64,000 nt of DNA from Vulcanimicrobium alpinum (GTDB lineage Bacteria > Vulcanimicrobiota > Vulcanimicrobiia > Vulcanimicrobiales > Vulcanimicrobiaceae), in assembly GCF_027923555.1 (NCBI RefSeq), contig NZ_AP025523.1:2422484-2486483 (forward strand). Reading direction: 5' to 3'. Position 1 is the first letter of the stretch. Each line of letters starts with the position of its first letter. The notes under the pieces were generated by a model that ran no database searches, was not told where the DNA came from, and was given only the letters and a program-made list of their open reading frames with translations. Shown here in pieces: positions 1-64,000 of this stretch. Made by a program: the position numbers and the translations under genes.

Positions 1-219
1 ATCCTCGGTGGTCGGCGGTTTCGAGCTCTCCCCGTACCCGCGCAGATCCATCGCGACGACGTGAAACTCGCGCGCCAGCCGCGGCGCGACGAGATGCCAC
101 ATCACGTGCGTCTGCGGGTGGCCGTGCAGCAGCAGCAGCGGCGGACCGCTGCCGCCGTGGCGCACGCGGATCTCCGCTTCGCCCGTGTCGATGCGGGTCA
201 GGGTGAAGCCGTCGAACAC
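1..219 (-). CDS. alpha/beta hydrolase, N-terminal part (runs off window)
   Basis: The GTG start at 219 opens a 73-codon frame that continues past the left edge, so only the N-terminus is present. It shows the alpha/beta hydrolase entry region: a hydrophobic strand LLLLHGHPQT carrying the HG oxyanion-hole motif at about residues 28-37, followed by MDLRGYGESSKP at about 57-68. The HGHPQT wording is typical of the haloacetate dehalogenase/epoxide hydrolase branch of the fold, but the catalytic nucleophile lies outside the window, so the substrate cannot be assigned. The start is 4 nt after the stop of the upstream Lrp-like gene, so the two are probably co-transcribed. Confidence 0.8.
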   Translation of the reverse strand, partial: MFDGFTLTRIDTGEAEIRVRHGGSGPPLLLLHGHPQTHVMWHLVAPRLAREFHVVAMDLRGYGESSKPPTTED

Positions 220-223
220 GGTG

Positions 224-502
224 CTACTCGGACCCGATATCCCACACCATGCCGAGATCGCGCTTGGCGAACGCGCGGAACGCGATCAGCGTCTCGGTGG
301 CGTTGATCCCGCTGCACGACGCGATCCGCTCGGTCACCAGATCGCTGAGCTGTTCGTGTTCGCGCACGCGCACGATCGCGACGAGATCGTAGGGCCCCGC
401 CACACTGTAGCATTCCGTGACGCCGTCGATCTCGAGCAGTTCTTCCGCCAGCGAACGGACGCGGCCGGGTTCGACGTTGAGCAGCACGAGCGCGGTGATC
501 AT
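224..502 (-). CDS. Stand-alone Lrp/AsnC ligand-binding (RAM) domain protein
   Basis: A 92-residue protein whose whole length matches the C-terminal alpha-beta ligand-binding domain of Lrp/AsnC regulators: the opening ITALVLLNVEPG strand, the central VAGPYDLVAIVRV strand typical of the family, and a final SCSGINATETLIAF strand. There is no helix-turn-helix ahead of it and no room for one, since the next gene is only 10 nt upstream. Stand-alone RAM proteins of this size oligomerise and are thought to sense amino acids or modulate other Lrp proteins; that role is inferred here. It is followed after 4 nt by the alpha/beta hydrolase gene. Confidence 0.85.
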   Translation of the reverse strand: MITALVLLNVEPGRVRSLAEELLEIDGVTECYSVAGPYDLVAIVRVREHEQLSDLVTERIASCSGINATETLIAFRAFAKRDLGMVWDIGSE

Positions 503-512
503 GCGGAGGCCG

Positions 513-1888
513 CTACCCCGGTGCGCCCAAAGGCACCTGCGATGGGGACGGGGATGCCGACGGAATCGGCGATGCGCTCGGGATCGCCGACGGTGATGGT
601 GAGGGCGCCGGTGCGGTGTGGCCGCAGGCGGTGGGCGGCGGTGCCTGCGGCGGCGTCGACGTGAGGCCGAAGGCGAGCGGGAACGACGACGTGCCGTCAG
701 TCATGTACTCGCCGCGAATCGTGCGGGTCTCGTTCGCCGCGAGCGCGATCTCGTAGACGAGGTAGCGTGCCGACTGCGACGGATCGACGCACGCGACGCT
801 CAGCGGCGGCGCGTCGCCGAGCTGGATCGTCGTCGTCGCCGTCCCGCCGGCCGGCGTTTCGTAGAGAAATACGGACTGCGGCGTTTCGGTCGGGTTGACG
901 ACATGAAGTTCGACGGCGCGCACGACGCCGTAGTCGCCTCCGAGCGGACGCCCCCCGGGACGTAAGTTTTTGAACGCCGGCACGCCGACCAGAAACGGCG
1001 GCGGTTCCGGGCCGCCGACCGTGAACGCGAGCGCGAGCGGCGGGATCAGCGTGAGATCGAATTCACCGCGCCGGCCGTGCGTATCGGACGGCAATTCGGT
1101 CCCGGCGAGCAGCGAGAGCGGATCAAAGCCGCCGCTCGCCGCGACGATCGAGGCGGTCACCGGTCCGCCGTCGAGCACCTGCAGATCGAAGATCGCGGCG
1201 ACGAGGTCGCCGGGATTCATCGCCGCGTCGTCGAGCGGGATCGCGTACGGCGCGCCGGCCGCGAGCGCCGCGATCGCGCTCTCCTGAACGCTGCGCACCT
1301 GCATGTAGCGCAGCGTCGAGACGTGCCCGGTGTAGCCGAAATCGGCCGACGGGCCGGCGCTCGCGCCGAGGATCTGCATGCGCGTCGCGCTGCCCGAAGG
1401 CTGCAGCACGAGATAGAGCCGCCGCGCCGGCGTCTCGGAGACGTGATAGACGTACGTGCGCGCCGGACGCGTGCGATCGATCGCGATCGGACTGCGATAA
1501 AGCACGCCGTCGGCGGCGATCTTTTCCGGGTCGTCGCTGTAAAACAGTACCTGCGGGTCGAGCCGCGGCAGCGCGTCGACCTGCACGTGGACGCCGGTCG
1601 TGCCGCGCACGTCGCTTGCGACGCCGTTGCCCGCGAGCGTGACGTCCGCTTGAGCGTCGGCAACCTCGCCGCCGCGCAACGGCTGCGCGAACGTCACGCC
1701 GCGCACGATCGCCGTCGCGCCGGGCTGCAAGTGTGCGTTCGCAGCGATCGCGTCGTGCACGCGCGCAAGCACGAACACCGGTGAGACGGTGCCCGCGAGT
1801 TCGACCGACACCGCCGCGGGGACGACGCCCGCCGGCGGCGGCGCCGGCGAGGCGCTCGGGCTCGGCTGCGGGATTGCACTCGCGCTAG
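513..1888 (-). pseudogene. C-terminal part of an exported protein gene interrupted by an IS
   Basis: This frame carries about 458 codons without a true start. An internal GTG at 1811 could start a 432-residue product, but the frame stays open upstream through a Pro/Ser-rich linker up to the IS left end at 1889. The matching N-terminus, with a signal peptide, lies on the far side of the insertion (4575-4702). Deleting 1889-4574 and one CTAG duplicate gives a continuous 499-codon frame. The body is rich in beta-strand-like segments and ends in a second Pro/Ser-rich tail (about 35 residues). I do not recognise the family. A secreted or surface beta-rich protein is likely; function unknown. Confidence 0.8.
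1885..1888. repeat. Target-site duplication CTAG, left copy (IS5-1)
   Basis: CTAG directly precedes the IS left end and is repeated at 4575-4578 directly after the right end. A 4-bp YTAR target duplication is characteristic of the IS5 group. Confidence 0.9.
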
Positions 1889-1986
1889 CAGGCCGATGAC
1901 AAATCGGCCGAGTTGATGTTGGCGTGACGGCGTTTTTCGCGTATTATAAGAGCAAGTCTCCTCATACCTTGGTGAGGTTGCGGCCG

Positions 1987-2143
1987 ATGCGGACTCATGA
2001 TGAGCAGCGTGCATCCGTTTGGACGACGTTGCAGCCGGAAGACACCGTGCCCGGCGATCATCCGTTGCGCCCGATGCGCGTGATGGTCAACGAAATTCTG
2101 CGCGAACTCTCGCCGGAGTTTTCCAAGCTCTACTCCCGACGGG
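1987..2143 (+). pseudogene. IS5-family transposase, 5' fragment
   Basis: The first about 52 codons of the DDE transposase, from ATG 1987 (an in-frame GTG at 1924 would add 21 residues). They match residues 1-52 of the intact copy until the sequence SKLYSRR, where the IS256-family element enters. Beyond that the frame runs into foreign DNA and stops at 2287-2289. The remainder of the gene resumes at 3513. Confidence 0.92.
2135..2143. repeat. Target-site duplication of inner IS, left copy
   Basis: CCCGACGGG occurs here and again at 3504-3512, bracketing the inner element. The uninterrupted IS5 copy has this 9-mer once (52682-52690). An 8-9 bp duplication is typical of the IS256 family; the exact boundary is ambiguous by 1 bp. 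Confidence 0.85.
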
Positions 2144-3503
2144 AGTCAAGTCCCAAATCTGCTGTAATTCCGGTTCGTCGATCGCGTAAGTTAGGCTGCT
2201 CGTCTGTCTCGTTTTACGGCGGCCGGCTTGGCCACCGTCGTTGCTTTCCATTCGAAGTATTCGGTCATGTCGAAGTAGGCTCGGCTTAACCATTCGTCGT
2301 TTTGCTCGGAGAGTAACGCGCCGACCATGCGAATCGCTGCGGCGTCGTTTGGGAAAATGCGAATGACTTTCTCCCGGCGACGAATCTCTTCATTGAGCCG
2401 CTCTTGCATGTTGCTCGTGCGCAGTCGCCGACGATATTTCTCCGGCAGCGGCAAGATCGCAAACATGTCTTCGAACGCTCCTTCCAAGCACACGCACGAC
2501 TTCGGCGCTGTTTCTGCGAAGCGGGCCATGAATTCCGCATATCGACGCTCAGCCTCTTTGCGATCAGTTGCGAGAAAGATCAGCCGAGCTGCAGCGGTTA
2601 CGTTTTCGCGTTCTTTCTTGGGCGCGTGATCGAGCAAGTTCTTCATCACGTGGAACTGGCAGCGCTGCCATGTCGCGCCGACGAATTGCTTGGCGATCGC
2701 CTCGCGTAAGCCCGAGTGATTGTCGGAGACGGCAACGTCGACGCCGTGCAAGCCGCGTGCTTTGAGGCCGCGAAAGAACTCGTTCCACGTCGCAAAGCTC
2801 TCCGAATCGCCGATCGAAAGACCAAGGATTTCTCGGTATCCGTCAGCGCGAATGCCGCTCGCGATGAGGAGCGCTTTGCTGACGACGCTCTTGTCGGTGC
2901 GCACCTTCGTAAAGAGCGCGTCAACGATGATGAATGGGTACGCCGCATCAAGCCGACGATTCAAGAATCACCGGCTCGTCAAGGGCCTTCGCGAGGCGAC
3001 TGACCGTCGACTTCGAAAACGACGTCCCACACAGACCTTCGGTTATCCGCGTGACCTTCCGCGTCGAGACGCCGTTGACGACCATCTCCATCAGGCCCAC
3101 GACAAAGGCTTGTTCGCTGCGGCGATAACGCTCAAAGATGTCGGTTGAGAAGCTGCCGTCGCGCGTCTGCGGCACGCGCAGGACCAGCGATCCGACGCGG
3201 GTCGAGAGCTGTCGATCGCGATACCCATTCCGATAGCCCTCCCGTTCTTGACAGCGTTCGTACCGCTCGGCGCCCAGATGATCGCGCATCTGCGCCTCGA
3301 GCACTTGGTTCAAAATCGTTTCGACGAGCTTCCCGAGCGCCGCAGGTTGATCGAGCAACGCTGGAATCGCGTCGCGGGATAGGGTAAGATCGTAATCGGC
3401 CACCGTTCCGGTCCTTTCGATTGAAGTGTTGTCAACGTCAATCTTCGAACCGGAGCGGTGGCTACCCGCCCGCTGAATTTACATCAATTATAGGGACTCT
3501 GCC
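2144..3503 (-). mobile_element. IS256-family (mutator-type) insertion sequence inside IS5 copy 1
   Basis: A 1,360-bp insert that is absent from the second IS5 copy, bracketed by a 9-bp duplication. The ends form an imperfect inverted repeat: the left end begins AGTCAAGTCCCAAATC, and the right end read inward contains AGAGTCCCTATAATTGATG, sharing AGTCCC and further matches. It encodes one mutator-type transposase on the minus strand that is now frameshifted. Insertion into IS5 must postdate arrival of that IS5 copy. Confidence 0.9.
2191..3403 (-). pseudogene. IS256-family transposase, frameshifted
   Basis: Two overlapping frames together make one mutator-family DDE transposase of about 400 residues. 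The 5' frame (3403 to 2948, 151 aa, GTG start) holds the N-terminal dimer/DNA-binding part with REGYRNGYRDR and VGLMEMVVNGVSTRK. The 3' frame (from about 2964 to 2191) holds the catalytic core: Asp in FIIVDALF, Asp in VAVSDNHSG and Glu in NMQERLNEE. At the join (about 2948-2964) the usual V-x-x-FLNRRL region has lost sequence and shifts frame, consistent with a small deletion. Programmed frameshifting is possible but not usual in IS256 elements. Probably inactive. Confidence 0.88.
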
Positions 3504-3512
3504 CCCGACGGG
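3504..3512. repeat. Target-site duplication of inner IS, right copy
   Basis: CCCGACGGG, the second copy of the 9-mer at 2135-2143, marks the right border of the IS256-family insertion. IS5 transposase coding sequence resumes immediately after it. Confidence 0.85.
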
Positions 3513-4438
3513 GCCGGCCATCGATCGCGCCGGAGAAGCTGCTGCGAGCCTTGCTGTTGCAAATGTTCTACTCGATCCGCAGCGAGCCGATGCTGCTGGA
3601 GCAGTTGCGTTACAATTTGCTCTTTCGTTGGTTCGTGGGCTTGAGCATGGACGACAAGATCTGGGACCCCTCGACGTTCAGCAAGAACCGCGATCGGTTC
3701 TTGAATGGCGAAATCTCCGAGCGGTTCTTCGCCGCCGTGGTCGAGCGGGCGCGTGCCGACGAACTGCTCTCGAACGAGCATTTCACCGCCGATGGGACGC
3801 TAATCGAGGCGTGGGCCAGCCACAAGAGCTTTCGGCCCAAGTCGGACGACGAACCGCCGACCTCGAGCGGCGGTCGCAACGAGGGCGTGAACTTTCGTGG
3901 CCGGCCGCGCAGCAACGAGACGCACGTCTCGAGTACCGATCCGGACGCGCGGTTGTACCGCAAGAGCAGCGGCGCGCCGGCGATTCTCGGCTATCTCGGA
4001 CATGCTCTGATGGAGAATCGCAACGGCTTGATCGTCGGCGTGAAGACCACTCGCGCGACCGGGATCGCCGAACGCGAAGCAGCGCTGGAATTGATTCGCG
4101 GGGTCAGCGGAAGCAACCGAATCACGCTCGGTGCCGACAAGGCGTACGATACCAAAGACTTTGTCGAGGCGTTGCGAGCGCTCAACGTGACGCCGCACGT
4201 TGCTCAAAATACGACCCGTCGCCGCAGCGCGATCGACCGCCGAACCGTCCGCCATCCGGGCTACACGGTGAGTCAACGCAGGCGCAAGTTGATCGAGGAG
4301 AGCTTCGGGTGGGGCAAGACGATCGGCCGATTGCGCAAGGTGCATTTCCGCGGGCTTGATCTGGTCGGCGACATTGTGCGCTGGACGGCCGCGGCGTACA
4401 ACTTGATCAGGATACGCAATCTGAGGGCCGCGACATGA
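3513..4438 (+). pseudogene. IS5-family transposase, 3' fragment
   Basis: This resumes the IS5 transposase at RGRPSIAPEKLL and runs to the normal stop, keeping the DUF772 region and the DDE catalytic part. It differs from the intact copy in one residue that I see: codon 3788-3790 is GCC (Ala) instead of GTC (Val), immediately before the first catalytic Asp. Separated from its first 52 codons, it cannot make full-length enzyme; an internal ATG at 3551 could start a 295-residue truncated product. Confidence 0.92.
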
Positions 4439-4574
4439 TGCGAAGTGATGCTGACCCGAGGGGCGTTTTCGAGATGAACCGCTCGGCAACGGGCTTCGAG
4501 GGGTCCGCCGACCTCCCGAAAACCGTGCTGAACGGGCAGTTCGCGAACCAAGCGCCGATTTTTTCAGCACCCTG

Positions 4575-4578
4575 CTAG
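4575..4578. repeat. Target-site duplication CTAG, right copy (IS5-1)
   Basis: Second copy of the CTAG target duplicate. Collapsing the two copies into one restores the reading frame of the interrupted host gene. Confidence 0.9.
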
Positions 4579-4702
4579 GGGCCGGCGAAGGCGACGCGCT
4601 CGGCGCCGGAGACGGCGATGCGGGCGTTTGCGCATTCGCGGGCGCGAGCGAGAGGAGCATTGCAGCACCGACGAAGGCAACCGGCAACCGTGCGTCGATC
4701 AT
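4575..4702 (-). pseudogene. N-terminal part (signal peptide) of the IS-interrupted exported protein
   Basis: ATG at 4702 opens a short frame: basic N-terminus MIDAR, hydrophobic core VAFVGAAMLLSLA, an Ala-x-Ala-like cleavage region near PANAQ at about residue 25, then a Pro/Ser/Ala repeat linker. At the CTAG duplicate the frame runs into the IS. Joined to 1884-513 it forms a 499-codon gene. The apparent longer product of this frame reads through antisense IS sequence and is not meaningful. The gene starts 119 nt from, and divergent to, the DNA ligase gene. Confidence 0.8.
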
Positions 4703-4821
4703 TGCCTCACGATGCGCGCCTCGTTCGACCGCGTCCTCGTCGTCTCGCGCGCCGTGATCCCCTGGGCGATCTTTGTCGCGATCCGAAAGGCCAACTGGCG
4801 CGCCGTGTGATAGGGTGCGGC

Positions 4822-6528
4822 GTGATCGCGTTCGCGCGGACGTGCGCCGCCATCGCCGCGACGGCGAGCAAGCTCGAAAAGATCGCGCTCGTCGGCGACT
4901 ACCTGCGCACGCTGGACGACGCCGACGTGCAGGCGGCGGCGCGATATTTTACCGGCAACCCGTTCCCGCAGGCGCAGGAACGCAGCCTCGCGGTCGGCGG
5001 CCGCACGCTGATCGACGCCGCCGTCGCGATGTGGGGGATCGACGACGCCGCGCTCGCCGTTGCGTATCGTGCGAGCGGCGATCTCGGCGCGGCACTCGGA
5101 CAGTTCGTGCGGCCGTCGCCCGACTTGGGACTCTTCCGCGAGACGCTCACTCCTTCGCGGCTCTACGCCCTCCTCGTCGAAATCGCAGATGCCGCAGGGA
5201 AGAGCGCGCAGAAACGGCGGCGCATCCTCTGCGAGCGCATCTTCTCCGCCTGCACCGAACCTCTCGAAGCAACCTATGTCATCAAGATCATGACCGGCGA
5301 GCTGCGCATCGGCCTTCGCGAAGGTCTCGTGCTCGATGCCGTGGCAGGGTTCGCACGGGATCCGCGCGCGGTGCGCCGGGCGGCCGCGATCGCCGGGGAT
5401 CTCGGCGCGGTCGCGCTCGCCGCAAAGCACGACACGCTCGATCAGCTCGCGATCGCCTACCACGCGCCGATCGCGTTCATGCTCGCCTCGCCGATCGCGT
5501 ACGGCTCCGAATACACCGAGCTGGTATCGTCGGCATGGCTCGTCGAGGACAAGTACGACGGGATTCGCATCCAGGCGCACGTCACACCGCGGCGCATCTC
5601 GCTCTTCTCGCGCACGCTCAACGATGTCGCCGCCTCCTATCCGGAGCTCGTCGAGGCGCTGCGCGCCCTGCCGGGCTCGTGCGCGCTCGACGGCGAGATC
5701 GTAGCGATCCGCGACGGGCGCGTCCTCCCGTTCCGCTTCCTGCAGGCGCGGCTGCAGCGCAAAGACGTCGCGCCGGATCTGCTGCGCGAGGTCCCCGTGC
5801 GGCTGATCTGTTTCGACGCGCTCGCGCTCGACGAGGAGTTCCTGCTCGATCTCCCGCTCGCCGAACGGCGGACCCGGCTCGCCGAGGTCCTCGCGCACGC
5901 CGACGAACGCACCGTCGCCGCCGCACCGTGGACGGCGCTGGAAGAACGCGCCGCCGCGGAGACGGTCCACGAACGGTTTGAAGCGTCGCGCGAACGCGGC
6001 AACGAAGGCCTCGTGTTCAAACGAACCGATTCACCCTACACGCCGGGCCGGCGCGGCAAATCCTGGCTGAAGCTCAAACGCGAATTGGCGACGCTCGACT
6101 GCGTCGTCGTCGCGGTCGAGCGCGGCCACGGCAAACGCGTCGGCGTGCTTTCCGACTACACGTTCGCCGTGCGCGCCGGCGACGATCTTGCCGTGATCGG
6201 GAAGGCGTACAGCGGGCTCACCAACGTCGAGATCGCCGAGATGACGGCCTGGTTCGAAGCGCACCGCCTGCCGCCCGACGAGGCGCATGCGTCGTACCGG
6301 CGGCTCGCGCTGAAGCGCCGCGAAATCCTGGTCGAGCCCTCGATCGTCGTCGAGATCGCCTTCGACATCATCCAGCGCAGCGAGCTGCACGCGAGCGGGT
6401 TCGCGCTGCGCTTCCCGCGGATCGTCCGCCTGCGCCCCGACAAACGCCCGCAGGATGCCGACACGGTCGAACGGGTGGCAGAGATCTACGCCGAGATGCT
6501 CGAGCGCGAAGGGATGGGCGACCGCTGA
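4822..6528 (+). CDS. ligB: ATP-dependent DNA ligase, archaeal/LigB type
   Basis: Seals nicks using ATP. Starting from GTG 4822 the protein has 568 residues, the usual size for archaeal-type ligases found in some bacteria. Residues 1-200 are the helical DNA-binding domain (including YFTGNPFPQ and IMTGELRIGLREG). The nucleotidyltransferase motif I is EDKYDGIR with the adenylated Lys at residue 244. Further motifs are DGEIVAI, the EGLVFKR region and KSWLKLKR (motif V), and the rest is the OB-fold. The frame is open further upstream to 4618, but that extension is basic low-complexity sequence overlapping the leader of the divergent gene, so I reject it. Lhr and PdeM genes about 5 kb away suggest a repair role. 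Confidence 0.93.
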   Translation: MIAFARTCAAIAATASKLEKIALVGDYLRTLDDADVQAAARYFTGNPFPQAQERSLAVGGRTLIDAAVAMWGIDDAALAVAYRASGDLGAALGQFVRPSPDLGLFRETLTPSRLYALLVEIADAAGKSAQKRRRILCERIFSACTEPLEATYVIKIMTGELRIGLREGLVLDAVAGFARDPRAVRRAAAIAGDLGAVALAAKHDTLDQLAIAYHAPIAFMLASPIAYGSEYTELVSSAWLVEDKYDGIRIQAHVTPRRISLFSRTLNDVAASYPELVEALRALPGSCALDGEIVAIRDGRVLPFRFLQARLQRKDVAPDLLREVPVRLICFDALALDEEFLLDLPLAERRTRLAEVLAHADERTVAAAPWTALEERAAAETVHERFEASRERGNEGLVFKRTDSPYTPGRRGKSWLKLKRELATLDCVVVAVERGHGKRVGVLSDYTFAVRAGDDLAVIGKAYSGLTNVEIAEMTAWFEAHRLPPDEAHASYRRLALKRREILVEPSIVVEIAFDIIQRSELHASGFALRFPRIVRLRPDKRPQDADTVERVAEIYAEMLEREGMGDR

Positions 6529-6546
6529 ATGATGCGTCCGGCGGAA

Positions 6547-8028
6547 TCAGCGTGACGAACGCTGACCGACCAGCGGCGCAGAACGCAGGCGGTAGAACAC
6601 ATCAAACGACACCGGCGCTCCGGCACCGTACGCCGCGTTGAGCGCGGCCGGCTTCGTGTTGAGCGTGACGCTCAAGCCCATCCCACCGACGGTCTTGCCG
6701 GATCGGTGCGGCAGATCGTGCACCACACCGACCGTGTACGCGCCCAGGTAGTAGGTCGTTTCCGCTAAGGGCGGCGCAAGCACGAGTTCCATCCCCGACT
6801 TCTGCACCTGCTCGAAACGCGCGAACACGGCGTTCCCGTTGCGCCGATATTCCGTTTCGTACAGAAACGCATTCGCACGCTCGCCGTCGGTCGCGTCGTT
6901 ACGCCCCCAGACGAGCGCATGCGTCCAGGACGCGTCGAAGCCAAGCGGCCGCGTATACAGAACGGAGGCCGACGAGCGGCGTACGTTCAGCAGCGGTGCG
7001 AGCGCCTCGGGTGACGAGATGAATCCGTACGACGCCTGCGCGGCAACGAAGGCGTTCGGATTCCACGACAACCGGGCGCTGTGCGAGTCGAGATGGACCG
7101 GGTCGAAGTTGTAACGCGCCTCGTTCGGCTCACGCCCGGTGAATGCGCTGGCCTCTGCCTTGAATTTCGTTGACGCAATCCCGGCCGTCACGACCCCGAA
7201 GGTGATGTGGGTTGCGTCCTGCCAGTGGTGGCCGATCGGCGCGCTCGCGAGGTCGTAGGCGATCTCGCGATGCATGTACGCCGGCGGCCCGAGCGCCGGC
7301 TCGCCGGGATATCCAACGTAAAGCGACGCCGAGTGCGCGTTTTGGAGCCGGCCCGAGTACGTCAACGAAAGTTCCGAAACGAAGTCGTGCGGATGCTGAG
7401 CGTCGTGCAGAGGCTGATCGTGCCACTGTTCACCGCTCTGAAACAGCAGCGGATAGCCTTGGCCGCCGACGGAGAACGGATCGGGCGTCACCATGGCACG
7501 CAAGCCGACCTGCGCTGCGGCGCTCGTGGGATGCGTGCGCATGTACATCAGCCAGCCCGGTGCGACGAGCGCGTCGGCGCCTCGCGGTGTCGCGGTGTGC
7601 ACGAAGCGCCCCCACAGCGCACCGTGGGTCATCTCCATGTCGTCGCCGCGCCCGAACATATGCGCATACGCCGTATCCGCGTCGGGCATCCACGACGTTC
7701 CGGACCCTTCGCGCGTCATCGGCGTTCCGACGTCGGTGACGCTCGGCATCGTCGCGGGGTCCATCGTCGACATCTCCATGTGCATGCCGGCCATACCGTG
7801 CATCGACATGACGCCGTTCGCGTTGTAGTGCACGGAAGACATGTCCATCCCGCTCGCGGGCGCCGGGGTCGCCGAAGGGGGCGATGACTCCGGGCTCGCG
7901 GTAGCCGTGGGGGCAGGCGTGCTCATCGGCATGCCCGGCATCGGCGCCATCGTGGGCTCGGCGGCGAGCGCCGGAAACGCGCCTGCCGCGAGGAACGCGC
8001 CGGCGAGGAGAAGACGGGAGAAAAGCAC
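6547..8028 (-). CDS. Met/His-rich outer-membrane barrel-like protein (possible metal resistance)
   Basis: 493 residues from a GTG start. A signal peptide (about residues 1-22, LLLAGAFLAAGAFPALA) precedes a linker very rich in Met, His, Pro and Ser: MAPMPGMPM at about 26-34, then several MxM and HM motifs between about 60 and 100 (MSMHGMAGMHMEM). Such motifs are typical of periplasmic copper-binding tails, as in the CopB/PcoB family. From about 140 to the end, alternating aromatic strands (GRFVHTATP, SASLYVGYPG, SARLSWNP, ASVLYTRPLG) suggest a beta-barrel. The terminal residue is not aromatic. A candidate BlaI-type operator lies 29 bp upstream and the M56/BlaI genes follow upstream on the same strand. 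The copper link is inference. Confidence 0.75.
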   Translation of the reverse strand: MLFSRLLLAGAFLAAGAFPALAAEPTMAPMPGMPMSTPAPTATASPESSPPSATPAPASGMDMSSVHYNANGVMSMHGMAGMHMEMSTMDPATMPSVTDVGTPMTREGSGTSWMPDADTAYAHMFGRGDDMEMTHGALWGRFVHTATPRGADALVAPGWLMYMRTHPTSAAAQVGLRAMVTPDPFSVGGQGYPLLFQSGEQWHDQPLHDAQHPHDFVSELSLTYSGRLQNAHSASLYVGYPGEPALGPPAYMHREIAYDLASAPIGHHWQDATHITFGVVTAGIASTKFKAEASAFTGREPNEARYNFDPVHLDSHSARLSWNPNAFVAAQASYGFISSPEALAPLLNVRRSSASVLYTRPLGFDASWTHALVWGRNDATDGERANAFLYETEYRRNGNAVFARFEQVQKSGMELVLAPPLAETTYYLGAYTVGVVHDLPHRSGKTVGGMGLSVTLNTKPAALNAAYGAGAPVSFDVFYRLRSAPLVGQRSSR

Positions 8029-8056
8029 GGAAACCTCGTCGAGTTTCGCTTAGGTA

Positions 8057-8073
8057 TACTACCGCCAGTAGTA
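8057..8073. promoter_or_regulatory. Palindromic candidate operator for the BlaI-like repressor
   Basis: TACTACCGCCAGTAGTA is a perfect dyad of two 6-bp arms (TACTAC / GTAGTA) around 5 bp. It sits in the 87-bp gap upstream of the Met-rich barrel gene (minus strand), overlapping a TATACC sequence that could be its -10 element. BlaI/MecI/CopY repressors bind such TAC/GTA dyads as winged-helix dimers, so this is the natural target of the product of 8909-9319. No second perfect copy is seen near the blaI-like gene. Confidence 0.6.
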
Positions 8074-8115
8074 GACCTCGTAGCGGAGCCGAAGGTTTCG
8101 CCCCTGCGCGGCGCG

Positions 8116-8904
8116 TCAGCAGTGATGCGCGAGCAAGTACGGCAGATCGTGCCGGAACGCGGCGTGGCTGATCGGCAGGGCGACGGCCAGCGACGTCACG
8201 GCGAGCGGCGCGGCCCAGACGAGCCAGCGGTCCTCGGGCCGGCGGGCGGCGGCTTCGAGGCCGAGCCGCGCTTCGACACACAGGTTCGTCCCGTGCGCGA
8301 GGCGCACCAGCAGCGCAACGTATCGCTCTTCGCCGCCGGCCGCAGCGATCACGTTCGCCGATCGCTCCCGCCCCGCGTGCAGCCGCCGCTCGAGCGGTTC
8401 GAATCCCGGAATGAGCAGCGCGGCAAACAGCAGATGCCACAGCACGCCGGCCGTCGCGTCGGCATGACGGACGTGCACGAGTTCGTGGCGTGCGACGAGT
8501 TCGACGTCCGCATCCTCGAGCGGCTCGACGAATCCGCGCGACAGCACGATCGTCCGGCCGAACACCGTGGTGGCGATCGGGGCGGCGAGATCGACGTAGA
8601 GCACGGTCGGGACGGCGACGCCGAGAGCAACCGAGGCGCGCTCGAACGCAGCGCGCACGCGGCCCGGGAGCGGCTCGGCGACATGGCCGAGTCGGGCGAA
8701 GCGCATTCGCGCCACGACGATTTTCGCGACGACCACGCCGGCCGAGGTCGCCGCGAGCGCGCCGATGAACCAGCCGAGACGCTCGTGCACCCAAACCGTC
8801 GCATGGTAGAGCGGGTCGACACCCGCAAGGCCGCACCCGCGATCGGCCCACCACGACAGCGGAACGAGAAAGACGACGGGCCAGAGCGCGCGGATGAACC
8901 GCAC
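8116..8904 (-). CDS. M56-family (BlaR1-like) membrane metallopeptidase
   Basis: 262 residues from GTG 8904. Membrane segments at about 6-20 and 43-65, the zinc motif HELVH at 140-144 (within ELVARHELVHVRHAD), then hydrophobic stretches at about 151-168 and near the C-terminus. This is the M56 antirepressor peptidase core of the BlaR1/MecR1 family but without the extracellular penicillin-binding sensor domain, so the signal is not a beta-lactam in any obvious way. It starts 5 nt after the blaI-like stop. By family knowledge it would trigger cleavage of the BlaI-like repressor on sensing a stimulus. Confidence 0.88.
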   Translation of the reverse strand: MRFIRALWPVVFLVPLSWWADRGCGLAGVDPLYHATVWVHERLGWFIGALAATSAGVVVAKIVVARMRFARLGHVAEPLPGRVRAAFERASVALGVAVPTVLYVDLAAPIATTVFGRTIVLSRGFVEPLEDADVELVARHELVHVRHADATAGVLWHLLFAALLIPGFEPLERRLHAGRERSANVIAAAGGEERYVALLVRLAHGTNLCVEARLGLEAAARRPEDRWLVWAAPLAVTSLAVALPISHAAFRHDLPYLLAHHC

Positions 8905-8908
8905 GCGG

Positions 8909-9319
8909 CTACCGTCTCTTGCGCGAACGATCGTGGAGCAGCCGGCGCAGTTCCGCGAGCGCCGCACCGTCGTTCGCGACCGCATCGACGAACCCGTGCA
9001 CGGCGGCGGGCCCGTGCGCGGAGATCAGCCCGCCGAGCGTCTGCGCGACGATCCTCGCTACCACGTCCTCGCGCGTCACCGCCGCGCGATAACGCACGTC
9101 CAAATGCGAACCGCCGTCGTTGCCTTTGGCGACGAGCCCCTTTTTGAGCATCCGAGTCAGTTCCGTGAAGACGGTCGTGTAGGCGAGATCTTCACGCTCG
9201 GAGAGGCCGCGGTGTAGTTCGGAGACGGACTGCGGTCCGTGCGCCCAGAGGTACTCCACGATGGAGGCCTGCCGCGTGCCGAGGACTTTGCCGAGGTCGG
9301 CCTTTCTGCGCGAGCTCAT
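8909..9319 (-). CDS. BlaI/MecI/CopY-family transcriptional repressor
   Basis: 136 residues from ATG 9319. The winged-helix core is typical of BlaI: GTRQASIVEYLWAHGPQSVSEL (helices), then LAYTTVFTELTRMLKKGLVAK, which matches the family recognition helix and wing. The C-terminal half is the helical dimerisation region where M56 peptidases cut. It is the first gene of a pair with the M56 peptidase (5-nt gap). Frames open further upstream, but they are out of family and overlap the next gene. Likely target: the dyad at 8057-8073, and possibly its own promoter. Confidence 0.92.
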   Translation of the reverse strand: MSSRRKADLGKVLGTRQASIVEYLWAHGPQSVSELHRGLSEREDLAYTTVFTELTRMLKKGLVAKGNDGGSHLDVRYRAAVTREDVVARIVAQTLGGLISAHGPAAVHGFVDAVANDGAALAELRRLLHDRSRKRR

Positions 9320-9413
9320 CGTTCGGCGATACGGCGGGAGGCGAGCATACGACACGCCATCGTACGCCTGCAGCGCGCGCGATCCCTTGCCCCGGTGCAC
9401 TGCGGCATCGCTC

Positions 9414-9671
9414 TTAACGCCGCTCGCGCCGGCACGTGCGCGCGGCGCGGATCCGCGCGATCCTGGCGTACACGTCGTCGAAGGCGTCGCGTTCGCGCCG
9501 CACGCGATGGGCGCGCATGCGCATCGCGAGCAGCCACACAACGAGCACGCCGGCGATTCCCGCGCACAGCAGCCGCAAGGGCGGCGCGGTCGGCAGCAAT
9601 GCACCGGCCGCGACCACAGTCGCGAGCAGCGCAGCGAGATTCTGCCAGGTGCGCATCGGCGGCGCGTTCAT
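9414..9671 (-). CDS. Small two-helix membrane protein, unknown
   Basis: 85 residues with two hydrophobic helices (about 12-27, LAALLATVVAAGALLP, and about 33-49, LLCAGIAGVLVVWLLAM), then a strongly basic cytosolic tail with several Arg clusters. No family recognised. It lies between the BlaI-like gene and a hypothetical gene on the same strand, with 94 nt and 24 nt gaps. Its frame is the only sensible one in this stretch, but such short GC-rich frames can arise by chance. Confidence 0.5.
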   Translation of the reverse strand: MNAPPMRTWQNLAALLATVVAAGALLPTAPPLRLLCAGIAGVLVVWLLAMRMRAHRVRRERDAFDDVYARIARIRAARTCRRERR

Positions 9672-9695
9672 CGCGGGCCGCCGTGCGCGCGGAAG

Positions 9696-10067
9696 TTACT
9701 CGTCGCCTTCGTGCAGGTGCAGGTGACAGCCGTCTTCCGCATCGTCGAGCACTTCGCGCGCTTCGTCCAGCACATTGACGGGGAGCGCGCCGCCCGATTC
9801 GACCGATCCTTCGGCCGCGAGAAACTCGACTTCGTCCCAATCTTCCCACGTCTCGAGCGGCTCGCCGTCGACCTCGGCCGGAAAGCGCACGCAGAATCCC
9901 TGTTCGATGTGGAGACCGGTGACCAGGACGCGCGTACCCCGCGGATAGTAGGTACCATCCTTCCAAAGGGTCCCGTACGTCGTGTCGTAATGCTGACCGA
10001 TCTCGATCTTCTCGATCGCCCCGTCTCCCCCGCAGTGACGCCCTGCGGATCGCCGTATTTTCCGCAC
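9696..10067 (-). CDS. Hypothetical acidic protein
   Basis: Up to 123 residues from GTG 10067; the true start may lie further in, since the first about 17 residues are basic and differ in composition from the rest. The body (IEIGQHYDTTYGTLWKDGTYYPRG onwards) is well-formed, acidic and Trp/Glu-rich, ending in a His/Glu tail HLHLHEGDE that could bind metal. No family recognised. It is divergent from the Nudix gene with 23 nt between starts; a TATACC sequence in that gap reads as a -10 box for either direction. Confidence 0.6.
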   Translation of the reverse strand: MRKIRRSAGRHCGGDGAIEKIEIGQHYDTTYGTLWKDGTYYPRGTRVLVTGLHIEQGFCVRFPAEVDGEPLETWEDWDEVEFLAAEGSVESGGALPVNVLDEAREVLDDAEDGCHLHLHEGDE

Positions 10068-10090
10068 CGCCCTATGGTATACCCGTTACG

Positions 10091-10642
10091 ATGAACGAAC
10101 GGCGACTGCGCGCCTGGCGCGTCATTTCCTCGGCCTATCCGATCACGACGCCGTTCCTGCGCCTGCGTGCCGACCGGGTCGAGCTTCCGAGCGGCGCGAT
10201 CGTCGACGAGTACTACGTCCGCGAGTCGCACGGCTTCTCGGTCGTGTTCGCGACGACGTCCGACGACCGCGTCGTCCTGGTGCGCCAGTACAAGCACGGG
10301 ATCGGCGAGGTGGTGACCGAGCTCCCTGCGGGCGGCGTCGATCCCGGTGAGTCGCCCGAGTCGTGCGCGGTGCGCGAGCTCGCCGAAGAGACGGGCTACG
10401 CCGGCTCGCCTGCCGAGCACATCCGCACGTTCATCACCGATCCGACGAACTCGAACTCGCGCTTCCATCTCTATCGCATCCGCGACGCGGAACGGAAATT
10501 CGAACCCTACCCGGACCCCACCGAAGACATCGAGGTGCTGCTGGCGACGCGCGACGAGGTGCGCGCGATGGCGCTCGACGGCCGCATCGCTGCGGGTTCG
10601 CAGGTCGCCGCGGTGCTGGTCGCCCTCGCGGCCGGCCCTTAA
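10091..10642 (+). CDS. Nudix hydrolase, ADP-ribose pyrophosphatase type
   Basis: 183 residues. A complete Nudix box GX5EX7REUXEEXGU spans residues 81-103 (ends RELAEETGY), supplying the Glu ligands for Mg2+. The N-terminal beta-rich part (YYVRESHGFSVVFATT, VVLVRQYKHG) is the ADP-ribose pyrophosphatase pattern. By family, it splits ADP-ribose to AMP and ribose 5-phosphate, or a related nucleoside diphosphate sugar. Its stop overlaps the stop of the convergent pdeM gene by 2 nt. Confidence 0.9.
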   Translation: MNERRLRAWRVISSAYPITTPFLRLRADRVELPSGAIVDEYYVRESHGFSVVFATTSDDRVVLVRQYKHGIGEVVTELPAGGVDPGESPESCAVRELAEETGYAGSPAEHIRTFITDPTNSNSRFHLYRIRDAERKFEPYPDPTEDIEVLLATRDEVRAMALDGRIAAGSQVAAVLVALAAGP

Positions 10643-11406
10643 CGGTCGGGCCGGAGCCTGCGGCGCCGGATCCCGCCCCGGCGTGCAAGGTGCGTCCCGT
10701 AGAGGGCGCCGCGGAGCGCCGAGAGCGTGCCGAACGGAAAGACGCGATCGGCGCCGGCCGCGACGACGTGCAGGTCGCGGCGGCCGAGGTTCCACGGCGC
10801 CAGCGCCGCTAGACACGCATCGCCGGTGACGTCCAAGCCAGGCGAATACGGCGTGAGCGCGGGGACGACGACGAGCGATGCGGAGCCGAGGAATGCGGGC
10901 GCCGTCGAGCCGCCGCCGAGCTGCAGCGACGGATGCAGGTGACCGATCATCGTGCGCCGCGCTCCCGCATCGGGGCGGTCGCCGTGCAGCAGCGTCCAGC
11001 CGTCGCGCTCGCAACGCTCGACCGTCGCGCCGAGGATCGCGACGCCGCGCGTGCGCCCTTCGTGATTCCCCGCGATCACCGTCACGCGCGCGAAGCCGCG
11101 CAGCGTCGCGAGCGCCGCCGCGACGTGGCGCGCGGCGCCGGGGCTCATCCCCGCACCGTGGATCGCGTCGCCGAGGAAGACGATCTCGCGCGCGTCGTGA
11201 CGCTGCACCGCGATCGCGATCGCGGCGACGATCTCGTCGGTCGACCACAGCGGGAGCGCCGAGCCGCCGCCCATCACGTCTTCGTAGCCCAAGTGCGCGT
11301 CGGCGCAGATCAGGACGCGCGACGTCGCGAGCAGCGCGAAGCCGCCCGGGAGCGCGAGCACGCCGTCGGCGAGCGCGAACGTTTCGGCAGCGGCGGCCGG
11401 ACGCAT
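10639..11406 (-). CDS. pdeM: Ligase-associated DNA damage response endonuclease PdeM
   Basis: 255 residues with a full calcineurin-like metallophosphoesterase motif set: DAH at 36-38, GD at 79-80, GNHE at 113-116, a later HGD, and GHLH at 155-158. In the family that pairs with Lhr-type helicases these residues bind two metals and the protein acts as a nuclease. Its ATG overlaps the TGA of the helicase gene (TGATG), so it is translationally coupled to it, which supports the PdeM assignment over a generic phosphatase. Confidence 0.88.
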   Translation of the reverse strand: MRPAAAAETFALADGVLALPGGFALLATSRVLICADAHLGYEDVMGGGSALPLWSTDEIVAAIAIAVQRHDAREIVFLGDAIHGAGMSPGAARHVAAALATLRGFARVTVIAGNHEGRTRGVAILGATVERCERDGWTLLHGDRPDAGARRTMIGHLHPSLQLGGGSTAPAFLGSASLVVVPALTPYSPGLDVTGDACLAALAPWNLGRRDLHVVAAGADRVFPFGTLSALRGALYGTHLARRGGIRRRRLRPDR

Positions 11407-14090
11407 CACAACAGCCGCATCTGGCCGGGGCGCGCGTCCTCCACCGGCGCCGTCTCCACGCGTTCGCCGAGCAGCGCGAGAACGCGCTCGTGCAGCGCTT
11501 CTACCATGCTCGCGCGATCGTCCATCACCACGCTGTCGCCGAACGATGAGGTGACGATCCCGAAGGTGAACGGCGTCGCCGCCGCCGGATGCAGCACGCG
11601 CGGCTCGCCCTCGATCCCTTCGAGGTAGCGCAGCGCCGCGGGCGCGTCGAGCAGATCGCGCGTCACCGTGCGCAGCGTTTCCCGGACCAGCGGGAAGTCG
11701 CGGTCCGCCTCCCACAGCCGGTCGAAGATCTTCGCCGCGTTCCAGCGCAGCGCGCCGCCGCGGATCGAACGGCCGCCGGCACGCCGCAGCACCAGGAGCC
11801 CGGTGTTCGCGACGTGCCGGAACTGCTGGCGCAGAAGATTGCTCGCGCGCAGGCCGTCGACGAGATCCCGTTCGAAACCGTCGACGCGCAGCAGCGACGG
11901 CCACACCGAGTCGGGGACGCGCTTGCGCGCGGGGAGCGCGACGAGAAAACCGTTGTCGTCGGTCGTCAGGGTCGAATTGACGCGCGCCTCGCGATGCAGG
12001 CGCGCGCCGACCACGCGTGCGAGCGTCTCGTTCACGCGCCGCCCCGCGCAGGTGTGATACACCGCGGTCTGCCGCTGGTCCATCCGGTAGAGTTCGATCA
12101 CCGGGTGCGTGCCGTCGGGGAGCGCCGAGAGGGCGACCTGCTGGGCGACATAGCGCACCACGTGCGCCGCTTCGGCACCGTCGAGCCCGTAACGGCCGCG
12201 CACGTAGGCGAGCGCGCCCTGCGCGCCCCCGGCGGCGAGCGCGTCGGCGACCCCGCGCCGCAGACGCCCGATCTCGTGCGCGAGGATCAGCGGCACGCCC
12301 TTGAGATGCGAACTCCATTGCGGCACCGTCGGCCGTCCGGCATAGGGCTCGACGCGCAGCCCGCGCGGGCCGGACTCCGTCACCCGCAGGGTCCGGCCTT
12401 CCAGCAGAAAGACGTCGCCCGGTGAGAGCGTTGCGGCGAAGCCTTCGCCCAGGCGGCCGATCGCACTGCCGCCGGCGCCGCTCACGGGGACGGTGGATTC
12501 GTCGGGGATCGTGCCGACGTTTTCGAAATACGCGCTCGACGGCTCGCGCCCCAGACCGTAGAGCGCTTCGCCGTCGGTGCCGATGCGCCGCACGTGCGCG
12601 TCGTCGAGACCTGCGCCCCCGCCGGTGAGGTACGCGACGCAGGCGCGCAGATCGTCGTCACGCAGATCGCGGAACGGATACGCCTGCCGTGCCGTCGCGA
12701 GCACGTCGGCGAACGGAACGCGGCGATCCGGGACGCATTGGCCGACGACCCATTGCGCGAGGACGTCGAGCGGTGCCTCGGGGATCGCCACCTCCTCGAT
12801 GATGCCCTCGCGGATGCAGCGGCGGGTCGCAGCCGCTTCGATGATGTCGTCGCGATCCTGCGCGAGGATCGTTCCGGCGGCGACGGCGCCGGGACGATGG
12901 CCGGACCGTCCGACGCGCTGCAGGGTCGGCGTCATTCCACGCGCGCCGCCCATCACGATCACCCGGTCGATGTAGCCGATGTCGACCCCGAGTTCGAGCG
13001 AACTCGAGCACACGACCGTCCGGAGCGTCCCGCTGCGCAAGTCGGCTTCGGTCCGGTGGCGGATATTTTTTTCAAGCGCGCTGTGGTGGACGCCGATCCG
13101 GCGGTCGCGCTTCTCCGTCGTCGCCCGCGGCACGTCGTCCGCGACTTCGATTACGCCGGCCGGTTCGCCGGCCAGCTCCATCTCGTGCGCGACGCGTTCG
13201 GCCTGGCTGCGCACGTTGGTGAACACCAGCGTCGAGCGCACGTCGCGCGTCATCGTGTAGGCCGTGCGCGCGCACGTCGCGAGCGTCGCCATCGCGCCGG
13301 CGAACGGCGCGGTGATGTCGAGCGTGATCTGCCGCAGGCCGCGGCAGTCGACGACGGCGCACTCGCGTCCGGTGCCCGCCAAAAACGACGCAACGCGGTC
13401 GAGCGGCGCGACCGTCGCCGAGAGCCCGACGCGGCGCACCGCGCTCCGGCTGAGCAGGTCGAGCGATTCCAGCAGCAGCGTCAGGTGCGCGCCGCGCTTG
13501 CTGCCGGCGAGCGCGTGGACCTCGTCGACGATGACCGTCTCGACGTGCGAGAGCGTCTTGCGGTAGGAGTCCATCGCGACCATCAGCGCAAGCGATTCCG
13601 GCGTCGTCATCAGGATGTGCGGCGGACGCGCGAGCATCAGCCGCCGCTCTTCCTGCGGCGTGTCGCCGGTGCGCACGCCGGTGCGCACGAAGCGTTCGCG
13701 GACGCGGCCGCGGCGGACGCGCGCGCGTTCCGTGTTGGGCCGCTCGAGCAGTCCCATCTCGCGCAGAGGCCGGCGCACGTTGTGCTCGACGTCGTAGCCG
13801 AGCGCGCGCAGCGGCGAGACGTAGAGACAGTACGTGCGCGCGAGGAGTTCGTCGGCATCGCGCAGGTCGGCGAGCCGCGACATCACGGGCAAGAACGCCG
13901 AGAGCGTCTTCCCGGTCCCGGTCGGCGAACAGATGAGCGCGTGACGTCCGGTCGCGGCGAGCGGGAGCGCCTGAGCCTGCGGCGGCGTCGGCTCGCGCAG
14001 ACGTTCGTCGCACCACGCGGCGATATCCGGGTGCAGTGATCGAAAGGGATCGTGCGCGTCGACCTCCGCACGCGGGCTTTGCGGTCTCAC
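11406..14090 (-). CDS. lhr: Lhr-type ATP-dependent DNA helicase
   Basis: 894 residues from GTG 14090. Superfamily 2 motifs: Q region PPQAQ at 36-40, Walker A SPTGTGKT at 55-62, DEVH box at 189-192, SAT motif in GLSATVAP, then the C-terminal motor with QRVGRSGHRPG (motif VI), winged helix and Lhr-specific core. Length and the coupled downstream pdeM match the ligase-associated DNA damage response helicase family. The frame is open upstream to 14261, but that extension is Arg-rich and overlaps the divergent regulator, so the shorter start is preferred. Acts in DNA repair, presumably with PdeM and a ligase. Confidence 0.93.
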   Translation of the reverse strand: MRPQSPRAEVDAHDPFRSLHPDIAAWCDERLREPTPPQAQALPLAATGRHALICSPTGTGKTLSAFLPVMSRLADLRDADELLARTYCLYVSPLRALGYDVEHNVRRPLREMGLLERPNTERARVRRGRVRERFVRTGVRTGDTPQEERRLMLARPPHILMTTPESLALMVAMDSYRKTLSHVETVIVDEVHALAGSKRGAHLTLLLESLDLLSRSAVRRVGLSATVAPLDRVASFLAGTGRECAVVDCRGLRQITLDITAPFAGAMATLATCARTAYTMTRDVRSTLVFTNVRSQAERVAHEMELAGEPAGVIEVADDVPRATTEKRDRRIGVHHSALEKNIRHRTEADLRSGTLRTVVCSSSLELGVDIGYIDRVIVMGGARGMTPTLQRVGRSGHRPGAVAAGTILAQDRDDIIEAAATRRCIREGIIEEVAIPEAPLDVLAQWVVGQCVPDRRVPFADVLATARQAYPFRDLRDDDLRACVAYLTGGGAGLDDAHVRRIGTDGEALYGLGREPSSAYFENVGTIPDESTVPVSGAGGSAIGRLGEGFAATLSPGDVFLLEGRTLRVTESGPRGLRVEPYAGRPTVPQWSSHLKGVPLILAHEIGRLRRGVADALAAGGAQGALAYVRGRYGLDGAEAAHVVRYVAQQVALSALPDGTHPVIELYRMDQRQTAVYHTCAGRRVNETLARVVGARLHREARVNSTLTTDDNGFLVALPARKRVPDSVWPSLLRVDGFERDLVDGLRASNLLRQQFRHVANTGLLVLRRAGGRSIRGGALRWNAAKIFDRLWEADRDFPLVRETLRTVTRDLLDAPAALRYLEGIEGEPRVLHPAAATPFTFGIVTSSFGDSVVMDDRASMVEALHERVLALLGERVETAPVEDARPGQMRLL

Positions 14091-14220
14091 GGGACGTGTA
14101 ACCTTCGGCGCCACACAACAAGGCACCGGGCGGGCGGCCCCCTCCGCAGCTTGCCCATGGTACGGAGAACGGCGGCGGCACGCAAGGGTCTGGGGGGACC
14201 GGAGTCGGAAGAATATTTGC

Positions 14221-15300
14221 GTGTCCGCCTCGCTGGCCGCCATGTTGCGTAAGAGCACCACTCTTTACCAGGAGCGGTGGGTTGCGCGTTCCGAGACGGA
14301 ATACGCGACGCCGGCCCGGGCCGGGATCGTCGAAGAACACATCGGCTATTGGGAAGCGATCGCGCGCGCCGTCGAGACGCAGGACTTCGAAGAGCTGATG
14401 AGCTTCGCGCGCACCGCTGGGCGCATGCAGGCGCGCGACGGACGCGACCTGGCCGACGCGGTGCGCCGCACGATCGCCGCCACCAACCTCATCGAGCTCG
14501 CGCTGCTCGAAGTCAACGACGGCGACGTCCCGGCGATCGACATCGTCAACGAGATCGGCGACGTGCGCGGGCTCATCGCGATGGCCGTCGCCGAGGGATA
14601 CAAGGCCGAGGTCGCGGAACGCGACGCGCCGGCCGAGGCGCGCGAGCGGCTGCGCGCCGCGATGCAGCGCCGCCGCGATCGTGCCGCGACGACGACGCTG
14701 CTCGCCGGCTCCGAGATCGCGCCGCTGTACGAAGGCGGGATGCGGCTGCACTTCGTCGAGAGCGGGAAGCTGCGGCTCTACAACCTGCTTCCGAACGGGC
14801 GCACCATCACGCTCTCGATTCTCAGCGAGAACGACGTGTTTTTGCAGTGGCGCGCCGAGTCGACCTCGCTCTCGTGCCTGTGCGCCGAGGCGATGCACGA
14901 CTCCACCGTGCTCACGGTGGACGGTGACGCGCTCGCCGAGATCGTCGCCCAGCAGCCCGTGGCGGCGATCGACGTAATCACGCAGTTCGCCCAGCGCCTC
15001 ACCGAGTCGCAAGTCCTCATCGAAGACCTCCTCAACAACTCGGTCAACATCCGGCTGTACCGCACCCTGCTCCAGCTCGCTCAGCAGTTCGGGCGGCTGG
15101 ACGCCGGCGCGACCCTCATCGACGTTCCGCTGACCCACCAGCGGCTCGCCGATATGATCGGGTCGAACCGTGTCACCGTCACCCGCAAGCTTCACGAACT
15201 GCAGGAGCGCGGAATCGTCGAGGGCCGCCGCAACGCGACCCTGGCGGTACGCCGGATGGACCGGCTCGAAGCGCTCGCGACCGGCGCCGAGACGGACTGA
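14221..15300 (+). CDS. Crp/Fnr-type regulator with an N-terminal RsbR-like helical domain
   Basis: 359 residues (GTG start; ATG 14242 is an alternative). Residues about 15-135 form an all-helical acidic domain (IVEEHIGYWEAIARAVETQD; RDLADAVRRTIAATNLIE) resembling the non-haem globin-like N-domain of RsbR stressosome proteins. Residues about 155-275 are a cyclic-nucleotide-binding-like beta roll (LHFVESGKLRLYNLLPNGR; VFLQWRAES). About 285-350 is the Crp helix-turn-helix (LTHQRLADMIGSNRVTVTRKL). No Fe-S cysteine cluster of FNR type is evident. It sits just before bchM-acsF and diverges from lhr, so control of tetrapyrrole or stress genes is possible but unproven. Confidence 0.82.
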   Translation: MSASLAAMLRKSTTLYQERWVARSETEYATPARAGIVEEHIGYWEAIARAVETQDFEELMSFARTAGRMQARDGRDLADAVRRTIAATNLIELALLEVNDGDVPAIDIVNEIGDVRGLIAMAVAEGYKAEVAERDAPAEARERLRAAMQRRRDRAATTTLLAGSEIAPLYEGGMRLHFVESGKLRLYNLLPNGRTITLSILSENDVFLQWRAESTSLSCLCAEAMHDSTVLTVDGDALAEIVAQQPVAAIDVITQFAQRLTESQVLIEDLLNNSVNIRLYRTLLQLAQQFGRLDAGATLIDVPLTHQRLADMIGSNRVTVTRKLHELQERGIVEGRRNATLAVRRMDRLEALATGAETD

Positions 15301-15344
15301 AACCCCGGGGCCGCCGCGCCGGTAGGTCGGAGCGGAGGTCCTCG

Positions 15345-15539
15345 ATGCCCTATTTCGTCCGCGTCACCGCGATCGTCGCGGTCGCCCTGGTCGCCCTGAT
15401 CCTCATCGGCTTTCTACTCAAGATCGTGCTGTTCGCGGCGCTGGTCGCCGCGCTGATCGTCGGCGGCTTGGCGATCCGCAACGCCGTTCTGCGCCGCCGG
15501 TCCCGCGGCGGGGTGATTACACTCACGGCGCGACGCTAG
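15345..15539 (+). CDS. Small single-pass membrane protein
   Basis: 64 residues preceded by a good ribosome site GGAGG 7 nt before ATG. One long hydrophobic run (residues about 6-45, VTAIVAVALVALILIGFLL and following) could be one or two helices; then an Arg-rich cytosolic tail. No family recognised. It lies in the same direction as the regulator (45 nt downstream) and bchM. Confidence 0.65.
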   Translation: MPYFVRVTAIVAVALVALILIGFLLKIVLFAALVAALIVGGLAIRNAVLRRRSRGGVITLTARR

Positions 15540-15606
15540 CCCGCCTCGTAGCATCGGGTCAAGCTGCTGTAGCACGTCCGCCGTGGCGCGGACGGGAGGG
15601 CCCCCG

Positions 15607-16353
15607 ATGCAGAGTGATGTCCGTTCCGCGGCCGATCCGCGCACCCACGCGCCGGCGTTCGCGCCGCACCGTCCCTCGGAGATCGGGGAGCGGGTCCGCA
15701 AGTACTTCGAAACGTCGGGCTTCTCGCGCTGGACCGCGATCTACGGCACCGGGGACATCCCGCCGATCTGGAAGATCGTGCGCGACGGCCACCAGCGCGT
15801 GATCGATCACGTGCTGGAGTGGACCGAGCCCGATCGTCATCACACCGCGCTCGACGCGGGCTGCGGGACCGGCAACCTCGCGATTCAGCTGGCGAACCGC
15901 GGCTACGAAGTCGACGCGTTCGACGTCTCGGCGCCGATGATCCACTTCGCCAAGTACATCAACAGCGGGAAGACCAAGGGGATCCCGCCGAGCTTCCACG
16001 TCGGCGACATCGGCTCGGTGACGGCGGAGCCGCGCAGCTACGATCTGGTCTGCTGTCTGGACGTGCTGTTCCACTACCCGCTCGAGGAAGTGGATCGGAT
16101 GCTTTCGAGCCTCGCCGATCTGAGCGCGGCAAAGCTGATCGGGACGTTCGCTCAGCGCACGCCGCTCAACGACTTCTGGATGCGTGTCGGCCAGCGCCTC
16201 CACGCCAAGAACCGCATGACGAAGCTGTTCATGTTCAGTCAGTCGGAGATCGACGCGGTGCTCAAGCGGGCCGGCTTCAAGGTCGTGCGGACGAAGCGGA
16301 TCAAGTACTTCTTCTATGATTCGACCGTGTTCGAAGCCGTGCGGACCGCGTAG
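15607..16353 (+). CDS. bchM: Magnesium-protoporphyrin IX methyltransferase
   Basis: Transfers a methyl group from S-adenosylmethionine to Mg-protoporphyrin IX, the step before ring E closure in (bacterio)chlorophyll synthesis. 248 residues from ATG 15607, chosen because GGAGGG lies 6 nt upstream (a longer frame starts at 15583). Residues 30-72 carry the family signature VRKYFETSGFSRWTAIYG and DGHQRVIDHVLEW. SAM motif I is LDAGCGTGN at 82-90. The C-terminal VRTKRIKYFFYDSTVFEAV is also typical. It is 9 nt from acsF, the next pathway enzyme, which makes the assignment firm. Confidence 0.93.
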   Translation: MQSDVRSAADPRTHAPAFAPHRPSEIGERVRKYFETSGFSRWTAIYGTGDIPPIWKIVRDGHQRVIDHVLEWTEPDRHHTALDAGCGTGNLAIQLANRGYEVDAFDVSAPMIHFAKYINSGKTKGIPPSFHVGDIGSVTAEPRSYDLVCCLDVLFHYPLEEVDRMLSSLADLSAAKLIGTFAQRTPLNDFWMRVGQRLHAKNRMTKLFMFSQSEIDAVLKRAGFKVVRTKRIKYFFYDSTVFEAVRTA

Positions 16354-16362
16354 CGCCGCAGG

Positions 16363-17511
16363 ATGAGCGTCATCGCCGGGCCGGTCGATTCGGCCTGGGT
16401 CAAACAGCCGAAGGTCAAGGATGCGGCGTCGCCGCAGATGCTCGCGCCGCGGCTGTACCGGACGGACATCGAGCAGCTCAACGCGCTCGACGTCTCCGCG
16501 TTCCGCGCGGAGTTCACGGCGCTGCGCGAAGATTTCGAAGCCGACCACAACCGCGCGCACTTCAAGTGGGACGACGACGCCCGCAACCTCGACTATCGCC
16601 CGGTGTGGGAGAATTTCTACGAGTTCCTCCACCGCAGCGCGTTCGGCGAGTTCTCGGGCTGTCTGCTCTACAGCGACGTCTACCGGCGGATCGACGACCC
16701 CGATGTCTCGGCGATCTACAAATGCATGGCGCGCGATGAGGGCCGGCACGCGTCGTTTCTGAACTGGGTGATGCGCGAGATGGGGCGCCGCTTCGACCTC
16801 GCGGCGCTCCCGCAGATCGAAAAGCTGCAGTTCCTCGCCCCGCAGTGGATCTTCATCACCACGTACCTCTCCGAAGCGATCGGCTTCTACCGCTATCAGA
16901 ACATCTCCGATCACCTGCGCGCGCGCAGCGAATACCGCTTCCACCCGCTCTTCCGCTACTTCCACGAGTGGTGCAAGGACGAGCGCCGGCACTCGCGCTT
17001 CTTCGCGCTGATGATCCGCACGCAGCCTCAGCTCTACCGCGGTGCGTGGCGCGCATTTCTCACCAAGGTCTTCACCCTCGCGGTGTACGTGACGATGTAC
17101 CTGCGCGACCAGGAGTCGTCGATCTACGGAACGCTCGGGATCGACTGGGAGAAGTACGATCTGAAGGTGATCGACGAGACCGACGTAGCGGCGGCCGGCG
17201 TGTGGGGGATCCGCATCCGCACGAAGTCGCGCTGGTTCGCCGCGCGCTTGCGCGCGATGCGCGAGAACAACCGCGCCAACAAACGCGGCCGCGCGCGCGC
17301 CCACGGCATCCGCAAGCCGTATGAGGTCGCGCTGCGCTACGTGCGCTTCGCCGGCAACATCCTGCAGCTCGCGCTCCTCGCTGCGCAGCCGCCGGACCGC
17401 GTCACCCCGCACCCGCGCGAACGCTGGCTCGAAGTCGCCGCCGATCCCGCCGACACCGCCGTCTTCGCCCTGAACGTCCCGCCCGCCACGCTGCCCGCCA
17501 TCGCACGCTGA
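16363..17511 (+). CDS. acsF: Aerobic Mg-protoporphyrin IX monomethyl ester (oxidative) cyclase
   Basis: Diiron oxygenase that uses O2 to form the isocyclic ring E of chlorophylls. 382 residues, the usual length. Candidate iron ligands follow the ferritin-like pattern: E96 (GEFSG), E126 with H129 (ARDEGRH), E171 (YLSEAIG), E207 with H210 (CKDERRH). Family stretches include GCLLYSDVYRRI and FTLAVYVTMYLRDQE. The C-terminus is longer than cyanobacterial homologues and ends in an Ala/Pro-rich tail. Encoded 9 nt after bchM. The O2-dependent enzyme implies oxic growth; the anaerobic BchE is not in the window. Confidence 0.93.
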   Translation: MSVIAGPVDSAWVKQPKVKDAASPQMLAPRLYRTDIEQLNALDVSAFRAEFTALREDFEADHNRAHFKWDDDARNLDYRPVWENFYEFLHRSAFGEFSGCLLYSDVYRRIDDPDVSAIYKCMARDEGRHASFLNWVMREMGRRFDLAALPQIEKLQFLAPQWIFITTYLSEAIGFYRYQNISDHLRARSEYRFHPLFRYFHEWCKDERRHSRFFALMIRTQPQLYRGAWRAFLTKVFTLAVYVTMYLRDQESSIYGTLGIDWEKYDLKVIDETDVAAAGVWGIRIRTKSRWFAARLRAMRENNRANKRGRARAHGIRKPYEVALRYVRFAGNILQLALLAAQPPDRVTPHPRERWLEVAADPADTAVFALNVPPATLPAIAR

Positions 17512-17564
17512 ACCCCGTCACGCTGACGGAGCGAGGACTTCTCGGGATTCTCTCGTAGACGGCG

Positions 17565-17753
17565 CTGATCGCTCGTCCCCCGAAGCAGTTTGCCACGCTT
17601 GGTCCGCCGTTTCGCGCCGCGCTGATCGCGATCGCGTTCGCGTCGCTGTCCGCCTCCGCGCTCGCGCAGCCCGCTTCTTCCCCGCCCGAAGCCGCGGCCT
17701 CAGCGTCACCGTCGCCGTCGCCGGCCGCGACCCCGACGCCGCCCTACAACCGG
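17565..17753 (+). other. In-frame leader with signal-peptide character but no standard start codon
   Basis: Between an in-frame TAG (17556-17558) and ATG 17754, the frame of the BNR-repeat gene is open and encodes a clear export signal: a basic start, the hydrophobic core AALIAIAFASLSASALA, then a Pro/Ser/Ala linker ending TPTPPYNR. No ATG, GTG or TTG lies in this frame; the only near-start is CTG at 17565. Either a rare start (CTG or ATC) is used, or a start codon was lost or is mis-sequenced. Confidence 0.6.
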
Positions 17754-20700
17754 ATGGCGTTTCGGGAAATCGGGCCTGCGCTGGCCGGCGGCCGCGTGAC
17801 CTCGGTGGTCGGCGTTGCGGACGATCCGAAGCTGTACTACCTCGGCTCGGCCGGCGGCGGCGTCTGGAAGACCGTCAACGGAGGCGCGACATGGTCGCCG
17901 GTCTTCGACAAGCAGAACGTCGCGTCGATCGGTGCGGTCGCGGTCGATCCCAAGAACCACGACGTCGTGTGGGTCGGGACCGGTGAGACGAACCCGCGCA
18001 ACGACGTCACCTGGGGCGACGGGATCTACCGCTCGGGCGACGGCGGAAAAACCTGGACGCATCTCGGCCTCGAGGCGACCAAGTTCATCGCGTCGGTCGC
18101 GATCGACCCGCGCGATTCGAACACCGTCGTCGCCGGTGCGCTCGGCGACGCGTTTGCCGACTCGCCCGAACGCGGCGTGTATCGCACCACCGACGGCGGC
18201 AAGAGCTGGACGAAGACGCTCTATGTCGGCCCGCGTAGCGGCGTCTCCGAACTCGCTGTCGACCCGAAGCGTCCCGACATCATGTATGCGGGGATCTGGC
18301 ATTTCCAGCGCAAGCCGTGGACGTTCGAATCGGGCGGTGACGACGACGGGATCTGGAAATCGAGCGACGGCGGCAAGACGTGGAAGCGTCTGCAGGGACA
18401 CGGCCTCCCCGAGGGGATGACGGGCCGCATCGGCCTCGCCGTCGCGCCGTCGAATCCCGACCGCGTCTACGCGCTGATCGAATCGAAGACGCCCGGGATC
18501 CTCTGGCGCTCCGACGACGCCGGCACGACCTGGAAATTGATGACGACCAACACGCTCGTCAATCAGCGCTTCTTCTACTTCTCGCACGTGCGCGTCGATC
18601 CGCACGACGCAGACCACGTCTACGGCGTCTCCGAGAAACTCTCCGAGTCGAAGGACGGCGGGAAGACCTTCAAGGCGATTGCCGAGAGCCTGCACAGCGA
18701 CCACCACGATCTGTGGATCGCGCCGAACGATTCGAAGCGGATGATCGCCGGCGGCGACGGCGGCTACGCGATCACGCTCGACGGCGGTGCGGCGTGGTCG
18801 TTCTCGCGCAACCTCGCGATCGGACAGATCTATCACGTCGGATACGACGACCAGAACCCGTATCGCGTGTGCGTCGGGCTGCAGGACAACAATGGTTTCT
18901 GCGGACCGTCGAACGCTCTGCGCGGCGACGGCATCCCCGACGAAGCGTGGGAGCGCATCATCGGAGGCGACGGTCAGTGGGCGTGGCCCGATCCACGCGA
19001 TCCGAACTTGGTGTGGACCGATTCGCAGAACGGCCGCCTGACGATCTACGATCGCACCACGAAGCGCACGACGCTGGTGCAGCCGTACCTCGCGACCGGC
19101 GCGCAGCACTTTGCGCCCGGCAGCCTCAAGTACCGCTTCAACTGGGATTCCCCAATCGCGTTCGATCCGTTCGAGCGGTCGCGCACGTATTTCGGCGGCA
19201 ACGTCGTGTTCGAATCGAACGACCGCGGCCGTACCTGGCGGCCGATCTCCGGCGATCTCACCCGCAACGACAAATCCCATCAGATCGCCGCGGGCGGACC
19301 GCTCGCGCTCGACAACACCGGCGCCGAGTCGACGTCGACGATCCTCGACATCGAGCCCGCGACGACGACGCGCGGCACGATCTGGGTCGGCACCGATGAC
19401 GGGCTCGTGCAGTTGACGCGCGACGGCGGCGCGCACTGGACGAACGTCACGCCGCCCGGCGTCCCGATCGACGGGCGCGCCGAGATGGTTGCGCCGTCGC
19501 CGCTCACGCCGGGCGTCGCGTACGTCACGATCGACCGCCATTACCTCGGCGATCACGCGCCGTACGTCTTCGCGACGAGGGATTGGGGCGCGCACTGGAC
19601 GCCGATCGCCGCGGGCCTGCCGCAGCAGGAAGCGCGCGCGATCCGTCCCGACACGCGCAACCCGCACCTGGTCTACCTCGGGCTCGAGAACTCGTTCTGG
19701 CTTTCGTACGACGACGGCGCGCACTGGACGAAACCGTCGCTCGGACTCCCGACGACCGCGAGCTACGACATCCGCGTGCAGCCGCACTGGAACGATCTCA
19801 TCGTTGCGACGCACGGGCGCGGGCTCTACATCCTCGACGATCTCACGCCGCTGCAGCAGCTGCCGCAGGCCGAGGCGGCGGGCGCGATGCTGTTCGCGCC
19901 GCGCACGGCGTACCGCTACACGCTGCACTCCGACGACGAGGGACTCTACACGCGGTACGCGGGGAAGAATCCGCCGAACGGCGCTTCGATCGCGTTCTAT
20001 CTGAAGACACCGGGTGCGAACCCGCCCGCGATCGAGATCCTCGATGCGAGCGGCAAGGCAATCCGTCACCTTCGCGGGACGACGCGCGTCAACGGGCACG
20101 ATGTCCCCATCGTCACCAACTTTGCCGGGATCAACCGCATCACGTGGGACCTGCGCGAAGACGGCCCGGTGCGGTGGGACGGCGCCGCGAGAGAGGAGTA
20201 CAAGGGCCCGCGCGCCGGTGTCGCCGTCGTCCCCGGCCGCTACGCGGTGCGGATCGCGATCGGCGGCGCGACGTTGACCCAGCCGCTCACCGTCGCGGCC
20301 GATCCGCGCGCGACGCAGACCGCGGCCGACTACCGCGCGGCCTACGCGTTCGCGAAGAGCCACATGACCGCGTTCTCCGCGCTCGACGCCGCGCTCAACC
20401 GCCTCGACGCGTACGCGGCGTCGGCAGCGGCCCGCGCGAAGGACGCACCGGCGTTGGCGACGCAGCTCGGCGCCGTCCGCACGCGCGCGCTCGAGCTGCG
20501 CGGGCGGCTCACCGCCGATTTCACCAACGACGAGGACTCGATCGGGCATCCGGACCGCATCCGGGAAGAGCTCGAAGGGCTCACCGGCTTCGGCTTCGGG
20601 AGCGGCGGGGTACCCAGCGCGGCGGTACGCGAATACGCCGGCCGCGTCGACGCGGCGCTCGCGGCCGCGATGCGCGACGTCGCGGCGTTCGAACGCGACG

Positions 20701-20819
20701 ACGTCGCGAGCGCCGACGCCGCGCTGCGCGCCGCAGGCAAGCCGGCGCTCGCGACGAGCGGCGCGAAGCGCACCGACGTCGTCGGCGGCGAAGCGACGGG
20801 CGACGACGCCGACGACTGA
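17754..20819 (+). CDS. Exported BNR/sortilin-like beta-propeller protein
   Basis: 1,021 residues from the first ATG, but the gene probably begins in the upstream leader. It has about ten Asp-box/BNR repeats of the S/D-x-G-x-T-W type (NGGATW, GDGGKTW, TDGGKSW, SDGGKTW, DDAGTTW, KDGGKTF, DRGRTW, RDGGAHW, DWGAHW, DDGAHW), forming one or two propellers across residues about 10-700. A helical C-terminal domain follows (about 850-980). Relatives in Acidobacteria and similar phyla are annotated as glycosyl hydrolases or sortilin-like proteins without known substrate. GVAVVPGRYAVRIAIGG is a beta-sandwich linker segment. Enzymatic function cannot be assigned. Confidence 0.85.
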   Translation: MAFREIGPALAGGRVTSVVGVADDPKLYYLGSAGGGVWKTVNGGATWSPVFDKQNVASIGAVAVDPKNHDVVWVGTGETNPRNDVTWGDGIYRSGDGGKTWTHLGLEATKFIASVAIDPRDSNTVVAGALGDAFADSPERGVYRTTDGGKSWTKTLYVGPRSGVSELAVDPKRPDIMYAGIWHFQRKPWTFESGGDDDGIWKSSDGGKTWKRLQGHGLPEGMTGRIGLAVAPSNPDRVYALIESKTPGILWRSDDAGTTWKLMTTNTLVNQRFFYFSHVRVDPHDADHVYGVSEKLSESKDGGKTFKAIAESLHSDHHDLWIAPNDSKRMIAGGDGGYAITLDGGAAWSFSRNLAIGQIYHVGYDDQNPYRVCVGLQDNNGFCGPSNALRGDGIPDEAWERIIGGDGQWAWPDPRDPNLVWTDSQNGRLTIYDRTTKRTTLVQPYLATGAQHFAPGSLKYRFNWDSPIAFDPFERSRTYFGGNVVFESNDRGRTWRPISGDLTRNDKSHQIAAGGPLALDNTGAESTSTILDIEPATTTRGTIWVGTDDGLVQLTRDGGAHWTNVTPPGVPIDGRAEMVAPSPLTPGVAYVTIDRHYLGDHAPYVFATRDWGAHWTPIAAGLPQQEARAIRPDTRNPHLVYLGLENSFWLSYDDGAHWTKPSLGLPTTASYDIRVQPHWNDLIVATHGRGLYILDDLTPLQQLPQAEAAGAMLFAPRTAYRYTLHSDDEGLYTRYAGKNPPNGASIAFYLKTPGANPPAIEILDASGKAIRHLRGTTRVNGHDVPIVTNFAGINRITWDLREDGPVRWDGAAREEYKGPRAGVAVVPGRYAVRIAIGGATLTQPLTVAADPRATQTAADYRAAYAFAKSHMTAFSALDAALNRLDAYAASAAARAKDAPALATQLGAVRTRALELRGRLTADFTNDEDSIGHPDRIREELEGLTGFGFGSGGVPSAAVREYAGRVDAALAAAMRDVAAFERDDVASADAALRAAGKPALATSGAKRTDVVGGEATGDDADD

Positions 20820-20825
20820 CCCCGC

Positions 20826-20873
20826 CCCGGCATTCCGTTTGCTGATGCCGGGACGCCGGATTCTCATCCGGCG
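20826..20873 (+). terminator. Double hairpin after the BNR gene
   Basis: Two adjacent perfect 8-bp stems: CCCGGCAT (20826-20833) with ATGCCGGG (20845-20852), and CGCCGGAT (20854-20861) with ATCCGGCG (20866-20873, 4-nt loop). There is no U-run, so it may act as a weak terminator or as mRNA-end protection between the BNR gene and the catabolic operon. Confidence 0.5.
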
Positions 20874-20915
20874 CCCGGCAGACGCCGCCGTCGTGCGCGG
20901 TGTAGTATAGGTCGC

Positions 20916-21866
20916 ATGCAGATCGAGCGCTACCGCGACCGCTTCCGCGACGTCATCGGCCTGGTCGTGACGCCGATGGACCGCACCTACGCCGTCGACG
21001 AGGGCGCGCTGCGCGAGCAGATCGACTGGTGCTTTGCGCACGGTGCGACGGGGATCGTCGCGACCGGCTCGATCGGCGAATTCCTTCACCTCGAAGACGA
21101 CGAACGCCGCCGCGTCCTCGAAGTCACGCTCGATCAGACGCGCAAACATCCCGGCGCGAGCGCGTTCGCGATGACGTCGGGCGCGACGACGCTGCAGGCG
21201 CTGCGCTGGACGAAGGTTGCGGCGGAACTCGGTTACGACTGCGCCGTCGTGATCGCCCCGTACTACTGGAAGATCGGCGAGCACGAGGCGTTCGAACACT
21301 TTCGCACCGTCGCCGAGGCGAATCTGCTCCCGGTCTGCGTCTACCATAATCCGGCGCTCTCGAAGTTCCACATCTCGCCCGCGCTCTTCCGCAAGGTCGC
21401 CGAACTCGAGAACGTGGTCTGCGTGAAAGAAGTCGAGACCGACCTGCAGCACCTCGAGCAGGTCGCCGACGCGCTCGAGAACCGCGCGATCTATCTGCAG
21501 ACGTTCCGCGCGTATCTCACCGGACGGCTGCTCGGATCGAACGGGGGGCAGATCAACGTGTTCGCGATCCCTGTGTGCGTCGCGATCGACGAGGCGTGGA
21601 AACGCGGCGACATCGCGCTCGCCGAAGAGATCCAGCGCCGGCTCAACCGCGTCTTCCCGCGCGGCGGCGAAGGCGCGCTCGGCGCGCTCGGGATGACGAA
21701 GGTGACCGCCTCGGTCGTCACCGGGATCGACCTGGGCCCTGCGCGGCCGCCGTATCTCGCGCCCGACGACGCGCAGGAGCGGATCACGAAACGGCTTCCG
21801 GAGCTCTACGATCTCGTCCCGGCGATGAAGCCCGAGAAGCGCACCGCGGTGCACAGCCTGACGTGA
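20916..21866 (+). CDS. DapA-family (dihydrodipicolinate synthase-like) aldolase/dehydratase
   Basis: 316 residues, a TIM barrel of the N-acetylneuraminate lyase superfamily. The Schiff-base lysine is K171 (CVKEVE) and the partner tyrosine is Y143 (CVYHNP). The substrate loop GSIGEF at 51-56 replaces the GTTGE of true DapA, so this is a class I aldolase/hydratase rather than the lysine enzyme. Context (aldehyde dehydrogenase overlapping by 4 nt, diiron protein, extradiol dioxygenase) points to aromatic or keto-acid catabolism, as for trans-o-hydroxybenzylidenepyruvate hydratase-aldolase relatives. The exact substrate is unknown. Confidence 0.85.
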   Translation: MQIERYRDRFRDVIGLVVTPMDRTYAVDEGALREQIDWCFAHGATGIVATGSIGEFLHLEDDERRRVLEVTLDQTRKHPGASAFAMTSGATTLQALRWTKVAAELGYDCAVVIAPYYWKIGEHEAFEHFRTVAEANLLPVCVYHNPALSKFHISPALFRKVAELENVVCVKEVETDLQHLEQVADALENRAIYLQTFRAYLTGRLLGSNGGQINVFAIPVCVAIDEAWKRGDIALAEEIQRRLNRVFPRGGEGALGALGMTKVTASVVTGIDLGPARPPYLAPDDAQERITKRLPELYDLVPAMKPEKRTAVHSLT

Positions 21867-23368
21867 GCGCGACGAACGACGGCCTCGCGATCGCCCCGGA
21901 CGTCCGTACCACCCGGCTGTGGATCGACGGCGCGTTCGTCGACGCGCTCGACGGCGCGTGCTACGACGATCTCGACCCGGCCGGCGGCGACGTAGTCGCG
22001 CGCGTCGCGCGCGGCGGTTCCGCCGACAGCGACCGCGCCGTCGCCGCGGCGCGCCGCGCGTTCGACGACGGACCATGGCCGCGGATGTCCGCGGCTCAGC
22101 GCGCCGGCGTCCTGCGCCGCCTCGCGACGCTGCTCGTCGATCATCGCGACGAGCTCGCGCGCCTCGAATCGCGCGACGCCGGCAAGCCGTTCCGCGAGAC
22201 CGCCGATCGCGACATCCCGCGCGCTGCGGACAACTGCGCGTTCTTCGCCGGGGCGATCGAACAGCGCGAGCAGAGCGCGTTCTTCGACCGCAAGCCGTTT
22301 CTGGGCGCGGAGCGCGAGATCGTCTCGCTGGTGCGCGACGAACCGGTCGGCGTCTGCGCGCTGCTGACGCCGTGGAACTCGCCCTTGATGCAGGCGACGT
22401 GGAAGATCGCGCCGGCGATCGCCGCCGGCAACACCTGCGTCCTCAAGCCGTCCGAGCTCACGCCGCTTTCAACGCTGCGGCTGGCGGAGCTCTGCGCCGA
22501 GGCCGGCGTCCCCGCCGGCGTCGTCAACGTCGTCACGGGCTTCGGGACCGAGGCGGGCGCGCCGCTGGTCGCCGATCCGCGCGTCGACGCGGTCGCGTTC
22601 ACGGGAAGCGAAGCGACCGGGATCGCGATCAACCGCGCCGCGGCGCCGACGCTCAAGAAAGTCACGCTCGAACTCGGCGGGAAATCGGCGAACGTCGTGT
22701 GCGACGACGCCGACCCCGACCTCGCCGTCGAGGGGAGCGTCCTCGCGATGTTCCGTCACAGCGGTCAGGTGTGCTTGGCGGGGACGCGCCTCTACGTGCA
22801 GGCCGGGATCTACGATCGTTTCGTCGAGCGGTATCTGGCGCGCGTGCGCGCGCTGCGCGTCGGCGATCCGCAGTCGCGCGAGAGCGACCTCGGTCCGCTG
22901 ATCACCGCGCAGCATCGCGACCGCGTCGAACGGTTCGTCGCCGACGCCGACGCCGCCGGCGTCCCGGCGCTGCTCCACGGCGCGCGTCCGGGCGATCCGG
23001 AACTGGCCGCCGGGAATTACCTCTCGCCGACGATCTTCGCGCCGCACGGCGAGTCGGAGATGATCGCCTGCGAGGAAGTGTTCGGACCGGTGCTCTCGCT
23101 GTTCCGGTTCGAAACGCTCGACGAGGTCGTCGCGCGCGCGAACGCGACGCGGTTCGGCCTCGCCGCATACGTGTGGACCGCGAACGTCGCGACCGGGCTG
23201 CGCTTCGCCGAACGCGTCCGCGCCGGGATGTGCTGGATCAACGGCTACTTCCTGCGCGACCTGCGCCAGCCGTTCGGCGGCACCGGGATGAGCGGCCTCG
23301 GCCGCGAGGGCGGCCGCTGGTCGCTGGACTTCTTCACCGAACCCAAACTCGTCTGCATCGCCTATTGA
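21863..23368 (+). CDS. NAD(P)-dependent aldehyde dehydrogenase (muconate-semialdehyde type)
   Basis: 501 residues from GTG 21863, which overlaps the preceding TGA (GTGA). Catalytic Cys304 (SGQVCLAG) and general base Glu270 (LELGGKS) are present, as is the cofactor loop FTGSEATG (246-253). Overall it resembles 5-carboxymethyl-2-hydroxymuconate semialdehyde dehydrogenase (HpaE) and betaine-aldehyde-type enzymes. With a ring-cleaving class III dioxygenase two genes on, oxidation of the ring-fission semialdehyde is the likely role, but this is inferred from context. Confidence 0.9.
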   Translation: MSATNDGLAIAPDVRTTRLWIDGAFVDALDGACYDDLDPAGGDVVARVARGGSADSDRAVAAARRAFDDGPWPRMSAAQRAGVLRRLATLLVDHRDELARLESRDAGKPFRETADRDIPRAADNCAFFAGAIEQREQSAFFDRKPFLGAEREIVSLVRDEPVGVCALLTPWNSPLMQATWKIAPAIAAGNTCVLKPSELTPLSTLRLAELCAEAGVPAGVVNVVTGFGTEAGAPLVADPRVDAVAFTGSEATGIAINRAAAPTLKKVTLELGGKSANVVCDDADPDLAVEGSVLAMFRHSGQVCLAGTRLYVQAGIYDRFVERYLARVRALRVGDPQSRESDLGPLITAQHRDRVERFVADADAAGVPALLHGARPGDPELAAGNYLSPTIFAPHGESEMIACEEVFGPVLSLFRFETLDEVVARANATRFGLAAYVWTANVATGLRFAERVRAGMCWINGYFLRDLRQPFGGTGMSGLGREGGRWSLDFFTEPKLVCIAY

Positions 23369-23369
23369 T

Positions 23370-23390
23370 GTCACGCTGAGCTTGTCGAAG
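23370..23390 (+). repeat. Dispersed intergenic repeat, GTCACGCTGAGC type
   Basis: A copy of the short repeat that begins GTCACGCTGAGC and continues TTGTCGAAG, located between the aldehyde dehydrogenase and diiron genes. Related copies lie at about 17517, 27687, 41333, 52402 and, reversed, 59367. Confidence 0.6.
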
Positions 23391-23460
23391 CGCAGCCGCC
23401 GTCGTGCCCGCAGGGCGGCGCATCGAGAAACCCCGCGAGACGCCGAGGAGAGCATCGCCC

Positions 23461-24345
23461 ATGTCGTTCATGAATCCCGTCACCGTCATCCCCAAGCACG
23501 TTCCGGGCGACGAGCTGCGCACGTTCGGCACGCTGGAGTCGTACGAAGAGTACATCGAGCATCAATACCGCGACACCAAGGCGCTGCTTGAGAAATATCG
23601 CGAGCACGCAACGCACGACCCCCAACTGAGCGCCGAGTACCGGCACGCGATGCGCCCGATCATGGTCACCACCTGCTGGGGCGAAGCGCAGACGACGGCG
23701 CAGGTCGCGCAGATCATCACCAAGACGAACCGCCCGTCGATCCAGTACTTCTACGCCACCCACGCGCTCGACGAAGTCCGCCACACGCAAGTCGAATGGC
23801 GCCGCATCCGCGACCTCGACCTCGCCGACTCCCTCGACGTCCCCTATGAGCAGACCGAACTCTTCCGCTTCGTCAACGGCCTGCCGACGTTCGTCGAGAT
23901 CGTCTACGGCCAGGTCTGCACGCTCGAGGCCTACTCGGCGCACGTCCTCTTCAACTCGATCATCGATCTGGCGAAGAAGCACGGCGACCTCGCGACCGCG
24001 GCGACCTACGAGTACGTGATGCACGATGAAGTCCGGCACATCGGGACCGGACTGCGCGTGGTGCGTGAGGCGATCGAGACGAGCCCCGATCCGGAAGAAG
24101 CGCAGTTCCGCATCCTCGACCTGGAGGAGAAACTGCTGCCGATCACGATCCGCAAGCTGGGCCGCGACTCGGCGATCGCGAACTCGCTCTACGAGTCGGG
24201 CTTGATCTTGGACAAACGCACCTTCGAATTCGACGGCTTCCGCCAGTACCTGGTCTTCCGCTCGAAGATCCCGAACCTGCCGCCGATGCGCTACCGCGGT
24301 CCCGACGGCTGGACCCCCGAGGACGCGCTCGCCGGCGTCGCATGA
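23461..24345 (+). CDS. Uncharacterised ferritin-like diiron protein
   Basis: 294 residues from ATG 23461. The spacing of acidic and His residues is that of a carboxylate-bridged diiron oxygenase: E75 (WGEAQ), E105/H108 (LDEVRH), E156 (TLEAYS), E190/H193 (HDEVRH), i.e. two ExxH pairs and two lone Glu. DEVRH boxes also occur in bacterial multicomponent monooxygenases, PaaA/BoxB-like and AurF-like enzymes, but no reductase or coupling protein lies nearby. It overlaps the extradiol dioxygenase gene by 4 nt (ATGA) and follows the aldehyde dehydrogenase, so an oxygenation step in the same aromatic pathway is plausible. Specific function unknown. Confidence 0.8.
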   Translation: MSFMNPVTVIPKHVPGDELRTFGTLESYEEYIEHQYRDTKALLEKYREHATHDPQLSAEYRHAMRPIMVTTCWGEAQTTAQVAQIITKTNRPSIQYFYATHALDEVRHTQVEWRRIRDLDLADSLDVPYEQTELFRFVNGLPTFVEIVYGQVCTLEAYSAHVLFNSIIDLAKKHGDLATAATYEYVMHDEVRHIGTGLRVVREAIETSPDPEEAQFRILDLEEKLLPITIRKLGRDSAIANSLYESGLILDKRTFEFDGFRQYLVFRSKIPNLPPMRYRGPDGWTPEDALAGVA

Positions 24346-25220
24346 GCGCGGCGGGGGCGATCGTCGCGGGACTCTTCTCCACCCACGTCCCGCGCCTGAT
24401 GATCCTCGATCCCGACGCGCGCCGCGCATACATGGGACGCACCGTGACCACGTTCTACGACGCGCTCGATCGGATACGGCACGAGCGCATCGCAGCGCTC
24501 GACTTCGACACTTTCGTCGTCGTCGACACGCATTGGCACACGACGCTCGAGTTCGTGATCAACGCGCACGCGCGCCACGACGGCGTCTACACCTCCGACG
24601 AGATTCCGTGGATGATCCACGAGTACGCCTACGACTATCCGGGCGACCCGGAACTCGCGGCGCTGATCGCTGCGGAGGCGCAGGCGCGCGGCGTGCCGGT
24701 GCAGGCGGCCGCGCATCGCGGCCTGCCGATCCACTACGGCACGCTCAACCCGATGCACTATTACAATCCCGGCCCGGCGAAGCACCGCGTCCTGCCGGTC
24801 TCGGTCTGTGACACCGCGGAGGTCGCACCGAACCTGCGCTTCGGCGAAGCGCTCGCCGCCGCGGTCGCGAAGAGCGGACGGCGCGTCCTGCTCGTCGCCT
24901 CCGGCGGGATGTCGCACCGCTTCTGGCCGCTCGCCGTGATTCGCGAGCGCGCGAGCGCCGATCCGGCGGACATCAGCGACCCGGCGCTGCGCGCGTTCGA
25001 CGAGCGCATCATGGGCTGGTGGCGCGACGGGGATCACGCCGCAGTCCTCTCCGTCGCCGACGAGTTTCGCCGGACGTGTTCGCCGGAGGGACGTTTCGCG
25101 CACTACCTCGTCCTCGCCGGCGCACACGGCGGCGCCGCGTGGCGGGCGCGCGGCGAACAGTTCGGCCGCTACGAAGCCGCGATCGGGACCGGCCAAGCCA
25201 ACTTCTGGTTCGCGGGCTGA
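24342..25220 (+). CDS. Class III (LigB-type) extradiol ring-cleavage dioxygenase
   Basis: 292 residues. Iron-binding and catalytic histidines of the LigB fold are visible: H15 (LFSTHVPRL), H64 and H66 (VVVDTHWHTT), and GGMSHRFWPL later. This resembles homoprotocatechuate (3,4-dihydroxyphenylacetate) 2,3-dioxygenase. It opens a catechol ring next to a hydroxyl, giving a semialdehyde that the upstream aldehyde dehydrogenase could oxidise. Start codon overlaps the diiron gene stop, so it is the last gene of a four-gene coupled operon. Confidence 0.88.
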   Translation: MSAAGAIVAGLFSTHVPRLMILDPDARRAYMGRTVTTFYDALDRIRHERIAALDFDTFVVVDTHWHTTLEFVINAHARHDGVYTSDEIPWMIHEYAYDYPGDPELAALIAAEAQARGVPVQAAAHRGLPIHYGTLNPMHYYNPGPAKHRVLPVSVCDTAEVAPNLRFGEALAAAVAKSGRRVLLVASGGMSHRFWPLAVIRERASADPADISDPALRAFDERIMGWWRDGDHAAVLSVADEFRRTCSPEGRFAHYLVLAGAHGGAAWRARGEQFGRYEAAIGTGQANFWFAG

Positions 25221-25271
25221 GCGGCTCGGGCGATGGGTCGCGGCGCGGAAGCCGTCGAACCCGCACCGGAG

Positions 25272-26570
25272 ATGAATCCGCTGCTGCGCGCCGTGCCGTT
25301 GGTCGCCGCGATCCTGCTCGCGTCGTCCTCGCCGGAACCGGCAGCGGCGATCGGTGCCGATCACGCCTACGCGATCCGCAGCGCCTACGCAAAACTCACC
25401 GATACGTTCTACCGCACCGTCGACGCGCGCACGATCGCGGACGGGGCGCGCGCGGCGATCGCGAATGCCGTTCGCGGCCACGGCACGGCCGGCTCCCCGC
25501 CTCCAGGTGAGGGCACGGCGTCGATCCTCGCGGCCGTCGATGCGGCGCGCGCGCACAGCACCCTCTCGGAGACGGCGCTGACCTACGCCGCATTGGGCGG
25601 GATGGCGCGCGCGGTGCACGACAAGTACACCGCGTTCCTCTCGCCGCACGAACTGCACGACTTCACCGCGCCGCTCACCCCGACGCACTTTTTCGGGATC
25701 GGCGTCCTGCTCGCCGAAGACGAGGCGACGCACGACGTGCGCGCATCGTACGTCCCGCCGGGAACACCCGCCGACGGCGCCGGAGTCCGGCCGGGCTACG
25801 TGTTCGACGCGATCGACGGTGTCCGGGTGCGCCGCATCGGACTGCAGCGCACGCGCGCGAAGCTGCTCGGCACGCGCGGCACCGTCGTGCGCGTGCGGAT
25901 GCTGCGCGACGGGAAACCGATCGCGCCGTTCACGATCGCGCGTGCCGACGTGCATGCGCCGACCGTCTACGAGAAAATGCTGCCGAACAAGGTCGGCTAC
26001 ATCGCGGTCGCGGCGTTCGGCGAACCGACGGCGCAGGAATTCGGCGCCGCGATCGCGCGCCTGCAGCAGCAGCGGGCGAACGGCTACGTGATCGACCTGC
26101 GCTTCAACGGCGGCGGCTACGTCGGCGCCGCGGTCGCGATCGCCGACACCTTCATCGCACGCGGCCCGATCGTCTCCGTCTCGGGCCGCACCGGGAATCA
26201 GGAGTACGATGCCGACGCGACGGCGATCGCTCCGAAGCCGATCGCGATCCTGGTCAACCACTACTCGGCGTCGGCATCCGAAATCACCGCCGGCGCGCTC
26301 CAAGACGCCGGATTGGCGACGCTGGTCGGCGACCGCACGTACGGCAAGGGCGTGGTCCAGGAACTGACCTACTTCAACGACGGCTCGGCGCTCAAGGTCA
26401 CGACCGCGCGCTACCTCACGCCGCGCAGGCGCGTGATCGACGGGATCGGGCTCGCGCCCGACGTCGCGGTCGCGGAGAACAAGCGCGCGCGCCTGGGCGA
26501 ACCGGCAGCCGACGCGCAGCTCGCGGCTGCGCTGCGGATCATCGGCGGAAAAATCGTCTCCGCGCGCTGA
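25272..26570 (+). CDS. ctpA: S41-family carboxy-terminal processing protease
   Basis: 432 residues from ATG 25272, chosen because it places the signal peptide (about residues 1-26, LLRAVPLVAAILLASSS) at the N-terminus; a longer frame from 25233 is possible. A helical region is followed by a PDZ domain (about 130-220: [25 protein letters not shown]) and the protease core. Catalytic Ser lies in YSASASEI and Lys in TYGKGVVQ, with the family strand DLRFNGGGYV. A periplasmic Ser-Lys protease that trims protein C-termini. Confidence 0.92.
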   Translation: MNPLLRAVPLVAAILLASSSPEPAAAIGADHAYAIRSAYAKLTDTFYRTVDARTIADGARAAIANAVRGHGTAGSPPPGEGTASILAAVDAARAHSTLSETALTYAALGGMARAVHDKYTAFLSPHELHDFTAPLTPTHFFGIGVLLAEDEATHDVRASYVPPGTPADGAGVRPGYVFDAIDGVRVRRIGLQRTRAKLLGTRGTVVRVRMLRDGKPIAPFTIARADVHAPTVYEKMLPNKVGYIAVAAFGEPTAQEFGAAIARLQQQRANGYVIDLRFNGGGYVGAAVAIADTFIARGPIVSVSGRTGNQEYDADATAIAPKPIAILVNHYSASASEITAGALQDAGLATLVGDRTYGKGVVQELTYFNDGSALKVTTARYLTPRRRVIDGIGLAPDVAVAENKRARLGEPAADAQLAAALRIIGGKIVSAR

Positions 26571-26602
26571 ACGTTTCGCCTTCTGCGCCGCGCCGGTTGC
26601 GC

Positions 26603-26955
26603 TTACGCGGCGCGCATCATCGGCGTCGCTCGGGACGTCGACGGCAAGGTGCGAGCGTACCGCTTGAGCGTACTGTAACTTCCCCGGAAAGCGCGGCGCC
26701 GGACGAGTTCGTCGTGGAGCGAGCGCAGCGACGTCCCCTCGGCGAGCGCCGCTTCGATCGCGTCGCGATGCGGATCGCAGAGCGCCGCGCGGCGTCCGCC
26801 AGATCGGCGACGCCGCCGAGTAACCCGGCCCGCCGCGCGTACGCCGCAATCGTCTCGCGGCGATGACCCGTTTCGCGCTCGATGCGGCGCAGTTTCTTCC
26901 CCTCGCGCAGCATCGCCAGGACCCGCTCCCGCTGCGCATCGGTCAGCGTGTTCAT
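26603..26955 (-). pseudogene. Frameshifted IstA-like (IS21) HTH remnant
   Basis: The frame from ATG 26955 gives a good HTH (RVLAMLREGKKLRRIERETG, then HRRETIAAYARRAGLLGG) but then turns into nonsense. Reading one frame over from about 26785 downward restores a second HTH-like unit, LCDPHRDAIEAALAEGTS then LRSLHDELVRRRAF and GSYSTLKRYARTL, ending at TAA 26603. Together these are the two-part N-terminal DNA-binding region of IS21-family IstA transposases. One base is gained or lost between about 26778 and 26815. No catalytic domain or IstB follows, so this is an IS21 remnant or a small HTH gene in decay. Confidence 0.7.
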
Positions 26956-26998
26956 TCCCGGCGTTTCATCGCTCGCGCAGGAGCCTCCCTGCGGGCCG

Positions 26999-27048
26999 GT
27001 GGCCGCTTTTCGCGGGGCCGATGGCGTGGCCGGTTTTCGCGGCCCGAA
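26999..27048 (+). repeat. Tandem 23-bp near-identical repeat upstream of clpP
   Basis: Two copies (26999-27021 and 27026-27048) share GTGGCCG, TTTTCGCGG and flanking bases, separated by 4 nt. Each can fold on itself (GGCCGC / GCGG). They lie 39 nt upstream of the clpP start and could be a regulator site or a remnant of a small repeat family. Confidence 0.45.
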
Positions 27049-27086
27049 TCGCCGCTCCGCGCAGCGCGTCTGCTAGACTGCGGCGC

Positions 27087-27696
27087 ATGAGTCTGATACC
27101 CATCGTCGTCGAGCAGACCGCGCGGCGAACGCTCGTACGACATCTACTCGCGGCTGCTGCAGGAACGCATCGTCTTCGTCACCGGCGCGATCGACGACGG
27201 GCTGGCGAACATCGTGATCGCGCAGCTGCTCTTTCTCGAACGCCAAGATCCCGACCGCGACATCGATCTCTACATCAACAGTCCCGGCGGCAGCGTCAGC
27301 GCGGGTCTCGCGATCTACGACACGATGCAGTTGATCAAGCCGCAGGTCGCGACGATCTGCGCCGGTTTCGCGGCGTCGGCTGCGTCGGTGCTGCTGACCG
27401 GCGGGGCACGCGGGAAGCGCATGGCGCTGCCGTACAGCAAAATCCTGATCCATCAGCCGTGGATCCAGCAAGTCGGCGGTCAAGCCACCGACATCGAGAT
27501 CCACGCCAAGGACCTCATCGCGACGCGCCGTACGCTGGCCGCGATCTACGAACGCACCACCGGCAAGCCGATCGACGACGTCCTCCGAGACCTCGAGCGC
27601 GACTTCTACATGACCGCCGACGACGCGCGCGCCTACGGAATCATCGACTCGATCCTCGACGGCACCAGCCGGAACGGCGAGACCCCGTCACCCTGA
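27087..27696 (+). pseudogene. clpP: ATP-dependent Clp protease proteolytic subunit, frameshifted near the N-terminus
   Basis: ATG 27087 begins the classical ClpP start [11 protein letters not shown], but after about 13 codons the frame goes wrong. One frame over, [20 protein letters not shown] continues perfectly to the stop at 27696. A single missing base in the run around 27121-27130 explains this. Downstream everything is intact: oxyanion strand SPGGSV, catalytic Ser in GFAASAAS, His in KILIHQPW, and Asp in the RDLERD segment. An internal GTG/ATG start (27214) would lack the N-terminal loop and first helix. Either a real lesion (another clpP copy would be expected elsewhere) or a sequencing error. 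Confidence 0.85.
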
Positions 27697-27710
27697 GCTC
27701 AGCCTGACAC
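27687..27710. repeat. GTCACCCTGAGC-type inverted repeat between clpP and permease
   Basis: A near-palindrome, GTCACCCTGAG followed by CTCAGCCTGAC, sits across the convergent stops and resembles the dispersed GTCACGCTGAGC repeat. It could serve as a bidirectional transcription end, though it also encodes the last residues of both genes. Confidence 0.5.
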
Positions 27711-29051
27711 GGCGAACGGCCACTCACGAAGCTTCGCCGCGCGAACCGCGAACACCGCAACGCCCGCCGCGACGGTCACCGTACCGAAGAGCATCGCGCC
27801 GGCGCCGGAACTCCAGAACAGGTAGGTCCAGCCGCCGAGCGCGACGAGTGCCGGCAGCGGGAAGAGCCACATCCGGTACGGCGCGCGCACGCCGCGGCGG
27901 CGCAGCGCGAAGAGCGCGAAAATCTGCGCGATCGGCTGCACCAGCACGATCCCCGCCGTCAGCGCGTTGATGATCTGATCGAGCGTGAACAGCGATGCCG
28001 GCAGCGCCAGCGCGCCGATCGTCAGCAGCGAGACGTTGGGGAAGCGATGCACCGCATCGACGCGCGCGAAGGGACGCAGAAACGCGCCGTCGACCGCCGC
28101 CGCGAACGGGATGCGCGAGAACGCGAGCAGGTTCCCGAACACCGACGCGAACGCGGTGGTCAGCACGAGCAGCGTGGCGATCGTCGCGGCGACGCCGCCG
28201 AAGGCCCGCTCGACGAGCGACGAAGCGATGTGCGCACCGAGCGGCGGCAGGGTACCGTTCGCCGCCGGGATCACGTCGCGCCACGGCACCGCGCCCAGGA
28301 TCCCGACCTGCATCGTGAGGTACAGCGCGCCGACCAGCAGGATCGAAACGACGATCGAGCGCGGCAGGGTCTTCGCCGGATCGATCACTTCATCGCCGAT
28401 CGCGCTCGACGCGCCGTAGCCGACGTAATCGTACATCGCGATCACCAGCGCTTGACCGAAGCCGGCGGCGAGTCCGCCCCCGAACCCGTCGCGCGGGAGT
28501 GCAAACGCCTGCGCCGGAGCGAAGTGCGCGAACGCTGCGACGATCACGATGAGCAGCGTCGCGATCGCCGCGACCGCCAGCACGCGCCCGATCCCCGCGA
28601 TCGAACCGATCCCGCGATAGAGCGCGGCGACGGTGAGCACGCCGACCCCGATCGCGACGATCTGCACGTGCTGCGGCGACGTCCCGACCCACGGCACGAG
28701 ATACGCGGCGTAGTTCGCGAAGCCGACGTAGCCGGACGCTTGGATCAGCGGCGCGTAGAAGATCGTCTGCCACACGAACAGGAACGCCAGCAGCGCGCCC
28801 CACCGGCGCGCGCCGAACACCGAGCGCAGAAAGCCGTACGTTCCGCCCGACCCGGGGAAGAGCGAGCCGAGTTCCGCCCACACCAAACCGTCGCAAAGCG
28901 CGAGCAGCGCGCCCGCCAGCCAGCCGGCGAGCGAGTACGGACCGTGCAGGGCGCCAAGCACCAGCGGCACGGTGATCAGCGGCCCGATGCCGATCATCGT
29001 GATCACGTTGATCGCGATCGCGCCGCGCAGCGCGACGCCGCGAATCAGCAC
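27699..29051 (-). CDS. APC-superfamily amino acid permease
   Basis: 450 residues from GTG 29051, 3 nt after the manA stop. About 12 hydrophobic helices. Helix 1 carries the family unwound segment GIGPLITVP, and helix 3 precedes GSGGTYGFLR, typical of the amino acid-polyamine-organocation superfamily. A conserved acidic/aromatic stretch IAMYDYVGYGASSAIGDEV supports the branch of basic/neutral amino acid or amine transporters. Substrate not assignable. Its stop lies 2 nt from the convergent clpP stop, within a short inverted repeat. Confidence 0.88.
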   Translation of the reverse strand: MLIRGVALRGAIAINVITMIGIGPLITVPLVLGALHGPYSLAGWLAGALLALCDGLVWAELGSLFPGSGGTYGFLRSVFGARRWGALLAFLFVWQTIFYAPLIQASGYVGFANYAAYLVPWVGTSPQHVQIVAIGVGVLTVAALYRGIGSIAGIGRVLAVAAIATLLIVIVAAFAHFAPAQAFALPRDGFGGGLAAGFGQALVIAMYDYVGYGASSAIGDEVIDPAKTLPRSIVVSILLVGALYLTMQVGILGAVPWRDVIPAANGTLPPLGAHIASSLVERAFGGVAATIATLLVLTTAFASVFGNLLAFSRIPFAAAVDGAFLRPFARVDAVHRFPNVSLLTIGALALPASLFTLDQIINALTAGIVLVQPIAQIFALFALRRRGVRAPYRMWLFPLPALVALGGWTYLFWSSGAGAMLFGTVTVAAGVAVFAVRAAKLREWPFAVSG

Positions 29052-29053
29052 AC

Positions 29054-30133
29054 TCAGCGCTGCGCGAACTGCGCCGCGAACGCGTCGAACGCGTCGGGCG
29101 CGACGCCGGCGCCGAGGGTGCGCGCGCGCATCGCCGCGAGGTCGGGCTGCGGCCGCACGACCAGCGCGTGCGTCGGCTCGCCGCCCGGGATCAGCGCGAT
29201 CCGCGCCGCCGCCGCCGGCGTCACCGCCGTCTGCCACGGTTCGAGGACCGTGCTCCCGCCGCCGGCGTCGACGCGCACGTGGGCGTCCATCGCCGTGATC
29301 GTGAGGGGACGGCCGTCGGTCTCCAGGTACGCGTCGAGCCCGTGCACCTTTACGCGCTCGACGGCGAATCGCGGATCGGCGATCAGCAGCGTGCGCGCGA
29401 TCCCGTCTGCATCATACGCGAGCTGCTGCACCGCGCCGGGAAAGGTCGCGCGGAAATCGAGGACGTCGCCGGCCTTCTCCACGTGCAGTTGGCGCGGCCG
29501 GCCGTCGGCGCCGACGCGGTTCCAATCGAAGATCCGGTAGGTGAGGTCGCTGGCCTGCTGCGTTTCGAAGAGCTGAATCCCCGCGCCGATCGCATGCAGC
29601 GTCCCGGCCGGCAAGTAAAACGCGTCGCCGGGGTAGACCGGGACGCGTCGGAGGATCTCGCCGAGGCTGCCGTCGGCGACACGCCGCTCGTATTCCTCGC
29701 GGGACGTGTCGCGCGCCCAGCCGAGCACGAGTTCGGCCCCCGGCTCGCAGGCGAGGATGTACCAGCACTCGGTCTTTCCGAACGGCTGGCCCTCCACGCG
29801 CTGCGCGTAGGCGTCGTCCGGATGGACCTGCACCGAGAGCGGCGCGCGGGCATCGATGATCTTCGTGAGGACCGGAAAGAGCCGCTCTGCGTCGATCGGC
29901 CCGGTCAGCCGCGTCCCGAGCTCGGTGCGCAACGCAGCGAGCGTCGTACCCGCAAGAGCGCCGTTGCCGACGGCGTTCTCGTCCCAGCACTCCCACGACT
30001 CGCCCAGCGGCGGCTCGACGTGCGCGATGCGTGCGGCCTCCCGCTTCCCGTAGCGGCTGAGGAGCGCGTCGCCGCCCCAGATCGCAGGCGTCTCTTTCGG
30101 CCGCATGACGTACGGGTACAGAAGCTCGGACAC
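29054..30133 (-). CDS. manA: Mannose-6-phosphate isomerase, class I
   Basis: 359 residues. Interconverts mannose 6-phosphate and fructose 6-phosphate. Zinc-site residues of the cupin fold are visible in SVQVHPDD (Gln/His), KTECWYIL (Glu) and LPAGTLHAIGAG (His), plus the substrate Arg region FDWNRVG. N-terminal IWGGDALLSRYGK is also typical. Start ATG at 30133; the APC permease gene follows 2 nt after its stop. Feeds GDP-mannose for glycans. Confidence 0.92.
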   Translation of the reverse strand: MSELLYPYVMRPKETPAIWGGDALLSRYGKREAARIAHVEPPLGESWECWDENAVGNGALAGTTLAALRTELGTRLTGPIDAERLFPVLTKIIDARAPLSVQVHPDDAYAQRVEGQPFGKTECWYILACEPGAELVLGWARDTSREEYERRVADGSLGEILRRVPVYPGDAFYLPAGTLHAIGAGIQLFETQQASDLTYRIFDWNRVGADGRPRQLHVEKAGDVLDFRATFPGAVQQLAYDADGIARTLLIADPRFAVERVKVHGLDAYLETDGRPLTITAMDAHVRVDAGGGSTVLEPWQTAVTPAAAARIALIPGGEPTHALVVRPQPDLAAMRARTLGAGVAPDAFDAFAAQFAQR

Positions 30134-30167
30134 GTTGCGACTCTAAGCGACGGGGTGCGGTCGAATC

Positions 30168-30199
30168 CTCCCGGCCCGGGCGAAGCGCCGGGCCGGGAG
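30168..30199 (-). terminator. Perfect 12-bp hairpin
   Basis: CTCCCGGCCCGG (30168-30179) pairs perfectly with CCGGGCCGGGAG (30188-30199) around an 8-nt loop. It lies just after the stop of the minus-strand small exported protein and before manA, so it is a likely transcription terminator (no U-run). Confidence 0.65.
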
Positions 30200-30206
30200 C
30201 GAAGCG

Positions 30207-30536
30207 CTACTCGCGCCGGATCGTGGTCGAGGAACTCGAACGGTTGGACGCGGCCACCAGGCCGACGATCGCCACCAGGACGACCGCACCGACGATGATC
30301 CAGGTCCACGGGATCTGCTGGGTGTCGGTCGTGGTCGTGGTCGTAGAACTCGACGTTCCGTTGCTGGTGCTCGGGGCTCCGGCACTGCTTCCGCCGCCGG
30401 CCCCGCCGCCGGTCGTGCTGCTGCTCGTGGTTCCGCCGCCGCCCGTGCCGCCGGTCGACTGTGCGAGCGCGAAGCTCGGCGCAATCGCCACGAACAGGGC
30501 GAAGACGAGGATCGAGAGCCGTGTGACGATGCGCAT
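30207..30536 (-). CDS. Small exported/membrane protein with Gly/Ser/Thr linker
   Basis: 109 residues from ATG 30536; a strong GAGGAGG ribosome site lies about 13 nt upstream. A signal peptide (residues about 1-26, LSILVFALFVAIAPSFALA) is followed by about 50 residues of Gly, Ser and Thr low-complexity sequence. A transmembrane helix comes next (about 76-96, IPWTWIIVGAVVLVAIVGLV) with a short basic tail. No family recognised; the topology suggests a small surface or periplasmic anchor. Followed by a perfect hairpin. Confidence 0.7.
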   Translation of the reverse strand: MRIVTRLSILVFALFVAIAPSFALAQSTGGTGGGGTTSSSTTGGGAGGGSSAGAPSTSNGTSSSTTTTTTDTQQIPWTWIIVGAVVLVAIVGLVAASNRSSSSTTIRRE

Positions 30537-30565
30537 GATGAGAGAGGCCTCCTCGTCGTGAGTGA

Positions 30566-30703
30566 TCAGGCCGCCGCGTCCTGCGGCTCCGGGTCGCCCT
30601 GCGGCGACGTCGGATCCGCGGGGATCCCGGGCATATCGGGCGGCGCGTCCGGCATCGCCGGCACGTCGGGGACCGATTCTGGGATTTGATACTCGGCGAC
30701 CAT
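30566..30703 (-). CDS. Small acidic proline-rich protein
   Basis: 45 residues from ATG 30703 with AGCGAGG about 5 nt upstream. The sequence is almost entirely Pro, Asp, Ala and Glu (VPDVPAMPDAPPDMPGIP) and has no folded domain. It precedes the small membrane protein by 29 nt on the same strand, so they may be co-transcribed. It could be a disordered peptide or a chance frame. Confidence 0.4.
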   Translation of the reverse strand: MVAEYQIPESVPDVPAMPDAPPDMPGIPADPTSPQGDPEPQDAAA

Positions 30704-30803
30704 AGCCTCGCTGACGTTCCCGAGGGGCGAAGTCTCGAAACGGTGCGGGGGCGGCCGCCGGCGTCCGGCAACCCTGGCGGGCCTGCGAAGGTTGTGCCTC
30801 GCA

Positions 30804-31439
30804 ATGCGCTCCTTGCAACGCGTTGCCGTTTTGGCGGCAACGATCGTGCTGCTGGGCGAAGCTCCGACGCCCACGGCTCCCTCAGAAGAGGCCGCACGCG
30901 TCGTTGCGCTGAGCAGCAACCGCTCGTCCGCCGTGCAGTCGTACACGTCGCGGCTGCACGTCGACGTCGCGCTGTGTTCGTTCCCGTTCTTGAAGTTTCA
31001 CTTAAACGGCACGATGGCGTTCAAACGGCCCAACCTCTACTCGGTGCACTTCGAGCACGTCCCGTGGTTCGGCAAAGGCTTTGAAGATCTCAAAGCCGAC
31101 CCGCTCGTGCCGATGACGTGGCCGGAACACTATGACATCACCAGCCTCAAGCGCGAAGGCGGCCGCGCGCTGTTCGAAATGCGCGACAAGGTGGACGGCC
31201 ACATCAAGGGCGTGCACGCGGAGCTCGACAACGATGGGCTGCGCCGCATCACGTGGATGTACGTCAACGGCGGCAACATCGACGTGCAGGTGACGCCGTC
31301 GACCGTCGACGGCGTCCCGGTGCCGTCGGTGGAAGACGCCGACATCAAGCTCCCGACGTATCACGTGACGGCGCACGCGACGTTCACCGACTACAAGATC
31401 GTCACCGACTCCGAAGCGAACGGTGAACGCGCGCGCTGA
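30804..31439 (+). CDS. Exported LolA-like (lipid/lipoprotein carrier fold) protein
   Basis: 211 residues from ATG 30804 (30792 is an alternative GTG-type start). Signal peptide at about 1-20 (LQRVAVLAATIVLLGEA). The mature part alternates strands, with a YTSRLHVDVALCSFPFLKF opening and a KRPNLYSVHFEHVP segment, as in LolA/LolB-like and lipid-binding periplasmic proteins. It overlaps hpnK by 17 nt, so it may belong to the hopanoid operon and bind or move a lipid. This is inference from fold character and position. Confidence 0.6.
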   Translation: MRSLQRVAVLAATIVLLGEAPTPTAPSEEAARVVALSSNRSSAVQSYTSRLHVDVALCSFPFLKFHLNGTMAFKRPNLYSVHFEHVPWFGKGFEDLKADPLVPMTWPEHYDITSLKREGGRALFEMRDKVDGHIKGVHAELDNDGLRRITWMYVNGGNIDVQVTPSTVDGVPVPSVEDADIKLPTYHVTAHATFTDYKIVTDSEANGERAR

Positions 31440-32313
31440 GCGCGCGCTCCGCCGGGTCATCGTCACGGCGGACGACTTCGGGCTCGCGCTCCCGGTCAAC
31501 GAGGCCGTCGAGCGCGCGCACCGCGAGGGCGTGCTCACCGCCGCGAGCCTGATGGTCGCCGCGCCGGCGGCGGCCGACGCCGTCGCCCGCGCGCGCGCGC
31601 TCCCCACGCTGCGCGTCGGCCTGCACGTCGTCGTCGTCGACGGAACGCCGCTGCTGCCGCCCGAGCAGATCCCCGATCTGGTCGACGCGCGCGGGATGTT
31701 CGGCGCCGATCTCGCCGGCGCGGGGGTGCGCTATTTCTTCGTGCCGGGGATCCGCCGCCAGCTCGAAGCGGAGATCCGCGCGCAGTTCGCCGCGTTCGCG
31801 GCGAGCGGGCTGGCGTTCGATCACGTCAACGCGCAATGCCACATGCACCTGCACCCGACGGTCTTCGGGATCATGGTAAAGGTCGCGCGCGAGTATGGTT
31901 CTCCGCCGATGCGGATTCCCTACGAACCGTTTGCCGCGTCGTGGCGTGCGACGCACGACGCACGCGGCCTGCGGTTCGCGAACGCCTACCTGCTCGCGCC
32001 GTGGCTCGCGTTGATGAAACTGCGTTTGCGGGCCGCGGGGATCGCGCACAACGATCGCGTCTTCGGTCTCGGCGACTCGGGGCACATGACCGCGGCCCGC
32101 GTGCGGGCGCTGCTCGGCGAGCTCGAACCCGGCGTCACCGAGGTGTTCTTCCACCCGGCGACGTCCCATTGGGACGGGATGACCGACGCGCTGTCGCGTT
32201 ACCGGCTCGAAGACGAGTTCGACGCGCTGCTCGACCCCGGCGTCGCGCGCGCGCTCGGCGAACCCGGCGTCGAGCGGATCGCGTTCTCGGATCTCACGGC
32301 CGCGCGTGCCTGA
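31423..32313 (+). CDS. hpnK: Hopanoid biosynthesis-associated deacetylase HpnK
   Basis: 296 residues from GTG 31423, overlapping the preceding gene by 17 nt. A YdjC/ChbG-type carbohydrate deacetylase fold: metal-site Asp pair in IVTADDFGLA (residues 13-22), His in VGLHVVVVDG, His cluster CHMHLHPT, and EVFFHPA near the C-terminus. In hopanoid clusters this protein acts on the sugar part of composite hopanoids (deacetylation of N-acetylglucosaminyl-hopanoid). Overlaps hpnI by 8 nt. Confidence 0.9.
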   Translation: MNARAERALRRVIVTADDFGLALPVNEAVERAHREGVLTAASLMVAAPAAADAVARARALPTLRVGLHVVVVDGTPLLPPEQIPDLVDARGMFGADLAGAGVRYFFVPGIRRQLEAEIRAQFAAFAASGLAFDHVNAQCHMHLHPTVFGIMVKVAREYGSPPMRIPYEPFAASWRATHDARGLRFANAYLLAPWLALMKLRLRAAGIAHNDRVFGLGDSGHMTAARVRALLGELEPGVTEVFFHPATSHWDGMTDALSRYRLEDEFDALLDPGVARALGEPGVERIAFSDLTAARA

Positions 32314-33460
32314 TCTGCGGCGCCTCGCCGCGCGCGCGACCTGCGCGCTCTCGCTCGCGAGTCTCGGCTACACTGCTTTCGCGCTGGTACGCACGCTCGC
32401 GTTCGCGAAGCGTCCGCTCCAGCCGGCGACGCGCGCGCCGCACGTCACGATCCTCAAGCCGCTCCACGGCGACGAACCGCTGCTCGTGCAGAAGCTCGCG
32501 TCGTTCTGCGATCAGGAGTATCCGCACTTCGATGTGGTGATGGGGACGCGCGCCGCCGGAGACGTCGCGCTCGAAGCGGCGCGCGCCGTGGCACGCGATC
32601 ATCCCGGTATCGCGACGGTGGTGCACGCGGCCGCATCGACGCCGCATTATCCGAATCCGAAGGCGGCGACGCTCGCCGCGCTCGTCCCCCATGCGCGCGG
32701 TGAGATCATCGTCTTCGCCGACAGCGACATGCGCGTGACGCCGGAATATCTGCTGGCCGTCGCGGCGCCGTTCGAGGATCCAGCCGTCGGCGCCGTGACG
32801 TGCCTCTATCGCGGCGAACCCGCCGGCGGCGGGGCCGCCTCGGCGCTGGGCGCGATGGCGAATCACGAGCACTTCGCGCCGTCGGTCCTCGTCGCCGAAT
32901 CGCTGATGGGGATGCGGTTCGGATTCGGCGCGACGATCGCGGTGCGGCGCGCGCTCTTCGAGCGGATCGGCGGGTTGGCGGCGATCGGCAGCCACATCGC
33001 CGACGACGCCACGCTCTGCCGGCTGGTGCGCGAGGCGGGATTCCGCGTCGTGCTCTCGCGCTACGTCGTTGAAAACGTCGTCGACGAGCCGACGCTCGCG
33101 GCGCTGTGGGAGCACGAGCTGCGCTGGGCGCGGACGCATCGCGCGCTCGAACCGGCCGGGTACGCGGGGCTCGCGATCACCTATCCGATCCCGCTTGCGC
33201 TGCTGCACCTCGCGCTCGCGCGCAACCGCGCGAAGGCGCTCGCGGTGGTGGCCGCCGCGTTCGCACTGCGGTTTGCGCTCAGCGCCGCGACGCGCGCCGC
33301 CTTCGGCGTGCGTTCAGCGCCGCAGCCCCTGCTGATCCCGCTGCGCGACGCCTTCGGTCTGGCGGTGTGGGCGGCGGCGTTCGCGTCGCGCCGCGTCGCG
33401 TGGTCCGGCGAGACGCTCGCGCTCGCGGACAACGGCACCGTCACGCGCGCCGGGCGATAG
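32306..33460 (+). CDS. hpnI: Hopanoid glycosyltransferase HpnI
   Basis: 384 residues, GTG start overlapping hpnK. A GT2-family enzyme with an N-terminal membrane helix (about 8-28), nucleotide-sugar entry VTILKPLHGDEPLL, the DxD motif DSDMRV at about 139-144, the acceptor motif FGFGATIAVRR, and two C-terminal hydrophobic segments. Family members add N-acetylglucosamine to bacteriohopanetetrol. Its neighbours hpnK and hpnG support this. Confidence 0.9.
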   Translation: MPDLRRLAARATCALSLASLGYTAFALVRTLAFAKRPLQPATRAPHVTILKPLHGDEPLLVQKLASFCDQEYPHFDVVMGTRAAGDVALEAARAVARDHPGIATVVHAAASTPHYPNPKAATLAALVPHARGEIIVFADSDMRVTPEYLLAVAAPFEDPAVGAVTCLYRGEPAGGGAASALGAMANHEHFAPSVLVAESLMGMRFGFGATIAVRRALFERIGGLAAIGSHIADDATLCRLVREAGFRVVLSRYVVENVVDEPTLAALWEHELRWARTHRALEPAGYAGLAITYPIPLALLHLALARNRAKALAVVAAAFALRFALSAATRAAFGVRSAPQPLLIPLRDAFGLAVWAAAFASRRVAWSGETLALADNGTVTRAGR

Positions 33461-33463
33461 CCG

Positions 33464-34087
33464 TTGCCGTTCGTGCTGCTCGTCCCGCGCGGCGCGGAAG
33501 CCGCCGCCGTGCGCCGCGCGCATCCCGCGGCGCGGGTCGTCGAGGTGCGCGCCGGGCGGCACGCTGCGGCGAATCCCCCCGCATTCGCCGCGGGCGACGT
33601 CGCCGTCGTCCTCGGGCTCGCCGGCGCGCTGCGCGAACACCGCACCGGCGACGCCGTCGCGTATCGGTCCGTCGCCGACGCCGACGGCCGCGTCGCGCTG
33701 ACCGATCCGCACGACGCTGGCATCGACACCGCGTCGCTCCCGAACTGCGCGCTCGCCGACGCCTGCACCGTCGACCACGTCGTCACGACGCGAACGGAGC
33801 GCGCGGCGCTTGCCGCGCGCTGGTCTGCTTCGGTCGTCGACATGGAAGGGACGCACCTCGCCCGTGCGCTCGCCGCGCGCGGCGTCCCGTGCGTCATGCT
33901 GCGCGCGATCAGCGACGATGCGGCACGTGACCTGCCCGCGCTCGAGCGTGCGATCACCGCCGACGGCGGCGTCGACGGGCTGCGGATCGCACGCGCGTTC
34001 CTGCGCGCACCGCTCGCGGCCGCCGCGTTCGTGCGCGGCGCGCGCGCCGGCCTGCGCACGCTCGAAGCGATCGCGCGCCGATTCTGA
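33464..34087 (+). CDS. hpnG: Hopanoid nucleosidase/phosphorylase HpnG
   Basis: 207 residues, apparent TTG start 3 nt after hpnI. The MTA/SAH nucleosidase-like motifs are short but present: VVDMEGTHLARAL (purine/ribose-binding Met-Glu) and CVMLRAISDDAARDLP (catalytic Asp in SDD). HpnG releases adenine from adenosylhopane, giving ribosylhopane, the step after HpnH. Smaller than typical HpnG (about 240 aa), the shortage being in the N-terminal half. Confidence 0.85.
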   Translation: MPFVLLVPRGAEAAAVRRAHPAARVVEVRAGRHAAANPPAFAAGDVAVVLGLAGALREHRTGDAVAYRSVADADGRVALTDPHDAGIDTASLPNCALADACTVDHVVTTRTERAALAARWSASVVDMEGTHLARALAARGVPCVMLRAISDDAARDLPALERAITADGGVDGLRIARAFLRAPLAAAAFVRGARAGLRTLEAIARRF

Positions 34088-34101
34088 ACGCCGCGACCAC
34101 C

Positions 34102-35301
34102 CTATCGCCCGGCGCGTCGGCCGTCGGCGCGCTGCGCGCTGAACGTGCGGCCCTTCCATGCGCCGCCGCGGCCCGCGCGATGGCGCCGTGCCGAGTCCAC
34201 GGTCATCGCCGCATACATCGCCGCGGCCGCGGGCAATGCGAGCGCCGCGATCCGCGGCACCCGGTAGAGCCGCAGCGTCGGCGCGTACGCGCCGCTCATC
34301 AGCAGCCACGCGAGCGCGCCGGGGAGCGCGAGATCCCATCGGCGCGTGATCGTTCCCGCGATCGCCGTCGCCGGCGGAACGACGTACAGCACGACCATCC
34401 CCGCGACCGTCCCCGCGAGCAGCAGCGGAGAGTGATGCAGCTGCGTGTACGCCGTGCGCGCGACCATCGACCAGATCTCATCGACCGACGCATAGGGGCG
34501 AACGCTCCGCGAGGTCGTCGCGAGCGCGAGCCACAGCCGCCCGCCGTCCCCTTTCACTGCAGCCGCGAGCGCGCAGTCGTCGATCAGCTCGCCCGCGATC
34601 CGTTCGATCCCGCCGATCCCGCGCAGCGCATCGTCCGCGATCAGCACGCAGCCGCCGGCCGCACCCGCCGTTGCGCGGCGATCGTCGTTGACCCACGCGA
34701 ACGGATAGAGCATGCGGAAGAAAAACACGAACGCCGGAATCAAGAGGCGCTCCCACGGGCTCGCGCAGTGCAGCGCGACCATTTGCGAGACCAAATCGCG
34801 GCGTTCGCCCTGCGCCGTCGCGACGAGCCCCGCGAGCGTCGCGTCGTCGTGCTCGACGTCGGCGTCAGAGAACCACCAGAACGCCGGCCGCGCACCGGCG
34901 GCGCGTGCCATGGCGACGCCCTGCGCGAGCGCCCACATCTTCCCGGTCCACCCTTCGGAGCGCGGCGCGCCGTCGACGATGCGCGCGCGTTCGTCTGCGC
35001 CGTGCTCGGCGATCACCGCGCGCGCGATCGCGCCTGTCCCGTCGTCGCTGCGGTCGTCGACGAGCGTCATGGCGAACGCGCCGCCGTAACGCTGACGGAT
35101 CAGCGACGTCAGCGTGCGGCCGATGACGTCCGCTTCGTTGCGCGCCGGAACGACGGCGTGGACCTCCGGCGCGGAATCGCCGGCGGCGGGCGTACGGAGG
35201 CGATTCGCGCGCGCATCCCAAAAGCGACCACGCGCGGCGACCAAGCCCACCCAGGCCGCCACGCCGGCCCACGCCAGAAGCCTCCATGACGTATTCGCCA
35301 C
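34102..35301 (-). CDS. hpnB: Hopene-associated glycosyltransferase HpnB
   Basis: 399 residues from GTG 35301. GT2 fold with membrane anchor LLAWAGVAAWVGLVAARG at the N-terminus, EVHAVVPARNEADVIG, DDRSDDGT, DADVEHDD (DxD), and several C-terminal helices. Hopanoid clusters carry this protein next to the cyclase; its substrate is not settled. It is antisense to the surrounding hpn genes, and its start overlaps that of squalene-hopene cyclase (35286) by 16 nt head-to-head. A frame 19 codons longer is less likely because its start lies inside the cyclase gene. Confidence 0.88.
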   Translation of the reverse strand: MANTSWRLLAWAGVAAWVGLVAARGRFWDARANRLRTPAAGDSAPEVHAVVPARNEADVIGRTLTSLIRQRYGGAFAMTLVDDRSDDGTGAIARAVIAEHGADERARIVDGAPRSEGWTGKMWALAQGVAMARAAGARPAFWWFSDADVEHDDATLAGLVATAQGERRDLVSQMVALHCASPWERLLIPAFVFFFRMLYPFAWVNDDRRATAGAAGGCVLIADDALRGIGGIERIAGELIDDCALAAAVKGDGGRLWLALATTSRSVRPYASVDEIWSMVARTAYTQLHHSPLLLAGTVAGMVVLYVVPPATAIAGTITRRWDLALPGALAWLLMSGAYAPTLRLYRVPRIAALALPAAAAMYAAMTVDSARRHRAGRGGAWKGRTFSAQRADGRRAGR

Positions 35302-37232
35302 AACCTGACGCCTCTGCGCTCGCCCCGTTACCGGACCCTCTCGACGACGCGATCGCACGCGCCACCGACGCGCTCTTTGAGTTGCAGGATCCCGCCGGCT
35401 ACTGGTGGGCCGAGTTGCAGTCGAACGTCACGATCACGGCGGAGGTGCTGCTGCTGCACCACGTCTGGAATCGCTTCGACGCGGTTCCCCACGCGCGCGC
35501 AGAGGCATATCTGCGCGGCGAGCAGCGCGATCACGGCGGCTGGGAACTTGCCTACGGCGACGGCGGCGAACTCAGCACGACGGTCGAGGCGTACTGCGCG
35601 CTGCGGATGCTCGGCGTCTCGCGCGACGATGCCGCACTCGTCCGGGCACGCGCTTTCATTCTCGCGCGCGGCGGGGTCGCGCGCTCGCGCGTCTTCACCA
35701 AGATGCATCTCGCGCTGATCGGCGCGTATCCGTGGAGCGCACTGCCGTCGATCCCGCCGTGGCTGATGCTGCTGCCCGATCGCGGACCGTTCTCGATCTA
35801 CGACCTCTCGTCGTGGGCACGCGGCAGCACGGTGCCGCTGACGATCCTCTTTGACCGCAAGCCGGTCTACGGCCCGACGCTCGACCTGTCCGAGTTGTGG
35901 GCCGGAGAACCCGGCGTCGACGTCGCGCCGCCGACGAACGATCCGCTGGAGCGCGCGTTCCGTGTCCTCGACGGCATCTTTCGCACGCAGGAACGCGCCG
36001 GCGCGGTCCCGTTTCGCCGCGCCGGCTTGCGGCGCGCGGAACGCTGGATCCTCGAACGACAGGAAGCGACGGGCGATTGGGGCGGGATCATCCCGGCGAT
36101 GCTCAACTCGATGCTCGCCCTGCGCGCGCTCGGCTACGACCCGCACGACCCTGTCGTCGCGCGCGGCTGGGACGCGATCGAGATCTTCACCGTGCGCGAA
36201 CGCGGCCAGTATCGCGTGCAGCCGTGCATCTCGCCGGTGTGGGACACCGCGCTCGCCGTGCGCGCGCTCGTCGATGCGGGCGTCGATCCCGCCGACCCAC
36301 GCCTCGCGCGCGCGGTGAGCTGGCTGCTCGTCAAACAGATCGTCCACGTCTACGGCGATTGGAACGTGAAGAATGCGACGGGCGAGCCGGGCGGCTGGGC
36401 GTTCGAGTTCGAGAACGCGTGGTATCCCGATGTCGACGACACCGCGATGGTCGTGATGGCGCTGGGCGCGGTGGCGCATCCCGAGACGCCGCGCGTGCGC
36501 GGCGCGATGCAGCGCGCGACGAATTGGATCGCGGGGATGCAGTGCAAGCCCGGGGGCTGGGGCGCGTTCGACGTCGACAACGACAAAGGGTGGCTCAACC
36601 GGCATCCGTACGGCGATCTCAAGGCGATGATCGATCCGAACACCGCCGACGTCACCGCGCGCGTTCTCGAGATGGTCGCGCGCACCGGCGTCACGCTCGA
36701 CGGCGAGCGGTTCGCGCGCGCGCTGGACTATCTGCTTGCGGAACAAGAACGCGACGGCGCGTGGTTCGGACGCTGGGGCGTGAACTACGTGTACGGCACC
36801 AGCGGCGCGCTTGCGGCGCTAGGGCCGACGCGGACCGGCGAGCGGCGCATCGACGAAGCCGTGGTGCGCGGCGCCGTGTGGCTCAAGAGCGTGCAGAACG
36901 GCGACGGCGGCTGGGGCGAGACGACGGCGTCGTACGTGGATCCGGCGCGGCGCGGGATCGGGCCGAGCACCGCAAGTCAGACCGCGTGGGCCATCATCGG
37001 GCTGATCGCGTGCGTCGAGCGGCTCCCCGCGCTCGGCGATGCGTTCGCCGCCGCGATCGATCGCGGCGTCGCATTCCTGTTACGAACGCAGCGCGCCGAC
37101 GGCAATTGGGACGAGCCCGAGTTCACCGGAACCGGCTTCCCGGGCCACTTCTACCTGAACTACCACCAGTACCGGCTCCACTTTCCGCTCTCGGCACTGG
37201 GCCGCTACGCGGCGCTGCGCTCGTCGTCCTGA
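35286..37232 (+). CDS. shc: Squalene-hopene cyclase
   Basis: 648 residues, standard length. Cyclises squalene to hopene and diplopterol. The protonating DxDD motif is DVDD at residues 382-385; QW repeats recur (QDPAGYWW, QERDGAWFGRWG, QNGDGGWGET, QRADGNWDEP), and the N-terminal WWAELQSNVTITAEVLL and GTGFPGHFYLNYHQYR C-terminal box are family signatures. Monotopic membrane enzyme. The ATG start lies head-to-head with hpnB. Its 3' end overlaps the convergent diiron gene by 28 nt. Confidence 0.95.
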   Translation: MTYSPQPDASALAPLPDPLDDAIARATDALFELQDPAGYWWAELQSNVTITAEVLLLHHVWNRFDAVPHARAEAYLRGEQRDHGGWELAYGDGGELSTTVEAYCALRMLGVSRDDAALVRARAFILARGGVARSRVFTKMHLALIGAYPWSALPSIPPWLMLLPDRGPFSIYDLSSWARGSTVPLTILFDRKPVYGPTLDLSELWAGEPGVDVAPPTNDPLERAFRVLDGIFRTQERAGAVPFRRAGLRRAERWILERQEATGDWGGIIPAMLNSMLALRALGYDPHDPVVARGWDAIEIFTVRERGQYRVQPCISPVWDTALAVRALVDAGVDPADPRLARAVSWLLVKQIVHVYGDWNVKNATGEPGGWAFEFENAWYPDVDDTAMVVMALGAVAHPETPRVRGAMQRATNWIAGMQCKPGGWGAFDVDNDKGWLNRHPYGDLKAMIDPNTADVTARVLEMVARTGVTLDGERFARALDYLLAEQERDGAWFGRWGVNYVYGTSGALAALGPTRTGERRIDEAVVRGAVWLKSVQNGDGGWGETTASYVDPARRGIGPSTASQTAWAIIGLIACVERLPALGDAFAAAIDRGVAFLLRTQRADGNWDEPEFTGTGFPGHFYLNYHQYRLHFPLSALGRYAALRSSS

Positions 37233-38110
37233 GCCGCGCGCAGCGGCCGCGGCGACGACGTCGCGGCGGAGTCGGCGCGCGGCGGCAGCATGCGCAGCGC
37301 CAGCAAGAGCGCCGTCGCGAGCCCCGGCATCAATCTGGGTTTGATTAGGCGGCGGTCGAGCCGCGCCATGTGGCGGCGGTTTTCGGCGAGCGCCGCTTCG
37401 AGAAACATCACCGGCGTGACGTCGCCGATCATCGCCTTGATCTGCTCCGGGCTCATCTCGGGAAGCTGCGGGACGTCCGCGCCGCCCTGAGCGGTCCCGA
37501 CGACCGCGCGCGCGTGGTAGCGAACACTCTCGCTCGCGCGTGAGAGCAGGCCGTCACGCCCCGCGCGCGCCAGCTCGTAGCGCCACCAGTTGATGAAAAA
37601 CGTGATGTGGCGAGCTTCTTCGAACAGCACGTCGTCGAAGATCCGCATCAGCGATTCGGGGAAGAGCCCTTTGCGGCGCGCGATTGCGAACGCGCCGAAG
37701 CCGACGAACGAGTCGGTGCATTCGCCGAAGCCGAAGACCATCCAGTCTTCGCGCCGCGCCGGCGGATCGGGGATCGCGAGGTCGGGGACGTCGATCCCGT
37801 AGCGCCGGGTGACGTGCGCCATCAGGCGTCCGTGACGCGTCTCCTCGACGCCCTGCAGGGCGACGGCCTCGCGGATCAGCGGGTCGTCGAGGGTCTGCGC
37901 GAACGCGCTGACCATCCGGCCCGCGCGCTGTTCGATCGAGCGCGCGTAGCTCCAGAGCGGAAAGGCCCGCAGCCGCCCGAGGTGGAGTTCGTCCAATTCC
38001 GGCCACGGGAGCGCCTCGGGTTCGAACGGGTTGTGCGTTGCGATGAACGTGCGGCAGAACAGCTCCCGGTGTTCTGGAGTACCCGGTCTCATGGGCGCGC
38101 TTTCCGCCAT
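37205..38110 (-). CDS. Uncharacterised ferritin-like diiron protein in the hopanoid locus
   Basis: 301 residues from ATG 38110, with a GGAAAGG ribosome site about 10 nt upstream. The full diiron ligand set is present with regular spacing: E60 (RSIEQR), E90/H93 (EETRH), E130 (FGECTD), E165/H168 (EEARH). The C-terminus is basic and ends in an Ala/Arg/Ser-rich tail. It lies between squalene-hopene cyclase (28-nt tail overlap) and squalene synthase (divergent), so an oxidative modification of squalene, hopene or a related lipid is a reasonable hypothesis. It is not one of the named Hpn proteins I know. A non-enzymatic role cannot be excluded. Confidence 0.8.
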   Translation of the reverse strand: MAESAPMRPGTPEHRELFCRTFIATHNPFEPEALPWPELDELHLGRLRAFPLWSYARSIEQRAGRMVSAFAQTLDDPLIREAVALQGVEETRHGRLMAHVTRRYGIDVPDLAIPDPPARREDWMVFGFGECTDSFVGFGAFAIARRKGLFPESLMRIFDDVLFEEARHITFFINWWRYELARAGRDGLLSRASESVRYHARAVVGTAQGGADVPQLPEMSPEQIKAMIGDVTPVMFLEAALAENRRHMARLDRRLIKPRLMPGLATALLLALRMLPPRADSAATSSPRPLRAAQDDERSAA

Positions 38111-38215
38111 CGCGGGGACGCCTTTCCTGCCTGCATTCGTGATGGGCGCCGCGTGCCACCATTCCGCGAAGGCGCGTGTAACAAGCGAGTAAGGTTGAGG
38201 GAGGGCGGTTCCGCT

Positions 38216-39289
38216 ATGCCCTCGCGTGGAGGTGTCCGAACGTCGATGGTGGCGAACGATCTCATGGTGTCCGGTGCGGTCCGCGAATCCCGGCTTATCC
38301 TGCCGAGGGTTTCGCGCACGTTCGCACTGGGGGTGAAGCTGCTCCCGCCGCGGCTCGAACCGCCGGTGCGGGTCGGCTATCTCCTCTGCCGGATCGCCGA
38401 TACCGTCGAGGACGATCTCCGCCTCTCGCCGCGGCGCAAGGCCGATCTGCTCGACGATTTCCTCGTCTGCTTCGACGACGCCGGCGCCGCCGACCGCTAT
38501 GGTGCGGTCATCGCCGAACTCACCGCCAGCGACGACTACCTCGAGCTCGTCGCCACGACCGGCCACGTGTTCCTGATGTGGCGCATGCTCGACGAGCGTT
38601 CGCGCGCGATCCTGCGCCGCTGGGTCGTCGAGATGGTGCGCGGGATGCGGCAGTTCGTCCTCGATCATCCCGACGGGATCCGCATCGCGAGCCTCGACGA
38701 ATTTCACCACTACTGCTATTTCGTGGCGGGAACGGTCGGCCATCTGCTCACCGAACTCTGGCACGCACACAGCCCGCTGGTCGGCAACCGCACCTACGAG
38801 CGGCTGCTCGAAGATTGCGAGGCGTTCGGCGAAGCGCTGCAGACGGTAAACATCCTCAAGGACATCGCCTGGGACGCCGAGCGCGAGAACGCGATCTACA
38901 TTCCCTCCGATCTGCTCAAGGCCGCCGGCAGCGATCACGACGGGATCCTCCGTGAAGAGCGCCGCCACGCAAACCGCGACGCGCTCATCCCGCTGATGCA
39001 CCTCGCGCACGACGATATCGAACGCTCGCTGCGCTACATCGAAGCGATCCCGGCCGCCGCCGTGCGGATCCGGCTGTTCTGCGTGCTTCCGATATTGTTC
39101 GCGATCGCGACGATGCGCGAGCTCGAACAGACCGAAGCGATGCTGGTCCCCGGCGGGAGCGTGAAGATCGCGCGCGCCGAGGTGCGCGCCCTGATCGTCG
39201 CCGCCTCGACGTCGACGCTGACGAACCCGACGCTGCGCTGGCTAGCCGACCGCGTCCGCAAAAAGCCGTTCGTCTTCGGCGGCCCCTGA
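38216..39289 (+). CDS. sqs: Squalene synthase (single-enzyme type)
   Basis: 357 residues from ATG 38216, 10 nt after GGAGGG; ATG 38246 also has GGAGGT upstream. Condenses two farnesyl diphosphates to squalene. The first Asp-rich motif is DTVED at 62-66, and the second region is QTVNILKDIAWDAEREN. This pattern and size match farnesyl-diphosphate farnesyltransferase rather than HpnC/HpnD. No HpnC, HpnD or HpnE is seen, so squalene is probably made in one step with NADPH. The start region of the divergent diiron gene lies 105 nt away. Confidence 0.88.
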   Translation: MPSRGGVRTSMVANDLMVSGAVRESRLILPRVSRTFALGVKLLPPRLEPPVRVGYLLCRIADTVEDDLRLSPRRKADLLDDFLVCFDDAGAADRYGAVIAELTASDDYLELVATTGHVFLMWRMLDERSRAILRRWVVEMVRGMRQFVLDHPDGIRIASLDEFHHYCYFVAGTVGHLLTELWHAHSPLVGNRTYERLLEDCEAFGEALQTVNILKDIAWDAERENAIYIPSDLLKAAGSDHDGILREERRHANRDALIPLMHLAHDDIERSLRYIEAIPAAAVRIRLFCVLPILFAIATMRELEQTEAMLVPGGSVKIARAEVRALIVAASTSTLTNPTLRWLADRVRKKPFVFGGP

Positions 39290-39302
39290 CTCCAGGCCGC
39301 GC

Positions 39303-40304
39303 GTGAAGCGGGCGTTTGTGACGGGGAGCTCCGGGTTTGTCGGGGCCAACCTCGTGCGCGCGCTACTCGACGCGGGCTGGGACGTGCGCGCGCTCGTGCG
39401 CGCCGAGGCGCCCTCGCTCGACGGGCTCGCGATCGAGCGCGTCCGCGGCGATCTGTTCGCGCCGCATCTCGCCGACGCGATGCGCGGCTGCGACGCGGTC
39501 TTCCACGTCGCCGCGCACTACAGTCTGTGGCGGCGCGACCGCGACGCGCTGATGCACGCCAACGTCGAGGGGACGCGCAGCGTCCTCGCCGCCGCGCGCA
39601 GCGCTGGCGCCGGCCGCGTCGTCTACACGAGTTCGGTCGCTGCGATCGGCGTCCGCGCCGGCGCGCCCGCCGACGAAACCTACCAGAGCCCGCCGGCAGC
39701 GCTGATCGGCGCGTACAAGCGCTCCAAATATCTCGCCGAAGGGGAGGCGCGGCGCGCCGTCGCCGCGGGCCAGGACGTCGTGATCGTCAACCCGACGACG
39801 CCGGTCGGTCCGTGGGACGCGAAGCCGACCCCGACCGGCGAGATCATCCTTCGTTTTCTCACCGGCCGGATGCCGGCGTACGTCGACACCGGGCTCAATC
39901 TGGTCGACGTCGGCGAGGTCGCCGCCGGCCACCTCGCCGCGTACGAACGCGGCGTCGCCGGCGAACGCTATATCCTCGGCAGCGAGAACGTGACGCTGCG
40001 CGAGATGCTGGCGCGGCTCGCCGCGATCACCGGAATCCCCGCCCCGCGGACGCGGCTGCCGCGCGCCGTCCCGCTCGCGTACGCCTTCGCGCGCGAGTAC
40101 CTGCTGGCGCCGCTCGGTCTGCCGCCGGACGTCTCCCTCGAGAGCGTGCGCATGGCCAAGCAGATGATGCACTACGACGCGACGAAAGCCGTCGAAGAGC
40201 TCGGCGTGGCGCATCGGCCTGTAACCCCCGCACTCGAACGTGCGGTCACATGGTTCCGGGATCACGGCTGCGCCCAGCGCGGCAAACTTCGTTCGGAGGA
40301 TTGA
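39303..40304 (+). CDS. hpnA: Hopanoid-associated sugar epimerase/dehydrogenase HpnA
   Basis: 333 residues, GTG start 13 nt after sqs. An extended short-chain dehydrogenase with the Rossmann motif [11 protein letters not shown] at 7-17 and the catalytic YxxxK as YKRSKYLAE at about 139-147, with the upstream Ser in [10 protein letters not shown]. It resembles NAD-dependent sugar epimerases and the HpnA family of hopanoid clusters. Its TGA overlaps the hpnH ATG (TGATG). Confidence 0.92.
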
Positions 40305-41323
40305 TGGCGGTTTCTCTCAAGCAGGTGGCGGCGGTCGGGTCGTATGTGGTGCGGCAGCGTCTGAAAGGCCGCAAACGGTACCCGCTGGTGCTGATGCTCG
40401 AACCGCTGTTCCGCTGCAATCTCGCCTGCGGCGGCTGCGGGAAGATCCAGCACCCCGTCGACGTGCTGCGCCGTCACCTCACGCCGCAGCAGTGCTTCGA
40501 CGCGGTCGAGGACTGCGGCGCCCCGGTCGTCGCGATCCCCGGGGGCGAACCCCTGCTCCATCCGCAGATCGACGAGATCGTCTCGGGTCTGGTCGCACGC
40601 AAGAAGTTCGTCTACCTTTGCACGAACGGGATCCGGCTCGAGCAGAGCCTGGACAAATTCACTCCGTCGCCGTACTTCTCGTTCAGCGTCCACCTCGACG
40701 GGCTCGAAGAGGAACACGATCGCGCAGTCGACCGCAAAGGGATCTTCGCGATCGCCGTCAAGGCGATCAAGGCGGCGAAGGCGCGCGGTTTCCGCGTCAC
40801 CACCAACACGACGATCTTCAAGGACGCCGATCCCAAGCGCATTCAGGAGTTCTTCGACTTCGCGACCGACGAGCTCAAGGTCGACGGGATGATGATCTCG
40901 CCGGGGTATCCGTACGAGAAGGCGCCCGACCAGGCGCATTTCCTCGAGCGCGATCAGACGAAGTCGCTCTTCCGCGAGATCATGGCGCCCTACCGCGCCG
41001 GCCAGAAGAAATGGGAGTTCAACGCGAGCCCTTTCTTCATCGACTTTCTCGTCGGCGAAAAGGACTACGAGTGCACGCCGTGGGGAATGCCGTCGTACTC
41101 GCTCTTCGGCTGGCAGAAGCCGTGCTATCTGCTCGGTGAAGGCTACGCGGAGACCTACCAGCAGCTCCTCGACGAGACCGAATGGGACAAGTACGGCTAC
41201 GGCAGCGGCAACCCGAAGTGCGAAGACTGCATGGTCCACTCGGGATACGAAGCCTCCGCCGCCGCCGACGCGATGAAGATCGGAAACGTCTTCCGTGCCG
41301 TACGCGGCGTCCTCGCAAAGTAG
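40304..41323 (+). CDS. hpnH: Adenosylhopane synthase, radical SAM (HpnH)
   Basis: 339 residues. Adds a 5'-deoxyadenosyl group to hopene, the first step of side-chain extension. The [4Fe-4S] radical SAM cysteines are C38, C42 and C45 in [12 protein letters not shown], followed by GGEPLLHP and the FSVHLDG strand. The C-terminal [11 protein letters not shown] carries the SPASM-like cysteine pair typical of HpnH. A GGAGGA ribosome site is 5 nt upstream. Confidence 0.95.
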
Positions 41324-41332
41324 GGATGGCCC

Positions 41333-41353
41333 GTCACGCTGAGCTCGTCGCAG
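41333..41353 (+). repeat. Dispersed GTCACGCTGAGC-type repeat
   Basis: GTCACGCTGAGC followed by TCGTCGCAG lies between hpnH and the prenyl synthase gene, ending directly at the latter's TTG start, so the repeat may supply part of that gene's leader. Confidence 0.6.
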
Positions 41354-42334
41354 TTGGCGGATTTTGAGACGTATCTCGAGCGCGCGATCGACCGGCTCGA
41401 CGACGGGTCGCCGAACCGCGCGCTGATCCGCGAACACTTCGCGCTCGACGTCCCCGATGCGAAACGCGGCAAGCGCCTGCGCCCGCGCATCCTGATCGCC
41501 GTCGCGCAAACCGAAGGCACCCCGGCGGAGCGCGCGTTCGCCGCCGCGGCGGCACTCGAACTGCTGCATAACTTCTCGCTCGTTCACGACGACATCGAGG
41601 ACCGCGACGAACTGCGGCACGGCCGGCCGACGCTGTGGTCGCGCTACGGCGTCCCGGCCGCGCTCGAAGCCGGGAACGCGCTGTGCGCGTTGAGCTACCT
41701 CACGCTGATGGAAGGCTCGGCGGAGCTGCCGCCGGCGACCGTCGCCGCGATGGCGGCGGCGCTCTATCACGCGCACTACCGGATGTGCCAGGGTCAGGCG
41801 TACGACATCGGCTTCGAGACCTCGGCAACCGTCTCGTTCGCCGAGTACGTGCGGATGATCGAAGGAAAAACCGCGGCGCTCTTCGGCGCGGCGTGCGAAC
41901 TCGGCGCGCTCGCGGCGGGAGCGACGGGCGACCGCGCCGCCGCCTACGGGTGCGTCGGCCGCGCGTACGGCCTCGCCTTCCAAGTGCGCGACGACATCCT
42001 CGGCGCGTTCGGCGCGACGCAGGTGACCGGAAAGCCCAGCGGCGCCGACATCCGTCGCCGCAAGTGGTCATTCCCGGTCACGTGGGCGCTGAGCGGTCCG
42101 CCCTCGGACGACCGCGCCGTCGTCGCCGACGCCTACGCGTCGATCGGAGAACTGAGCGACGGCTGCGCCGTAGGCGTGATCGCGGCGCTCGAACGGCTCG
42201 GGGCGCAGATCGCGGCCGACGACGCGTGCGCCGCGTACATCCGCGATGCCAACGAAACCTCGGCCGCGCACGATCTCGATCGCGACGGCCGCCTGGCCGC
42301 GATCTTCGAGGCGACGGCGCGCCGCACGGCGTAG
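41354..42334 (+). CDS. Polyprenyl diphosphate synthase (farnesyl/geranylgeranyl type)
   Basis: 326 residues from TTG 41354. Builds prenyl diphosphates for squalene synthase. First Asp-rich motif DDIED at 79-83 followed by the RHGRPTLW loop; second motif in FQVRDDILG near 217. The residues before the first motif include Phe (HNFSLVHDD), but product length cannot be read securely. It ends the hopanoid run; the next gene is a LysR regulator. Confidence 0.88.
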   Translation: MADFETYLERAIDRLDDGSPNRALIREHFALDVPDAKRGKRLRPRILIAVAQTEGTPAERAFAAAAALELLHNFSLVHDDIEDRDELRHGRPTLWSRYGVPAALEAGNALCALSYLTLMEGSAELPPATVAAMAAALYHAHYRMCQGQAYDIGFETSATVSFAEYVRMIEGKTAALFGAACELGALAAGATGDRAAAYGCVGRAYGLAFQVRDDILGAFGATQVTGKPSGADIRRRKWSFPVTWALSGPPSDDRAVVADAYASIGELSDGCAVGVIAALERLGAQIAADDACAAYIRDANETSAAHDLDRDGRLAAIFEATARRTA

Positions 42335-42342
42335 CGCACGGG

Positions 42343-43188
42343 GTGGAGCTTCGCACGCTGCGCGCGTTTCTCACCGTCGCGAAACACCGCAGCTTCACCC
42401 ACGCCGCCGAGGAACTGTTCCTCACCCAGTCGGCGGTGAGCCAGCAGATCCGCGCGCTCGAAACGGCGCTCGGCATCGCGCTGTTCGTCCGCGAACGGCA
42501 CACCGTCGAGCTCACCGATGCGGGCCGCACGCTGCTCCCGCGCGCGCAAGAGATCCTCGCGCTGGCCGACTCCGCCCGTGCGCTGATCGCGGGGCCGCGA
42601 GCGCTCGCCGGGCGCCTGCGCATCGCCGGCGCGACGTATGCATCGTCGTACCTCTACGTCGGGCTGTACGAACGCTTCGTGCACGCGTATCCGAACGTCG
42701 AGCTGCACGCCGTCTCCGCGATCGGCCGCGACGCGACGCTCGCCGCGGTCCGCGCCGGCGACGCTGACGCGGGCTTCCTGCAGTTTCCGGTGGAGGCCGA
42801 CGACGTCGCCGCCGACGAGCTCGGCCAGACCGCGATCGTCGCGGTCGCGGCGCCGGGCCCGCGGCCGGAGCGTTTCCTGCTCTGGGACGGGATCCCCGAA
42901 GCGCGACGCGTCCTCGACGATGCCCGCCGGACGATCGCCGTCGTCTCGAACGACGTCGCACTGCTCAAACGGCTCGTCGTCGACGCGGCCGGGGTCGCGA
43001 TCCTGCCGCGCTGGGCGATCAAACGCGAGCTGGAGTCGGGCGCGGTGCACGAGGTCGCCAGCGAGCTGCCGCCCCTGCGCCAGCGCTTCGGCCTCATCTC
43101 GCGTCTCAGCGGCCGCTCCGCCGCGCTCGACGCATTCGTCGCGACCGCGCACGCCTACAAGCCGGTAATCGCCGAGCTCTGCGCGTAA
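42343..43188 (+). CDS. LysR-family transcriptional regulator
   Basis: 281 residues from GTG 42343, 8 nt after the prenyl synthase stop. N-terminal HTH with LRTLRAFLTVAKHRSFTHAAE then LFLTQSAVSQQIRALE; the rest is a periplasmic-binding-protein-like effector domain (RLRIAGATYASSYL). It leads the same-strand paaK-crotonase operon, which it may control. Effector unknown. Confidence 0.9.
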   Translation: MELRTLRAFLTVAKHRSFTHAAEELFLTQSAVSQQIRALETALGIALFVRERHTVELTDAGRTLLPRAQEILALADSARALIAGPRALAGRLRIAGATYASSYLYVGLYERFVHAYPNVELHAVSAIGRDATLAAVRAGDADAGFLQFPVEADDVAADELGQTAIVAVAAPGPRPERFLLWDGIPEARRVLDDARRTIAVVSNDVALLKRLVVDAAGVAILPRWAIKRELESGAVHEVASELPPLRQRFGLISRLSGRSAALDAFVATAHAYKPVIAELCA

Positions 43189-43196
43189 CCTCCGGC

Positions 43197-44492
43197 ATGG
43201 CGCAACGCACGGCGGCGATCTTCCAGCCCGAGTTCGAGACGCTCGAACGGCACGCGCTCGAAGCGCTGCAGTTCGAGCGGCTGCAATCGCTGGTCGAGCG
43301 CTTGCGCGACGCGAACGCGATCTATCGCGAGCGGCTGCGCGGCGTCGCGGCACCGCGCTCGCTCGACGACCTGGCGCGCCTGCCGTTCAGCACCAAGGCC
43401 GATATGCGCGACGCGTATCCGCTCGGACTGCTCGCGGTCCCCGAACGCGAACTCGCGCGGATCCATGCGTCGAGCGGGACGACCGGGACGCCGACGGTCG
43501 GCGCGTACACGCGCCACGATCTCGCGGTGTTCGGCGAGGTGATGGCGCGCAGTCTCGCCGCGGGCGGGATCGCGCCCGGCGACATGGTCCAAGTGGCGTG
43601 GGGCTACGGGCTCTTCACCGGCGGTCTCGGCGCGCACGGCGGCTGCGAGAAGCTCGGCGCGTGCGCGATCCCGGCGTCCTCGGGGAACACCGCGCGACAG
43701 ATGCAGCTGCTCGAAGACCTGCCGGTGATCGGGATCGGCGCGACGCCGAGTTACGCGCTCGTCCTCGCGGAGCGCTTCCGCAACGAGCGCCGCCGTCCGC
43801 GCTCGCTCCGCTACGCGATCTGCGGCGCCGAGGCGTGGACGCCCGAGCTGCGCGCATCGATCGAAGACACGTTCGGCGTCGTCGCCACCAACATCTACGG
43901 GCTCACCGAGATCATCGGCCCCGGCGTCGCGCAGGAGTGTCTCGAGAAGCGCGGGATGCACGTGCAGGAAGATCACTTCCTGGCCGAGATCGTCGATCCC
44001 GATACCGGGCTTCCGGTTCCCGACGGAACGCGCGGCGAACTGGTGCTCACGACGCTCACCCGCGAGGCGATGCCGGTGCTGCGCTACCGCACGCGCGACC
44101 TCACCGCGCGCACGCGCGAGCGCTGCTCGTGCGGCCGCACGACGGCACGCATCGACTGGTTCACCGGCCGCGTCGACGACATGCTCGTCATCCGCGGCGT
44201 CAACGTTTTTCCGTCGGCGGTCGAACACGCGCTGCTCGCGTTCGCGGAACTGACGCCGAACTATCGCATCGTCGTCGAGCGTCCGCCGAACGGGCTCGAC
44301 ACGATGCTGGTTGAGGTCGAATACGCGCCCGGCGCCGCGTTCGACGACCGCGAGCGATTCGCCGCGCAGGTCACGCACCGGCTCGCCGAAGCGCTGCTCG
44401 TCTCGCTCGAGGTCCAGCTGCTCGAGCCCGGAACGATCGAACGGATCGAAGCCGGGAAGGCCAAGCGCGTCTACGATCGGAGAACGCTTTGA
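43197..44492 (+). CDS. paaK: Phenylacetate-CoA ligase family protein
   Basis: 431 residues. AMP-forming acyl-CoA synthetase with the P-loop-like SSGTTGTPT at 92-100, IYGLTEIIGPGV, and the C-terminal DDMLVIRGVNVFPSAVEHAL hinge region typical of PaaK. Activates phenylacetate or a related aromatic acid to the CoA thioester. Two crotonase genes overlap and follow. The ring-epoxidase genes paaABCE are not in the window. Confidence 0.92.
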   Translation: MAQRTAAIFQPEFETLERHALEALQFERLQSLVERLRDANAIYRERLRGVAAPRSLDDLARLPFSTKADMRDAYPLGLLAVPERELARIHASSGTTGTPTVGAYTRHDLAVFGEVMARSLAAGGIAPGDMVQVAWGYGLFTGGLGAHGGCEKLGACAIPASSGNTARQMQLLEDLPVIGIGATPSYALVLAERFRNERRRPRSLRYAICGAEAWTPELRASIEDTFGVVATNIYGLTEIIGPGVAQECLEKRGMHVQEDHFLAEIVDPDTGLPVPDGTRGELVLTTLTREAMPVLRYRTRDLTARTRERCSCGRTTARIDWFTGRVDDMLVIRGVNVFPSAVEHALLAFAELTPNYRIVVERPPNGLDTMLVEVEYAPGAAFDDRERFAAQVTHRLAEALLVSLEVQLLEPGTIERIEAGKAKRVYDRRTL

Positions 44493-45247
44493 GCGACGAA
44501 CCGCTGATCCGCATCGACCGGCCCGCGCCGCACGTCGTGCTGCTGCAGTTGAATCGGCCGAAGGTCTTCAACGCCCTCTCGAACGCGCTGGTCGCGCAGC
44601 TCGCCGACGCGCTCGAAGCGTGCGACCTCGACGGGGAGACGCGCGCGGCGGTGATCACCGGCGACGACCGCGCGTTCGCGGCGGGCGCCGACATCGCCGA
44701 GTTCGCCGCCGCCGGACCGCGGCTGGAGGAATGGGATCGCATCTGGGGCGTCGGCCTGCCGCTGATCGGCGCGGTGCGCGGGCTTGCGCTCGGGGGCGGT
44801 CTCGAGCTCGCGATGTCGTGCGATCTGCTCGTCGTCGCCGAGAACGCGCGCTTGGGACAGCCGGAGATCAACCTCGGTGTGATGCCGGGGGCAGGCGGGA
44901 CGCAGCGGCTCACCCGCGCGGTCGGCAAAACGCTGGCGAGCGAGATGGTGCTGCTCGGACGCGAATTCTCCGGCCGCGAAGCCGAAGCGCACGGCCTGGC
45001 GAACCGCTGCGTCCCTGCCGAGCGCGTCCTTCCGACGGCGCTGAAGTTGGCGAGCGCGCTCGCGAAGCAGGCGCCGCACGCCCTGCGCGTCGCGAAGCGC
45101 GCCCTCGGCCAGGCGTACGAGCAGTCGCTGCACGCTTCGCTGATCGACGAGCGGCGTGCGTTTCTCGCGCTGCTGCAGACCGACGACGCCCGCGAGGGAG
45201 TGGCGGCGTTTCTCGACAAGCGCACACCGCAATGGCGAGGACGATGA
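44489..45247 (+). CDS. paaF: Enoyl-CoA hydratase (PaaF-like)
   Basis: 252 residues; TTG start overlapping the paaK stop. Crotonase fold with the oxyanion stretch AFAAGADIAEF (62-72) and both catalytic glutamates, E106 (GGGLELA) and E126 (GQPEINLG). Hydrates the double bond of an unsaturated CoA ester in phenylacetate or fatty acid breakdown. Overlaps the next gene by 4 nt. Confidence 0.88.
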   Translation: MSDEPLIRIDRPAPHVVLLQLNRPKVFNALSNALVAQLADALEACDLDGETRAAVITGDDRAFAAGADIAEFAAAGPRLEEWDRIWGVGLPLIGAVRGLALGGGLELAMSCDLLVVAENARLGQPEINLGVMPGAGGTQRLTRAVGKTLASEMVLLGREFSGREAEAHGLANRCVPAERVLPTALKLASALAKQAPHALRVAKRALGQAYEQSLHASLIDERRAFLALLQTDDAREGVAAFLDKRTPQWRGR

Positions 45248-46035
45248 GCGAGCCCGTCCAGCACACGGTCGCGATCGACGGCAGCGTCGCGACGGTGACG
45301 CTCGCGCGGCCGCAGGCGTACAACGCGATGACGATCGACCTGCTCGAATCGCTGAGCGCGACGCTGCGCGCGCTCGAGCGCGACGCGGCGGTCCGCGCGA
45401 TCGTGCTGACCGGTGAAGGGAAAGGCTTCTGCGCCGGTCAGGCGCTCGACGATCCGCGCGTCTTCCCGCCGGGTGAAGCGGCCGATCTCGGACGGACGGT
45501 GGAACGCTACTACGGCCCGTTCGTCGCGGCCCTGCTCACGATGGAGACCCCGGTCGTCGCGGCGGTGAACGGCGTCGCCGCGGGCGCCGGGATGGGGATT
45601 GCGTGCGCCTGCGATTTTCGCATCGTCGCCGACACGGCATCGTTCACGACGGCGTTCGTGAAGATCGGGCTCGTCCCCGACAGCGCGCTCTCGTTCACCC
45701 TGCCGCGGATCGTCGGCTTCGCGAAGGCGCTCGAGCTCTGCATGCTCGCGGAGAAACTCGGCGCCGCGCGCGCCGACGCGCTCGGTCTGTGCACGCGGGT
45801 CGTCCCGGCCGCGGAGTGCGTCGCCGAGGCGCAGCGCTTCGCCGGCGAGCTCGCGCGCGGACCGCGTGCGATCGGGCTGATTAAACGCGAGCTGCTGCGT
45901 AACGGCGCCGGCGATCTGCGCGCCGCGCTCGCCTACGAAACCGAGATGCAGAGCGTCGCCGGCGCCACTGCGGACTTCGGCGAAGGTCTCGCGGCGTTTC
46001 GCGGCAAGCGCGCCCCGAGCTTTCGCGGCGCGTGA
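45244..46035 (+). CDS. paaG: Crotonase-family isomerase (PaaG-like)
   Basis: 263 residues from ATG 45244 (overlaps the preceding TGA). Crotonase fold with GFCAGQALDD and AFVKIGLVPDSALS. The usual two glutamates are replaced here by Ala/Gly (GAGMGIA) and Asp (VPDS), as in PaaG, which isomerises ring-1,2-epoxyphenylacetyl-CoA to the oxepin. The pairing with PaaF and PaaK supports that function. Confidence 0.82.
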   Translation: MSEPVQHTVAIDGSVATVTLARPQAYNAMTIDLLESLSATLRALERDAAVRAIVLTGEGKGFCAGQALDDPRVFPPGEAADLGRTVERYYGPFVAALLTMETPVVAAVNGVAAGAGMGIACACDFRIVADTASFTTAFVKIGLVPDSALSFTLPRIVGFAKALELCMLAEKLGAARADALGLCTRVVPAAECVAEAQRFAGELARGPRAIGLIKRELLRNGAGDLRAALAYETEMQSVAGATADFGEGLAAFRGKRAPSFRGA

Positions 46036-46502
46036 ACCTCGCGCTGCGGCGCGCGACGGTCGACGACGCGGGCCTGCTCGCCCGCCACCGGGCGGCGGTG
46101 TGGTCCGAAGTCGGCGGCTACACAGTCGAGGAACTCGCCGGCGTCATTCCGCGCTGGGAGACGTTCTTGCGCGAGCGGCTCGCAGACGAGACGTACGTCG
46201 CGTTCGTCGCCGACGACGACGGCGCTCCGGTCGCCAGCGCGGGCGTGCTGATCCTGCCGACGATGCCGCGTCCCGAGCTCGACTCTGCGGAATCGGCACG
46301 CGTCCAATCGGTTTTCGTCGCGCCGCACGCGCGCCGTCGCGCGCTCGCGCGCACCCTGATGGACCGGCTGGTCGCGTACGCGCGCGAACGCGGCCTGATC
46401 TCGCTGACGCTGCATCCGTCGGACGAGGCGCGTCCGCTCTACACGTCGATGGGCTTCACCGCCGCCGACGAGATGCAGCTGCGGCTCTTCACGGAGCCGT
46501 GA
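46032..46502 (+). CDS. GNAT-family N-acetyltransferase
   Basis: 156 residues, GTG start overlapping the paaG stop. Acetyl-CoA binding motif A is degenerate but recognisable: VQSVFVAPHARRRALARTLMD (R/Q-x-x-G position has RRR-A-L). Then LTLHPSDEARPLYTSMGF, the GNAT motif B. Substrate unknown; it sits within a catabolic operon but may be a passenger. Confidence 0.85.
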   Translation: MNLALRRATVDDAGLLARHRAAVWSEVGGYTVEELAGVIPRWETFLRERLADETYVAFVADDDGAPVASAGVLILPTMPRPELDSAESARVQSVFVAPHARRRALARTLMDRLVAYARERGLISLTLHPSDEARPLYTSMGFTAADEMQLRLFTEP

Positions 46503-46503
46503 G

Positions 46504-47403
46504 GTGAAGATCGGAATCGTCGGCGGCGGCGCGATCGGCCTGACGTTCGCCGCAGCGCTGGCGCGCGCGCACGACGTCGTCGTGCTGGTGCGGCGACCCG
46601 AGCTTGCGGCGCTGCTCGCACGCGACGGGATCGCGCTCGTGCGCGACGACGGGGTGGAGATCGTCCGCTGCTTCGCCGCAAGCGACCCCGCCGCGCTGGG
46701 CGGCCGCGACGCGCTGATCGTCGCGGTCAAGGCCTACGCGACGTCCGCCGCGCTCGCGCCGCTCGCGGGGATCCTGCCGCCGCACGCGCTCGTCGCGTCG
46801 GTGCAGAACGGGATCGACTTCGCGGCGGACGCGCGTGCCGCGCTCCCGCACGCGCGCATCGCGGCCGGCTCGACGACGCAGGGTGCGATCGGGATGGGGC
46901 CCGGACGGGTGCGGCCCGCGGGCGCCGGGACGACGGTCTTTGCGCGCGACGATGCGGCGGCGCCATCGAGCGACGCGCTCGCCGGAGCCTGCACTGCATG
47001 CGGCCTTCCCGCGACCGCGGTCGACGACATCCGGCCCGTGCTGTGGCGCAAGCTCGCGATCAACGCCGCGCTGAACCCGCTGGGGGCGCTTGCCCGGCGT
47101 TCCAACGGCGAGGTGGCGAGCGATCCCGACCTGGCGCCGCTCGCGCGGCGCGCCGCGGAGGAAGCGGCGGCGGTCGCGGCTGCGGAGGGAATCGTCCTCG
47201 ACGATCCGTGGGCCGCGGTCGAAGCGGCGGCGCGCGCGACGGCGGCGAACCGCAACTCGATGCTCCAAGACCTCGACGCCGGCCGCCCGACGGAGATCGA
47301 CGCGATCGCCGGCGCGCTCGTCCGGTGCGCCCACGCGCGCGCGATCCCCGTCCCGCTCACCGAGACGCTGCTGCACCTGGTCCGCGCGCGGGAGCGCGCG
47401 TGA
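46504..47403 (+). CDS. panE: 2-dehydropantoate 2-reductase
   Basis: 299 residues. Rossmann start IGIVGGGAIGLTFA (3-16), the substrate-binding Lys in VAVKAY (about 77-82), and the C-terminal RKLAINAALNPLGALA with Lys/Asn of ketopantoate reductase. Reduces ketopantoate to pantoate for coenzyme A synthesis, next to panB with overlapping codons, which fits well. Family members can also reduce other 2-keto acids. Confidence 0.88.
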   Translation: MKIGIVGGGAIGLTFAAALARAHDVVVLVRRPELAALLARDGIALVRDDGVEIVRCFAASDPAALGGRDALIVAVKAYATSAALAPLAGILPPHALVASVQNGIDFAADARAALPHARIAAGSTTQGAIGMGPGRVRPAGAGTTVFARDDAAAPSSDALAGACTACGLPATAVDDIRPVLWRKLAINAALNPLGALARRSNGEVASDPDLAPLARRAAEEAAAVAAAEGIVLDDPWAAVEAAARATAANRNSMLQDLDAGRPTEIDAIAGALVRCAHARAIPVPLTETLLHLVRARERA

Positions 47404-48176
47404 AACCGCGGATCGGGGCCGCGGAGATCGCGGCGCGCAAAGGCAAGCCGTTCCCGGTCGTCACCGCCTACGACGCCCCGTTCGCCGGGTGCGCCGAAGC
47501 CGCGGGCATCGACGTCGTCCTGGTCGGCGATTCGCTCGGGATGGTCGTCCTCGGCTACGGCTCGACGACGCCGGTCGACGTGCACGACATGATTCGTCAC
47601 GCCGGAGCCGTCGTGCGCGGAACGCAGCGCGCACACGTCATCGTCGACTTGCCGTTCGGCACGTACGAGGCATCGGACGAGCGCGCGATCGCGAACGCCG
47701 TACGGCTGATCAAAGAGGGCGGCGCGTCGTCGGTGAAGCTCGAGGGCGGCGACGCGATCGCGCCGCGCATCCGTGCGATCGTGAACGCCGGGATCCCCGT
47801 CTGCGCGCACATCGGCCTGCTCCCGCAGACCGCGGCGCTCGGTGAAGGCTTCAAAACGCGGCGCGCGCGCGAAGCGCTGGTGCGCGACGCACACGCCGTG
47901 GTGACGGCGGGCGCCTACGCGGTCGTCCTCGAGATGGTCGATCCGGCGATCGCCGCCGCGATCACGAGCGAGGTCGGGATTCCGACGATCGGGATCGGGA
48001 GCGGGCCGGACTGCGACGCGCAGGTGCTGGTGATGCACGACGTGCTCGGGCTGTACCCGAACCCGCCGAAGTTCGCGAAGGCCTACGCCGGCCTCGCCAA
48101 CGACGCGACGAACGCCCTGCGCGCGTACGCCGGCGAAGTGCGCTCGGGCGCCTTCCCCGCAAGGCGCGCGGAGTGA
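47400..48176 (+). CDS. panB: 3-methyl-2-oxobutanoate hydroxymethyltransferase
   Basis: 258 residues from GTG 47400, overlapping the panE stop. TIM-barrel with metal ligands in LVGDSLGMV (Asp) and the second Asp in IVDLPFGTY, catalytic Glu in VKLEGGD, and the end motif VLVMHDVLGLYP. Makes ketopantoate from ketoisovalerate and methylene-THF. Overlaps the fumarase gene by 4 nt. Confidence 0.93.
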   Translation: MKPRIGAAEIAARKGKPFPVVTAYDAPFAGCAEAAGIDVVLVGDSLGMVVLGYGSTTPVDVHDMIRHAGAVVRGTQRAHVIVDLPFGTYEASDERAIANAVRLIKEGGASSVKLEGGDAIAPRIRAIVNAGIPVCAHIGLLPQTAALGEGFKTRRAREALVRDAHAVVTAGAYAVVLEMVDPAIAAAITSEVGIPTIGIGSGPDCDAQVLVMHDVLGLYPNPPKFAKAYAGLANDATNALRAYAGEVRSGAFPARRAE

Positions 48177-49018
48177 CCGGCGTGCGCGAGCTCGACGTCG
48201 CGCGGATCGCCGACGCGGTCGCGGGCGCGCTCGAAACGGCGGCGAGCCGCCTTCCCGAGGACTACCTGCGCGCGCTGGAAACCGCCGCCGATCGCGAAGC
48301 GGCACCGCTCGCGAAAGACGTGATCGCAACGCTGCTCGAGAACGCGCGTTACGCCGAGAGCGAAGCAATCCCGACCTGTCAGGACACCGGGATGGCGGTG
48401 CTGTTCGTCGAGCTCGGGCAGGACGTGCACCTCGTCGGCGGCGATCTCAACGCGGCGCTCGACGCCGGCGTGCGCCGCGCCTACGGCGAACTGCGCAAGT
48501 CGGTCGTCGCCGATCCGCTGCTGCGCGTGAACACCCGCGACAACACGCCCGCGATCGTGCACCTGAGGATGGCACCAGGCGACGGCGTGCGCATCGACGC
48601 GCTGATGAAAGGCTTCGGTGCCGAGATGATGAGCCGCAGCGGGATGCTGCCGCCGTCGGCCGGGATCGCCGGCGTGAAGACGTTCGTGCTCGACGTCGTG
48701 CGGAGCGCCGGACCCAACGCGTGTCCGCCGCTGATCGTCGGCGTGGGGATCGGCGGTTCGTTCGACACTGTCGGCGGTCACGCGAAGCACGCGCTGGTCC
48801 GCGCGCTCGGCGCCGCGAACGACGCACCGCATCTCGCCGAACTCGAACGCGACCTGCTCGCGCAGATCAACGCGCTCGGCGTCGGACCGCAGGGTCTGGG
48901 CGGCGTGACGACGGCGCTCGCGGTCCACGTCGAAGCGGCGCCGACGCACATCGCCGCGCTGCCGGTCGCAGTGAACCTCAACTGCTCGGCGCCGCGACGC
49001 GTCTCGATCGCGCTGTGA
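48173..49018 (+). CDS. fumA: Class I fumarate hydratase, alpha subunit
   Basis: 281 residues. Iron-sulfur dehydratase with the three cluster cysteines expected: C69 (PTCQDTG), C184 (PNACPP) and C271 (LNCSAPR). GGSFDTVGGHAKHAL is the conserved substrate loop. Together with the next gene this makes the two-subunit class I fumarase or tartrate dehydratase. GTG start within the panB stop; stop overlaps the beta subunit start (GTGA). Confidence 0.9.
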   Translation: MTGVRELDVARIADAVAGALETAASRLPEDYLRALETAADREAAPLAKDVIATLLENARYAESEAIPTCQDTGMAVLFVELGQDVHLVGGDLNAALDAGVRRAYGELRKSVVADPLLRVNTRDNTPAIVHLRMAPGDGVRIDALMKGFGAEMMSRSGMLPPSAGIAGVKTFVLDVVRSAGPNACPPLIVGVGIGGSFDTVGGHAKHALVRALGAANDAPHLAELERDLLAQINALGVGPQGLGGVTTALAVHVEAAPTHIAALPVAVNLNCSAPRRVSIAL

Positions 49019-49554
49019 GCGTCGTCGCGCTCGAGATCGCGACACCCCTCGACGAGGAACGCGTGCGCGCACTGCGCGCCGGGGCCAAGGTGCTGATCAG
49101 CGGCCGCGTCTACGGTGCGCGCGACGCCGCGCACATGCGGATGCTGGCGATGCTCGAACGTGGCGAACCGCTGCCGATCCCGCTCGAGGGCGCCGCGATC
49201 TACTACGTCGGTCCGGCGCCGGCGAAGGCCGGTCACGCGATCGGCCCCGCCGGCCCGACGACGAGCGGACGAATGGACGGGATGACGATCCCGCTCCTCG
49301 CGCGCGGCCTGCGCGCGACGATCGGCAAAGGCTACCGCTCGCAGGAGGTGCGCGACGCGATGCAGCGCTGCGGCGCGGTCTACTTCGGCGCCGTCGGCGG
49401 CGCCGCCGCGCTCCTCGCGCGCAGCATCGTCGCGAGTCGCGTGATCGCGTTCGACGACCTCGGCACCGAAGCGATCTACGAACTCACCTTCGACGGTTTC
49501 CCCGCGATCGTCGTCAACGACGCCCAGGGCGGCGAAGCCTACGTGCGCGGCTAG
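49015..49554 (+). CDS. fumB: Class I fumarate hydratase, beta subunit
   Basis: 179 residues from GTG 49015. Family strands GAAIYYVGPAP, GPTTSGRMD and GKGYRS (anion site) are present, as is the C-terminal IVVNDAQGGEA. Forms the catalytic complex with the alpha subunit. Its TAG stop coincides with the stop of hmgA on the other strand at one palindromic CTAG (49551-49554). Confidence 0.9.
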   Translation: MSVVALEIATPLDEERVRALRAGAKVLISGRVYGARDAAHMRMLAMLERGEPLPIPLEGAAIYYVGPAPAKAGHAIGPAGPTTSGRMDGMTIPLLARGLRATIGKGYRSQEVRDAMQRCGAVYFGAVGGAAALLARSIVASRVIAFDDLGTEAIYELTFDGFPAIVVNDAQGGEAYVRG

Positions 49555-50711
49555 ACGCGCTGCGCGATCCAGCTCCGGAAGTACTGCGGGTCTTCGACGG
49601 GCGCCGCGGTTTCCGCGATGCGCAGCGGATGGAAAAGGTCGATCGCGACGGCGAGTTCGTCGGTTGCGGTCTTGCCGAGCGATGCTTCGACCGCGCCCGG
49701 CTGCGGTCCGTGCGGCGCGCCGGCGGCGTGCAGGGTGACCGAGCGTTCCTCGATCCCGCGGCGCGACATGAAGTTGCCCGAGGCGTAGTAGATGATCTCG
49801 TCGCAGTCGACCGACGAATGGTTGTACGGCGCGGGAATCGCTTCGGGATGATAATCGAACATCCGCGGCGCGAAGAGGATAAACGCGGCCCCGGGCGCGT
49901 CCCAGATCTGGTGCGACGACGGCGGCTGGTGAAGTTTCCCGGTGATCGGCGCGTACTCGTCGGCGTTGAACGCCCACGGATAGCAGTAGCCGTCCCAGCC
50001 GACGACGTCGAACGGATGGTTGGCAACGGTGTACTTCGCGTGCCGTCCCTTCGCGGTGACGCGGACGTCGAACTCACCCGTCGCGTCGACCGGATCGCGC
50101 AGTGCGGGCGCGCGAAAATCGCGTTCGTAGTAGGGCGCCCACTCCGCGAGCTGCCCGAACTCGTTGCGGAACTTCCGCGGAATCGTGATCTGCCCGGAAC
50201 TCTCCGCGATCAGCAGCGCGGTGTCGCTGCGCGGCTGCAAGCGGTACGTGGTTCCCATCGGGACGTAGAGATAGTCGTGCGCGCGATACGGCAATTCGCC
50301 GAACGGTGATTGCAGCACGCCCTCGCCGCGCTGCACGAAGAGCATCTCGTCGCCGCTCGAGTTGCGGAAAAAGAACTCCATCGCATCCGTCACCTCGGCA
50401 GTCGAGATGACGAGGTCGTCGTTGCCGGCGAGCGGGACGCGCGCGTCGACGGCGTTGCCGCGGACGGTGTGGCGGCCGGTGAACCAATGCCGGTTGCGCA
50501 CCGGATCGTTCGGCAGAAAGCGGACCATCGGCCGTTCCCACGGCTGGACGTCAAGCGTCGCCGTCGGCGGCCGCAGATGATACGCGAGCGAGTAGACGCT
50601 CTCGAAGCCCTTCGTCGAGATCAGCTCTTCCGCGTAGAGGCCGCCGTCGGGGTTGCGGAACTGGATGTGCCGCTTCGCCGGGAGACGGCCTTGCCGAACG
50701 TAGGACGCCAT
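49551..50711 (-). CDS. hmgA: Homogentisate 1,2-dioxygenase
   Basis: 386 residues. Opens the ring of homogentisate to maleylacetoacetate using Fe(II). Bicupin family residues are visible: PYNHSSVDCDEIIYY and LHAAGAPHGPQPG hold the His/Glu iron site; TTYRLQP and DGYCYPWAFN are typical of the shorter bacterial type. Encoded 5 nt downstream of hppD, which makes its substrate. Maleylacetoacetate isomerase and fumarylacetoacetase are not in the window; the convergent fumarase could consume the fumarate produced. Confidence 0.92.
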   Translation of the reverse strand: MASYVRQGRLPAKRHIQFRNPDGGLYAEELISTKGFESVYSLAYHLRPPTATLDVQPWERPMVRFLPNDPVRNRHWFTGRHTVRGNAVDARVPLAGNDDLVISTAEVTDAMEFFFRNSSGDEMLFVQRGEGVLQSPFGELPYRAHDYLYVPMGTTYRLQPRSDTALLIAESSGQITIPRKFRNEFGQLAEWAPYYERDFRAPALRDPVDATGEFDVRVTAKGRHAKYTVANHPFDVVGWDGYCYPWAFNADEYAPITGKLHQPPSSHQIWDAPGAAFILFAPRMFDYHPEAIPAPYNHSSVDCDEIIYYASGNFMSRRGIEERSVTLHAAGAPHGPQPGAVEASLGKTATDELAVAIDLFHPLRIAETAAPVEDPQYFRSWIAQRV

Positions 50712-50716
50712 GCGGA

Positions 50717-51835
50717 CTACAACGTCCCGCGCTTCGCCTGCTCCTGCTCGATCGACACGAACAGCGCTTTGAAGTTCCCTTTGCCGAACGACAGCGCGCC
50801 GTGCCGCTGGATGATCTCGAGGAAGAGCGTGGGGCGGTCTTGGAGCGGCTTGGTGAAGATCTGCAGCATGTAACCGCGGTCGTCGCGATCGACGAGGATG
50901 CTCAAACGCCGCAGCGCCTCGACGTCTTCCTCGATCGCCCCGACGCGCGCCGGCAATTCCTCGTAGTACGACGCCGGCGCGTCGAGCAGTTCGACGCCGT
51001 TGCGGCGCAGCGCTTCGACCGTGGCTACGATGTCGTCGGTCTGGATCGCGACGTGCTGGATCCCCGCGCCGCCGTAGTACTCGAGATACTCTTCGATCTG
51101 CGACTTCTTCTTGCCGTGCGCGGGTTCGTTGATCGGGAACTTGATGCCGCCGCCGGCCGACTGCATCACCCGCGACTTGAGCGCGGTGAACTCGGTCGAG
51201 ATGTCGCGGTCGTCGAACGAGATGAGCGGCGCTAGGCCGAGCGTGCGCGTGTAGAAGTCGCACCACGCGTCCATCTCGCCCCAGCCGACGTTGGCGACGG
51301 TGTGGTCGATCCGCGTGAGCCCGACCGGCCGCGACGGGAACGTCGAGCCGTCCAGCGGGACGAAGCCCGGGAGCCACACGCCGTCGTATGCGCCGCGCTG
51401 CACGAGCGTGTGCACCGTGTCGCCGTACGTCGCGAACGTTGCGAGCACCGCCTCGCCGCGCTCGTCGCGCACGGTCTGCGGTGCGTACACCGGCGCCGCG
51501 CCGTTGGCAACGGCATGGGCGTACACGGCGACGGCGTCGTCGACGGCGATCGCGACCGCGCGGACGCCGTCGCCGTGGCGCGCGACGTGCGCGCCGATCG
51601 GACCGTGGGGTCGCAGGCTCGAGGTCAGTACCAGCCGCACGTCGTTCTGCACCAGCACGTACGAGACGGTGTCGGGGTTGCCGGTCTCCGGACCGCGATA
51701 CGCGAGCGCCTCGAAGCCCAGCGCGCCGCAGTAGTAATAGGCCGCCTGCTTGGCGTTCCCGACCCACAGTTCGAGGTGATCGAAACGGAAGCCGCGGTTG
51801 TCGATCGAGGCTGGCGCCGGGAACGTCTGATGCAT
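50717..51835 (-). CDS. hppD: 4-hydroxyphenylpyruvate dioxygenase
   Basis: 372 residues. Converts 4-hydroxyphenylpyruvate to homogentisate. Two vicinal-oxygen-chelate domains; the Fe(II) triad is H178 (RIDHTVAN), H261 (GIQHVAIQ) and E340 (TLFLEIIQR), and FTALKSRVM and KSQIEEYLEYY are family stretches. Divergent from an Lrp-family regulator with 84 nt between start codons. Confidence 0.95.
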   Translation of the reverse strand: MHQTFPAPASIDNRGFRFDHLELWVGNAKQAAYYYCGALGFEALAYRGPETGNPDTVSYVLVQNDVRLVLTSSLRPHGPIGAHVARHGDGVRAVAIAVDDAVAVYAHAVANGAAPVYAPQTVRDERGEAVLATFATYGDTVHTLVQRGAYDGVWLPGFVPLDGSTFPSRPVGLTRIDHTVANVGWGEMDAWCDFYTRTLGLAPLISFDDRDISTEFTALKSRVMQSAGGGIKFPINEPAHGKKKSQIEEYLEYYGGAGIQHVAIQTDDIVATVEALRRNGVELLDAPASYYEELPARVGAIEEDVEALRRLSILVDRDDRGYMLQIFTKPLQDRPTLFLEIIQRHGALSFGKGNFKALFVSIEQEQAKRGTL

Positions 51836-51919
51836 GCGAGTATCGTACGCCGCGGCCGCCGGGGAGGCACCGTCGCGCGCGCAATTCTATGCCAAACTAT
51901 GATACCCTGGCGGCATCCT

Positions 51920-52411
51920 ATGTCAGAGAACCTCCTCGACGAGACCGATAAGCGCATCCTTTCGGCACTCCAGCGCAATGGGCGGCTTCAGAACGTGGAC
52001 CTCGCGAAGGCCGTGGGGCTGTCTCCTTCGCCGTGCTTGCGGCGCGTGAAGCGCCTGGAGGACGGCGGGTTCATCGAACGCTACGGAGCGCTGCTCGACC
52101 GCACGAAGCTCGGCTTCGGGATCACAGCGTTTCTGAGCATCGAGATCGAGCGGAACCGCAAGGCCGAGACGGAGCTGCTGCGCGATCAGCTGCGCGCGCT
52201 GCCGCAGGTCGTCGCTTGTCACATCATCACCGGCGATGCCGACTTTTTCCTCGAGATCGTCGCGCGCGACCTCGCCGGCTACTCGGCGTTCGTCCTCGAC
52301 GTGCTCAACAAACTCCCCGGCATCAAGAGCATCCGGTCGAGCATCTCGCTCGAAGCGGTGAAAGCCAACGCACCCCTCCCGCTCGGCAGCGACAAACGCA
52401 CGTCACGCTGA
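51920..52411 (+). CDS. Lrp/AsnC-family regulator
   Basis: 163 residues from ATG 51920 (ATG 51899 also possible). N-terminal HTH (DETDKRILSALQRNGRLQNV, LAKAVGLSPSPCLRRVKRLE) and C-terminal RAM domain (HIITGDADFFLEIVARD). Being divergent from hppD-hmgA, it probably activates or represses that tyrosine-catabolic pair in response to an amino acid. ATGCC (51889) and GGCAT (51912) form a weak dyad across the start region. A short hairpin-forming repeat overlaps the stop. Confidence 0.9.
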   Translation: MSENLLDETDKRILSALQRNGRLQNVDLAKAVGLSPSPCLRRVKRLEDGGFIERYGALLDRTKLGFGITAFLSIEIERNRKAETELLRDQLRALPQVVACHIITGDADFFLEIVARDLAGYSAFVLDVLNKLPGIKSIRSSISLEAVKANAPLPLGSDKRTSR

Positions 52412-52423
52412 GCCCAGCGTGAC
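52402..52423. terminator. Inverted GTCACGCTG repeat after the Lrp gene
   Basis: GTCACGCTG (52402-52410) and CAGCGTGAC (52415-52423) form a perfect 9-bp stem around a 4-nt loop, across the stop codon of the Lrp gene and 8 bp before the IS5 target duplicate. This dispersed repeat, arranged as an inverted pair, could act as a transcription end. Confidence 0.55.
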
Positions 52424-52430
52424 ATGCGCG

Positions 52431-52434
52431 TTAG
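52431..52434. repeat. Target-site duplication TTAG, left copy (IS5-2)
   Basis: TTAG flanks the IS left end and recurs at 53753-53756. It fits the YTAR rule shown by CTAG at copy 1. Confidence 0.9.
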
Positions 52435-53752
52435 CAGGCCGATGAAAAATCGGCCGAGTTGATGTTGGCGTGACGGCGTTTTTCGCGTATTATAAGAGCA
52501 AGTCTCCTCATACCTTGGTGAGGTTGCGGCCGATGCGGACTCATGATGAGCAGCGTGCATCCGTTTGGACGACGTTGCAGCCGGAAGACACCGTGCCCGG
52601 CGATCATCCGTTGCGCCCGATGCGCGTGATGGTCAACGAAATTCTGCGCGAACTCTCGCCGGAGTTTTCCAAGCTCTACTCCCGACGGGGCCGGCCATCG
52701 ATCGCGCCGGAGAAGCTGCTGCGAGCCTTGCTGTTGCAAATGTTCTACTCGATCCGCAGCGAGCCGATGCTGCTGGAGCAGTTGCGTTACAATTTGCTCT
52801 TTCGTTGGTTCGTGGGCTTGAGCATGGACGACAAGATCTGGGACCCCTCGACGTTCAGCAAGAACCGCGATCGGTTCTTGAATGGCGAAATCTCCGAGCG
52901 GTTCTTCGCCGCCGTGGTCGAGCGGGCGCGTGCCGACGAACTGCTCTCGAACGAGCATTTCACCGTCGATGGGACGCTAATCGAGGCGTGGGCCAGCCAC
53001 AAGAGCTTTCGGCCCAAGTCGGACGACGAACCGCCGACCTCGAGCGGCGGTCGCAACGAGGGCGTGAACTTTCGTGGCCGGCCGCGCAGCAACGAGACGC
53101 ACGTCTCGAGTACCGATCCGGACGCGCGGTTGTACCGCAAGAGCAGCGGCGCGCCGGCGATTCTCGGCTATCTCGGACATGCTCTGATGGAGAATCGCAA
53201 CGGCTTGATAGTCGGCGTGAAGACCACTCGCGCGACCGGGATCGCCGAACGCGAAGCAGCGCTGGAATTGATTCGCGGGGTCAGCGGAAGCAACCGAATC
53301 ACGCTCGGCGCCGACAAGGCGTACGATACCAAAGACTTTGTCGAGGCGTTGCGAGCGCTCAACGTGACGCCGCACGTTGCTCAAAATACGACCCGTCGCC
53401 GCAGCGCGATCGACCGCCGAACCGTCCGCCATCCGGGCTACACGGTGAGTCAACGCAGGCGCAAGTTGATCGAGGAGAGCTTCGGGTGGGGCAAGACGAT
53501 CGGCCGATTGCGCAAGGTGCATTTCCGCGGGCTTGATCTGGTCGGCGACATTGTGCGCTGGACGGCCGCGGCGTACAACTTGATCAGGATACGCAATCTG
53601 AGGGCCGCGACATGATGCGAAGTGATGCTGACCCGAGGGGGCGTTTTCGAGATGAACCGCTCGGCAACGGGCTTCGAGAGGTCCGCCGACCTCCCGAAAA
53701 CCGTGCTGAACGGGCAGTTCGCGAACCACGCGCCGATTTTTTCACGGGGCTG
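52435..53752 (+). mobile_element. IS5-family insertion sequence, intact copy 2
   Basis: 1,318 bp, left end CAGGCCGATGAAAAATCGG; the right end read inward is CAGCCCCGTGAAAAAATCGG. A single transposase gene fills it. Almost identical to copy 1 apart from about seven point differences and the right-hand last 10 bp, where the outer bases differ (CACGGGGCTG against CAGCACCCTG). TTAG duplicates on both sides show a simple insertion. Orientation is the same as copy 1, 47.9 kb away. Confidence 0.95.
52533..53615 (+). CDS. IS5-family DDE transposase
   Basis: 360 residues from ATG 52533, 9 nt after GAGG and matching the usual start of the family; a GTG at 52470 would add 21 residues. The N-terminal DUF772 domain (RGRPSIAPEKLLRALLLQ, RYNLLFRWFVGL) is followed by the DDE core. 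First Asp in EHFTVDGTL (residue 146 from this start), second in TLGADKAYD, Glu in RRKLIEESFGW. Appears full length and likely active; it could also act in trans on copy 1. Confidence 0.95.
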   Translation: MRTHDEQRASVWTTLQPEDTVPGDHPLRPMRVMVNEILRELSPEFSKLYSRRGRPSIAPEKLLRALLLQMFYSIRSEPMLLEQLRYNLLFRWFVGLSMDDKIWDPSTFSKNRDRFLNGEISERFFAAVVERARADELLSNEHFTVDGTLIEAWASHKSFRPKSDDEPPTSSGGRNEGVNFRGRPRSNETHVSSTDPDARLYRKSSGAPAILGYLGHALMENRNGLIVGVKTTRATGIAEREAALELIRGVSGSNRITLGADKAYDTKDFVEALRALNVTPHVAQNTTRRRSAIDRRTVRHPGYTVSQRRRKLIEESFGWGKTIGRLRKVHFRGLDLVGDIVRWTAAAYNLIRIRNLRAAT

Positions 53753-53756
53753 TTAG
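53753..53756. repeat. Target-site duplication TTAG, right copy (IS5-2)
   Basis: TTAG next to the right end. Its first three bases are the complement of the thiolase stop codon, so the duplication has kept that stop. Confidence 0.9.
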
Positions 53757-54946
53757 AGGCGTTCGAAGATTGTGGCGATGCCTTGGCCCATGCCGATGCA
53801 CATCGTGGCGAGACCGTAGCGGCCGCCGCGGCGGCGGAGTTCGTGCAGCAGCGTCGTCGCGATGCGAGCGCCGCTGCAGCCCAGCGGGTGGCCCAGCGCG
53901 ATCGCGCCGCCGTTCACGTTCACGATCGCCGGATCGATCCCGAGTTCGCGGACGCACGCGACGGACTGCGCGGCGAACGCTTCGTTGAGTTCGACCAGAT
54001 CGAGATCCCGTGCCGCCAGCTTCGCGCGGTCGAGGGCCTTGCGCGTCGCACCGATCGGACCGATCCCCATGACGCTCGGATCGACGCCGAACGTCGCCGA
54101 CGTCACCACCCGCGCCATCGGCGTCCAGCCGTGCCGCTCGGCGGCTTCGGCGCTGCACATCAGCAGCGCGGCCGCGCCGTCGTTGAGCGGCGAGGAGTTG
54201 CCGGCAGTGACCGTCCCGTTCGCTTTGAACGCCGGCTTGAGTTTCGCGAGCGTCTCCATCGTCGTGTCGGGGCGCGGCGGCTCGTCCTGCGAAAGATCGT
54301 AGGATTTCTTGCCCGCGTCGACGTGCACCGGCGTCAGCTCGGCGGCGAAGCGGCCGGCCTCCACCGCGGTCTTGCATTTCATCTGGCTTTCGTACGCGAA
54401 ACGGTCCTGCGCATCGCGCGAGATGCCGTACTGCTCGGCGACGTTCTCGGCGGTCTCTCCGAGCGAAATCGGCGGATACCATGCGGCGAGCCGCGGATTC
54501 ACCATCCGGTTGCCAAGCGTCGTGTCGTGGATCTCGGGCGCGCGATCGTACGCCTTCTCGGATTTGAGGATCACGAACGGCGCGCGCGTCATCGATTCCG
54601 CACCGCCGGCAATCGCGACGTCGACGACGCCCGCGGCGATCGCATGATAGGCGGCGTTGAGCGCCTGCAGACCGCTTCCGCAGAGCCGGTTGAGCGTCGT
54701 GCCCGGGACGCTCGTCGGCAGCCCCGCGAGCAGCAGCGCCATCCGGCCCGCGTTGCGGCAGTCCTCGCCGGCCTGATTCGCGGCGCCCCAGAAGACGTCG
54801 TCGATCAGCGCGGGCTCGACGCGCGTGCGCTCCACCAGCGCGCGGATCGCGTGCGCTCCGAGGTCGTCCGGCCGCACGGACGCGAGCGCGCCTCCGTAGC
54901 GGCCCATCGGCGTGCGGAGGGCGTCGACAACAACGGCTTCGGGCAT
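53753..54946 (-). CDS. Acetyl-CoA C-acyltransferase (3-oxoadipyl-CoA thiolase-like)
   Basis: 397 residues from ATG 54946; the longer frame to 55054 overlaps the divergent gene and lacks family sequence. Nucleophile Cys89 (LNRLCGSGLQ), His in GGAIALGHPLGCSGAR, and the second Cys in TMCIGMGQG. Sequence is closest in style to PcaF/PaaJ 3-oxoadipyl-CoA thiolases, which end phenylacetate and beta-ketoadipate breakdown, consistent with paaK, paaF and paaG in this window. IS5 copy 2 abuts its stop codon. Confidence 0.9.
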   Translation of the reverse strand: MPEAVVVDALRTPMGRYGGALASVRPDDLGAHAIRALVERTRVEPALIDDVFWGAANQAGEDCRNAGRMALLLAGLPTSVPGTTLNRLCGSGLQALNAAYHAIAAGVVDVAIAGGAESMTRAPFVILKSEKAYDRAPEIHDTTLGNRMVNPRLAAWYPPISLGETAENVAEQYGISRDAQDRFAYESQMKCKTAVEAGRFAAELTPVHVDAGKKSYDLSQDEPPRPDTTMETLAKLKPAFKANGTVTAGNSSPLNDGAAALLMCSAEAAERHGWTPMARVVTSATFGVDPSVMGIGPIGATRKALDRAKLAARDLDLVELNEAFAAQSVACVRELGIDPAIVNVNGGAIALGHPLGCSGARIATTLLHELRRRGGRYGLATMCIGMGQGIATIFERL

Positions 54947-55008
54947 GACTCGTGGGGCTTCGCGCAGCAGGCGAGCCGGCCTTGCGGCGCGAGGGAGCGC
55001 ATCGGCTG

Positions 55009-56253
55009 ATGCGAACGGCATGCGGTGTGGAGCACGGGACGACGCACGCCGCATGCATCGCCGGCGGCGGACCGGCCGGGATGCTGCTGGGCTACTTGCT
55101 CGCCCGCGCGGGGCTCGACGTCGTCGTCCTCGAGAAGCACGGCGACTTTCTGCGCGACTTCCGCGGCGACACGGTCCACCCGTCGACGCTCGCGGTGATC
55201 GGCGAACTCGGCCTGCTCGAGCGTTTTCTGAAGATCCCGCATCAGCGCGTCGCGCGGCTCGCCGGGGTCGTCAACGGCCACCGCGTGACGATCGCCGACT
55301 TCGCGCACGTCCGGACGCGCTGCCGCTACATCGCGATGATGCCGCAGTGGGATCTGCTCAACTTCTTCGCGACGGAAGCACGCGCGTTTCCGAGCTTCCA
55401 CCTTGAGATCAACGCCGAGGTGACCGGCCTGATCGCAGAAGACGGGCGTGTGATCGGCGTGCGCGTTGCGGACCCGAGCGGGAAACGCGAGATTCGCGCG
55501 GCGCTCGTCGTCGCCGCCGACGGGCGCCATTCGACGGTTCGCCGCTGCGCGGCGCTGCCGGTGCACGATCTCGGCGCCCCGATCGACGTGCTGTGGATCC
55601 GTCTGCCGAAACGGCCCGGCGATCCGTCGGAGACGCTGGGATACTTCGACGCCGGGCGCGTGCTCGTCACGATCGATCGCGGCGAGTACTTCCAGTGCGG
55701 GCTCGTGATCCCGAAAGGCGGGATCGACGCGCTGCACGCGGGCGGGATCCGGGCCGTGCGCGAGCAGATCGCAGCGCTGGCGCCGCTGCTGCGCGATCGC
55801 GTCGACGCGATCCGCGATTGGAACGACGTCAGCCTGCTCACGGTGCGGATCGATCGACTCGAACGCTGGCATCGCCCGGGGCTGCTCTGCATCGGCGACG
55901 CCGCGCACGCAATGTCGCCGATGGGCGGCGTCGGGATCAACCTCGCGATTCAAGACGCGGTCGCCGCCGCGAACCTGCTCGCCGCGCCGCTGCGCGACGG
56001 CGCCGTCTCCGACGCGCAGCTCGAGGCGGTGCAGCGCCGCCGGATGCCGGCCGTCCGGTTCACGCAAGGCCTGCAGGTCTTCGCGCAGGAGCGCGTCTTC
56101 GGGCAAGCGCCGCCGGGCGCCGTGCCTTCACGGTCGCTTCCGGCACCGCTGCGGCTGCTGCAGATGCTCCCGCTGCTGCAGGCGATCCCCGCCTACGTCG
56201 TGGGCGTGGGAGTGCGTCCCGCACGCGTGCGCACGCCGAACCGCGCGGGCTGA
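55009..56253 (+). CDS. FAD-dependent aromatic hydroxylase-type monooxygenase
   Basis: 414 residues from ATG 55009 (a longer frame from 54952 overlaps only leader sequence). Group A flavoprotein monooxygenase: GGGPAG FAD motif (19-24), the DG motif in VVAADGRHS, and GDAAHAMSPMGGVGINLAIQDA, which binds FAD and NAD(P)H. Resembles UbiH/PHBH and kynurenine-type hydroxylases. Divergent from the thiolase with 62 nt between starts. The substrate is probably an aromatic acid but is not assignable. Confidence 0.85.
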   Translation: MRTACGVEHGTTHAACIAGGGPAGMLLGYLLARAGLDVVVLEKHGDFLRDFRGDTVHPSTLAVIGELGLLERFLKIPHQRVARLAGVVNGHRVTIADFAHVRTRCRYIAMMPQWDLLNFFATEARAFPSFHLEINAEVTGLIAEDGRVIGVRVADPSGKREIRAALVVAADGRHSTVRRCAALPVHDLGAPIDVLWIRLPKRPGDPSETLGYFDAGRVLVTIDRGEYFQCGLVIPKGGIDALHAGGIRAVREQIAALAPLLRDRVDAIRDWNDVSLLTVRIDRLERWHRPGLLCIGDAAHAMSPMGGVGINLAIQDAVAAANLLAAPLRDGAVSDAQLEAVQRRRMPAVRFTQGLQVFAQERVFGQAPPGAVPSRSLPAPLRLLQMLPLLQAIPAYVVGVGVRPARVRTPNRAG

Positions 56254-56263
56254 CGCGCATCCG

Positions 56264-57354
56264 TCACGCGATTCGCGTCACCGCGTCGACGTCGAGCTCG
56301 CCGGCGAGGCGATCGAGGTCGTCGAGGACCGACGTCAGGATCGGGATGCCGTCGCGGCGAACGCGAGCTCGTTCTCGTGCTCGATCTCGCCGGCGACGAA
56401 GATCCGGTCCTGCCCCGGCGCGCGCGCGCCGTCCTTGATCGCGCGCAGCTCGCGGTCGATGTCGCGTTTGAACGCGGCGACGTCGCGCAGCGCGTCGACG
56501 CGCAGCGCGCCGAAGAAATGCGACGTGATCCCCGACGGCGCCGTCGGGCTCTCCGTGATCGTCAGGTCGGCGCCGAACCAGCCGGCGGCGAGGACGCCGG
56601 TAAGCAATTCCGCGAGCGCGCCGAGGCCCTAGCCCTTGTGGCCGCCGTTCTCGGTGCCGAACCCGCCGAGCGGCAGCAGCGCGCCGGTGTGGCGCGCCGC
56701 CGGATCGCCGATGGGGTTGCCGTCGGCGTCGACCGCCCACCCGGGCTTGAGCTGCAGCCCCTTGCGCTCGTAGACTTCGAGTTTGCCGTACGTCACCGTC
56801 GTGGTCGCGAAATCGAGGACGAACGGCGGCTCGTCGCCCGCGGGCACTGCGAACGCGAACGGATTCGTTCCCTGCATCTTCGTCCGTCCGAACGTCGGCA
56901 CCGCAAAGTGCGCGGAGTCGGTCGAGCAGATTCCGATCATGTCGTGCGGCAGCGCCATCATCGCGTAGTAGCCGGCGATCCCGTAATGGTTCGAGTTGCG
57001 CACCGCGGCGAACGCGATCCCGCGCTCGCGCGCCTTCGCGATCGTGGCGCTCATCGCGTGATGCGATGCCGGATGCCCCAAGCCGTTGCCCGCGTCGAGC
57101 AGCAGCGACGTCGGCGTCTCTCGCACGCGCGTGTACGTCGGCCGCGGGACGATGCGGCCGTTGCGGATGCGGTCGACGTAGAACCACCGCAGTCGTGCGA
57201 CGCCGTGCGATTCGATCCCGCGCCGGTCCGCGGCGACCAGCACGTCGGCGACGATGCGCGCCGCTTCGTCGTCGACGCCGACGGCGACGAGCGATGCCGC
57301 GACGAAGCGCTGCAGATCGTCCTCGCGCACGCGCGCAACGGCGGCCTCCGTCAT
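56264..57354 (-). pseudogene. Ldh2-family malate/lactate dehydrogenase, broken tandem copy
   Basis: ATG 57354 overlaps the stop of the intact paralogue (ATGA). The protein follows the paralogue from RRGIESHGVARL through GTENGGHKG. There an in-frame TAG (complement at 56629-56631) replaces the Tyr codon of the paralogue (GHKGYGLGAL). The sequence continues GLGALAELLTGVLAAGW, and near ENELAF a single base is missing (about 56368-56375). After this the other frame gives RRDGIPILTSVLDDLDRLAG and a stop at 56264. Two independent lesions argue for a pseudogene; an ATG at 56607 could start only a C-terminal fragment. Confidence 0.85.
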
Positions 57355-58460
57355 ACCGGTTCGACGACGAAGCGGTCGAGTTTCGCGATGCCCAGGCGAT
57401 CGGCGAGCGCGTCTATCGTCTCCCACACCTTGGGATCGATCGGAACGCCCTCGCTGCGATACCGTTCGGTGTGCTCGCGTTCGGGATCGCCCGCGACCAG
57501 GACGCGCTCGACGCCGGGCGACGTCCGTCCCGCGCGCAGCAAGCCGAGTTGACGATCGAGATCGCGTCCGAACAGCGGCAGATCGCGGATCGCGTCGACG
57601 CGGAACGCACCGAAGAAGTTGCCGACCGTTCCGCCGTGCAGGCCGCGTTCGTCGAGCCCGAGGTCGGTCCCGAACGGTCCCCCCGAGAGCACGCCGCAGA
57701 GGATCTCGACCAGCGCGCCGAGGCCGTAGCCTTTGTGCCCGCCGTTCTCGGTGCCGTAGCCGCCCAGCGGCAGCAGCGCGCCGGTCGTCATCGCGATGCG
57801 CGGATCGCGCGTCTCGCGTCCGTCGGCGTCGACGGCCCAGCCGGGTTTGAGCTCCTTCGACTTGCGATCGCTCACTTCGAGGCGACCGAACGTCACCGCC
57901 GTCGTCGCCATGTCGAGGACGTACGGCGGCCCGTCGGCGGCGGGGATGGCTACGGCGATCGGATTCGTGCCCTGCGTCTTCTGCCGGCCGAACGTCGGCA
58001 CCGCGAGATGCGTCGAGTTGGTCATCGCGAGACCGATCATCCCGCGATCGAGCGCCATCATCGCGTAGTAAGCGCCGATTCCGAAATGGTTGGAGTTGCG
58101 CAGCGTCGCCAAGCCGATCCCCGTCTGCTCCGCCTTCGCGATCGCCGCGCGCATCGCATGGATGCCGGCCGGATGGCCGAGTCCGTTGCCCGCGTCGAGC
58201 GCGATCTGCGTCGGGCTCTCGCGCAGCACGGTGTACTGCGGGCGCGCCGCGACGACGCCGGCCTCGATCCGCCGGCAGTAGAACGTGTCGAGGCGCGCGA
58301 TCCCGTGCGATTCGACGCCGCGCAGATCGGCGGCGACGAGGACGTCGGCGACGTCGCGTGCGTCGCTCTGGGAGACGTCGAGTGCGGTGAGAGCGCGGAC
58401 GATAAACGCCCGCTCGTCCGCCTCGTTCGCACGGATCTTCGAAGGCTCTTCACCGATCAT
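57351..58460 (-). CDS. Ldh2-family NAD(P)-dependent malate/lactate/sulfolactate dehydrogenase
   Basis: 369 residues. Family marks: catalytic His in RGVESHGIARLD, NSNHFGIGAYYAMMA, PTFGRQKTQGTNPIAVAIP, and GGYGTENGGHKGYGLG. Oxidises a 2-hydroxy acid. An intact member of a tandem pair; the second copy downstream is broken. Both copies share the same order of motifs but differ throughout, so the duplication is old. Substrate unknown. Confidence 0.9.
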   Translation of the reverse strand: MIGEEPSKIRANEADERAFIVRALTALDVSQSDARDVADVLVAADLRGVESHGIARLDTFYCRRIEAGVVAARPQYTVLRESPTQIALDAGNGLGHPAGIHAMRAAIAKAEQTGIGLATLRNSNHFGIGAYYAMMALDRGMIGLAMTNSTHLAVPTFGRQKTQGTNPIAVAIPAADGPPYVLDMATTAVTFGRLEVSDRKSKELKPGWAVDADGRETRDPRIAMTTGALLPLGGYGTENGGHKGYGLGALVEILCGVLSGGPFGTDLGLDERGLHGGTVGNFFGAFRVDAIRDLPLFGRDLDRQLGLLRAGRTSPGVERVLVAGDPEREHTERYRSEGVPIDPKVWETIDALADRLGIAKLDRFVVEPV

Positions 58461-58514
58461 CGCGTTCTTGCGTTCGGGACCCCGGAGCTGCGGCCCCGCC
58501 GCCGCCGGACGCCG

Positions 58515-59348
58515 TCAGTCGGCCCGCACGTCACGCAGCTTGCGCGCGACATCCGCAAGGACACGGTCCGCCGCGTACTCGTCGAAGCGGGCGCGGTCGT
58601 AGCAGAGCGCGAGCCAACCGCGGCCGTCGACGATCGCCCCCGGCGCGAGAATCGCTGACTCGCCGGGGGCGACGAGCGGGAACGCGAGCAGCGTCCCGGT
58701 CGCGCCGACGTTCGTGACCGTCGCGGTCGCGCCGCCGACGTCGTGCGCGGTGAGTGCGCCGCTGCGCGCGCGCGCCGCGAGGTCCGCGATCTGCGCGGCG
58801 ATCGCGTCGAGCGATGCGGCGTTCGCCTGCGAGACGACGGGCACGACGAGGCCGCCGAGGATCTCGACCGCGACGCCGATGCGGTCGGCATTAAGCGCGC
58901 GGCCGAACGCGCGGACGAAGTAGGCCGTCCAGGCCCGGCCGCCGCGGTCGACGGCGGAGAGATCGATCTGCACCGCGCACGAACCTTGCGCGATCGTGGC
59001 GCGCGCTTCGGTCATGCGCTCCGCGATGCGCTTGCGCATCGCCGTCAAACCGCCCGCTTTCGTGAGCGTCGGCGGCGCGACGGGCCGCGAGACCGCGGTG
59101 TGCATGCCGGCGGGCGTCGCGTCGGCGAAGCGCGCGAGGATCTGACCGACCTCGGCGCGTTCGCCTTCGAGGACGAGAATCTCGGCGAGGATGCCGTCCT
59201 GCGGCGATTCGACGTCGGTGTTCACCTTGTCGGTCTCGACGGCGAAGAGCGGCTCGCCGCGATTCACGGCGTCGCCGGGTTTCTTGTACCAGGCAGAGAC
59301 CAGGCCGTCGACGAGCGTGTCGGCGAGCTTGGGGAACTCGACGTTCAT
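58515..59348 (-). CDS. Lipoyl-E2-like protein with degenerate acyltransferase domain
   Basis: 277 residues. Residues 1-77 are a biotinyl/lipoyl domain with the lipoylated Lys41 (VETDKVNTD). About 95-277 is a shortened 2-oxo acid dehydrogenase acyltransferase domain (LTAMRKRIAERMTEA, GGLVVPVV, VTNVGATGTL). The catalytic HRxxDG box is absent: the position reads CYDRARFDEYAAD, with no His and no Gly. No peripheral-subunit-binding domain is visible between the two. It overlaps the E1-beta fusion gene by 4 nt. Probably carries the lipoyl arm but needs another subunit for transacylation. Confidence 0.82.
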   Translation of the reverse strand: MNVEFPKLADTLVDGLVSAWYKKPGDAVNRGEPLFAVETDKVNTDVESPQDGILAEILVLEGERAEVGQILARFADATPAGMHTAVSRPVAPPTLTKAGGLTAMRKRIAERMTEARATIAQGSCAVQIDLSAVDRGGRAWTAYFVRAFGRALNADRIGVAVEILGGLVVPVVSQANAASLDAIAAQIADLAARARSGALTAHDVGGATATVTNVGATGTLLAFPLVAPGESAILAPGAIVDGRGWLALCYDRARFDEYAADRVLADVARKLRDVRAD

Positions 59349-60814
59349 GGGCGCGTCTCCGGCCGCGCTTCGACAGGCTCAGCGTGACGCGCCTCAGCAG
59401 GACGCGATTCGCATGCGGTTTTGAAGGCGGCGAGAAAGCGGCCGACGTCGGCGCCGTCGACGGCGCGGTGGTCGACGGCGCACGTGACGAAGGCGCGGCC
59501 GTTACGGACGGCGCCGATGCGGACGGCGGCGGTGTGGCCGGGGCGGACGAACGGAACGGCGAGATCGCTGCCGCTCGCGCCGTAGTCGATCAGTGCGATC
59601 GTTCCGCCGCCGCGCGAGGGCATCGCGGGGCCGAGGTCGAGGTCGACGACGACGTCGGCGTGCTCGACGATCCCCGTCCAAGCGAACGTTGCGTTGAAGC
59701 GCGGGAACGCGCGCGCCGCCGCGACGAGCGCGTCGAGCGCGAGGCGCGTGTGCTCCGCGGGAAGGTCGACCGCGATCGTGCTCGACGCCTGCGGGATCAC
59801 CGGGTCGTACGCGGGCGTTGCGCCGCCGCGCTGCGCGCGCGCCGCCGCGAGCCGCACGATCGCGTCGCGAATCGTCGCGCGATTCGGCACGATCGCGTCT
59901 TCGAGGACCTCGTCGACGGGGATTCCGGGGATATCGGGCATCGCGACGCGCACCGGCGGGACGTCGAGGACGCCGGCTTCCGCCGCGATCGCGCACAACT
60001 CCGCGCCGAGACCCATCGTCAGCGTATCTTCGTGCACGACGCACAGCCGGCGCGTCTTCGCGAGCGATGCGAGGATCGTCGCGCGATCGAGCGGGAGCAG
60101 CGTGCGCAGGTCGATCACTTCGACGTCGATCCCCTCGCCGGCGAGCGTCTGCGCCGCCGCGAGCGATTCGTGCAGCATCATCCCGTAGCTCAGCACGGTG
60201 ACGTCGCTGCCCGCGCGCGCGACCGCGGCCTCGCCGATCGGGACGAGATATTCGCCCTCCGGGACGTCGCCGCGGATCGCACGATAGGTCCGCTTGTGTT
60301 CGAGAACGAGCACCGGATCGGGATCGCGGATCGCCGCGGTGAGCAGGCCCTTCGCGTCGGCCGGGGTCGACGGCGCCACGATCTTCAATCCCGGCGCGTG
60401 CGCGTAAAACGCCTCGACGCTCTGCGAATGGTACGGACCGCCGCGAAAGCCGCCGCCGTACGCGGTGCGCAAGACGAGCGGACACGTCCAATCTCCTCCG
60501 GTGCGCCACCGGATCTTCGCCGCTTCGCCAACGAGATGGTCCATCGCCGCGTGGATGAAGTCGGCGAACTGGATCTCCGCGACCGGTCGCAGGCCGCGCA
60601 TCGCCATCCCGACCGCGACGCCGGCGATCCCCGTCTCGGCCATCGGCATGTCGATGACGCGCCGCGCGCCGAAGCGCGCGTGCAGCCCTTCCGTCGCGCG
60701 GAAGACGCCGCCCAGCACGCCGACGTCTTCGCCGAGGACGACCACGCACTCGTCGCGAGCCATCTCGCCGGCGAGCGCTTCGCGCACTGCCTCGACGACC
60801 GAGCGCTCACGCAT
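59345..60814 (-). CDS. 2-oxo acid dehydrogenase E1-beta fused to an E2 C-terminal catalytic domain
   Basis: 489 residues from ATG 60814 (a longer frame starts inside the E1-alpha gene). Residues 1-325 are a complete transketolase-like E1-beta (VVLGEDVGVLGGVFRATEGL, GTEGL-like loops, VEVIDLRTLLPLD). After a linker at about 326-345, residues 346-470 match only the C-terminal part of an E2 acyltransferase, with the intact catalytic box DHRAVDG (H449). The tail from about 471 (RHAEPVEARPE) is encoded by a dispersed intergenic repeat. I know no standard E1-beta with this addition. It overlaps E1-alpha by 8 nt. Confidence 0.87.
   Translation of the reverse strand: MRERSVVEAVREALAGEMARDECVVVLGEDVGVLGGVFRATEGLHARFGARRVIDMPMAETGIAGVAVGMAMRGLRPVAEIQFADFIHAAMDHLVGEAAKIRWRTGGDWTCPLVLRTAYGGGFRGGPYHSQSVEAFYAHAPGLKIVAPSTPADAKGLLTAAIRDPDPVLVLEHKRTYRAIRGDVPEGEYLVPIGEAAVARAGSDVTVLSYGMMLHESLAAAQTLAGEGIDVEVIDLRTLLPLDRATILASLAKTRRLCVVHEDTLTMGLGAELCAIAAEAGVLDVPPVRVAMPDIPGIPVDEVLEDAIVPNRATIRDAIVRLAAARAQRGGATPAYDPVIPQASSTIAVDLPAEHTRLALDALVAAARAFPRFNATFAWTGIVEHADVVVDLDLGPAMPSRGGGTIALIDYGASGSDLAVPFVRPGHTAAVRIGAVRNGRAFVTCAVDHRAVDGADVGRFLAAFKTACESRPAEARHAEPVEARPETRP
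59367..59390 (-). repeat. Dispersed repeat inside the E1-beta fusion gene end
   Basis: The reverse form of the GTCACGCTGAGC-type repeat (CGCTTCGACAGGCTCAGC) encodes part of the C-terminal tail of the E1-beta fusion, so the repeat has become coding or the stop has shifted downstream through it. Confidence 0.6.
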
Positions 60815-61754
60815 ACGCGTGCTCGAGGACCGTCGCCGGATCGCCGAGCGGCTGCGCTTCCGCCCACGCCGCCGCGTCGTCGGCGATCGCGGCATTTTCG
60901 GCGTCGACCGCTGCGGCCCACGCGGCGTCGACCAGCGCACGCGCGCGTACGAGCGGATCCTGCGTCGCGCGTGCCGCCTCGATCTCGCTGCGGTCGCGGT
61001 AGCGCGTGTCGTCGTCGTTCGAGGTGTTGGGCAGAAACCGGATGCACTGCGCGTCGATCAGCGTCGGGCCGGCGCCGCTGCGCGCACGCGCGATCGCCTC
61101 GGCGGCGGCGGCATGCATCGCCTCGAGGTCGCCGCCGTCGACCGCGATCCCCGGCATCCCGTAGCCGGCCGCGCGCGCCACGAGCGTCTCGGTCGCGTAC
61201 TCGTCTTCGCGCCGGACCGACTGCGTCCAGCCGTTGCGGTGGACGACGAACACGCACGGAAGCCGGTGGACGGCCGCGAGGTTCATCGACTCGTGCGCTT
61301 CGCCTTTCTGCGCGCCGCCGTCGCCGAACGCGATCACGGTGACGCTGCCGTCGCCGAGCAGCTGCGAGCCCCACGCGCAGCCGACGCCGTGCGAGCAGTG
61401 GTTGGGCTGCGGTCCCTGCTGGGAGAGCACGTGCAGCGCACGCGAGCCGAAATGGGCGTAGGGCTGGCGGCCGCGCGCGTTCGGATCGGAGGGCCGCGAG
61501 AAGAAACAGAGCATCACGTCGCGCGCCGGCATCCCGAGAACGAGCAAGGCCGCAAGATCGCGGTAATGCGGCGCGAGCCAATCGACCCCGGGCTGCATCG
61601 CGAGCGCGTACCCCGTGCCGATCGCCTCGTGTCCGCTGCACGGGACTGCGAAATGCGCGCGGCCGGCCCGAGCCAGCCGCCACATCCGCTCGTCGAGCGC
61701 TCGCGCGAGCGAGAGCGCGCGATAGCCGCGCTCCCGCTCCGATCGTTCGAGCAT
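60807..61754 (-). CDS. 2-oxo acid dehydrogenase E1-alpha (thiamine diphosphate) subunit
   Basis: 315 residues, ATG 61754. The ThDP motif is FGDGGAQKGEAHESMN (Gly-Asp-Gly at about 143-145, Asn ending). Early residues HFAVPCSGHEAIGTGYA fit the E1-alpha alpha-helical start. Branched-chain, acetoin or pyruvate substrate cannot be told from sequence; adjacent LivJ/LivF genes favour branched-chain keto acids. It leads the three-gene operon (E1-alpha, E1-beta fusion, lipoyl-E2). No E3 gene is in the window. Confidence 0.9.
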   Translation of the reverse strand: MLERSERERGYRALSLARALDERMWRLARAGRAHFAVPCSGHEAIGTGYALAMQPGVDWLAPHYRDLAALLVLGMPARDVMLCFFSRPSDPNARGRQPYAHFGSRALHVLSQQGPQPNHCSHGVGCAWGSQLLGDGSVTVIAFGDGGAQKGEAHESMNLAAVHRLPCVFVVHRNGWTQSVRREDEYATETLVARAAGYGMPGIAVDGGDLEAMHAAAAEAIARARSGAGPTLIDAQCIRFLPNTSNDDDTRYRDRSEIEAARATQDPLVRARALVDAAWAAAVDAENAAIADDAAAWAEAQPLGDPATVLEHAYA

Positions 61755-61758
61755 CGCG

Positions 61759-62928
61759 CTACTTCGCGATCGTGAACTTTCCGCCGGCGACGCGCGTCAG
61801 GACGAGCGAGAACACCGAGAGCCCGTTGTGATCGCCGCCCGACATGCGGAACGTTCCAGTGACACCGGTGTAGTCGGTGTGCTCGAGCGCTTGGCGCAGC
61901 TTTTCACCGTCGGTCGACTTCGCGCGTTCCAGCGCCTGTTTGAGAACGTAGACGCTGTCGTATCCGAATCCGCCGAAGATGCTGACCGGCGCATCTTTGG
62001 GATAGCCGCTCTCGAACGCGGAGATGTAGTGCGTCAGCAGCTTCTTCTGCGGATCGTTCGCCGGCAGATAGCTCGCGACGTTGATCTTCGTGCTCGCGAT
62101 GAACGCGCCGTCGAGCGCGGCGCCGGCCTGCTGCGGGAAGACCCCCGTCGCCGCACCGTCGGAGTAGAAGATCGGCACCGAGATGCCGAGTTCGCGATAA
62201 CCCTTGATGATCACGTTCGCCGACGGCAGCGTCGTCCACGCGACGACGGCCTGCGGGTTGGCAGCTTTGATCTTCGTCAATTGCGTCGTCGCGTCGCTCG
62301 CGCGCGCGTCGATCGCTTCAGCGTCGACGACTTCAAATCCGAAGCGCTTCCCGGCGTCCTGGAAATGGGAGAGGCCCGTCTTGCCGTAGTCGTCGTTGCG
62401 GTAGATGACGGCGACCTTCGTCATCTTCTTCGCGCGCATGTACTCCTGCATCGACTGCGCGACGTGGAAGTCGGTGATCGGCATCTTGAAGATCCACTGC
62501 CGATCGGCGATCGGCTGGATCACCTGCGCGCTCGAGGCGAGCGAGACCATCGGCACCTTTGCCTGCGTCGCGAGCGGGACCATCGCCAGCGACGTTTGCG
62601 TCAGCGACGAGCCGATGATCGCGGCGACGTGCTGGTCGAGGAGCTTGCGGGTGTTGTTGACGGCGGTCGTCGCGTTCGACTCGTCGTCGAGGACCGTGAC
62701 CTGCAGCGGATGCCCCTGTACGCCGCCGGCCTTGTTGATCTCGTCGACCGCCATCTGGATGCTGTCGGCTTCCGGCCGGCCGAGGGTCGCACCCGGACCG
62801 CTCTCTGAAACGGTCGCACCGATCACGTAGGGTTCCGCGGCGGCACCGGCGAGACGCGGCGGTGCCGCCGGAACGATGAGGAGCGCGGCGAGCGCGAGCA
62901 TGCCGAAACGAACGACGATCCGAACCAT
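61759..62928 (-). CDS. livJ: Branched-chain amino acid ABC transporter substrate-binding protein
   Basis: 389 residues from ATG 62928 with AAGGAGGG upstream. Signal peptide at about 1-28 (FGMLALAALLIVPAAPP). Type I periplasmic-binding fold with the LivJ start YVIGATVSESGPGATLG, ADSIQMAVDEINKAGGV, and GSSLTQTSLAMVP. Binds amino acids (or aromatic/amide compounds) for the Liv system. Separated by 4 nt from E1-alpha. Confidence 0.9.
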   Translation of the reverse strand: MVRIVVRFGMLALAALLIVPAAPPRLAGAAAEPYVIGATVSESGPGATLGRPEADSIQMAVDEINKAGGVQGHPLQVTVLDDESNATTAVNNTRKLLDQHVAAIIGSSLTQTSLAMVPLATQAKVPMVSLASSAQVIQPIADRQWIFKMPITDFHVAQSMQEYMRAKKMTKVAVIYRNDDYGKTGLSHFQDAGKRFGFEVVDAEAIDARASDATTQLTKIKAANPQAVVAWTTLPSANVIIKGYRELGISVPIFYSDGAATGVFPQQAGAALDGAFIASTKINVASYLPANDPQKKLLTHYISAFESGYPKDAPVSIFGGFGYDSVYVLKQALERAKSTDGEKLRQALEHTDYTGVTGTFRMSGGDHNGLSVFSLVLTRVAGGKFTIAK

Positions 62929-63017
62929 CTGACCCTCCTTACTTTCTTGCCGTCGTGTTGGCGGGCGACGCCGCAGTTTCCGTCTGAACGCGAGGCCGCG
63001 AGCGGTCCGCGCCGCCC

Positions 63018-63743
63018 TCAGGGCCGCGCGGCGAGGTAGACGGAACGCGCCGAGCGCGCCAGTTCGTCGGCGGTCTCGGTCCCGACGATGCGGCCGCGCT
63101 GCATCAGATACGCGCGCGAACAGATGCGCGCCGCCAGCCGCAGGTTCTGCTCCACCAGCACGATCGTGACACCCCGCTCGGCGAGCCGCGCGAGCGCGCC
63201 GAAGTTCTCGGCGCGCACTTTCGGCGCCAGACCCAGACTCGGTTCGTCGAGCAGCAGCAGGTCGGGCTTCGCCATCAGCGCGCGACCGATTGCGACCATC
63301 TGCTGTTCGCCGCCAGAGAGCGAACCCGCGATCGTGTCGCGATAGCGCCGCAGCGCCGGAAAGAGCTCGAAGACGCCCTCGAGATCGGCGGCGAGCACGG
63401 CGCGCGGCGCCCGCCGCGCGTAGGCGCCCATCTGCAGGTTCTCGCGCACGGTGAGCGGCGCGAAGATCCCGCGCCGTTCGGGGACGAGCGCGACGCCGCG
63501 CGTCGCCAACCGCTCCGGCGAAAGCCCGGTGACGTCGGCGCCGCCGATCCGGACGCGGCCGGCTTTGGGCGGGATCAGCCCGGTGATCGACCCGACCAGC
63601 GTCGTCTTCCCGGCGCCGTTGGGACCGACGATCGCGACGGTCTCGCCGCGTTCGACCCGCAGGCTCACGTCCCACAGCACCTGCACGCGGCCGCGCAGCG
63701 TCGAAAGATGCTCGATCTCGAGCGCGGGCTCTCCATCGCTCAC
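63018..63743 (-). CDS. livF: Branched-chain amino acid ABC transporter ATPase LivF
   Basis: 241 residues. Walker A GPNGAGKT at 40-47, signature SLSGGEQQMVAIGRAL (about 139-154), Walker B LLLLDEPSLGL, and the LivF-type RGIFAPLTVRENL. Overlaps livG by 4 nt. The second ATPase of the Liv transporter, downstream of LivG. The Liv permease genes are not seen here. Confidence 0.93.
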   Translation of the reverse strand: MSDGEPALEIEHLSTLRGRVQVLWDVSLRVERGETVAIVGPNGAGKTTLVGSITGLIPPKAGRVRIGGADVTGLSPERLATRGVALVPERRGIFAPLTVRENLQMGAYARRAPRAVLAADLEGVFELFPALRRYRDTIAGSLSGGEQQMVAIGRALMAKPDLLLLDEPSLGLAPKVRAENFGALARLAERGVTIVLVEQNLRLAARICSRAYLMQRGRIVGTETADELARSARSVYLAARP

Positions 63744-64000
63744 GGCGTCACCCTCGCTTCGCCGCCGCGATCGCCCGCCGGCGCCTCCAATTCGTCGCCG
63801 AGATACGCGTCGATCACGAGCGGAGCGGAGGCGACGGCGTCGGGTGCTCCCTCGGCGATCTTGCGTCCGTGGTCGAGCACCACGACGCGATCGGCGACGG
63901 CGAGGAGTTCGCCGACGGCGTGCTCGACGAGCAGCACCGCGACGCCGTCGGCGCGCGCGCGGCGGATCGACGCGATCACGGCGTCGACTTCGTCAGGGTT
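63740..64000 (-). CDS. livG: Branched-chain amino acid ABC transporter ATPase LivG, C-terminal part (runs off window)
   Basis: The frame enters from the right edge as NPDEVDAVIASIRRARADG and continues VAVLLVEHAVGELLAVADRVVVLDHGRKIAEG, which is the D-loop/H-motif end of LivG (switch His in VEHAV). Only 86 codons are inside the window. Stop overlaps livF start (ATGA). Confidence 0.92.
   Translation of the reverse strand, partial: NPDEVDAVIASIRRARADGVAVLLVEHAVGELLAVADRVVVLDHGRKIAEGAPDAVASAPLVIDAYLGDELEAPAGDRGGEARVTP

Follow-up and report, generated by a model that had tools for sequence, protein, structure and literature searches.

Repression of pigment genes in phototrophs is established for CrtJ/PpsR. 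Direct action of Crp/Fnr-family factors on photosynthesis operons has been described for FnrL and CrpK of Rhodobacter sphaeroides (PMC4263372), and the cyanobacterial factor NtcA binds GTAN8TAC at sites centred near -41.5 (PMC3898017). According to the main text of its description (Yabe et al. 2022, PMC9758169), Vulcanimicrobium alpinum WC8-2 is a cultured aerobic anoxygenic phototroph which makes bacteriochlorophyll (BChl) a and has a chromosome of 3,508,363 bp; light stimulated its growth and raised the bchM transcript 2.9-fold. The same text names bchM-acsF as a sub-cluster, as well as bchNBGP, bchFCXYZ and pufBALMC, and also notes the BchI/BchD fusion and the dependence of ring closure on O2 and AcsF. 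The bchM-acsF pair has thus already been published and is nothing unusual in this organism. The words Crp, Fnr, regulator and transcription factor are absent from that main text, and the regulators Crp1 and Crp2, the small protein orf64 and the promoter boxes considered below are not described there.

The window analysed here is a 64-kb stretch, bases 2422484-2486483 of the single 3,508,363-base contig of V. alpinum (genome code G000). The features around bchM-acsF, numbered from the start of the window, are:

11406..14045, minus strand: lhr-type DEAD helicase gene (lhr), divergent from crp1; the frame is open to 14261 and homologues start near 14045
14221..15300, plus strand: crp1, Crp/Fnr-family regulator with an extra N-terminal domain of about 130 residues modelled as a globin fold
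15345..15539, plus strand: orf64, encoding a small hydrophobic protein predicted to be in the membrane, placed between crp1 and bchM; judged by sequence and position
15512..15527, no strand assigned: predicted bch-box operator of bchM-acsF, GGTGATTACACTCACG (GTGA-N6-TCAC)
15549..15554, plus strand: TAGCAT, predicted -10 element at class II spacing, 22 nt downstream of the operator core
15607..16353, plus strand: bchM, Mg-protoporphyrin IX O-methyltransferase (TIGR02021, PF07109, 4qdj)
16363..17511, plus strand: acsF, predicted oxygen-dependent di-iron Mg-protoporphyrin IX monomethyl ester cyclase (TIGR02029, rubrerythrin fold PF02915, conserved motifs)
17754..20819, plus strand: Sortilin/BNR-repeat protein, right flank; it adjoins lhr directly in congeners G123 and G124

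An earlier note on this DNA had described bchM and acsF as intact, consecutive genes with their motifs, at coordinates running exactly from the start of bchM to the stop of acsF, and this description was borne out. BchM passed the cut-off of the curated equivalog TIGR02021 (175 bits, E 1.4e-51; cut-off 158.9) and that of Mg-por_mtran_C, PF07109 (77.1 bits versus 27), and the solved Mg-protoporphyrin O-methyltransferase structure 4qdj matched it over the whole domain. The bchM frame covers 15583-16353, open from a GTG at 15583 (256 aa if counted from that GTG); the start is likely the ATG at 15607, with GGGAGG just 5' of it. AcsF, with 382 aa, scored 274.1 bits against the curated equivalog TIGR02029 (cut-off 192.5), and the di-iron motifs DEGRH and DERRH were both present and kept in relatives. 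The two genes are separated by 9 bp. Elsewhere in the window lie a hopanoid cluster at 31423-40304 (HpnK, HpnI, HpnB, squalene-hopene cyclase and HpnA) and, at 41354-42334, a polyprenyl/GGPP-synthase-like gene which could be an isoprenoid source for either pathway. A distant phenol/methane hydroxylase-type protein was seen beside an HpaD-like dioxygenase at 23404-25220, possibly for the breakdown of aromatic compounds.

The rest of the pathway was found in the same chromosome. The earlier note had suggested a genome search for bchHID, bchLNB and pufLM, and all of them were present; the main loci, in chromosome coordinates, are:

2514794-2516599: fused bchID, a single open frame for the BchI and BchD parts
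2518001-2521822: bchH (Mg-chelatase), from the whole-genome search
from 2529577: bchL, from the whole-genome search
2570684-2572332: pufL/pufM (reaction centre, RC), from the whole-genome search

The bchNBGP, bchZYX, bchF, pufBALMC, crtB and crtP-like genes were found as well, all outside the window. The statement that the window holds no other bch, puf or crt gene stood for the families tested: whole-genome searches for RC, bchH, bchD, bchL and bchE placed none there, and bchNBGP, bchXYZ, bchF, puf and crtB/crtP were located elsewhere. As its genome combines pufL and pufM with a BChl a pathway, V. alpinum is a type II anoxygenic phototroph, and the prediction of an aerobic phototrophic host agreed with the presence of pufLM, bchH, bchID, bchL and bchNB and with the published BChl a. 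Matches to bchH, bchNBXYZ, bchF and puf fell under some NCBI cut-offs because the lineage is divergent and deep-branching. No BchE exceeded its cut-off in the genome; the best candidate for such an alternative cyclase was a radical-SAM match of 119.7 bits, far under 481, and was ruled out. Since BchE over the cut-off is missing from the genome, ring closure should, judging from the gene content, depend on O2 and AcsF.

The bchM-acsF pair is followed, 75-140 kb downstream, by the RC, Mg-chelatase, bchL, bchNBGP, bchXYZ/F, puf and crt genes. The photosynthesis genes are thus loosely clustered over about 140 kb, or 4% of the chromosome, with bchM-acsF as the outlying end. The pathway genes had been called dispersed, which was correct in that they form separate operons; they are not scattered at random, however, but make up this loose cluster of about 140 kb and share one promoter element. 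Similarly, a non-photosynthetic neighbourhood was a fitting term as far as the tested pigment and RC families are concerned, but not for 14221-15300, 15345-15539 and the operator at 15512-15527, which belong to the phototrophy system.

Among 149 genomes of the phylum, Photo_RC was found in 6 and AcsF in 5, and every AcsF holder has the RC; ten congeners of V. alpinum have neither. Since bchM adjoins acsF in all five acsF-bearing genomes, the pairing is not a matter of chance. G095, the remaining genome with an RC, is a draft in which the contig ends within crp1, beside lhr. The order lhr (divergent), crp1, small hydrophobic ORF, bchM, acsF was the same in V. alpinum, G118, G090 and G061. In G060, roughly 4 kb separate crp1, which stands beside crtB, from bchM, and bchID and bchH come after acsF; in G090, bchID comes 2 kb after acsF. 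Because bchID, in G060 together with bchH, is near acsF in these two genomes, the V. alpinum pair seems to have become separated from bchID-bchH, which now lies 75 kb away. In the draft of G060, crp1 and bchM on contig 127 (L048) read as split by frameshifts.

The lhr flank was conserved even in the non-phototrophic congeners. In G123 and G124, lhr lies directly beside the Sortilin-like gene, which represents the empty site for the crp1-orf64-bchM-acsF block. The left flank, a NUDIX gene and lhr, is common to V. alpinum, G118 and G061. V. alpinum, G118, G061 and G090 were placed congruently in the lhr, crp1+bchM+acsF and bchXYZ/F+puf+crp2 trees. G060 was not; its position differs among the gene blocks, suggesting a mosaic origin or an assembly error. 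The flanks and the trees fit an old block lost in the congeners, or a transfer together with the flanks. Copies of one DDE-type insertion sequence (IS; DUF772/DDE_Tnp_1) were observed at 1881-4590 and 52427-53768 of the window and near chromosome position 2523086, and the first of them is interrupted by another insert, which carries a fragment of a Mutator-family transposase (2191-2964), so that one element is nested in another. Dispersal of the pair by the two IS copies in the window (1.9 and 52 kb) was considered and rejected: the NUDIX gene/lhr flank adjoins the block in other genera too, and hence these elements did not carry the block there. An acsF carrier named 'Rhodospirillales' (L012) was likewise dismissed as a transfer to Proteobacteria. 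Its 27,293-base contig is identical to contig 133 of G090, a genome placed in V. alpinum's own family, and the name is therefore probably a mislabel.

Crp1 contains the cNMP-binding-like barrel and the Crp-type winged helix of the Crp/Fnr family (60.1 bits against PF13545; 28.2 versus 27.5 against PF00027), and its fold matched CooA, CRP and NtcA; the whole-protein model, of only moderate quality (pLDDT 71.5), served for the Crp core alone. Its first 165 residues were found in 6/6 RC-positive genomes and 0/143 RC-negative genomes at E<1e-40, and two RC-negative genomes matched the N-terminal domain only at E of about 5e-4 and 1e-3. At least eight Crp-family matches occur in the V. alpinum genome. 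In the ten congeners, only distant Crp paralogues were found, and these match the C-terminal half of Crp1. When the N-terminal domain was modelled alone from a six-sequence alignment (pLDDT 83.8), the model matched globin-coupled sensors, the RsbR globin domain and phycobiliproteins with Z of 11-12.8 (best Foldseek E 0.04). Since nearly all of the proteins in this list have the globin fold, that fold was accepted for the modelled domain, with the reservation that helical folds score high. H40 is the only invariant histidine in the six sequences and, by helix order in the model, would lie in the E-like rather than the F-like helix; no histidine is seen near the expected proximal position, which makes haem binding by Crp1 doubtful. 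Against RsbRD_N (PF14361, gathering threshold 24.3), two homologues scored 17.8 and 17.7 bits and the Crp1 of the window gave no match. The recognition helix of Crp1, RVTVTR, is as in the NtcA alignment. Downstream of crp1, orf64 matched no Pfam family; equivalents of 60-67 residues occupy the corresponding position in G118, G090 and G061, and the protein could assist the membrane-bound cyclase or pigment assembly.

In a 177-kb region, five GTGA-N6-TCAC sites were found, and all of them lie directly before bchM, bchH, bchL, bchN and bchF; the chance expectation is about 1.6 anywhere in 177 kb. Four of the five boxes are perfect GGTGA-N6-TCACC, and the bchM box differs in the last base. The scans covered 2.04 of the 3.51 Mb of the genome, and the rest of the scanned sequence (1.86 Mb) contained 18 loose sites and one strict GGTGA-N6-TCACC, apparently inside a gene. 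Conservation of the box extends across genera, with 5/5 phototroph genomes carrying it before bchM and 6/6 before bchF; it also precedes bchH in G090 and the split bchX/C operon in G118. Between genomes the halves are kept, while the six-base spacers and the flanks have diverged. The bchM box lies inside the end of orf64 in V. alpinum and G118, and after orf64 in G090 and G061. It is very likely, on these sequence patterns, that the bch operons share a Crp-type operator.

At class II promoters of CRP, a site centred at -41.5 leaves just 22-23 nt to the -10 element. A TAnnnT started 22-23 nt past the core in 15/16 sites (background 0.0012 per position). This count is descriptive, the rule having been noticed and counted on the same sites; what is independent of them is the lack of such spacing elsewhere in the genome. 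The bchN box has no TAnnnT at the expected place. The spacing to the predicted TAnnnT in the 15 sites would fit an operator about 41.5 nt before the transcription start. Core, spacing and TAnnnT together occurred four times in 2.04 Mb, at the bchM, bchH, bchL and bchF promoters; 16 Mb of order-1 random sequence contained no such combination. A weight matrix built from the relatives only ranked the bchF site 1st, bchL 2nd, bchN ninth and bchH tenth in the 2.04 Mb, with the bchM site outside the best twenty. The FNR-type box TTGAT-N4-ATCAA was not found in the 177-kb region, and four CrtJ/PpsR-type TGT-N12-ACA sites were present there, none at a bch or puf promoter.

A second palindrome, GTAG-N6-CTAC, was found before pufB in V. 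alpinum, G060, G061, G090 and G118, with TAnnnT at the same distance as for the bch boxes in the four genomes first checked. The gene crp2 directly follows pufC in 6/6 RC-positive genomes, and its product has the helix RETVSR, as in CRP/GlxR-type factors. Another GTAG-N6-CTAC with class II spacing was seen at 2573709 (minus strand) of the chromosome, before pufB; it stands in front of an ORF of 150 aa and a small membrane ORF (MWSHFFIPSWQVLF...), which lie upstream of pufB and may be more photosystem genes. A class II-like GTAG site at 658001 precedes no recognised phototrophy gene and was taken as chance.

In the mechanism that we propose, BchM would methylate Mg-protoporphyrin IX and AcsF, as predicted from its sequence, would close the fifth ring with O2. 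The GGTGA-N6-TCACC palindrome before each of the separated bch operons would be centred near -41.5, a position from which we infer that a Crp-family activator turns these operons on together. The activation would be of class II, with the activator bound next to RNA polymerase in place of a -35 element. Crp2, which is encoded by the last gene of the puf operon and whose RETVSR helix fits GTGA by the CRP code, most likely binds the bch boxes. Crp1, with its NtcA-like RVTVTR helix and globin-fold N-terminal domain, would bind the GTAG-N6-CTAC box of pufBALMC-crp2. A signal would thus act through Crp1 on puf and crp2, and through Crp2 on the bch operons. This pairing follows from the two helices and the NtcA site GTAN8TAC, and we consider it evenly balanced; crp1 adjoins a bch box and not the puf box, and Crp1 could bind the bch box instead. 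As a tentative proposal with somewhat less than an even chance of being right, the phototrophic Eremiobacterota would have a circuit of their own, unlike PpsR/CrtJ or FnrL, in which Crp1 senses a light- or oxygen-related signal and switches on puf and crp2, Crp2 activates the dispersed bch operons via a common class II box, and the whole is gained or lost with phototrophy.

The earlier note had left room for bchM-acsF as a relic or as genes of a new, non-photosynthetic function, which the 64-kb window, having no RC, chelatase or reductase gene, might by itself suggest. The whole-genome searches refuted this alternative: Mg-chelatase and RC genes, whose absence would have spoken for it, are both present together with all tested bch steps, the strain makes BChl a, and acsF is accompanied by the RC throughout the phylum, so that it has practically no chance of being correct. 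The bch genes are almost certainly functional, and we have good confidence in the explanation as a whole, with bchM-acsF as a functional operon for BChl a synthesis in the aerobic phototroph V. alpinum and the bch operons under a common Crp-family activator. That the palindromes are functionless and conserved only through close kinship of the loci is highly improbable. All carriers belong to one family, but the halves persist while spacers and flanks differ, the bchM box is within a coding sequence in some genomes and outside it in others, and the same box precedes unrelated operons within one genome.

A palindrome by itself is compatible with either sign of regulation, and pigment genes of phototrophs are often repressed, so the bch boxes might be repressor operators, functionally like those of CrtJ/PpsR in purple bacteria. 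This is unlikely: a -10 element at a fixed 22-23 nt, as seen in 15/16 sites, is the layout of an activator, and TGT-N12-ACA is absent from these promoters. Activation of the bch operons is, from this promoter layout, considerably more probable than repression. It is quite possible, though on the whole somewhat improbable, that a single regulator (Crp1 alone, Crp2 alone or another Crp paralogue) binds both boxes with no two-step cascade. The GT-N10-AC frame and the spacing are common to both boxes, candidates abound among the eight or more Crp-family matches, and crp1 stands beside a bch box; on the other hand, the two boxes are distinct and separately conserved, and the same genomes encode two dedicated regulators with differing recognition helices.

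If true, the regulon would be the first candidate photosynthesis control system, within the literature searched, for the third phylum that has a Type II reaction centre of its own. It would explain how dispersed operons could stay in step without a compact cluster, it bears on the reported light response of bchM, and it adds a Crp regulator with a predicted globin-fold sensor domain. Loss versus transfer of phototrophy in the phylum could also be approached through the crp1-orf64-bchM-acsF block, whose fixed chromosomal site is empty in congeners. No earlier report of this regulon was found in the literature searched, with subscription papers, preprints and supplements outside its scope.

Compared with known systems, the locus shares with the WC8-2 description (PMC9758169) the organism, the sub-clusters and BChl a; the candidate regulon and its unusually built regulator are apparently new, no published description having been found. 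With FnrL and CrpK of R. sphaeroides it shares Crp/Fnr-family factors at photosynthesis operons, here predicted. In contrast to that system, the V. alpinum box is CRP-like GTGA-N6-TCAC, with no TTGAT-N4-ATCAA in 177 kb, and Crp1 has an extra globin-fold domain. The helix RVTVTR is common to NtcA and Crp1, and the puf box fits GTAN8TAC; however, NtcA has no N-terminal domain and controls nitrogen genes, and Crp1 resembles it only in the Crp core. The model of Crp1 residues 1-132 superposes on the globin-coupled sensor 9dsf (Z 12.8, rmsd 2.3, 127 residues) and on the non-haem globin domain of RsbR, 2bnl (Z 12.7, rmsd 2.7, 130 residues). Unlike these proteins, Crp1 is predicted to have its globin-fold domain joined to a Crp/Fnr DNA-binding module.
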